A program made the translations under genes and the position numbers. A DNA stretch of 33,886 nt from Acidimicrobiaceae bacterium (lineage in GTDB: Bacteria > Actinomycetota > Acidimicrobiia > Acidimicrobiales > Ilumatobacteraceae): contig CANHST010000006.1 in NCBI GenBank assembly GCA_947463235.1, positions 1 to 33,886 on the forward strand, given 5' to 3'. Below the pieces are notes generated by a model. It saw only the letters and a program-made list of their open reading frames with translations. It did no database searches and had not been told where the DNA came from. Numbering within the stretch: position 1 is the stretch's first letter; each line of letters begins with the position of its first letter. Positions 1-33,886 of this stretch are shown here, piece after piece.

Positions 1-219
1 CACCTTCGATGCGAGCACGAACTCGTCGCGCGGATACGACGCCAACGCTCGACCGAGTCGAGTCTCCGACAGGCCATGTCCGTACTGCGGTGCCGTGTCG
101 AAGAAGCGCACTCCGCCGTCCCACGCAGCAGCAACCGTGGCGGTGGCCTCGTCGTCGGTGATGGCGGCGAATAGGTTCCCCAGCGGGGCAGCACCCAGCC
201 CGAGGCGGTGCGCCGTCAT
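1..219 (-). CDS. Aldo/keto reductase, N-terminal fragment (runs off the window)
   Basis: Reverse strand from ATG at 219 reads MTAHRLGLGAAPLGNLFAAITDDEATATVAAAWDGGVRFFDTAPQYGHGLSETRLGRAL, with the AKR DTAPxYG..E motif; ATG overlaps the stop of the upstream gene. Confidence 0.85.
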   Translation of the reverse strand, partial: MTAHRLGLGAAPLGNLFAAITDDEATATVAAAWDGGVRFFDTAPQYGHGLSETRLGRALASYPRDEFVLASKV

Positions 220-1505
220 CGCCACTCGGCGCCGTCGGGGAAGCGCAACGCGGCGATGGATTCGGGGTGCATCTCGATGGAGTAGCCCGGCGCCTCGGGC
301 ACCACATAGGCACCGTTGCGCACCACCGACGGATGCAAGAAATGCTCGTGCAGATGGTCTGCGTACTCGGTGGTGCGATCCTCCAGCGACCCGCTGACAC
401 ACAGGTAGTCGATGACCGAGATGTGCTGCACGTACTCGCACAGGCCGATGCCACCGGCATGGGGGCACACCGGCACCCCTCGCGCCGCAGCCAGCAGCAG
501 CACGGCCAACACCTCGTTGAGACCGCCCAGTCGGCAGGCGTCGATCTGCGCGTAGTCGATGGCCTCGGCCTGCAGCAGTTGCTTGAAGATCAGCCGGTTC
601 GCAGCGTGCTCACCCGTCGCCACTCCGGCCGGCTTCACGCCGCGCCGGATGGCCGCATGGCCCAACACGTCGTCGGGATGCGTGGGCTCCTCGATCCAGC
701 GCAGCCGGTACTCCCCCAACTGATTCGTCCAGTCGATGGCCTGCTGCACATCCCACACCTGGTTCGCGTCGGCCATCAGTTGGCGGTGATCGCCGATCTC
801 TTCGCGCATCACCTCACAGCGACGACGATCGCTCGCCACGTCGATGCCCACCTTGGTCTTGAAGCTCGTCCAGCCCAACGCCAGCGCCTCCTGGCAGCGT
901 CGCCGCACCTCGGGCTCCGGATAGCCCAACCAACCGGCCGACGTGATGTACGCGGGGTACCCGTCGCGACGCAACTCGGCAAGGCGCTCGGCCTTGCCCG
1001 CGTGCATGCGCGTGAGCATCTCCAGTGCACGCACTTCGTCCACCTCGTCGCGCAGGTAGCGGAAGTCGATGCAGTTCACGAACTCGGCGGGTTCCATGTC
1101 GGCAACCAACTGCCACACCGGCACGCCGCGCTCCTTCGCCCACAGGTCCCACACGGCGTTCACCAGTGCTGCAGTTGCAAGGTGGATGACCCCCTTGTCG
1201 GGGCCGAGCCAACGCAGCTGCGAATGGTTGGTGACGGATCGCCAGAACGTACCCATGTCGTCGGTGAGATCGCTGAGCTGCCGACCCACCACCAGCGTGC
1301 TCAACGCCTCGATGGCCGCACAGCACAGCTCGTTGCCCTTACCGATGGTGAAGGTCATGCCGTGGCCCTCGTGCGCGCCGTCGGTGTGCAGCACCACATA
1401 GGCAGCCGAGTAGTCGGGATCGGGGTGGTTGGCATCCGATCCGTGCAGGAACGCCGAGGTGCGCGCCCTGAGATCGTGAGTGGTGACGGAGACGATGGTG
1501 GTCAT
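216..1505 (-). CDS. Enolase-superfamily sugar-acid dehydratase, L-fuconate dehydratase-like
   Basis: Protein MTTIVSVTTHDLRARTSAFLHGSDANHPDPDYSAAYVVLHTD... with mandelate racemase/enolase features (FKTKVG, DANQVWD, EEPTHPDD, CPHAGGIGLCEYVQH). Start placed at ATG 1505, inside the longer ORF. Confidence 0.88.
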   Translation of the reverse strand: MTTIVSVTTHDLRARTSAFLHGSDANHPDPDYSAAYVVLHTDGAHEGHGMTFTIGKGNELCCAAIEALSTLVVGRQLSDLTDDMGTFWRSVTNHSQLRWLGPDKGVIHLATAALVNAVWDLWAKERGVPVWQLVADMEPAEFVNCIDFRYLRDEVDEVRALEMLTRMHAGKAERLAELRRDGYPAYITSAGWLGYPEPEVRRRCQEALALGWTSFKTKVGIDVASDRRRCEVMREEIGDHRQLMADANQVWDVQQAIDWTNQLGEYRLRWIEEPTHPDDVLGHAAIRRGVKPAGVATGEHAANRLIFKQLLQAEAIDYAQIDACRLGGLNEVLAVLLLAAARGVPVCPHAGGIGLCEYVQHISVIDYLCVSGSLEDRTTEYADHLHEHFLHPSVVRNGAYVVPEAPGYSIEMHPESIAALRFPDGAEWR

Positions 1506-1561
1506 GGCACGTCCTGCTGGTCGACGACGCTGCGACAGTAGGCGCGATACTGGGCGCCGAA

Positions 1562-1577
1562 GTGCGCTGGAGCGCAC
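1562..1577. promoter_or_regulatory. Perfect 7-bp inverted repeat (GTGCGCT-GG-AGCGCAC), candidate operator between divergent genes
   Basis: Read directly in the 87-bp gap between the divergent starts at 1505(-) and 1593(+). Confidence 0.5.
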
Positions 1578-1592
1578 ACACAGGGGGACACG

Positions 1593-2303
1593 ATGAGCGG
1601 ACGAGTGGTGGTCATCACCGGAGCAGCGGGTGGCATCGGCAGCGCCATGATGGAGCGCTTCGCAGCGAACGGCGACACCGTCGTGGGCCTCGACCTGGCC
1701 GACGGTTTCGACCTCACCGACCCGGCGCAGTGCACCGCCGCTGCCGACCGGATCGTGACCGAGCACGGGCGCATCGACGTGCTGTGCAACAACGCCGGCA
1801 TCAGCGCCATCGGCGACGTGGTGCAGAGCACCCCCGACGACTGGCAGCGGGTGTTCGCGGTGAATGTCTTCGGCGTCGCCAACATGTCGCGCGCCGTCAT
1901 CCCCCACATGCGCTCCGCAGGCGGTGGCGTCATCGTGAACACGTGCTCCATCGTCGCCTCCGTCGGCTTGGTGCAGCGCGCCGTATACGCCAGTTCAAAG
2001 GGCGCCATCCAGGCACTCACCAAGGCGATGGCAGCCGACGAAGTGCAGCACGGCATTCGCGTGAACTGCGTGTCGCCCGGCACCGTGGAGAGCCCGTGGG
2101 TGCAGCGGCTCGTGGCGGCCACCGAGAACCCCGAAGCCACCTACGCGGCGCTTCGCAAGCGCCAGCCAATGGGCGATCTGGTGAGTTGCGAGACCGTTGC
2201 CGACGCCGTGGTGTATCTCGCCGCACCCACCACCTTCACCACGGGCATCGACCTGTTGGTGGATGGCGGCATCAGCGGCATCCGCATCGTGGACGCATCA
2301 TGA
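1593..2303 (+). CDS. Short-chain dehydrogenase/reductase (SDR)
   Basis: VVVITGAAGGIGSAM Rossmann motif, NNAGIS, YASSKGA catalytic YxxxK, C-terminal DLLVDGGIS. Confidence 0.93.
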   Translation: MSGRVVVITGAAGGIGSAMMERFAANGDTVVGLDLADGFDLTDPAQCTAAADRIVTEHGRIDVLCNNAGISAIGDVVQSTPDDWQRVFAVNVFGVANMSRAVIPHMRSAGGGVIVNTCSIVASVGLVQRAVYASSKGAIQALTKAMAADEVQHGIRVNCVSPGTVESPWVQRLVAATENPEATYAALRKRQPMGDLVSCETVADAVVYLAAPTTFTTGIDLLVDGGISGIRIVDAS

Positions 2304-3379
2304 CGTTGCGCGTCGCTCTGGTGGGCGGGCCGATGTACGACCACCTGTACAGCTTGCTCGCCGATCAGGACGTGGAGATCGTGGTGCACGCCGATCACCC
2401 CACGCTGAACCGCGAGGTCGCCGCAATGCTCGAGCGCGGCGACCGTATCGATGTGCTCGCCACCCACAGCAAGTACGCACCGTCGCAGGCACGGTGGTTG
2501 CAACCGCTGAACGGCGCAGTCGACACCTCGGCGCTGGCACCGTTGGCCGTCGATCTGTGCCGCTTCGACGGCGCTCAGTACTGCGTGCCTCGGCTGATCG
2601 ACGTGCGCATCATGTGGGTGCGTACCGACCGCGTGACTGCAGTGCCGAACACCTGGGACGACCTCGCCGGGCGAGGCATGGTGTTCGGTTTCCCTGGGCG
2701 CGAGTCCGGTCTATTCGGAACGTTCTTCGAACTCGTCGTCGGTGCCGGTGGCCAGTTGTTCGACGACGACGGCCTGCCATGCATCGACTCGCCGGAGGCC
2801 GTGGCCGCAGTGGAACAACTCTGCCGCCTCGCCGCCGCTGCGCCCGCAGACCTGCCGACGTGGCATTACGACCAGGTGGATCGAGCGTTGCTCGACGGAC
2901 GCGTCGATGCGGCTGGCATCTGGCCCGGGGGTTGGGGCCCTATCCGCAACAGCTCACTCGCCAACAAACTGACGCCGCATCCGTACCCGTCCGGCACGCA
3001 TCGGCGCGTCAGCTACGCCGGCTGCCATGCGTGGGCCGTGCCCACCACATGTGCCGATGTGCCCGCCGCTACCAAGCTCGTGTCGTTGCTCACCGGCTTC
3101 GAAGCGAACGCGCTCGATGCTGCAGGGGGCAGCGTCTGTGCGCACATCGGCGCATTCGCCGACGTGAGCCCCGTGAACGAGACCGACCGGCAGCGGCTGG
3201 CCATCACCGCGGAAACCATCCAGACCGCGATGATCACGTATCCGGCCCACCCCCGATTCCCCGAGGTCGAGGATGCCGGTTGGCAGGCCATCCACGACGC
3301 TCTACGCGGCATGCGCACTGCCAAGTCGGCCGTGAAGGAAATCCAGGCCCGAGCGGAAGCCGTGCTCGGCGGCAGCTGA
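2300..3379 (+). CDS. ABC-type extracellular solute-binding protein fold without an obvious signal peptide
   Basis: MTLRVALVGGPMYDHLYSLLADQDVEIVVHAD...; SBP family 1-like motifs (PNTWDDLAGRG, AAGIWPGGWGP, HAWAVPTT). ATGA overlap with the SDR stop. Confidence 0.75.
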   Translation: MTLRVALVGGPMYDHLYSLLADQDVEIVVHADHPTLNREVAAMLERGDRIDVLATHSKYAPSQARWLQPLNGAVDTSALAPLAVDLCRFDGAQYCVPRLIDVRIMWVRTDRVTAVPNTWDDLAGRGMVFGFPGRESGLFGTFFELVVGAGGQLFDDDGLPCIDSPEAVAAVEQLCRLAAAAPADLPTWHYDQVDRALLDGRVDAAGIWPGGWGPIRNSSLANKLTPHPYPSGTHRRVSYAGCHAWAVPTTCADVPAATKLVSLLTGFEANALDAAGGSVCAHIGAFADVSPVNETDRQRLAITAETIQTAMITYPAHPRFPEVEDAGWQAIHDALRGMRTAKSAVKEIQARAEAVLGGS

Positions 3380-3425
3380 CGCCCAGCGTGTCGCGACCCG
3401 TTGAGGGCGGGGATACCATCCGCGT

Positions 3426-4304
3426 ATGGAGCAGCACGGCGGGCACCACCACGGCCACGACGACGGCCATCAGCACGGCCATCAGCACGGCCATCAGCAC
3501 GGCGACGGATTCGACTGGGATGCGATGGCGGATCGCTTGGTGCTCGACGCTGCCATCACCGAACCCATCGTGCACTCGATCACGCCCGAGATCGATGGCC
3601 CAGTGGAGCACGTGCTCGACGTGGGCTGCGGCCCCGGGGAAACGGCGATCACGCTGGCGCTCGCCTTTCCCGATGCAGAAGTGACCGCCATCGATTCCTC
3701 GGAGGCGTTGCTGCAACGAGCCGAGCGCCATGCCGAGCGTCATTCGGTCTCCGATCGCCTCACCGCCCTGCACGGCAACCTCGATGAGCCACTGCCCTCC
3801 ACCGGACCGATGGATCTCATCTGGGCATCGATGGTGTTGCATCACGTCGCCGATCCCATCACCACGCTGCGCCGACTGCGCGATCGCCTTCGCCGGGACG
3901 GCACGCTGGTGATGATCGAATTCGGCGACCTCCCCCGTGTGCTGCCTCCCGACGACCCGTTGATGACGACTGGCACCTGGCAACGGTTTCAACTCGCCAC
4001 TTCGTCCACGCTGACCGCGCGGCTGGGCCTCGACCCGGTGCTGGTCGACTGGCCGGCACTGCTGGCCGAGGCGGGCTTCGACCACATCACCGATGGCAAC
4101 CGCGTGGCGCATCACGCCGCGCCCTTGGCACCGGCGGCGCTCGCGTGGCTGGAAGCGCATGTGCGCCGCGGTATCGACATGGCCGGCGACCTGTTGTCGC
4201 AGACCGATACCAGTGCATTGGCCGAATTCGCGAACGCCGTGCGCCAACGTAATGACCTCACGGTGGAGGCATCTCGCCGCGTACTCACGGCGCGTCCCGC
4301 CTGA
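3426..4304 (+). CDS. Class I SAM-dependent methyltransferase with His-rich N-terminus
   Basis: VEHVLDVGCGPGETAITLA motif I, MDLIWASMVLHHVADP; N-terminus MEQHGGHHHGHDDGHQHGHQHGHQHGDG. Confidence 0.88.
   Translation: MEQHGGHHHGHDDGHQHGHQHGHQHGDGFDWDAMADRLVLDAAITEPIVHSITPEIDGPVEHVLDVGCGPGETAITLALAFPDAEVTAIDSSEALLQRAERHAERHSVSDRLTALHGNLDEPLPSTGPMDLIWASMVLHHVADPITTLRRLRDRLRRDGTLVMIEFGDLPRVLPPDDPLMTTGTWQRFQLATSSTLTARLGLDPVLVDWPALLAEAGFDHITDGNRVAHHAAPLAPAALAWLEAHVRRGIDMAGDLLSQTDTSALAEFANAVRQRNDLTVEASRRVLTARPA
3465..3500 (+). repeat. Three perfect 12-bp tandem units (ggccatcagcac) encoding GHQH
   Basis: Direct reading of 3465-3476, 3477-3488 and 3489-3500. Confidence 0.95.
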
Positions 4305-4371
4305 TCACCGTGGCGAGTGCCACTACACCGTTTGCTAGCCAGATCGGCTCTGGCGAGATACGTTGCAATCA

Positions 4372-6636
4372 ATGAAACCCATCGGCGGACCGGCATCTGG
4401 ATCGGACCCGCCGGTCTTTGCCGCTGAACTGGCTGAATTGTTGCCCTCGGCTGTTGGCGTCGTGGACCTTGAAGGTTTCATCCTGTGGGCCAATGCCGCA
4501 TGCCGAGAACTCATCGGTTGGGACCCCATTGCTCGGCCTCGTGTCCATATCAGCGACGTGATCGATCCCGACATGTATGCCTTGGCACACGAGATACAGC
4601 ACCGCATGGGCCAGGAACCTCACGCCGAGATGAAGATCGCTACACGAATGCGCCGACTGGACAACAGCGCCTTCGATGCCAGCGTGCATGCCCGCACGGT
4701 GCAATTCGGCCCGGAGAACACCACCGGCCTGCTTGGTGTGGTGACCCCCACTCACGAGTCGTTCGACGACAACCCCATCCGGCGCGCAATGGACCTCCAA
4801 CGAGAGTTGGTCTGCGAATGGGCACTGGATGGCAGGATCCTCTCCTGCAACAGGGCGTATCGCGACTATCTCCACAATGGCGAGGAGATGGTGGGTCGCA
4901 ACATCGACGAGTTCGTGCACTGGGAAGAGGGAAGCCACCGCGACGACCTGGTTGGTTATCTCCTCAGCGGCGAGCCGACATATGTCAACACCGGCACCTA
5001 CGACGATGGCCGTTCGATCGAATGGTCGAACACCTTGGTGCGGTCTCCCAACGGCGACGCGATCTCCGTGCTCGCCGTCGGACGTGATGTCACCGAACGG
5101 CTTCGCGCCGAAGAAGTGGTGCGCCGCAACGAGGAACGCTTCCGAACGATGGTCACCTACATCTGGGACTCGATCATGCTCGTCGACCGAGATGGCAACC
5201 TGCTCGACGCAACCTCCTCGTACCGCACCGATCTCGGTCACCCACCGGAATTCTGGGCGCAGAACAGTTTGGTCGACATCGTTCACCCCGACGACCAGAA
5301 GTCCGCGCTGCTCAAGTTGGCGACGCTCGTCGAAGCAGGGCCCATGGCAGAAACCTGGTTCGAGCTGAGAGCCCGTCGAAGCGATGGCACCTACAGCTGG
5401 TTGGAACTCAACGGTGCCAATCTGCTCGACAACCCTGCCGTGAACGCCATCCTCCTCACGGTGCGCAACGTCGACCGCCGCAAGGCGATCGAGAGCGAAC
5501 TCACCGACCGCCACGCCAGAGCCGAAGCGGCATTACGTGAGCGCTCCAGGTTCGTGGCTCAAGTCAGCCACGAACTCCGCAACCCGCTCCACGGCATGCT
5601 CGGACTCAGCGAGATCCTGACGAAGTCGGAGTTGTCACCGGAACTGGCGGAAGCTGCGCGCGCCATCTATCGGCAGAGCACCACTATGCGACACATCGTC
5701 GACGACCTGCTCGACATGGCGCAGCTCGAAGTCGGCACACTGAGAATCTGCCTCGCGGACGTCGATCTGGATGCCGTCTTCCATGACGCCATCGAGACCG
5801 CCCGCGCCATCGTCGGGCCAGATGTGAACCTTCGCTCCAGCGGCCCGACGCCGGAACTGCGCTACGTCCGCGCCGACAGCGACCGGCTTCACCAGGCGAT
5901 CGGCAACCTGCTGTCGAACGCCGGCAAATACAGCGAACGCGGTGAGATTCGCATCACGACATCGCCCGGGGAGCAACCCAGATCCGTCCGAATCAGCGTG
6001 CTGGATTCGGGCGTCGGCATCCAAGCGGCCGATGTGCAACGCCTCTTCGAGCCCTACGAGCGCGGTGCGGACGCTGCCGGTGCAGGCGCAGGCCTTGGCC
6101 TCGCCATCGTGAAGGGAACGGTCGAAGCGATGGGCGGCAACGTGGGTGCGGCACCACGCCCAGAGGGCGGGTCCTGTTTCTGGATCGAACTGCCACTCGC
6201 CGAACCGGGTACCGACGACGCCATCCACGCCCCAGACGCCACCCCACCCCATGGCGTGGCACGGTTCGCAGTGAATGTCCTCGTCGTCGACGACGACCCG
6301 GTGAACCTGCTGTTGGCCCAACTCCAACTCACCGATGTCGCCAAGGGCGTCACCACCGCATCGAGCGGCGAGGCGGCATGGGCGTTGCTCCAGGAGCACC
6401 AATTCGATGCCGCCTTCATCGACGTGCAGATGCCCGGCATGAGCGGACTCGACCTGGTGCAACTCATCCGCGCCATGCCACAGCCTCACCCCTTGGTCAT
6501 CGTGATGACTGCCAGTGCCACAGCAGCCGACAGGGACGCTGCATTGGCCGTCGGTGCAGACGAGTTCCTCGCCAAGCCGGCCACCCGCACCGACATCCTC
6601 GATGCGTTGCGGCAGCGGTTCGACGAAACCGGTTGA
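4372..6636 (+). CDS. Multi-PAS hybrid sensor histidine kinase with C-terminal receiver domain
   Basis: PAS-type repeats (WALDGRILSCNRAYRDYL; GRDVTERLRAEE), H-box AQVSHELRNPLHGML, N-box NLLSNAGKYS, GLGLAIVKG, REC VVDDDPVN...DVQMPGMSG...AKPA. ATG at 4372 preferred over the TTG at 4363. Confidence 0.93.
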   Translation: MKPIGGPASGSDPPVFAAELAELLPSAVGVVDLEGFILWANAACRELIGWDPIARPRVHISDVIDPDMYALAHEIQHRMGQEPHAEMKIATRMRRLDNSAFDASVHARTVQFGPENTTGLLGVVTPTHESFDDNPIRRAMDLQRELVCEWALDGRILSCNRAYRDYLHNGEEMVGRNIDEFVHWEEGSHRDDLVGYLLSGEPTYVNTGTYDDGRSIEWSNTLVRSPNGDAISVLAVGRDVTERLRAEEVVRRNEERFRTMVTYIWDSIMLVDRDGNLLDATSSYRTDLGHPPEFWAQNSLVDIVHPDDQKSALLKLATLVEAGPMAETWFELRARRSDGTYSWLELNGANLLDNPAVNAILLTVRNVDRRKAIESELTDRHARAEAALRERSRFVAQVSHELRNPLHGMLGLSEILTKSELSPELAEAARAIYRQSTTMRHIVDDLLDMAQLEVGTLRICLADVDLDAVFHDAIETARAIVGPDVNLRSSGPTPELRYVRADSDRLHQAIGNLLSNAGKYSERGEIRITTSPGEQPRSVRISVLDSGVGIQAADVQRLFEPYERGADAAGAGAGLGLAIVKGTVEAMGGNVGAAPRPEGGSCFWIELPLAEPGTDDAIHAPDATPPHGVARFAVNVLVVDDDPVNLLLAQLQLTDVAKGVTTASSGEAAWALLQEHQFDAAFIDVQMPGMSGLDLVQLIRAMPQPHPLVIVMTASATAADRDAALAVGADEFLAKPATRTDILDALRQRFDETG

Positions 6637-6654
6637 CGCTGCCAGCGGAACCCG

Positions 6655-7917
6655 TCAGCAGTGGGCGAGTTCTGGCTGCGGCAGCACTTCGTTGCCATCG
6701 ATGGCACGACGCCAGTTCCTGGCGCGCAGCGTCAACAACCCGAAGCCAGTGATACCCACCACGGCGCCGACCATGAAGGCCCCGTGCATGTTCCACGTAT
6801 CGCCGATGACGCCGATGAACAGCAGACCGGATCCGTAGGAGATGCCGAGCGTCGCCTGCATCAACGACATCACACGCCCCCGACTCGCGGGCGGGGCATC
6901 GCGCTGGATGACGGCCGAGAGCGCGATGAACATGCTCGACCAACCACCGCCCAGCACCATGGCGATGCCGATGACCCACGCCTCGTTCGGCGCCAGTGCA
7001 TACGCGGCCAATGCCACTGACACACCGATGGCGATCCAGCCGACCAGCAGTGAACGTGCGTAGCGCGTCGCCAGAATGCTCACCACGATGCCGCCTGCGA
7101 TGGCACCGATGCCCTGCGCCGACGCGACCAGGCCGGTAAGACCGGTGCCACCGCCGTAACCCACCCGCACATAAATGGGGATGAGCCCCATGAACGGGAC
7201 GATGGTGAAGTTGAACAGGCCGAGCATGACCAGCGCGTGCCAACAACCGGGCGTGCTGCGCATGGCCTGCATGCCACCGACCAGTCGCTCGCGAATGGTG
7301 CCCGGTGCACCGTGCGGGCGGAATGGGCGACGCACCAGTGCCACGGCGACTGCCATCACCACGAACGAGAACGCGTTGAAGCCGATGGTCCACGCCGGGC
7401 CCACCGCCAACACCATCGCCGAGCCGAGCAACGGGCCCACCACGCGGCCGCTGTTCCAGGAGTACACGCCGAGCGACACCATCTGCATCAGTTCGTCGGG
7501 CGGCACCAGATCGGGTTGCATCGCCGCATAGGACGGAGCGCCCGTAGCGCCGGCTGCGCTGCCGAGCAGGATCAGCACCGTGAGCACCGCCGGGGTTCGC
7601 ACCCCCATGCCCAGCACGATGGCGAGCACGGTGGTGACGCTGGCCTGCACCATCAACGCCGTGGCGAACACCTTGCGACGGTCGTACCGATCGGCCAGCA
7701 ACCCGCCGACCGGCGAGGCAATGCCCTGCGGCATGAAGGTGGCCAACGCCACGAGGCCGGTCTGCACGGCGCTACCGGTGCCCGCTGCCACCAGGCTGCC
7801 GACGACAATGAGCTGCACCCAGGTACCGATGTCGCTGATGACGGCGGCGCTCCACAACAGCCGCACGGCACGATGGCGGAGGGGGACGAACGGGTGGTTG
7901 CTCACGACATGTTCCAC
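6655..7917 (-). CDS. MFS transporter (EntS/MFS_3-like)
   Basis: Multi-pass hydrophobic protein FVPLRHRAVRLLWSAAVISDIGTWVQ...GGLLADRYDRRKV. GTG start at 7917; GTG at 7905 also possible. Confidence 0.88.
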   Translation of the reverse strand: MEHVVSNHPFVPLRHRAVRLLWSAAVISDIGTWVQLIVVGSLVAAGTGSAVQTGLVALATFMPQGIASPVGGLLADRYDRRKVFATALMVQASVTTVLAIVLGMGVRTPAVLTVLILLGSAAGATGAPSYAAMQPDLVPPDELMQMVSLGVYSWNSGRVVGPLLGSAMVLAVGPAWTIGFNAFSFVVMAVAVALVRRPFRPHGAPGTIRERLVGGMQAMRSTPGCWHALVMLGLFNFTIVPFMGLIPIYVRVGYGGGTGLTGLVASAQGIGAIAGGIVVSILATRYARSLLVGWIAIGVSVALAAYALAPNEAWVIGIAMVLGGGWSSMFIALSAVIQRDAPPASRGRVMSLMQATLGISYGSGLLFIGVIGDTWNMHGAFMVGAVVGITGFGLLTLRARNWRRAIDGNEVLPQPELAHC

Positions 7918-7918
7918 G

Positions 7919-7934
7919 CTACCCCTGGGGGTAG
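7919..7934. promoter_or_regulatory. G-tract palindrome CTACCCCTGGGGGTAG, CsoR/RcnR-type operator-like
   Basis: Imperfect palindrome immediately upstream of the MFS start codon. Confidence 0.4.
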
Positions 7935-7949
7935 TTCCGAACTGAGTCC

Positions 7950-8453
7950 TCAGCGAGGGTCGTCGGACACACCTTCAGCCGACATCGACCTCTCCACGAT
8001 GGCCCGCAGCGACGGCCAAGCGGCAGCGAACCCGGCGTGCAAGGGTCGTGCGCCGACGTCGTCGAGTGGCAGCCAGGCAACAGCGTCGGTCTCGAAGTTC
8101 ACCGAGGACCCGAACCGATGGTCCACCTCCAACACGACGGTGGTGTAACTCCAGTCGTCAGCCGGGGCGAACACGTACTCCCCCAGCACCCGATGGTGCT
8201 CCGGGATGTCGCCGACCTCTTCGGATGCCTCGCGCAGGGCTGCCTCGAATGGCGTCTCGCCCTCATCGATGGCCCCACCGGCGCAACTCCAGGTGCCGCC
8301 TTCGTGTGCCATGGCAGACCGCTGCTGCAGCATCACCTTCGGTGCGCCGTCCTCCCACACGACGAAGACCACACCGGCGGCGCCGAACACGCCCCACCGG
8401 ACATGGCCATCCGAGCACCGCACGAAACCGTCACCCGAACGTCGATGCCACAT
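7950..8453 (-). CDS. NUDIX hydrolase
   Basis: NUDIX box GGAIDEGETPFEAALREASEEVGDI. Confidence 0.92.
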   Translation of the reverse strand: MWHRRSGDGFVRCSDGHVRWGVFGAAGVVFVVWEDGAPKVMLQQRSAMAHEGGTWSCAGGAIDEGETPFEAALREASEEVGDIPEHHRVLGEYVFAPADDWSYTTVVLEVDHRFGSSVNFETDAVAWLPLDDVGARPLHAGFAAAWPSLRAIVERSMSAEGVSDDPR

Positions 8454-8475
8454 GGCGGCCGACCCTACGCAATGG

Positions 8476-8514
8476 CGAGGGTTTCGGCGTACCCGTAGGA
8501 CACCGAAACCCTCG
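8476..8514. terminator. Stem-loop with perfect 12-bp arms (CGAGGGTTTCGG / CCGAAACCCTCG)
   Basis: Inverted repeat located between the 3' end of the 8535-10115(-) gene and the start of the NUDIX gene; no clear U-tract. Confidence 0.6.
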
Positions 8515-8534
8515 ACATGGGAACCCTGACGGGT

Positions 8535-10115
8535 TCAGCGGAGATTGCTGGGGCGTCGGCGCAACGAGAGCACCAGGTAGCCCAGATCCAGGAACATCAA
8601 TGCGATCAGCACCTGCACCAGCGTGGAACCCGCACCGGTGACCACCAGTTGGCCCGGGGTCGTGGTGGTGGGCCCCCCGGAGGCGACCTCGGTGGTGGTC
8701 GTGGCCGGGATCGTGGTGGTGGTCGTGGCCGTCGACACGCCGACAGCCTTGGTGCTCACGAACGACACCGCCTTGGTGGGCTTGCAGACGAAGACCACCG
8801 GGCTCGGCAGGCCGATCTTCACGCTCACGTTGGCGCCGTAGAGGCGGAAGTCGATCTTGCCGGTGCGGGCGGTCCAGTGCATGTTCGGCACGTCGAACTT
8901 CACCGTCGAGGGCAACGCCTGGCCGTTCGAGGTCTTCACCGGAATCACCAGCGCGATGTTGTCGGCGTCTTGGGTGACCTGAGCCGTGTTCGTGCCCGTG
9001 ATGGCGAGGTCGAGCGTGCCATCGATCGAGGTGCCGGGATTGATGAGCCCGAAGTTGATGCCGGTCTGGAAGACACCGGCCGGGATGGTGACGCTCCACT
9101 TCATCTTCGTCAGTTCGAACTTCGAGTCCGCAGGCACTTCGCCCGGTGCCGTACCCGTCGCGGTGAAGGTGAGTTCACTGAGATCGGGCGTGACGCTGTT
9201 CTTGCACGAGGTGACGTAGCTAGCCGAGCCGGCAACCGGCGGCGGCAATGTGGTGGTGGTGGCGGGCACCGTGGTGGCAGGCGCTGTCGTTGCCGGAGCG
9301 GTCGTGGCGGGCGCCGTGGTGCCGGGTGCCGTCGTGCCCGACGGGATGGTGGTGGTGGATCCGGCCACGGTGGTCGTGGTGCCACCACCAACGGATGCCG
9401 AAGTCGTTGCGAAGATGCCGGGGGTGGACGGGGTGAAGGATGCGCCACCCACGGCCGAGGTGCCGCCCTGGCAGTCGAAGTTGGCCTTGATGAGGCCGCC
9501 GGCCACCTGGGCGCTGATGAACACACCACCGGCCGGGTTGGTCACGCCACCCGACACCTGTCCGGCGGCAATGGGCGGCAGCGAACCGGGCCCGCCCTGC
9601 GAGAAGTTCACTGCGCCGCCGGTCGGCGTCCAGGCCGTATCGGGCAGCGAGACATCGACGTTGAGGGGAGTGGCGTTCTCGTCGCCGTTGCCCGGGATGC
9701 CGTTCGGGTCGGTGACCGTCGTGGTGACCGTGGTGGCGAACTGCACCATCTTCTTCACATCGGTGGTACCGGTGGCAGTGATGGATACCCATCCCTTCAC
9801 CGGGATCGAGTTGTTGCCCACCGTCAGCAGACCGAGGTTGTAGCCGGCGATCAGCAGCGTGGCAGGAACCGCCGCAGTGAACTTCACACCACTCAGAGTG
9901 ACGGAGTTCGCCGGGTCGGCGGCACCACTCCACGCAGCCGTTCCCGTCAAGCCGACGCCGATGTCGCTAAATGTGCCGGAGGCATTGCTCTTGCATGAAT
10001 TTGTGGCAGCAAGTGCCACAGCTGTGCGACGAGTTGGCCCCACGACGATCGCCGCCGCGAGGGCAATCGATAGCATGACCAGCACGATGACGGCGCCGCG
10101 TTGGTGGCTTCGCAT
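8535..10115 (-). CDS. Secreted surface protein: two Cys-bounded repeat domains, PATT-rich linkers, C-terminal sorting-signal-like tail
   Basis: N-terminal hydrophobic segment (VIVLVMLSIALAAAIVV), domain NSCKSN...NFDCQ, linker TTAPATTAPATTAPATTVPATTTTLPPP, second domain SCKNS...FVCKP, tail GQLVVTGAGSTLVQVLIALMFLDLGYLVLSLRRRPSNLR. Confidence 0.8.
   Translation of the reverse strand: MRSHQRGAVIVLVMLSIALAAAIVVGPTRRTAVALAATNSCKSNASGTFSDIGVGLTGTAAWSGAADPANSVTLSGVKFTAAVPATLLIAGYNLGLLTVGNNSIPVKGWVSITATGTTDVKKMVQFATTVTTTVTDPNGIPGNGDENATPLNVDVSLPDTAWTPTGGAVNFSQGGPGSLPPIAAGQVSGGVTNPAGGVFISAQVAGGLIKANFDCQGGTSAVGGASFTPSTPGIFATTSASVGGGTTTTVAGSTTTIPSGTTAPGTTAPATTAPATTAPATTVPATTTTLPPPVAGSASYVTSCKNSVTPDLSELTFTATGTAPGEVPADSKFELTKMKWSVTIPAGVFQTGINFGLINPGTSIDGTLDLAITGTNTAQVTQDADNIALVIPVKTSNGQALPSTVKFDVPNMHWTARTGKIDFRLYGANVSVKIGLPSPVVFVCKPTKAVSFVSTKAVGVSTATTTTTIPATTTTEVASGGPTTTTPGQLVVTGAGSTLVQVLIALMFLDLGYLVLSLRRRPSNLR
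9256..9345 (-). repeat. About six imperfect 15-bp coding repeats (Ala/Pro/Thr linker)
   Basis: Consecutive units such as gtggtggcgggcacc, gtggtggcaggcgct, gtcgtggcgggcgcc, gtggtgccgggtgcc, encoding (A/G)TTAPATT. Confidence 0.85.
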
Positions 10116-10471
10116 GATCGTTCCCCTTGAAACTGTGTGGCTCGGAGACCGCCTCCCCAGGCAGTCACCCGGCAGTTCACACCCCGTTCAGGGGTGGTGT
10201 CAAGGGCTGAAGACCATTGGTAACTGTCAAGGTACCCAAAAGACGCCCTTGACGACCGACCGTCTCCTGCTGGTATGTTGCCGATTGTCTCACCACCAAC
10301 AGTGGTGGGGCACACCACGGGAGGGGACGTCGGTAGACGACTCGTGGATGCGATGGGGACAGTTCACTCGACAGTCACGGTTTTCCGTTCTGTCAACTCG
10401 TCGCATTCCGGGTGTACCCACACGATCTCACCGGTGAATGAAGTTCCGAGCCACCAACATCGAACGAGGGA

Positions 10472-12256
10472 GTGATCCTCTTGCAAGCATCCACTCGGCG
10501 TAAAAGCGCCATCGCAGCAGTCGCCGGTCTGTTGACCGCGCTGGTTGCGGTCGGAGTCACCACGGGAACAGCATCTGCTGCGCCCGGCACGCTCACGACC
10601 GTCAACGCCTGCCAGAACAACGCCAACGGCAACTGGGCCGACATCTCCTGGACCCTGAACGGTACGGCGTCGCCGAACCCGCAGACGCTCGGCTCGGGGA
10701 ACGTCACCCTGTCCGGCGGCAGCATCGTCGGCGAGATTCCGGCCGCCATTCTCGTGGCCGGTTACAACCTCGGCGTGCTCAGCGTCGGCACGAACCCGAT
10801 CCCCACCAAGATCTGGGTCGGCCGTTCGGCCAGCAACGTCGACACCGGCGCAGGCGTGAAGGGCACGCTCACGAAGGTCGACGTGCTCGATCTTCCGACG
10901 CAGCTGTCCACCTTCATCACCGACCCGGACGGCGTGCCCGGTGGCACCGGCCCCGGCGGCGCTGACGAGACGGCCACGCCCATCAGCGTGAACCGGCCGC
11001 TGCCCGACTGGACGGTCACCCCGCTCGGCGGCAACGTGGAGTTCAAGCAGGCTGGCCCCGGCGCCATCGGCCCGCTTCCCATCGGCGCTGGTGGCGCCAA
11101 CACCGCCACCACCGGCAGCATCTTCACCCAGTCCGTCGTCGCCGGCGGCCTGATCAAGGTGAACTTCGACTGCCAGCCTGGTGCCTCGGTTGCTGCTGTG
11201 CCCCCGGCCACCACCACCTCGTTCACGCCTGCTGCCAGCATCGCGTCGTTCGAGACCGGTGTTGTCGTGGCACCGCCCACCGCTCCTGTCTGCTCCAACG
11301 AGACGCTCAGCGTCGGCGTGGGCCAGAACGCCACGGTGGACCTCACCAACAACTGCACCGACGTGAACGAGGCGCAGGGTGGCGGTAGCCCCTTCACCTA
11401 CCAGATCGGCGCAGTCTCGGCCGGCACGCTCACCCCGACCGCAACGGCCGGCATCTACACCTACGCCGCACCGGCAACCGACCCGGGCGCTCCGGTCGTC
11501 GTGAACTTCACGGCCACCGACGCAACGAGCCTCGTCAGCGCCACGGCCACCATCACCGCCACCATCCTGGCCAACACCTGTGATGCCACCTTGGCTTCCT
11601 GCAACCTCACCGAGATCATCGTGCAGCCGGTCATCGGCACCACCATGAAGCTCGAGAAGGTTCCCGGTGTGGTCGTCATGTCGCCGGTCATCTTGAACGG
11701 TCGTGAGCAGGTCTCCACCGGTGCGCTGCAGACCCTCACGGTCACCAACGCCCGCGGTACTGCCGCTGCATGGTCGGTCACCGCCTACGCCACCGACCTC
11801 GGTGCAGCAGGTGCACCCACGTTCTCGCCGCTGCCCGGCGTGACCGTGGCGCTCTGCTCGCGAGCTGGTGCCGGTCCGCTGATCGCCAACCCGGTGCTCG
11901 CCGCAACGGTCGCCAGCGATCGTCTCTGCATCCCCGGTGACAACCTCGGTTGGACGCCCAGCGCCGCCATCACCCACAACGACATCCCCGGTGATGTCGC
12001 CCAGGTGACCGCCGGTGCCGCCAGCGCCCCGACCCCCGCCGACTGGCTGGCCGGTCTGGTCGCCGCTGGCAACACCAACGACCCCGGCGTGGGCGTGGAC
12101 GGCCTCGGCGGTCTGCTCGGCTCGAGGACGCTGTGCTCTGCCCCGGTGAACCACTCGGGTGGCACGTTCACCTGCAACGCCTCCCTGTACCTCGGTGTCC
12201 CGGCTTCGGCCGGCGCCGGTACGTACACCGGTGGCATCGTGCTGACGCTCGCCTGA
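10472..12256 (+). CDS. Secreted WxL-like surface protein with N-terminal domain shared with the 8535-10115 protein and a central Ig-like segment
   Basis: Signal peptide (RRKSAIAAVAGLLTALVAVGVTTGTASA); N-domain NACQNN...VAGGLIKVNFDCQ; C-terminal LTVTNARGTAAAWSVTAYATDLG and terminal AGTYTGGIVLTLA, matching the layout of the WxL domain. GTG start. Confidence 0.75.
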   Translation: MILLQASTRRKSAIAAVAGLLTALVAVGVTTGTASAAPGTLTTVNACQNNANGNWADISWTLNGTASPNPQTLGSGNVTLSGGSIVGEIPAAILVAGYNLGVLSVGTNPIPTKIWVGRSASNVDTGAGVKGTLTKVDVLDLPTQLSTFITDPDGVPGGTGPGGADETATPISVNRPLPDWTVTPLGGNVEFKQAGPGAIGPLPIGAGGANTATTGSIFTQSVVAGGLIKVNFDCQPGASVAAVPPATTTSFTPAASIASFETGVVVAPPTAPVCSNETLSVGVGQNATVDLTNNCTDVNEAQGGGSPFTYQIGAVSAGTLTPTATAGIYTYAAPATDPGAPVVVNFTATDATSLVSATATITATILANTCDATLASCNLTEIIVQPVIGTTMKLEKVPGVVVMSPVILNGREQVSTGALQTLTVTNARGTAAAWSVTAYATDLGAAGAPTFSPLPGVTVALCSRAGAGPLIANPVLAATVASDRLCIPGDNLGWTPSAAITHNDIPGDVAQVTAGAASAPTPADWLAGLVAAGNTNDPGVGVDGLGGLLGSRTLCSAPVNHSGGTFTCNASLYLGVPASAGAGTYTGGIVLTLA

Positions 12257-12298
12257 CATTCGTCAGGTAAGCATGCACACCTGAAGTTCAGTAACTGA

Positions 12299-12334
12299 GC
12301 GGGTGGGACCCCGGGCAACCGGGATCCCACCCGC
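12299..12334 (+). terminator. Strong stem-loop (16-bp arms, one mismatch, GCAA loop)
   Basis: gcgggtgggaccccgg-gcaa-ccgggatcccacccgc, 42 bp after the WxL-like gene stop. Confidence 0.7.
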
Positions 12335-12397
12335 TTCTCACTGAAAGACCGTTCAACTGCAACGGCTTTCTCACGAAGCAAAAGGACAGGACGACAC

Positions 12398-13450
12398 GTG
12401 GAGCTACGACGGAAGCGAAACGGAACAATGGGAGCACTGGCGCTGAGCGCGGTAGTGCTGTTCGGGGCCTTCACCCCTGCGTCAGCCATCTCACCGACCT
12501 CGATCTCCCCGGCCTCGATCTCTCCGGCTGCAGTCACGCCCCCCAGCGACAGCGTGCCAGCCGATGAAACCGCTCCGCCCGACGCAGGAGCGTTCGCCGT
12601 GCGCCCCTACAGCGCCGACAGCGTGGGCGGGCGCGACTACTTCATCTACACACTGAAGACCGGCACGGTCTACGGCGACAAGGTCACGGTCTCCAACGAC
12701 AGCGACCAGGAGGCCACCTACGCCGTCTACGCCACCGATGCGGTGAACACCAACGACGGATCCTTCAGCCTGCTGCGCGAGGAAGACAAGCCCAAGGACG
12801 TCGGTTCCTGGGTCGAGCTTGGCGCCACGCAGTACACACTGAAGCCGCACACCGAGGTCACCATCCCCTTCAGCGTCACCGTGCCCAACGACGCGATCTC
12901 CGGCGACCATGTGGGCGCCATCGTCGCCCAGAAGATCGCCGATGCCTCCAACCCCAACGGCATCGGCCTGAACGTGCGCGTGCGCGTCGGGGCCCGGCTC
13001 TACGTGCGCATCGAAGGCGCCACCAACCCATCGCTGGCCGTCGACTCGTTCACGATGTCGTACGACGCCCCGGCCAATCCGTTCGGCACCGGCACTGCGC
13101 ACGTGAACTACACGCTCACCAACACCGGCAACGTGCGCCTCACCCCCATGGCCACCCTGAAACTCGCCGGCATCTTCGGTCTGGGTGAAAAGAACTTCCC
13201 CGACCGACAGATCCCCGAACTCCTGCCGGGTAACTCCATCCAGATCGCGGAAGTGATGCTGGGCGTGAAGCCGTACCTACGGCTCACCGCCGACCTCGAC
13301 ATCACAGCCCCGGACGAAGCCGTTGCCGTCCACAGCACCATCACCCAGTGGGCTATTCCGTGGCTCGGCGTCGCAGTGGTTGCCCTCATCATCGTGGCGC
13401 TGATCGTGCGCAGCATCGTCAAGCGTCGACGCAGGCGGGCGACTGCATGA
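12398..13450 (+). CDS. DUF916/WxL-interacting-protein-like secreted protein with C-terminal TM
   Basis: Signal peptide; YFIYTLKTGTVYGDKVTVSNDSDQEATYAVYATDA...; SVTVPNDAISGDHVGAIVAQ; C-terminal TM WLGVAVVALIIVALIV followed by KRRRRR. GTG start with AAGGA upstream. Confidence 0.8.
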   Translation: MELRRKRNGTMGALALSAVVLFGAFTPASAISPTSISPASISPAAVTPPSDSVPADETAPPDAGAFAVRPYSADSVGGRDYFIYTLKTGTVYGDKVTVSNDSDQEATYAVYATDAVNTNDGSFSLLREEDKPKDVGSWVELGATQYTLKPHTEVTIPFSVTVPNDAISGDHVGAIVAQKIADASNPNGIGLNVRVRVGARLYVRIEGATNPSLAVDSFTMSYDAPANPFGTGTAHVNYTLTNTGNVRLTPMATLKLAGIFGLGEKNFPDRQIPELLPGNSIQIAEVMLGVKPYLRLTADLDITAPDEAVAVHSTITQWAIPWLGVAVVALIIVALIVRSIVKRRRRRATA

Positions 13451-14823
13451 CCGCTGCTCGGTCTCGGGTGATCTGGACGACCTACCTCGCCGGCACGCTG
13501 CTGGCGGTGGGCTCGCTCGTCGCGCCCGTAGCCGCAGCGTCGCCCACCACCGTGCCGCCGTCCACCGACGAGGGCGCCGCTGCCCCCGCCATCGTGGTGG
13601 AGGAGCAACTCTTCAGCGACCAAGCAGTGCTGGAAGGTGCCACCTTCAAGGTGGGTGGCACGGGTTGGCCCGCCGACACCCTCATCCAGCTCGAACTGTG
13701 TGGCGCCGAGGCACGATCCGGTACCAGCGATTGCGCCTCCGATGCGGCCCAGGTGGTGGCCAGTAATGCCAGGGGAACCTTCGAGGGTCGACTCGCCCTG
13801 GTGATCCCTCCGTCACCGTGTCCATGCGTGGTGCGCGCACTCAGCCAGACCACCACCGACACCGCGTTCGCCCCCATCGAGATTCCTGGGGCCCCCACCT
13901 CGCACGCGGGCGACGGCGATGTCACTGCACCTGCCCTTCGCCGGCTCGAAGCCTCCAACGTCGAGCTCAGCGGCAGCGACAACCTGCGCACCTGGATGGG
14001 CGCCAGCCCGCAACGCGTGTTCATGTTCGAGTTGAAGAACACCGGCTCGGTGGCCGTCACCAACGCCACCGTCACGATGACCGCTGGCCCATCCGACAAC
14101 CCGACCGGCTTCGTGACGCCGGTGAAGATCGAACGCATGGAGGTGGGACAGACGCGGAAGATCTCCGTGCCCATCGAGTTCCCGAACCTCTCGTACGGAG
14201 AGCAGACGGTGCGGGCCACGTTGAACGGCACCTCGATGCCCACCGCGTTCGCGGCCACCACCACCACGCACCCCTGGTTGCTGATCATCATTCCGATCGT
14301 GTTGGTACTGCAGTTGTTGCTGCTCCTCGTCCGCAATGCGCTGCGGCGGCGCCTGCACGACGCGGAGGTCGTCCCTGCAGCGGTGGATTCTTCCGTGCCG
14401 GCCGACGACTCGTTGATCTGCGTCGTGGAGTTCACCGAGGCCGACCCAAACGCCACACCGAATGTGCAGCATCGAACCCAGGTGGTGCGCAGCATCAACG
14501 AGGTGCACCAGATGGTGCTCAATGCGCTGAAAGTGGACGAACAGGGCCAACCTGTTGCCGTGGATGGGCCCGAGCGAGTGATCAACACGATCACGGTGCT
14601 CGCGGACGCCGATGCTCGCGTGGGCGCCTCCCATCACGCGTGCGATGTGCTGTGCACCTGGATCGAAGGCACCTACGCCAGCAGTTCGCACCCATCGGCG
14701 CGTTCGCTCACGCTGCGCCGCCACAACAGCGGCACCAGCACCAATGCGTCCGCCGCCTCCGGGCTGGGCATGGTGCCCCTGTCCGTGCTGGTTCGCGCCC
14801 CCCATGTGCGGGCCGTGGCCTGA
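13447..14823 (+). CDS. Membrane protein: extracellular beta-rich domains, single TM, cytoplasmic domain of about 150 aa
   Basis: Signal-like N-terminus; VGGTGWPADTLIQLELCG (neocarzinostatin/IPT-like strand pattern); FELKNTGSVAVTNATVTM; TM WLLIIIPIVLVLQLLLLLV. ATGA overlap with the DUF916-like gene. Confidence 0.8.
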   Translation: MTAARSRVIWTTYLAGTLLAVGSLVAPVAAASPTTVPPSTDEGAAAPAIVVEEQLFSDQAVLEGATFKVGGTGWPADTLIQLELCGAEARSGTSDCASDAAQVVASNARGTFEGRLALVIPPSPCPCVVRALSQTTTDTAFAPIEIPGAPTSHAGDGDVTAPALRRLEASNVELSGSDNLRTWMGASPQRVFMFELKNTGSVAVTNATVTMTAGPSDNPTGFVTPVKIERMEVGQTRKISVPIEFPNLSYGEQTVRATLNGTSMPTAFAATTTTHPWLLIIIPIVLVLQLLLLLVRNALRRRLHDAEVVPAAVDSSVPADDSLICVVEFTEADPNATPNVQHRTQVVRSINEVHQMVLNALKVDEQGQPVAVDGPERVINTITVLADADARVGASHHACDVLCTWIEGTYASSSHPSARSLTLRRHNSGTSTNASAASGLGMVPLSVLVRAPHVRAVA

Positions 14824-14828
14824 GCCAA

Positions 14829-14863
14829 CGACAACCCGAACGACACCCGAACGACAGCCCGAA
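14829..14863 (+). repeat. Three imperfect 11-12-bp tandem units (cgaca[ag]cccgaa) just after a stop codon
   Basis: cgacaacccgaa / cgacacccgaa / cgacagcccgaa. Confidence 0.7.
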
Positions 14864-14886
14864 CGGCGAACGGACTGAAAACAAAA

Positions 14887-14921
14887 GAAGCGGCAGCCAC
14901 GATAGATCGAGCCGCCGCTTC
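14887..14921 (+). terminator. Stem-loop GAAGCGGCAGC ... GCCGCCGCTTC
   Basis: Inverted repeat with 10/11 matching positions, downstream of the 13447-14823 gene. Confidence 0.6.
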
Positions 14922-15107
14922 CTCTCCGAGCCACCGGAGAACGTCCTCAGTGTAACGAACTCGATAGCGGATCGACCAGCACTATTCGGTGTGAATTTCG
15001 TGAAGGCAGCACACGGACGCTGCTCGGGCGAACACACCCAGCGCGTGCGAAGCGGTACGCTCGGCGTCGCCGTCACGCGGCCATCAGGTGATGGGGAGCC
15101 ACCAACC

Positions 15108-16397
15108 ATGGGTCTGTTCAGCAAGAAGCCAAAGCCGAGCACCAGCGCCACCAACGACGATGCGCCCGCGGGGGCGATGCCGGCGCCAACACCCCAGACG
15201 GCCCCTGTTGCAGCGCCCGTGCCCCCTCCCACACCTGCGCCGGCACCCGCTGCGCCGCCCGCCGCGTCGAGTTGGGGGTCGAAGAAGGCCAAGAAGGCCG
15301 CCATCGACCCGGTCGACTTCCTGAACCTGCGCGCTGAGCTGATGGAGGTAAAGGCCCGCCTCATGGCCGCCGAGCAATCGCGTGCCATCGTCGAAAGCCG
15401 CCTGGCCGCGCTCGATGCCACAGCGCTGGCGCTGTCATCGGATCAAGCCGGCAGTAGTGGCGCCGCCGAGCGCCTCGCCGACCTGGAAGCGCGCGTGCTC
15501 GCAATCGGCTCCGGCCGTGCTGCCACCGACCCGGGGCAGTTGGAGGACACCGCCGCACGCGACATGGCGGCAGCGCTGCAGATCCGCATCGACGAATTGG
15601 CCGGCAAGGTCGCCGCCAAGGGCGACGACGCCGAGCTCCTTGCGAAGATCGCCTCGCTCGAGACGCAGGTGGCCGAGGCCGCCGCCAACGCGGAGGCAGC
15701 TCGAGCTGCAGCTGCCGCGCAGCCCGATGTGGCCGCCCCGTCGCCGCTGCTCGGCTCCGCTTCCACAGCGGCACCCGACCCCGAGATGGCGGCCAAAATC
15801 GACGCCATCGGTCTTCGCTTGCACGAGCTCGACGACCTTGCTCTGCGTGTCGCCCAGATCGACGTGCTCACGGGGCAACTCTCACAGCTCAATGCCCGCG
15901 TCACGGCCCAGGCAGAGTTCGGCGCACAACTCAGTGCCATGCGCGACCGCATCACCGAGCTGCAGTCCACCCCGGACTCCGGCGACCCGGCAGCTGCCGC
16001 TGCCAACGATCCGGAACTTCGCGACCAGATGACCGGCCTCACCAGTCGTCTGGCCGCCACCGAGGCATTGGCCTCGCAGCTCGGCGCCCTCGCCGAACGA
16101 GTGGCCGCCACCGATGCCAACGCCCAACAGACCACCGCACAGTTGGCGGCGCTCGAACAGCGGGTGGATTCCGTGGGCACCGAGCTGGCCAACCAGATCA
16201 GCGAGTTGGGTCGCGATATCGACGGTCTTGCCGAGCGCACCGCCGACGTGGCATCCGGCACGGTGAGCGACGAGGTGATGGCAGCACTGCGTAGCGGCCA
16301 GATCAAGCTCGCCAACGAACAGGCCCGGTACGAGATCGCCTTCCGCGAAGATCTCGCGGCGCTGGCCGAACACGTCCGCCGCCAACCCCGCTCCTAA
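15108..16397 (+). CDS. Ala-rich coiled-coil protein with Pro/Ala-rich N-terminal segment
   Basis: MGLFSKKPKPSTSATNDD...; long heptad-like region (LAALDATALAL..., LAALEQRVDSVGTELANQISELGRDIDGLAERT). Start at ATG 15108, inside the longer ORF. Confidence 0.8.
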   Translation: MGLFSKKPKPSTSATNDDAPAGAMPAPTPQTAPVAAPVPPPTPAPAPAAPPAASSWGSKKAKKAAIDPVDFLNLRAELMEVKARLMAAEQSRAIVESRLAALDATALALSSDQAGSSGAAERLADLEARVLAIGSGRAATDPGQLEDTAARDMAAALQIRIDELAGKVAAKGDDAELLAKIASLETQVAEAAANAEAARAAAAAQPDVAAPSPLLGSASTAAPDPEMAAKIDAIGLRLHELDDLALRVAQIDVLTGQLSQLNARVTAQAEFGAQLSAMRDRITELQSTPDSGDPAAAAANDPELRDQMTGLTSRLAATEALASQLGALAERVAATDANAQQTTAQLAALEQRVDSVGTELANQISELGRDIDGLAERTADVASGTVSDEVMAALRSGQIKLANEQARYEIAFREDLAALAEHVRRQPRS

Positions 16398-16468
16398 CCC
16401 CTCCGCCCTGTCGCTTCGGGGGTTCGCTGTACCCGCCGAATGCGGTAACGCTCGAGGCGGGGCTTGGG

Positions 16469-19324
16469 TCAGCTGAGCAGGTCGAGGGCCTGCTGCACGA
16501 GGTCGCGGGCTTGGGCTTCCTTGTCGGCGTACAGACCGAGGTCGCCGGCCTTCAACGCCGCTTCGGCCTCATTGAACAGTTGCTCTGCCTGCTGCAGCAG
16601 TTCTTGGGCCGTGGTGCCGGTGACAGGCGGCTTGGGTCCCCCGTCCGATGGCGTGCTGCCCGATACGTCGCCAACCTCGGCGGAGAAGCCGGGGAAGAGC
16701 TGCGACATGGCATCACCGATGCTGTTGCCGATGGCCACCTTGCCGTTGTAGTTGGCGATCATGCGACGCAGCAGCGGTTGGCCCGAGGTCTCGGACTCCA
16801 CGTACAGCGGAGCAATCCAGACCACACCACCGGCAACGTTCAGCATCTGCAGATCGCCGAACGCCACCTCCGAACCCTGTTGGCCGAGCAGCGTGATGGC
16901 CTCGCTCACCTTCGGATCCGTGGCCATCGATGCACCGATGGTGTTCGGGCCTTCCGGTAGCGCATCGTTCGGGAACTCGTATGCGATCAGTTGGCCATAG
17001 CTGCCGGGGTCGCTGCCCGCGGTCATGTAGGCGATGAGTTCCTTGCGCTGGTCGGTCGTGCTGAACGGCTGGAACGGTCGGTACAGCTGGAACGACGACG
17101 CGTCGTCGCCGGAGGGGTGGAACATCGTGTAGTACGGAGCGAATCGCGCCGCCGTGCTCTCGCCTGCGAAGTCGTTTGGCTGCCCCGATTCGGTGGTGGT
17201 GATGGTGGAAGCTGCGCCGCCCACCACATCGCCCGGTGAGGCCGCCGCAGCCAATGCCACCGACCATGCACCACGACGGTCGAAGAAGTCGTTCGCGTCG
17301 AGGCGGTACTTGGAGTACGCCGATGTCTGCACCCGGAAGAGTTCCTCCGGATAACGGAGATGCTGAACGAGGTCGTCGGACATTGCGCTCGCCGGCTGGA
17401 ACAGATCGGGGAACGCCGCACGCCACACCTGCAACACCGGATCGGTGTCGTCCATGGCGAACAGTTCCACCGAACCGTCGTACGCGTCGACGGTGGCCTT
17501 CACACTGTTGCGCACATAGTTGAACGCCTGGTCCAACCCGCCACCTGCGATGAGATCGCGGCTGTCGGCGAACTGCGAGTACGGATACCGCGAACTTGTC
17601 GAGTACCCATCGATGACCCAGACGATGCGTCCACCGGCCACCACCGGGTACGGGTCGCCATCGAACGACAGGAAGGGCGCAACCGTCTGCACCCTCTCCC
17701 GCACGTCGCGCACCGTCACGAAGCGCGACTGATCGTTGATGGCGCTCGAGCCGAGAAGGTTGTAGTCGAACTCGGCCAGCGCGAAGGCAAGCCGCCGAAT
17801 GCCCGAATTCAACTGCACACCTGCAGTGCCCGAGTACGGCTGGGCATCATCGATGCCCTGACACGGCTGCTCCGTCACCGAGGTCTTCAGCACGGCATAC
17901 CCCGACAGCGTGGGGCTGAAGTACATCTGCGGCTGATCCACCTTGGTGATGTCGTCGCGGTACACCGGCTTGCCGTCGCTCTGGATCTGGGCAGCCAACG
18001 CGCTCGCCAGACCACAACCGTGCGTGTTGATGAGGTGCGTGCCCTGCCAACTCTTGTTACCCACCTGGTTCAGGTCGAGCTCGCGAGCGCCCACGATCAC
18101 CTGCTGCGGCCGGCCATCGACCACGTAACGATCGGGGTCGAGGTCGGCGATGGTCATGCCCGGCTGGCCCTCATCGGTGCGGAAACGGGTCTCCATTTTC
18201 TCGTCGGGCTTGATGAGGCGCGTATCGCTGAGCGCCGCCACGTTGGTCTCGACCTCGTTCGTACTGAGCGTCTCGAACTTGGCGGGCTTCACCGTCACGC
18301 CATCGATGCCCAGCGCATGGCGTGTGGCTTCGATGTTGTGGGCGATGTAGGCGGACTCCTTGTCCTTCTTGTTGGGGTTCACCACCAACGACTGGATGAC
18401 CGCTGGGTAGATGACACCACCGATCAAGGCCACCACCGCCCACAGCGCCGAGGCCACGATGGCTGGCCGCCACTTGTCGGTCTTCAGCGTGCTGAGGAAC
18501 AGCACCGCCGAGAGCAGTGCGATGAGACCCAGCAACAGCACAGCGGGAAGTTGCGCATTCACCACCGTGTAGTTCGGGCCGGTGAACGAACCGCGGTTGG
18601 CGTTGGTGAGCTCGTAGCGCATCACCCAGTAATCGCCCGCCTTCAGAATCGCCATGATGGCAAGCAGCACCGCAAGGTGCGCCTTCGTGGCGCGGCGGAT
18701 CTTCGGCTTCGGCGGCGCCAACATCACGCCACCCGACAGGACGTGGGTGGCCAGCACGAGCAGCGTGACGAAGCCAACCGCCAGGAACATCCAGTCGAGC
18801 ACGAACGTCACGAACGGCAGCTTGAACATGTAGAAGCCGACATCGTTGCCGAACTGCGCGTCGCTGATGCCGAACGACTTGCTGTTCCGGAACATCAACC
18901 AGTCTTGCCACCGGCCAACGGCAGGGGCGGCGAAAAGCAGCGCGAATACGCCCGCCACGCCGAAGCGGAGCATGCGGAGTCGATGACCGAAGAACTCATG
19001 GAATCGTTCGACGACGGGGTGGGTGTTCGCCGTGAACGCTGCAGGCGCCAGTCGATCGGCGATCACCAGGTTCAAGATGGCGAGCACAGCGAAGACCACG
19101 CCAAACACCACGAACAGGGTCACCTTGGCCCGGATCTCGCCCCAGAACACGTCGGAACGGCCGAGCGAGTCGTACCACAGCAGGTCCGTGTAGAAGCCGG
19201 CGAGGAACCGCGCCGACAACAGAAGGCCGACCACGAAGACAGCGGCAATGATGATGAACGCACGACCCCGGTCGCTCACGCGACGCTGGCGGGCGGAGCG
19301 GGGGAGATCCGCAGGGTTCTGCAC
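16469..19324 (-). CDS. UPF0182 family large membrane protein
   Basis: 951 aa; N-terminal TM helices with FYTDLLWYDSLGRSDVFWGEIRAKV; conserved GTHLINTHGCGLA, YPYSQ, NYVRNSVKATVDAYDG. Confidence 0.93.
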   Translation of the reverse strand: MQNPADLPRSARQRRVSDRGRAFIIIAAVFVVGLLLSARFLAGFYTDLLWYDSLGRSDVFWGEIRAKVTLFVVFGVVFAVLAILNLVIADRLAPAAFTANTHPVVERFHEFFGHRLRMLRFGVAGVFALLFAAPAVGRWQDWLMFRNSKSFGISDAQFGNDVGFYMFKLPFVTFVLDWMFLAVGFVTLLVLATHVLSGGVMLAPPKPKIRRATKAHLAVLLAIMAILKAGDYWVMRYELTNANRGSFTGPNYTVVNAQLPAVLLLGLIALLSAVLFLSTLKTDKWRPAIVASALWAVVALIGGVIYPAVIQSLVVNPNKKDKESAYIAHNIEATRHALGIDGVTVKPAKFETLSTNEVETNVAALSDTRLIKPDEKMETRFRTDEGQPGMTIADLDPDRYVVDGRPQQVIVGARELDLNQVGNKSWQGTHLINTHGCGLASALAAQIQSDGKPVYRDDITKVDQPQMYFSPTLSGYAVLKTSVTEQPCQGIDDAQPYSGTAGVQLNSGIRRLAFALAEFDYNLLGSSAINDQSRFVTVRDVRERVQTVAPFLSFDGDPYPVVAGGRIVWVIDGYSTSSRYPYSQFADSRDLIAGGGLDQAFNYVRNSVKATVDAYDGSVELFAMDDTDPVLQVWRAAFPDLFQPASAMSDDLVQHLRYPEELFRVQTSAYSKYRLDANDFFDRRGAWSVALAAAASPGDVVGGAASTITTTESGQPNDFAGESTAARFAPYYTMFHPSGDDASSFQLYRPFQPFSTTDQRKELIAYMTAGSDPGSYGQLIAYEFPNDALPEGPNTIGASMATDPKVSEAITLLGQQGSEVAFGDLQMLNVAGGVVWIAPLYVESETSGQPLLRRMIANYNGKVAIGNSIGDAMSQLFPGFSAEVGDVSGSTPSDGGPKPPVTGTTAQELLQQAEQLFNEAEAALKAGDLGLYADKEAQARDLVQQALDLLS

Positions 19325-19334
19325 GCGGCGAAGG

Positions 19335-21299
19335 TTACCTGGGTGCTCGCTGCAGCATGCAGCGGCACCCTTCGTGTGCCGGAGTGCACACGTGATCCGT
19401 GGGGAACGGATCGCCAGCCTTCACCACACCGCCGAGCGCGTTGTCCTCGGCATCGGGGCAGTCGGGGCCATTGGGGTCGACGGCCCAGCAGATCGGCGTG
19501 CCCGGCACCAGCACGGCTAGCTGGCCACGGCCGAAGGCCATCCGGGCCACATCGTCGAGGTGCTCGTCGATGCGCTGCGTCTTCCACTCGCGATACACAG
19601 CCCGCACCACTGCGACCAGGTCGTCGGGTTCGCCATCGGTGTCGGAGACGGCACGCTCGAGTCGGTCGCGCAGCGGCTGAACGATGGACGTACCCAGCGC
19701 CGCAACGGCCGGCTGCAGTACCTCGGCCTTTGCCACCGCCTTCTTGTGTTCCTTCGCCGTACCGTCGCCCAGGCTGACGGCACCGGCCAGGGCGGCGGCG
19801 CGCAGTTCAGCGTCGATGGCATCTGCGTAGTGACGCACGTGCTCGGCCTCGGAGGGCAGCAGGTCGGACAGTGCGTTGATCTTCTTGGCGCTGCGCAACA
19901 CATGCAGCACATCGTTCTGTTCGTCGGCGAGCACCCGCTTCAGCTTGCGGGCGCTGCCCACGATGAGCGGTGTGAGTTCGGCATCGCGACGACCGAACGC
20001 GGAATCGTCGAACTCCGCGGGGGCGACCGGCGCCTCGGGCGTGGACCGAAAGACTGCAAGTTCCTCGGTGGCATCGGGCAACACGATCTCCGGCGCCGCT
20101 TCCATGACGGGCTGCTCGACCGCGACTTCCGACGACTCGGCTGCGACGGCGCGTTCGGCCACCTTGGCGGTGCGCGACGCGCGCAGCTTCGCGAACAGGT
20201 CCTCGACGGAGTCCTTCTCCGGCGCTGCGGCAGGAGCGGCATCAACCGCTTCGGACGTCACCGTGGTGCCGCCGAAGAGCGAGACGACGGGGGCGATCAC
20301 GTCGGACTCCGGTTCGTCGGCAGCATCAACGGCCGGCTGAATGTCGAGTTCGGGGGCTACCTCGACTGCTGCTTCCTCGACTGCTGCTTCCTCGGTCGCT
20401 GCTTCCTCGGTCGCCGACTCGTCGACGAGATCGTCAGCAACCTCGTCGGCCACTTCGTCGAGCGTGTCCTCGGCCTCCGGTTCATCGGCCACTTCGAGTT
20501 CGGTCTCGGCGGCCATGTCGTCGACGATCTCGTCGACCGCAGGATCCTCGCTCGATGACGAATCTGCGTCCGACGCTCCGTCGACCAAGCGAAGTTGCGC
20601 AGCGGGCACCATCAGCGGCACCGGGCCGGTGGTGGGTTCCAGGTTCACGTACTCGTTGGGCTCGCCGAGGGGTGTCATCTCCGCCATCACATCGACGGCT
20701 GCGATACGCGCCCGTTCGAACGACTGCAGAAGACGATCCCGGCCGTGCACGAGTTGCTCGATCTGCTGACGCGCCATCTCGCGGCGGCGGGCAAGTTCGT
20801 TGAGCACTCGTTCGCGATAGGCGCGAGCCTCATTCACCATGTCGCGGCCCTGTTGCTTGGCCATCTGCAATTCGGCTTCGGCATCGGCGGAGGCATCCTG
20901 ACGGCGGCGGGCGGCCTCCACCTGGGCTTCTTCGCGCATGCGTTGTGCTTCGTCGGTGGCCTCGCGAAGAATGCGAGCAGCGTTGTCTTCGGCGCGCACC
21001 TTGATGCTGGAAGCGGCCTCGCGGGCCGTGGAAAGAATGCGGGCCGCCTCTTCGCCGAGCAGGCGAGTGACCACCTCTTCGTCGAGCGCCACGTTCGCGT
21101 TGGTGGTGCCGCGCTGCGCGGTGCGGAGTTCGCGATCGAGGAACCGCTCGCGCTCCTGCAGGCGCGCAAGTTCGGCGGCGACCATCCGAAGGAAGTCGCG
21201 AACCTCGCCCTGTTCATACCCCTTACGGGACGTGGTGAACGCAGCCGTGGACACCGCGTTCGGCGACGAGGGATCGGGGCGTGAAAAGGACATGGCCAT
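19335..21299 (-). CDS. DivIVA-domain coiled-coil protein with acidic linker and Cys-rich C-terminus
   Basis: VSTAAFTTSRKGYEQGEVRDFLRMVAAELARLQERERFL (DivIVA-like), coiled-coil, Glu/Ala repeats, C-terminal PNGPDCPDAEDN...DHVCTPAHEGCRCML. Confidence 0.82.
   Translation of the reverse strand: MAMSFSRPDPSSPNAVSTAAFTTSRKGYEQGEVRDFLRMVAAELARLQERERFLDRELRTAQRGTTNANVALDEEVVTRLLGEEAARILSTAREAASSIKVRAEDNAARILREATDEAQRMREEAQVEAARRRQDASADAEAELQMAKQQGRDMVNEARAYRERVLNELARRREMARQQIEQLVHGRDRLLQSFERARIAAVDVMAEMTPLGEPNEYVNLEPTTGPVPLMVPAAQLRLVDGASDADSSSSEDPAVDEIVDDMAAETELEVADEPEAEDTLDEVADEVADDLVDESATEEAATEEAAVEEAAVEVAPELDIQPAVDAADEPESDVIAPVVSLFGGTTVTSEAVDAAPAAAPEKDSVEDLFAKLRASRTAKVAERAVAAESSEVAVEQPVMEAAPEIVLPDATEELAVFRSTPEAPVAPAEFDDSAFGRRDAELTPLIVGSARKLKRVLADEQNDVLHVLRSAKKINALSDLLPSEAEHVRHYADAIDAELRAAALAGAVSLGDGTAKEHKKAVAKAEVLQPAVAALGTSIVQPLRDRLERAVSDTDGEPDDLVAVVRAVYREWKTQRIDEHLDDVARMAFGRGQLAVLVPGTPICWAVDPNGPDCPDAEDNALGGVVKAGDPFPTDHVCTPAHEGCRCMLQRAPR
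20361..20420 (-). repeat. Four 15-bp tandem units (ctcgactgctgcttc) encoding TEEAA/VEEAA repeats
   Basis: 20361-20375 and 20376-20390 are identical; 20391-20405 and 20406-20420 are diverged copies. Confidence 0.9.
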
Positions 21300-21361
21300 T
21301 GACCGTCAAGCGTAAGCGAGCCAACGCGCGAAAGGGTGGCAATCCCCCACCGCCAGCCCGG

Positions 21362-22603
21362 TCACGTCGGGAGCGGATCCCCACCCAGTCGCTTGAGCGC
21401 AGCGAGGGCTTCATCGAGCGTGTCGACGGGAATGATCTCCACCCGGTCACCCACCACCTTGCGGGCCGCCTCCACACTGTCGAAGTCGGGGTGGTCGGGG
21501 TCGTTGCCCGGCCCAGGCTGACCCTTGGGCACCAGGAAGTACTTCACGCCCACCTGGGCCACGGCCGACGCCTTGGCACTGAGGCCACCGATGGCCCCAA
21601 CGTTGCCGTCGATGTCGATCTCGCCGGTCACAGCCACCCGTTGCGGCCCCATCAGGTTGCCCTCCGTGACCACATCGATCAGCGTCAGTGTGAAGGCCAG
21701 ACCGGCCGAGGGGCCACCGATGCCCTCCGTCTCGAAGTCCACCGACACTCCGTCGGGCAGCTTCACGGTGGTGGTGTCGACAGGACTGAAGCCGATGATG
21801 GTGCGGGTGGGTGTCTCGCCAGGGGCCGCGATCGTGGTGACCTTGGTCTCGATCTTCTTGCCATCGCGCTCGACCGTGATATCCACGACGTCGCCGGCCT
21901 CGATGTCCTTCAAGATGTTGCTGAGGTCATCGAGGATCTTCACCGGCTTGCCGTCGAGTTCGGTGATCATGTCGTTCGACTTGAGTACGTCGTTGGCCGG
22001 AACGAACTGCTCGCACTTGGTGTTCGACTGGTTCGCCTTCAAACAAATCAGGTAATCCACCACCGCCGGACCCTCATTGCGTTCCACCGGCAGTCCCGCA
22101 GCCTTCAGCGCCACATAGGTGGCACGGTCCTTGGCCCCGGTCATCTGCCGCTGCCCCGACTGCAGTAACTGCTCCTCGGTCTGGTCGCCGTACTTGTCGG
22201 TGTAACTCATGTACCGAACAGCGGGCGACTCTCGGGTGACGAGCCAATCGAGCAACGTGATCGGTGGCTGACGAATGGTGACGAAGTAGATCTGTCCGTC
22301 GCTGGTGTAGGTGGGGGTTCCCTGCACATCGAGGCGCGGCTCCACCGCCTCGGCGTCGGCCGGTACCAGCGCGAATTCCACGGGTACCTGCTTGGAATCG
22401 ATGCACGCGTTGTTCGCGTCGCGCTGCAGACACTTCGGCTTCTCCACGAACCACTTCGACGGAGCCAGTGCCGTCACGACCACACCGGCGATCAGCACGA
22501 ATCCGAAAAGGGCCAGCATGAACGCCCACCACGGGCGGCGCTGTGACGGCGCGTGGGCCGAGGGAAGCGGCTCCGGTACAGTGTCGGATTGCGTGAGTAT
22601 CAC
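21362..22603 (-). CDS. PDZ domain-containing Lon-like (S16) serine protease, single TM
   Basis: TM WWAFMLALFGFVLIAGVVVTAL; PDZ-like region (NDVLKSNDMITELDGKPVKILDDLSNIL); S16 active-site segment GGPSAGLAFTLTLIDVVTEG...GGLSAKASAVAQVGVKYFLVP. GTG start at 22603 is tentative. Confidence 0.87.
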   Translation of the reverse strand: MILTQSDTVPEPLPSAHAPSQRRPWWAFMLALFGFVLIAGVVVTALAPSKWFVEKPKCLQRDANNACIDSKQVPVEFALVPADAEAVEPRLDVQGTPTYTSDGQIYFVTIRQPPITLLDWLVTRESPAVRYMSYTDKYGDQTEEQLLQSGQRQMTGAKDRATYVALKAAGLPVERNEGPAVVDYLICLKANQSNTKCEQFVPANDVLKSNDMITELDGKPVKILDDLSNILKDIEAGDVVDITVERDGKKIETKVTTIAAPGETPTRTIIGFSPVDTTTVKLPDGVSVDFETEGIGGPSAGLAFTLTLIDVVTEGNLMGPQRVAVTGEIDIDGNVGAIGGLSAKASAVAQVGVKYFLVPKGQPGPGNDPDHPDFDSVEAARKVVGDRVEIIPVDTLDEALAALKRLGGDPLPT

Positions 22604-22913
22604 TGAGGTCACCACCGCGGCAGGCTGGATCGCCGGTCTGGCCATTGTGGCTCTCATTGCGACCGGTTGGCGTAAGACTGCCAGAGCGACAGCCAATCCG
22701 GCGCGCGCCCGACGACCCGATCGTGCGGCCAGCGGCGTGGAGGTGCTCGCAGTCGATACGCCAATGGACCATCGCGCGCACGTGCTGAAGCGTGTCTGGT
22801 CGGCAGCAGCCGCCAGCGCACTTGCAATCTGGGCGGGCGCCATCGTGGCCACCGTGCTCGGTTTCGGGGCGGCATACGCCGTCATCACTCTCACCCACAT
22901 GCTGAAGCGATGA
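22593..22913 (+). CDS. Small two-TM membrane protein
   Basis: From GTG 22593: MSITEVTTAAGWIAGLAIVALIATGW...VWSAAAASALAIWAGAIVATVLGFGAAYAVITLTHMLKR; ATGA overlap with the next gene. Confidence 0.6.
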   Translation: MSITEVTTAAGWIAGLAIVALIATGWRKTARATANPARARRPDRAASGVEVLAVDTPMDHRAHVLKRVWSAAAASALAIWAGAIVATVLGFGAAYAVITLTHMLKR

Positions 22914-23515
22914 AGTGGCGTGCGCTGGCCGTCGCAGGCCACGAGGGCGACGAACCCATTGCGCGAGCGGCGCTCGCCGATGCCGACCAGGTGGCGCGCG
23001 AACTGGCCCTCGGTGCGCTGTCGCGCATGGGCGCTCTCACCGATGACGACCTGCGCCGCGGTGCACAGGATTCAGCCGCAGCGGTGCGACGACGCGTTGC
23101 GATGATGGTGGCCGGCCGCCCTGAGATCTCGCTCCTGGACCTGCTGTCCGACACCGACGCCAGCGTGGTGGAGGCAGCCGCATGGGCGGCCGGAGAACAG
23201 CAACCACTCCGCCCACAGGCCGACAGCACGGTGCTCGAACGCCTGATTCAACTTGCCACCGAGTCGCCCGATCCGCTGGTGCGCGAGGCCGCCGTCGCAT
23301 CCCTTGGGGCTATCGGAGACCCTGTGGGCCTGCCCGCCATCCTCGCTGGATGCAACGACAAGCCCGCCATTCGGCGTCGCGCCGTGCTGGCGCTGGCCCC
23401 GTTCGACGGGCCTGAGGTGGATGCTGCACTCGCCGCAGCGTTGGAGGACCGCGACTGGCAGGTACGCCAATCGGCGGAGGACGTGGCGCCGTTCATGCAA
23501 CCCGAACAGGGCTGA
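22910..23515 (+). CDS. HEAT-repeat protein
   Basis: Helical repeats typical of HEAT proteins (DPLVREAAVASLGAIGDPVGLPAILAG; KPAIRRRAVLALAPFDGPEVDAALAAAL). Confidence 0.85.
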   Translation: MKWRALAVAGHEGDEPIARAALADADQVARELALGALSRMGALTDDDLRRGAQDSAAAVRRRVAMMVAGRPEISLLDLLSDTDASVVEAAAWAAGEQQPLRPQADSTVLERLIQLATESPDPLVREAAVASLGAIGDPVGLPAILAGCNDKPAIRRRAVLALAPFDGPEVDAALAAALEDRDWQVRQSAEDVAPFMQPEQG

Positions 23516-23593
23516 CGCCTGCTGCGCACTGTGCGCCAAGCAGTTCATCTCGGTCGCTGCGACAGATCGGCCATGCCCAGGTACATTGCCCCG

Positions 23594-24604
23594 ATGCGCC
23601 GGACCATCCTTCTTCTCGCCGCCAGCCTCAGCCTGTTGGCTGCGTGCAGCAGTTCCTCCGATTCCGGGGCTCAGTCGCCCGACACCACTGCGGTGGCCAC
23701 GACAGCAGTCGCGCCCGACACCACCGGTGCTGCCGACACCAGCGCGCCGCCCACCACCACCCCGGCCACCGACCTTCCGACCAGCACCGTCGCCGCCCCC
23801 GACCCCACGCGGCCGTACAAGGTGTTCGTGCCCACCACCTATGCCAAGGGCACCGCAATGCCGTTGGTGGTGCTGCTGCACGGCTACGGCGCCAGCGGCG
23901 ACATCCAGGAGGCCTACTTCCAGGTGGAGCCTTTGGCCGAGGCCAAGGGGTTCCTCTACGCACACCTCGACGGCACCAAGAACCAGCGTGGCGACCAGTT
24001 CTGGAACGCCACCGATGCCTGCTGCGGGTTCGGCACCTCGGTCGACGACGTCGCGTATGTCACCGCAGTCATCGACGACATCAGCGCGCAGTACGACATC
24101 GATCCGAAGCGCATCTTCCTGATGGGCCACTCGAACGGCGGCTTCATGTCGTACCGGATGGCCTGCGACAAGAGCGATCGCATCGCCGCCATCGCCAGCC
24201 TGGCTGGCGCCACGTTCGCCGACACGTCGAAGTGCGCACCCAGCGAACCCGTCAGCGTCCTTCAGGTGCACGGCACCGACGATGGCACCATCAGTTACAC
24301 CGGTGGCCTCATTCCCGTGGTGAACGGCACCTACCCCGGCGCCGAGCAGTCGGTGGCCAACTGGGCCGCATACAACGGTTGCACCGGTAGCCGCACCACC
24401 GGTGGCGCGGCGCTCGACTTCGAGCCGAACATCCCCGATGCGGAAACGCAGCCATCGGCCACCGAAGGCTGCCCCGACGGTATCGGCGTGGAACTGATGA
24501 CCGTGAACGGCGGCGCACACATCCCGGGCATCGTGTTCCCCGACGGGAGCCATCACCTCACTGAGGCGATGGTCGACTTCCTGCTTGCCCACCCCAAGCC
24601 GTAG
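23594..24604 (+). CDS. PHB depolymerase/LpqC-like esterase lipoprotein
   Basis: Lipobox LSLLAACSSSS; alpha/beta hydrolase VVLLHGYGASGD, FLMGHSNGGFMSYRMAC, VSVLQVHGTDDGTISYTGG. Confidence 0.88.
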   Translation: MRRTILLLAASLSLLAACSSSSDSGAQSPDTTAVATTAVAPDTTGAADTSAPPTTTPATDLPTSTVAAPDPTRPYKVFVPTTYAKGTAMPLVVLLHGYGASGDIQEAYFQVEPLAEAKGFLYAHLDGTKNQRGDQFWNATDACCGFGTSVDDVAYVTAVIDDISAQYDIDPKRIFLMGHSNGGFMSYRMACDKSDRIAAIASLAGATFADTSKCAPSEPVSVLQVHGTDDGTISYTGGLIPVVNGTYPGAEQSVANWAAYNGCTGSRTTGGAALDFEPNIPDAETQPSATEGCPDGIGVELMTVNGGAHIPGIVFPDGSHHLTEAMVDFLLAHPKP

Positions 24605-24622
24605 CGCGTTGCGGGCCGGCGT

Positions 24623-25270
24623 TCAGCCGCCCCAGCCCCGTTCTTCTTCGGCCAGGGTCATCGCAGCCCACAGCTCGTCGTCGCCCACAGCGTTCAGCCC
24701 AGCGATCACACCCGCGCGATCCGCGTCGGATCGGTTCTGACTCAACTTCGCCTTGCCCTCGACGCGGTCCACGTGAAACTCAAGACCCACGATGCCCTTC
24801 AGCATCTTCGCGATGAAGTCGTCGGGGGCATCGCTCACGGCCCACGGGTACGGCATGTCGTCTTCGAAGCGGTCGGTGAGGCGGCCCACCTGGTCGCGAA
24901 GCCAATGCACGTCATCCACCACCCGCACGCTGCCGTGCACGTGCACGCTCACGTAGTTCCACGTCGGCACCACCTGATGGTGTTCCGCCTTCGAGGGATA
25001 CCAGGTAGGGCTCACGTACCCATCGACCAGATCGAACATCGCCAACGCTGGCACGGCCTGCTCGGCAATCCGTACGAGCGCATTCACCTTGGCCACATGC
25101 CCGAGTAGCCGCACCGCACCGTTCGGAGCGCGGTGGATGATCCATGGCAGCAGCGTCGCTTCGAATCCGCCATCCGGATCGGCCACCACCAACGTGCCGG
25201 CACCCCTGCGTTCCACGATGTCCAGACACTCGTCGGGGTCGTCGATGCGAAAGTGAGCGGGGGTGTACAC
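24623..25270 (-). CDS. PaiB-type FMN-binding negative transcriptional regulator family protein
   Basis: MYTPAHFRIDD...LLGHVAKVN...YVSPTWYPSKAEHHQVVPTWNYVSVHVHG. Confidence 0.92.
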   Translation of the reverse strand: MYTPAHFRIDDPDECLDIVERRGAGTLVVADPDGGFEATLLPWIIHRAPNGAVRLLGHVAKVNALVRIAEQAVPALAMFDLVDGYVSPTWYPSKAEHHQVVPTWNYVSVHVHGSVRVVDDVHWLRDQVGRLTDRFEDDMPYPWAVSDAPDDFIAKMLKGIVGLEFHVDRVEGKAKLSQNRSDADRAGVIAGLNAVGDDELWAAMTLAEEERGWGG

Positions 25271-25318
25271 GCCATCACTCTCGCATGCGCGGCAGCTCGC
25301 GACCCCGCCATCAGGATC

Positions 25319-25669
25319 TCAGGCCAAGGCGTTGCGCAAACCCTGAAGGCGTTCGGCCACAACGAAGTACCACGCCCATGTGCCGCGCTTCTCGCTGATC
25401 ACCAGGCCCGCGTCTCGCAGCACTTTGAGGTGATGGCTCACTGTGGGCTGAGAGCGGCCCGACGGTTCCACCAGATCGCACACGCAGACACCGCTCGAAC
25501 CGGAGTTGGTGATCATCGAGAGCAACTGCAGCCTGACGGGATCGGCCAGCGCCGCATAACCCTTCGCGAGTTCGGCTGCATCGCGTTGGTCGAATGCCTC
25601 GCTACTGACTGCGGTACAGCACATCGCGGCGGGCTCGGCGACTGCACTGGTTCGCTTCGTAGGTGCCAC
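25319..25669 (-). CDS. arsR: ArsR/SmtB-family metalloregulator
   Basis: CVCDLVEPSGRSQPTVSHHLKVLRDAGLVISEKRGTWAWYFV: ArsR wHTH with CVCDL arsenite-binding motif. Confidence 0.92.
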   Translation of the reverse strand: MAPTKRTSAVAEPAAMCCTAVSSEAFDQRDAAELAKGYAALADPVRLQLLSMITNSGSSGVCVCDLVEPSGRSQPTVSHHLKVLRDAGLVISEKRGTWAWYFVVAERLQGLRNALA

Positions 25670-25692
25670 GATGCCTCCGACCTGGAAAGAAT

Positions 25693-25743
25693 ATTGACAA
25701 ACATCGATGGATGGCTACGATGCTTGTATCGACATTCGTCAAT
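25693..25743. promoter_or_regulatory. Candidate ArsR operator: 17-bp inverted arms (ATTGACAAACATCGATG / TATCGACATTCGTCAAT) containing a TTGACA-N16-TACGAT promoter-like pair
   Basis: Arms at 25693-25709 and 25727-25743, 13/17 matching after reverse complement, between divergent arsR and arsI-like genes. Confidence 0.7.
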
Positions 25744-25763
25744 GTATCTCGAAGGAGCATCCG

Positions 25764-26222
25764 ATGTCACGTGTGCAGCTCGCCCTCAACGTCTCCGACC
25801 TCGAAGCGGCCATCACCTTCTACACCAAGCTGTTCGGCACTCCTCCTGCGAAGATCCGCGACGGGTACGCCAACTTTGCCGTCGTCGACCCGCCGCTGAA
25901 GCTGGTACTCATCGAAGGCGACGGCCAGGGCGGCACGCTGAACCACCTGGGCGTGGAGGTGGAGACCAGCGAACTCGTCACCGCTGCCATTGGGCGTCTG
26001 CAGGCTGAGGGTCTGGCCACCGACATCGAAGAACAGACCGAGTGTTGCTTCGCGCTACAGGACAAGGTGTGGGTGCACGGCCCCGATGCCGAGCCGTGGG
26101 AGGTCTACACGGTGCTCGCCGATGCGCCCTCGATGCAGAAGGTGCCGGCTTCCGGGTGCTGCACTCCGGCGGCCACCGAACCGGTGGCGCTTGGAGCCAA
26201 GCCCACCGGCAGCTGCTGCTGA
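25764..26222 (+). CDS. arsI: ArsI/CadI-family VOC protein (C-As lyase-like)
   Basis: MSRVQLALNVSDLEAAITFYTKLFGTPPAKIRDGYANFAV...; vicinal Cys TECCFALQDKVWVHGPDAEPWEVYTVL; C-terminal GCC and SCC. Confidence 0.9.
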   Translation: MSRVQLALNVSDLEAAITFYTKLFGTPPAKIRDGYANFAVVDPPLKLVLIEGDGQGGTLNHLGVEVETSELVTAAIGRLQAEGLATDIEEQTECCFALQDKVWVHGPDAEPWEVYTVLADAPSMQKVPASGCCTPAATEPVALGAKPTGSCC

Positions 26223-26227
26223 TCCAC

Positions 26228-27238
26228 ATGACCGAACCAGTACGGCGTTCTCCGCTCAGCGGGCATGCGGTCTGGCGCTCCGGAGATCTCGACGCACCGG
26301 AATGGACCGTCGAGTTCAGCAGCGACCAGCGAGCTGAGCTCGTGCGCGCCACGCGCAGCGCCATCGAGGTGGGCGTCCGCCCTGAAACCGTCAGTCGTGC
26401 TGAGTTTCCGTTGCCAGGCATGGCCGACGACATCGCCGACTGGACACATCGGCTCGCAGCAGGCCGTGGCTTCATGTTGCTGCGCGGCTTCCCGATCGAA
26501 GAGTTCAACGCCGCCGAGATCGAGCTTGCGTATGCAGGCCTTGGCACGCATTTCGGGACCCCCGTTGGTCAGAACAAGGACGGCGAGTTGCTCACGCACG
26601 TGCGCGACGAGCGATTGCCTGCATCTGCCGGCAAAGTGCGCCTATATCGCACCCGAGAGCGGCAAGATTTCCACACCGACGGTGCCGACATCATCGGCCT
26701 GCTCTGCCTCCACCGTGCGTTGCGCGGCGGCGAGAGTCGCATCGCCAGCTCCGGTGCCATCTACAACGAGATGCTCTCCACCCGGCCCGAACTGCTGGAG
26801 TCCATGTACCAACCAATGGCATGGGATCGCCAGGGCGACGTTCCGCCGGGGGAACTGCCCTGGTTCAACCTTGCGCCGTTCAGCGATGTGAACGGGGTGC
26901 CACGAATCTTCTACATCGGCTGGTACATCCGCGATGCGCAGCAACACCCGGAAGTGCCGCGCCTCACTGACCACCAGTTGGAGGCGATGGAGTTGCTGGA
27001 GACGCTCGCCAACTCCCCCGCCTTCCATGTGCCGATGGACTTTCGCCCGGGCGACATCCAACTCCTCAACAACGGCCGCATTCTTCACGCACGCGAGGCC
27101 TACGAGGATGCGGACGACCCCGAGGAACGTCGGCATCTCCTCCGCCTGTGGCTGGCAGCTCACTCCTTCACCAGCCTCGAAGACGGGCTGCGCAACGGCA
27201 TTGCGACTCCGCGGAGGGGTACGGTCGAACCCGCATGA
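26228..27238 (+). CDS. TauD/TfdA-family Fe(II)/2OG dioxygenase-like protein
   Basis: HxD in DFHTDGADIIGLLC; distal LLNNGRILHAREAYED...RHLLRLWL. Confidence 0.87.
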   Translation: MTEPVRRSPLSGHAVWRSGDLDAPEWTVEFSSDQRAELVRATRSAIEVGVRPETVSRAEFPLPGMADDIADWTHRLAAGRGFMLLRGFPIEEFNAAEIELAYAGLGTHFGTPVGQNKDGELLTHVRDERLPASAGKVRLYRTRERQDFHTDGADIIGLLCLHRALRGGESRIASSGAIYNEMLSTRPELLESMYQPMAWDRQGDVPPGELPWFNLAPFSDVNGVPRIFYIGWYIRDAQQHPEVPRLTDHQLEAMELLETLANSPAFHVPMDFRPGDIQLLNNGRILHAREAYEDADDPEERRHLLRLWLAAHSFTSLEDGLRNGIATPRRGTVEPA

Positions 27239-28320
27239 CCGAACCAGCTTCCGCCACACCGATTGCGCCCACCGCGCGGCTGAGCACGCTCGATCGCTAT
27301 CTCCCGCTCTGGATCGGCCTGGCGATGGTGCTCGGCATCGTGCTCGGCCGCGTGTTCACCGGCCTCGACGACACGCTCGACAGCGTGAAGGTCGGCACGG
27401 TCTCACTGCCGATCGCCCTCGGTCTACTGGTGATGATGTACCCGGTGCTCGCCAAGGTGAGGTACCGCCGCGTCGGCGATGCACTGGCGGATCGGCGCGC
27501 CATCGGCCTGGCGATGTTCTTCAACTGGGTGGTGGGTCCGGTGGTGATGTTCGCCCTCGCTTGGCTGACGCTGCCCGACCTGCCGGAGTACCGCACCGGC
27601 CTCATCATCGTGGGCCTCGCACCGTGCATCGCCATGGTCCTGATCTGGAACGACCTTGCTGGCGGCCACCGAGAACTCGCTGCCGTACTGGTGGCGGTGG
27701 ACGCCATCATTCAGGTGCTGGCGTATGCGCTGCTCGGCTGGTTCTACCTCGAGGTACTTCCGGGTTGGCTCGGGCTCGAGACCACCCAACTCGACGTCAC
27801 CGTGTGGGAGATCGCGAAGGTGGTGTTGGTGTTCCTCGGAGTGCCGCTGCTGGCCGGGTTCCTCACACGCACCATCGCGGAACGCACCAAGGGAACGGAG
27901 TGGTACGAAGGCACCTTCCTCCCGCGCATCGGCCCAATGGCCCTCTACGGCCTGCTCTTCACCGTGGTGGTGCTCTTCGCGTTGCAGGGCGACACCATCA
28001 CCAACAAGCCGTGGGACGTCGCGCGCATCGCACTGCCGCTCCTTGCCTTCTTCGCCATCATGTGGTTCGGCGCATTCTTCGTCGCGCGGCGTTCCGGCCT
28101 CCCCTACGACCGCACCGCCACCGTCGCCTTCACCGCAGCGAGCAACAACTTCGAACTCGCCATCGCCGTGGCCATCGGCGTCTTCGGTGTCACATCGGGC
28201 GAAGCCCTCGCCGGTGTGGTCGGGCCACTGATCGAGGTGCCGGTACTGGTGGGTCTCGTGTACGTCGCGCTCTGGGCGAAACGCCGCTTCCCCGCTCGCG
28301 TCGTTGCGCCGAACCGCTGA
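27235..28320 (+). CDS. acr3: ACR3-family arsenite efflux transporter
   Basis: LSTLDRYLPLWIGLAMVLGIVLGR; LLVMMYPVLAKVRY; LAPCIAMVLIWNDLAGG; FTAASNNFELAIAVAIGVFG. Confidence 0.95.
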   Translation: MTEPASATPIAPTARLSTLDRYLPLWIGLAMVLGIVLGRVFTGLDDTLDSVKVGTVSLPIALGLLVMMYPVLAKVRYRRVGDALADRRAIGLAMFFNWVVGPVVMFALAWLTLPDLPEYRTGLIIVGLAPCIAMVLIWNDLAGGHRELAAVLVAVDAIIQVLAYALLGWFYLEVLPGWLGLETTQLDVTVWEIAKVVLVFLGVPLLAGFLTRTIAERTKGTEWYEGTFLPRIGPMALYGLLFTVVVLFALQGDTITNKPWDVARIALPLLAFFAIMWFGAFFVARRSGLPYDRTATVAFTAASNNFELAIAVAIGVFGVTSGEALAGVVGPLIEVPVLVGLVYVALWAKRRFPARVVAPNR

Positions 28321-28325
28321 CCCCT

Positions 28326-28341
28326 ATACCCTAGGGGGTAT
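28326..28341. promoter_or_regulatory. G-tract palindrome ATACCCTAGGGGGTAT, CsoR/RcnR-type operator-like
   Basis: Imperfect palindrome overlapping the first possible start codon of the following gene. Confidence 0.45.
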
Positions 28342-28975
28342 GACAGCAGACATGAGTCCCACCATCGAAGTGTTCGCCGACATCTGGTGCACTTTCGCTC
28401 ACGTGGGCCTGCGGTCGGTCGCGGAGCATCGCCGACGCCTCGGTCGCGATGATGTGGTCATCCACGTGCGCGCCTGGCCGCTCGAGTTGGTGAACCAGGC
28501 ACCAATGGATGTCGCCAAGGCCGCTGAGCACGTGGTGGAGCTACGCGAGCACGTGGCCCCGCACGCCTTCGCTGGGTTCGACCCCGCCCACTTCCCTTCC
28601 ACCACCCTGCCCGCTCTGGCACTGGTCGCGCGAGCCCAGCGCACCGATCCACTCCTCGGTGAACGCGCTTCGTTCGAGGTTCGCGACGCTCTGTTCGAGC
28701 GGGGCCAGAACATCGCCGACCTCGCGGTGCTGCAGGCCCTGGCCGAGCAGCTCGGCATCCCGATGCCCGATGAAACCGACCACGCAGCAGTGTTGGCTGA
28801 TTGGGAGGCCGGCAAGGCTCGCGGGGTCATCGGCTCGCCGCACTTCTTCGCTGCAGGCCGCGACGAGTTCTGCCCGTCGCTGCACATCACGCGTGCCGAT
28901 CACGGCCTCACCATCCATCGCAACGCGGAGCGGTTAGGCGACTTCCTCGGCACCGCTTTCGCCGAACTGCGCTGA
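28340..28975 (+). CDS. DsbA-family thioredoxin-fold protein
   Basis: PTIEVFADIWCTFAHVGLRSV ... GVIGSPHFFAAGRDEFCPSLHI (cis-Pro region). Start may instead be ATG 28352. Confidence 0.82.
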   Translation: MTADMSPTIEVFADIWCTFAHVGLRSVAEHRRRLGRDDVVIHVRAWPLELVNQAPMDVAKAAEHVVELREHVAPHAFAGFDPAHFPSTTLPALALVARAQRTDPLLGERASFEVRDALFERGQNIADLAVLQALAEQLGIPMPDETDHAAVLADWEAGKARGVIGSPHFFAAGRDEFCPSLHITRADHGLTIHRNAERLGDFLGTAFAELR

Positions 28976-29016
28976 CGCACGACGGGTAGAGTCGGCGGGT
29001 CACACAGGAGGCATCG

Positions 29017-29451
29017 ATGGCACGCGTCAGCACGTATCTCAACTTCATGGGCAACACCGAAGCGGCGTTCACCTTCTACAAGGAAGTCTTCGGCACGGAG
29101 TTCATCGGTGAGATCCAGCGCATGGGCGATGTGCCATCGAACCCCGGAATGCCGCCGCTCAGCGAGGCCGAGCAACACATGGTGATGCACGTGAAGCTGC
29201 CCATCATGGGTGGGCATGTGCTCATGGGTACCGACATGATCGAGTCGATGGGGCACCACCTCCGCATCGGCAACAACACCACGCTGATGCTCGAGCCCGA
29301 CGATCGCGCCGAGGCCGACCGGTTGTTCAACGTCCTGTCGGCAGACAGCACCGAATCCGCCGGGATGATGGAAATGTTCTGGGGTGCCTACTGGGGTGTG
29401 TGCCTCGACCGCTTCGGCATCCGCTGGATGATCAACGTCGATCCGGAATGA
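29017..29451 (+). CDS. PhnB-like VOC family protein
   Basis: YLNFMGNTEAAFTFYKEVFGTEF ... MEMFWGAYWGVCLDRFGIRWMIN. Confidence 0.92.
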   Translation: MARVSTYLNFMGNTEAAFTFYKEVFGTEFIGEIQRMGDVPSNPGMPPLSEAEQHMVMHVKLPIMGGHVLMGTDMIESMGHHLRIGNNTTLMLEPDDRAEADRLFNVLSADSTESAGMMEMFWGAYWGVCLDRFGIRWMINVDPE

Positions 29452-30176
29452 TTCGCACGATCGCCATCGTCATGGCCATGCATGACGAGGCTGCACCGGT
29501 CGTGAGCGCTCTGGGCGCAACACCCGTCGCAGTACCCGCCGGTCGACCACACCAGTGGTATCTCGGCCAGCGCGCGGGCGCCCGAGTTGTCGTCTCGGTG
29601 AACGGCGCCGACCGGCGCTTTGGCGTGGAGGGCGTGGGCCCGGAACCCGCAGTGATGAACACGGTGGCCACCATCGAACGCTTCCAGCCCGATCTCGTGG
29701 TATCGGCCGGCACCGCTGGCGGTTGGGCTGCTCGGGGCGGCAGCATCGGCAAGGTGTACCTGTCGTACCCGCACGTAGTGCGACACGACCGTCGCATCGC
29801 CATCGAGGGTTACCACGAGTACGGCGAGGGTCGCTTTCCGGTGGTGCCCATGCGCGCGGTGGCAGCCGACATCGAAGCCGAACTCGGCGTGGTCACCACC
29901 GGCGGCTCACTCGACGAGACCAGCGAAGACATCGCCATCATGGCCGCGCTCGATGCCCGCGCCAAGGAGATGGAGGCGGCCAGCGTTGCCTGGGTGTGCG
30001 AGACCTTGCAGGTGCCCTTCGTGGCGCTGAAGACCATCACTGATCTCGCCGACGCTCATGCCACCGCGGCCGATCAGTTCCTCGAGAACCTGCACACCGC
30101 CTCGGCGCAACTCACCGAACACCTCATGCTGTTCGTGGATCGAGTCGCTGGTCGAGCCATCGAGGATCTCGACTGA
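29448..30176 (+). CDS. Nucleosidase/phosphorylase superfamily (MTA/SAH nucleosidase-like)
   Basis: IAIVMAMHDEAAPVV; VVSAGTAGGW; AKEMEAASVAWVCE; ALKTITDLAD. ATGA overlap with the preceding gene. Confidence 0.85.
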   Translation: MIRTIAIVMAMHDEAAPVVSALGATPVAVPAGRPHQWYLGQRAGARVVVSVNGADRRFGVEGVGPEPAVMNTVATIERFQPDLVVSAGTAGGWAARGGSIGKVYLSYPHVVRHDRRIAIEGYHEYGEGRFPVVPMRAVAADIEAELGVVTTGGSLDETSEDIAIMAALDARAKEMEAASVAWVCETLQVPFVALKTITDLADAHATAADQFLENLHTASAQLTEHLMLFVDRVAGRAIEDLD

Positions 30177-30181
30177 GAGGG

Positions 30182-32485
30182 TTAGCCTCGCGGTTCGCGA
30201 CGCAGCACGGACACCAGGTCGTCGACCGTGGAGGGCTTGGGCACGAACACGTCGGCACCTGCTGCTATTGCAGCCGACCGAGACGCGTCACTCACATCGC
30301 CAGTCATGATGGCAACCACCGGTTGCCGACCAACGCGAGCGCGAAGCTGACGCGTCATTTCGAGACCACTGATGCCGGGAAGCTGCACATCGGCGAAGAC
30401 CGTGTCGAACCGCTGATCCTCGAGCATTCGCAGCGCTTGCTCGCCGGAAACGGCCGTCACCACCTCGGCGCCCAGATCGGCGAGCAGGAACTTCGCAGCA
30501 AGGCGATTCAGTGGCTCGTCGTCGACGATGAGCACGTGCCGGCGGGGCACCTCGCGGCGGGGCGCTGCGATCTGCGTAACCGGTGCACCGTCAGCACTGA
30601 GTGGAATGTCGATCCAGAAGACGGACCCGCCTTCCGCCCGCGGAGCGGCCCCAGTGGATCCGCCCATCGCCGCAGCGATACCCGTCACGATGGCCAGGCC
30701 AAGCCCAACGCCCGGCATGTCGCTCTCGTGATCCTGACGCCCGCGCTCGAACGGTCGAAAGAGTCGAGCGACGTCGTCGGAGGAAATGCCCGAGCCCGTA
30801 TCGCGCACGTTCAGGCGAACCATGGAGTCGGCCGCTGCTGCATCCACCGTCACCGTGCCGGACGCTGTGTGCTTGCACGCGTTGGACAGCAGGTTGGTCA
30901 ACGCCTGTCGGATCCGGTCGGTATCCCCCACCACGTAGCGAAGGTTCGACGGCACGTCGGAGCCGCTGACCTCCACCCCCGGCTGGGTCAGTTGACGCGC
31001 CATGAACACTGCGTCGTCGATGATCGGAACGATGTCCACCACATCGGAGCGGACCGAGAGGGTGCCCAGTTCCAGTTGCGAGGCATCGAGCAGGTCATCG
31101 ACCACGCGGCGCATGACCGCTGCGAGACGTGAGATGGCTTCCACATCGTCGGCGATCTCCCGGGGAACACGGCGAGACAGAAGGTGATCGGAGAACGCAG
31201 CCAAACCCTGCAGCGGGTTGCGCAGCTCGTGGCCCACCTGGGCCACCAACGCCAACCGCTCGCGCAGTTCCTCTTGCGCCTGATGGCGGCGGGCTTCGAG
31301 TTCGATCTCCAGACGCTTGCGCGCATCGATGTTGCGGATCGTCAGGACGACCGCGCCAACCTCGGGGTCGTCGAGCAAGTTGTTGCCCGAGACCTCCAAC
31401 CATGCGTAGTCGCCATCCGCACGCAATGCTCGAAACTCGAACCAGCCGGTCTGCGAACCCGGCTCTGCTGCCAGGGTGGAGTAGACGACGCCCACCGTCG
31501 CTCGGTCATCCGGGTGCACCAGTTCGCCAAGGCGCTCGCCCATGAAACCTGCAGAACTGCCGTAGCCGAGCCCGGGTAGCTGCGCAGACGCTTCGATCAG
31601 CCGTGCCGAATCATCCAGCATCAGCACCGCGTCCTGGAAGTTCGACACCATCACTCGGTTGCGTCGCTCGCTCAGCCGAAGCGCCTCCTCGACACGGACC
31701 CGATCGGTGATGTCCTGGCCCATGGAGAAGATCGACACCACGTTGCCCAGCTCATCTCGCACCGCGGTGTCGGCCCACTCCACCACCCGGCCGCTCGCGT
31801 AGACACGCTGTTCGCGCTTCACGGACGCTTCAGACAGGATCCGCTCGACCACGAACGTTCGACTCTGGGGCGGCGTCCACTCGTAGATCTCGTCGAGGTG
31901 ATGGCCCACCACGTTCTCGTCCCAGCCGAAGAACTCGCGGCACGACCGATTGCTGAACAGCACCGTGCCGTCGAGTGCCCATTCCACCATCAGCTCGTGC
32001 TGATCTTCGAACGCTTCCCACAACAGTCGGTACTGATCAGGCGCGGTCGCACCCGAGCCGGAGAACATTGCGACCATGCCGACGATCTGTCCGTCGGCAG
32101 CACGGGCCGGCCACGTGCGCAGATTGGCCATCACGCTGCCACCATCGAGCCGTTGGAAGCGATGATGAACCGGCTGCGGATTCATCACACCATCTCGCGC
32201 CAGCTGGAGGTAACGGTCTGGCCAGGTGGTGTCGAGCGAGTCACCGAAACTACGTGCCGAGATGCTGGGCTCGGTCACCGAGTCCCAACCGAAAAATGAC
32301 GCGAATGCAGGGTTGGCAGAAGCCACCCTGCCATCAAGCGCCACCAGCGCGACCGGAACGGGAATCTGGTCGGTGGGCAGCGACGTGATTTCGGACACAC
32401 GATCAAGGCTGATGTTCCGCAAGCTAGTGGACGCCATCGAATCGGTCTTACTGAGCCGCAGAGAAACAGTGTTCACTTTTCGCAT
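30182..32485 (-). CDS. Multi-PAS hybrid sensor histidine kinase with C-terminal receiver domain
   Basis: PAS repeats, VEWALDGTVLFSNRSCREFFGW, H-box AQVGHELRNPLQGL, NLLSNACKH, GLGLAIVTG, REC IVDDEPLN...ADVQLPGISG...PKPS. Start at 32485 or 32437. Confidence 0.92.
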   Translation of the reverse strand: MRKVNTVSLRLSKTDSMASTSLRNISLDRVSEITSLPTDQIPVPVALVALDGRVASANPAFASFFGWDSVTEPSISARSFGDSLDTTWPDRYLQLARDGVMNPQPVHHRFQRLDGGSVMANLRTWPARAADGQIVGMVAMFSGSGATAPDQYRLLWEAFEDQHELMVEWALDGTVLFSNRSCREFFGWDENVVGHHLDEIYEWTPPQSRTFVVERILSEASVKREQRVYASGRVVEWADTAVRDELGNVVSIFSMGQDITDRVRVEEALRLSERRNRVMVSNFQDAVLMLDDSARLIEASAQLPGLGYGSSAGFMGERLGELVHPDDRATVGVVYSTLAAEPGSQTGWFEFRALRADGDYAWLEVSGNNLLDDPEVGAVVLTIRNIDARKRLEIELEARRHQAQEELRERLALVAQVGHELRNPLQGLAAFSDHLLSRRVPREIADDVEAISRLAAVMRRVVDDLLDASQLELGTLSVRSDVVDIVPIIDDAVFMARQLTQPGVEVSGSDVPSNLRYVVGDTDRIRQALTNLLSNACKHTASGTVTVDAAAADSMVRLNVRDTGSGISSDDVARLFRPFERGRQDHESDMPGVGLGLAIVTGIAAAMGGSTGAAPRAEGGSVFWIDIPLSADGAPVTQIAAPRREVPRRHVLIVDDEPLNRLAAKFLLADLGAEVVTAVSGEQALRMLEDQRFDTVFADVQLPGISGLEMTRQLRARVGRQPVVAIMTGDVSDASRSAAIAAGADVFVPKPSTVDDLVSVLRREPRG

Positions 32486-32549
32486 CCTCGCGCCCCGCTC
32501 ACCGTGGCAGCGTGCGCTCCAATCCACTCCCTGCCCGTACTCTGCACCT

Positions 32550-33491
32550 ATGGACTTGGTACCCGTCATCGACATCGGCGACCCACACAGTGCTTCGCTG
32601 GCAGCACTCGATACCGCCTGCCGGGACCACGGGTTCTTCCTGATCGAGGGACACGGCCTCGACGAGGTGATCGCCGACACCTTCCAGGCGGCCCGCCGGT
32701 TCTTCGCCGCCGACCGTTCAGTGAAAGACCCCATCCGCCGCGATGCCGTCAATCCGCTCGGCTACAACGACCGCGAACTCACCAAGCGACGCAGGGATCA
32801 CAAGGAAGTGTTCGACTTCCTCGACCCCGACGACGTTCGCGCCGACGCATACAACCGCTGGCCCGACGGCGTGCACGAGTTTCGCCAAGCATTGCGCACC
32901 CACTTCGATGCCTGCAGCGAGCTGGCCGACCGCACGCTCACGTTGGTGCTCGACGCGTTGCAGTTGCCACGCGTCGAGGCCGACACACACCGGGGCGACC
33001 GCACACGGTCCAGCATGCGGCTGAACCATTACACGATGGGCGACCCGGTGGCCGCCGACGAGCGTGGCGACCTCGCCGAACTCGGTGATGTGGCGTTGGG
33101 ACACCACACCGACAGTGGCGTGCTGACGTTGCTGATCCAGGACGACGTGGGCGGCCTGCAAGCGCACTCCGAGCAACACGGATGGATCGACGTGACGCCT
33201 CGCCCCGGCACGATCGTGGTGAACCTCGCCGACTGCATGCAGGTCTGGACGAACGACCGCTACCGGGCTGCGCTGCACCGAGTGCTGCCGATGACGACGA
33301 GCACACGGATGAGCATCCCGTACTTCTTCAACCCGCCGAACGATTGCGTGGTGGAACCCATCCCCGATGCATCGGATGGTGCACCGCGCTATCGACCGTT
33401 CGCCTTCCGCGACTTCATCGCCGCGCGCGGGGCCGACAACTACGCCGACCTCGGTGCCGACGACACCCAGATCAGCGACTTCCGTATCTGA
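32550..33491 (+). CDS. Isopenicillin N synthase-like 2OG-Fe(II) oxygenase
   Basis: VIDIGD...CRDHGFFLIEGHGL; GHHTDSGVLTLLIQDDVGGLQ; ALHRVL; TRMSIPYFFNP. Confidence 0.93.
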   Translation: MDLVPVIDIGDPHSASLAALDTACRDHGFFLIEGHGLDEVIADTFQAARRFFAADRSVKDPIRRDAVNPLGYNDRELTKRRRDHKEVFDFLDPDDVRADAYNRWPDGVHEFRQALRTHFDACSELADRTLTLVLDALQLPRVEADTHRGDRTRSSMRLNHYTMGDPVAADERGDLAELGDVALGHHTDSGVLTLLIQDDVGGLQAHSEQHGWIDVTPRPGTIVVNLADCMQVWTNDRYRAALHRVLPMTTSTRMSIPYFFNPPNDCVVEPIPDASDGAPRYRPFAFRDFIAARGADNYADLGADDTQISDFRI

Positions 33492-33504
33492 CCTGGAACC
33501 CGAG

Positions 33505-33886
33505 TCAGTAGGGGTCCACCGGCGGTGCTTCCGCCGCCGTTCCCGTCATACGCGCCTTGGCGCTCTGACCACGCTGCCGTGCCGGCACCGCGCCGGTAAC
33601 AGCCGCAAGGCCCATGGTCGGCGTGTTGCCGTACACCGTCTCCACGGTCGCATCCGAGAGCACGATGGTCTCGTGGTAGATGCCCACGGAACCGTTGTCG
33701 CGCACGTTCTTGTTGAACGCCCGCCACGCAGGTAGGTGCGCCGCCGAGCCCGACTTCGAGTACGCCTCGAGCTTCTCGAACGACTCCCAGTACTGCCACA
33801 CCAAGATGGTGCGACCCGACAGGAACGTGCGTGGCTTTCCCACCAGACCGAGGCTCGGATTCTTCTGCAGCTCGACCAGCATGCGC
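33505..33886 (-). CDS. DUF4188-like (monooxygenase-related) protein, 5' end cut by the window
   Basis: MLVELQKNPSLGLVG...ILVWQYWESFEKLEAYSKSGSAAHLPAWRAFNKNV...VGIYHETIVL. Confidence 0.8.
   Translation of the reverse strand, partial: RMLVELQKNPSLGLVGKPRTFLSGRTILVWQYWESFEKLEAYSKSGSAAHLPAWRAFNKNVRDNGSVGIYHETIVLSDATVETVYGNTPTMGLAAVTGAVPARQRGQSAKARMTGTAAEAPPVDPY

Follow-up and report, generated by a model that had tools for sequence, protein, structure and literature searches.

Published surveys place WxL systems almost entirely within the Bacilli, with gut commensals as the main carriers, and interpret them in terms of host binding (PMC9772566, PMC10599100). In the Enterococcus faecium, E. faecalis (elr) and Listeria clusters, a secreted protein with a C-terminal WxL-type beta domain is encoded on the same strand as an adjoining membrane-anchored WxL-interacting protein (WxLIP; PF06030), and the E. 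faecium complex of WxLIP with long WxL has been solved (PDB 9i25). In Lactiplantibacillus plantarum Csc clusters (cscA-D; PMC1534035), CscA is a DUF916 protein with a transmembrane (TM) anchor, CscC a large WxL protein and CscD an LPxTG-type protein of 90-140 residues encoded inside the operon. DUF916 proteins have also been annotated on plasmids of Streptomyces, Clavibacter, Cellulosimicrobium and Arthrobacter; there a WxL-type protein is encoded directly upstream, annotated as a hypothetical protein or under another domain.

The locus described here lies in a 33,886-nucleotide stretch of DNA (the window) from a freshwater actinobacterium of the Acidimicrobiaceae, and carries a predicted WxL/WxLIP pair diverged from the Enterococcus-type version (Table 1). 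Relative to the Enterococcus and Listeria clusters, one WxL protein is present rather than a small and a large one, the second WxL motif is lost, an LGWTP motif is gained, DUF3324/HBD is not recognised, a third membrane protein is added, and the host is free-living with a high-GC genome. The published cluster definition comprises at least two WxL genes plus one WxLIP; a search of the called genes of the window with WxL profiles found one (10472-12256). As in L. plantarum Csc, a WxLIP, a large WxL-like protein and an LVVTG protein occur together, but CscB is absent and, unlike CscD, the LVVTG protein (526 aa) is encoded in divergent orientation and has a domain in common with the WxL-like protein. 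The plasmid pairs differ from the window in lacking the third protein and in having CAZyme neighbours.

Table 1. Cassette features, in window coordinates
Feature	Position	Strand	Evidence
Divergent secreted protein, 526 aa	8535..10115	-	ORF listing; N-domain homologous to that of the WxL-like protein
Large WxL-like secreted protein, 594 aa	10472..12256	+	ORF listing, hydropathy, genus conservation
N-terminal domain of WxL-like protein, common to divergent gene	10577..11260	+	Homology search
Predicted diverged WxL-type domain	11579..12253	+	Profile search, BLASTP, hhalign, AlphaFold2
Intercistronic stem-loop GAGCGGGTGGGACCCCGGGCAACCGGGATCCCACCCGCTT, WxL–WxLIP gap	12297..12336	+	Folding z, relatives' alignment
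Predicted WxLIP, DUF916 family, 350 aa	12398..13450	+	PF06030, EfmWxLIP1 9i25, hhalign
Third cassette protein, 458 aa	13447..14823	+	Family alignment, co-occurrence, AlphaFold2

The predicted WxL-type domain and its partner

The open reading frames that a sequence-only reading had placed at 10472-12256 (594 aa) and 12398-13450 (350 aa) were present, and the C-terminal sequence LTVTNARGTAAAWSVTAYATDLG...AGTYTGGIVLTLA was found in the first product as quoted. The WxL-like protein comprises a signal peptide, an N-terminal domain, an Ig-like middle region (with a weak Big_9 match in a relative locus, L091) and a C-terminal domain of predicted WxL type. It was kept in 4 of 15 genus genomes, its own included, at 71-97% identity. 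The predicted domain, at the C-terminus of a secreted protein and beside the WxLIP gene, contains VTNARGTAAAWSV (first motif W-S-V), DNLGWTP and the C-terminal strand YTGGIVLTLA. W-S-V is the only W-x-[LVI] motif kept. The C-terminal strand has no second Trp, and the second motif is likewise missing from 54 of the 56 actinobacterial WxL domains sampled (no Trp in the last 16 residues). The WxL resemblance and the W-S-V motif described in the sequence-only reading held, the resemblance being above chance.

A profile built from other actinobacterial WxL domains matched the window protein at 48.2 bits (E=1.7e-13), a score reached after 31.5 bits had been removed for composition bias; none of 2000 shuffles of the protein matched. 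PF13731 (Pfam WxL) matched neither the protein nor the domain; its cut-off of 25 bits is passed by cassette relatives (e.g. L092, 27.5 bits). The Firmicutes WxL profile applied directly to the window protein gave 5.5 bits, inside the shuffle range, so the WxL homology depends on intermediates. By BLASTP, the domain matched a WxL protein of Actinomadura in the equivalent cassette position (E=1e-10), itself over the PF13731 cut-off. In hhalign comparisons, the window WxL subfamily scored 98.4-98.5% against actinobacterial WxL sets, which in turn scored 95-97% against Firmicutes WxL; the direct comparison of the window subfamily with Firmicutes WxL gave 11.9%, unrelated controls about 0-2%, and WxLIP and the third protein, used as controls, ~1%. 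From these comparisons the C-terminus is predicted to be a diverged WxL-type domain. Since PF13731 was not matched and the second motif is lost, it is treated as a WxL variant rather than a canonical dual-WxL domain.

The AlphaFold2 model of the domain was of middling quality (pLDDT 67.5, pTM 0.70). Its best match in a fold search was not significant (E=0.045); several of the matches listed were chaperone-usher pilins, a fold resemblance of the model that is suggestive only. The WxL alignment, used as a profile against the PDB, returned no matches. An apparent natural WxL-WxLIP fusion in a relative (L051; single 415-aa frame) was rejected; because its WxL part lacks the C-terminal strand, a frameshift is likelier than a fusion, and the locus was not used.

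The partner matched PF06030 (WxLIP_PGBD) with E=2.7e-12 (47.2 bits; cut-off 27.3) and EfmWxLIP1 in PDB entry 9i25, whose description gives a complex of WxLIP with long WxL, with E=7.2e-5. The hhalign comparison with Firmicutes WxLIPs gave 95.6% and spanned the whole mature protein. An N-terminal signal peptide is followed by the PGBD, a second beta domain, a C-terminal TM helix (residues 319-337, hydropathy 2.88) and an Arg/Lys tail (KRRRRR); the signal peptide and C-terminal TM segment reported from sequence were thereby located. The HBD (DUF3324) region had no Pfam match, and the Firmicutes WxLIP profile alignment still runs through it. The N-terminal NQIDKxxxYFDLK motif of WxLIPs is replaced in the alignment by GGRDYFIYTLK, with only YF and a later Leu-Lys in common. 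The gene is accordingly annotated as encoding a predicted WxL-interacting protein. The two profile matches bear out the proposal of a WxL-like protein with a DUF916/WxLIP partner in an actinobacterium. The anticipated matches to Pfam families were obtained with PF06030 for DUF916 and through intermediate profiles for WxL, but not with PF13731 itself.

Third gene, hairpin and divergent gene

The third gene falls inside the 10472-14823 span of the sequence-only reading and had been left uninterpreted; the hairpin had likewise gone unnoticed. The likely start of the third gene is the ATG at 13447, which gives a 4-base overlap (ATGA) with the WxLIP stop codon. Its product has a signal peptide, two Ig-like ectodomains with CGAEARSGTSDC...CPC, a TM helix and a cytoplasmic tail of ~160 aa. 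The AlphaFold2 model contains two beta domains (pLDDT 82.8, pTM 0.51), and its fold search gave many Ig-like matches (transglutaminase, RbmA, WxLIP) of low TM-score that are not diagnostic. A scan of 85,488 genomes, with the family motif CGxEARxGSxDC...CPC alone as query, yielded 22 loci. A WxLIP gene was upstream in 21 of 21 testable loci and a WxL gene in 18 of 18. A search of plasmids with the third protein gave no match. The Cys-containing region of the first ectodomain shows a weak likeness to the neocarzinostatin family (PF00960, E=0.00015, 22.2 bits against a cut-off of 25; NCBIfam NF040680, best member 5.3e-6, under the curated cut-off). Unlike that family, the third protein is membrane-anchored, has a second Ig-like domain and belongs to a WxL cassette, and its surroundings show no sign of enediyne biosynthesis genes. 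It appears to belong to a new, undescribed membrane-protein family.

The gap between the WxL and WxLIP genes contains a hairpin (folding z=-5.5). It was aligned in three relatives, where sequence changes preserve pairing, and the same structure, built from other sequences, is seen again in most WxL-WxLIP gaps at class level. It is not universal: among independent phylum-wide loci, stems of 14 pairs or more accompanied 10 of 24 WxL genes, compared with 10 of 73 background gaps. Rfam found nothing over 8300-16500. Promoter and terminator scans of the locus gave nothing exceeding expectation; the hairpin was missed by the latter because the terminator pattern requires a T-run. This strong, sequence-variable hairpin appears to be a new feature.

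The N-terminal domains of the divergent and WxL-like proteins are homologous (E=3.8e-35, 40% identity; E=2.4e-36, 45% in a second comparison). Outside these two genes the domain was found only in close relatives, with no further genome at E<=0.001 among 148 class genomes sampled. The divergent protein ends in LVVTG, a hydrophobic stretch and an Arg-rich (RRR) tail, and LVVTG/LVRTG is kept in three relatives. LVVTG differs from LPxTG and is a candidate sorting signal. The C-terminus resembles a sortase sorting signal and the protein is probably sortase-anchored; four sortase-domain genes are present in the genome.

Distribution and gene order

PF06030 was detected in 33 of 399 sampled Actinomycetota genomes (about 8%), in most cases directly preceded by a WxL gene. 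Adjacency of the two genes is conserved in class and genus genomes, and the WxL gene is upstream of WxLIP in 20 of 25 independent phylum loci with usable upstream DNA, in agreement with the co-occurrence expected from sequence. The pair is real but less exotic than the sequence-only reading implied, and is not unusual in Actinomycetota. The actinobacterial pair forms a lineage apart from the sampled Firmicutes lineage. In the same genome, a second copy has PstB and a PBP-like gene as linked neighbours. The named relatives were metagenome-assembled genomes whose isolate names point to lakes, reservoirs and groundwater, together with strains of Actinomadura/Thermomonospora; Actinomadura flavalba, A. 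hibisca and Thermomonospora echinospora are culturable carriers of the cassette.

A proposed surface display complex

The locus quite probably encodes an actinobacterial form of the WxL/WxLIP (Csc) cell-surface complex, in which the WxL-type domain docks on WxLIP. Its most likely function would be display in free-living Acidimicrobiia by a complex docked at the wall and tethered to the membrane. By analogy with Firmicutes systems, the 594-aa protein would be secreted and its C-terminal WxL-type beta-sandwich would dock onto the ectodomain of the adjacent gene's product, WxLIP. WxLIP would be held in the bacterium's own membrane by its TM helix and Arg-rich tail. The domain pair would sit at the peptidoglycan and display the N-terminal domain of the WxL protein outward. 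In the same complex, the third protein, whose translation overlaps that of WxLIP, probably serves as one more membrane-anchored subunit. The divergent gene supplies a protein that bears the same outward domain and is probably sortase-anchored. The stem-loop 3' of the WxL gene probably keeps the downstream membrane partners at a lower expression level than the WxL protein. A more elaborate arrangement can be put forward only tentatively. Here the CGxEARxGSxDC protein would be an obligate subunit of a three-part complex with WxL and WxLIP, a pilin-like, incomplete WxL beta-sandwich would be completed by WxLIP in donor-strand-like display in free-living Actinomycetota, and the hairpin would set the subunit ratio.

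It is very unlikely that the C-terminal domain is an unrelated Ig-like or pilin-like sandwich resembling WxL by convergence or composition, with only the DUF916-type partner, a general membrane-bound surface protein, being real. The missing PF13731 match, the weak direct Firmicutes comparison, the compositional bias and the pilin domains, rather than WxL, as closest fold neighbours are what such a domain would give; the score remaining after bias correction, the shuffles, the BLASTP match to a cassette-equivalent WxL protein and the low profile controls argue against it. A real pair engaged in polysaccharide capture or degradation, not general adhesion or display, is an unlikely reading but deserves more weight. 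Sugar acquisition was proposed for Csc clusters (Siezen et al. 2006, PMC1534035) and actinomycete plasmid copies adjoin GH43, LamG and RICIN-domain genes, but Pfam finds no carbohydrate-active domain in the window cassette proteins and the second genomic copy has other neighbours, PstB and the PBP-like gene. Least probable of all is a host-adhesion or virulence factor, the part most often assigned to WxL proteins, whose WxLIP TM helix would enter a host membrane, as has been proposed for Firmicutes WxLIP (PMC10599100). The environmental and strain origins of the named relatives and the absence of a Pfam-recognised HBD speak against it, and KRRRRR after the helix would suit a stop-transfer anchor lodged in the cell's own membrane.

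The display complex remains the preferred reading, and the findings suggest that the WxL/WxLIP system reaches beyond the role in gut bacteria that textbooks give it. Because the pair occurs widely across Actinomycetota, free-living freshwater Acidimicrobiia among them, wall display is likelier to be the general function, with host binding as a local use. Together with its third protein, the cassette offers a defined gene set for testing how the wall retains WxL proteins.

The WxL-type domain and its partner

By sequence, the 12398-13450 product is assigned as a WxL-interacting protein (WxLIP). It matched PF06030 at E=2.7e-12, exceeding the Pfam cut-off; the match to E. faecium WxLIP1, a solved structure, had E=7.2e-5. 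Comparison of a nine-sequence alignment (this protein and its relatives) with seven Firmicutes WxLIPs gave 95.6% probability, covering the entire mature protein up to the transmembrane (TM) helix. Its second domain gave no HBD match in Pfam. The NQIDKxxxYFDLK motif described in Firmicutes WxLIPs (PMC10599100) is only partly retained.

The C-terminal domain of the 594-aa protein encoded upstream is identified through profile matches as a diverged WxL domain. PF13731 matched neither the protein nor the domain. A profile of 16 WxL-type domains from other actinobacteria, with the window left out, matched residues 352-593 with 48.2 bits and E=1.7e-13; 2000 shuffles of the protein gave no hit. BLASTP aligned the domain (E=1e-10) with that of the Actinomadura flavalba WxL protein, which lies above PF13731's own cut-off. 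A ten-protein Firmicutes WxL profile gave no direct match to the domain, and homology to Firmicutes WxL is therefore transitive, through actinobacterial WxL sets. The window subfamily scored 98.4% against Actinomadura/Thermomonospora WxL and 98.5% against small actinobacterial WxL; these sets scored 95.2% and 97.3%, respectively, against Firmicutes WxL. Control comparisons (WxLIP, third protein) gave about 0-2%.

By approximate regular-expression counts with unequal end windows, the first W-x-[LVIA] was retained in 52/56 actinobacterial WxL domains and a Trp occurred within the last 16 residues in 2/56, against 10/13 Firmicutes comparison proteins with a Trp within the last 22. Absence of the second motif from nearly all 56 domains makes this a general actinobacterial feature rather than an oddity of the window protein. 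The AlphaFold2 model of the domain (pLDDT 67.5) had pilin-like fold neighbours, which were non-significant.

Cassette organisation and the third gene

The window is a single contig of an incomplete genome. Of the 15 genomes of the genus that were searched, 4 carry the cassette, this one counted. The four-gene layout was identical in the three relatives carrying it, with WxL-like proteins 71-97% identical. The closest named relative locus was L089 (CAIXIJ010000008.1), from an uncultured Acidimicrobiaceae metagenome-assembled genome; the WxL-like protein encoded on that contig (G208) is 97% identical to the window's. Downstream lies a gene for a long coiled-coil protein (start MGLFSKKPKP), probably cytosolic; this gene order is kept in loci L086 and L087.

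Coordinates of cassette genes and other features
Feature	Location	Strand	Remark
Divergent gene	8535-10115	-	ORF
WxL-like gene	10472-12256	+	ORF
WxLIP gene	12398-13450	+	ORF
Third gene	13447-14823	+	four-base overlap with WxLIP stop
Coiled-coil protein	14980-16397
L045, second cassette in own genome	G000:C119, 1-8883
L045 PstB-like C-terminus	1-255
L045 secreted protein	474-1778		similar to phosphate-binding PBPs
L045 large fn3/WxL protein	1835-3745
L045 WxLIP	3787-4971
L045 third protein	4968-5939
L051 joined WxL + WxLIP frame	G121:C17, 7777-9024		415 aa
H17, DUF916 sequence	CP069367.1, 102082-102453		Klebsiella pneumoniae plasmid record

The third protein comprises two Ig-like ectodomains (AlphaFold2 pLDDT 82.8, pTM 0.51) and a TM helix, followed in the window subfamily by a long tail. 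Neocarzinostatin similarity of the first domain was under cut-offs. Invariant positions in the family alignment include C-G-x-x-A-R-x-G-x-x-D-C and C-P-C. A scan of 85,488 genomes with the third-protein motif alone returned 22 loci. Where enough upstream DNA was available, WxLIP was found in 21/21 and WxL in 18/18, in the order WxL, WxLIP, third gene on one strand. Some of these 18 are not independent of the WxL profile, which was built with the window and some overlapping loci, although all loci were selected through the third gene only. In the midpoint-rooted WxLIP tree, third-gene loci clustered strongly (2 label changes vs 23 with shuffled labels), while the WxLIPs of the Firmicutes sampled fell in a separate clade.

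Gene order similar to that of L045 was seen in L055-L057, L059 and L061, with a PBP_like_2 match in L055 and a sortase ahead of PstB in L057. A second class-level cassette type (L046, L047, L048, L049, L052) runs from a small WxL through WxLIP to a membrane protein of 520-625 aa, which carries Ig-like domains (in L046 these resemble NPCBM_assoc/FixG_C) and replaces the CGxEARxGSxDC protein.

The intercistronic hairpin

The window WxL-WxLIP gap folded with z=-5.5, and the stem is retained in relatives despite changed sequence. At least 14 paired positions within 110 nt past the stop codon, a threshold set after the first loci were seen, occurred after 14/15 class-set WxL genes vs 10/73 co-directional gaps taken as background (Fisher p=4e-9). 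For independent phylum WxL genes the count was 10/24 (p=0.0055). At least 15 pairs followed the WxL gene in 18/18 third-gene loci with a WxL end, several of which duplicate class loci; in L093, shuffles reach as many pairs as the native sequence. At least 13 pairs were present in 4/5 Firmicutes WxL-WxLIP gaps. Since Siezen et al. marked predicted terminators in csc clusters (PMC1534035), a terminator/attenuator is the plain reading. The hairpin may tune the WxL:WxLIP ratio.

Co-occurrence and proposed role

PF06030 was present in 17/198 class genomes, many sites being adjoined by PF13731 matches, and in 33/399 phylum-sample genomes. A WxL-type gene lay upstream on the same strand, within the fetched flank, in 20 of 26 phylum loci, none used in profile building; one of the remaining six begins too close to a contig end. 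Actinomycete plasmid WxL/DUF916 pairs (L065, L066, L067) have genes with GH43, LamG and RICIN domains as neighbours, which fits a carbohydrate-related use. The L051 frame, without the WxL C-terminal strand, is probably a frameshift or assembly indel. H17, with 52% identity to E. faecium WxLIP1, is odd for its host and possibly contamination.

In AlphaFold predictions for Firmicutes, the WxL sheet is completed by a hairpin of WxLIP (PMC10599100), and the PDB 9i25 entry describes WxLIP bound to long WxL. By analogy, the WxL-type domain probably docks on WxLIP at the wall. The WxLIP TM helix is followed by an arginine-rich tail, which suggests that the protein is anchored in the membrane of the bacterium itself and not inserted in that of a host; own-membrane anchoring was supposed for CscA by Siezen et al. 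(PMC1534035). Named relatives come, by isolate names as sole basis, from lakes, reservoirs and groundwater, together with Actinomadura/Thermomonospora, and these origins speak against a host role.
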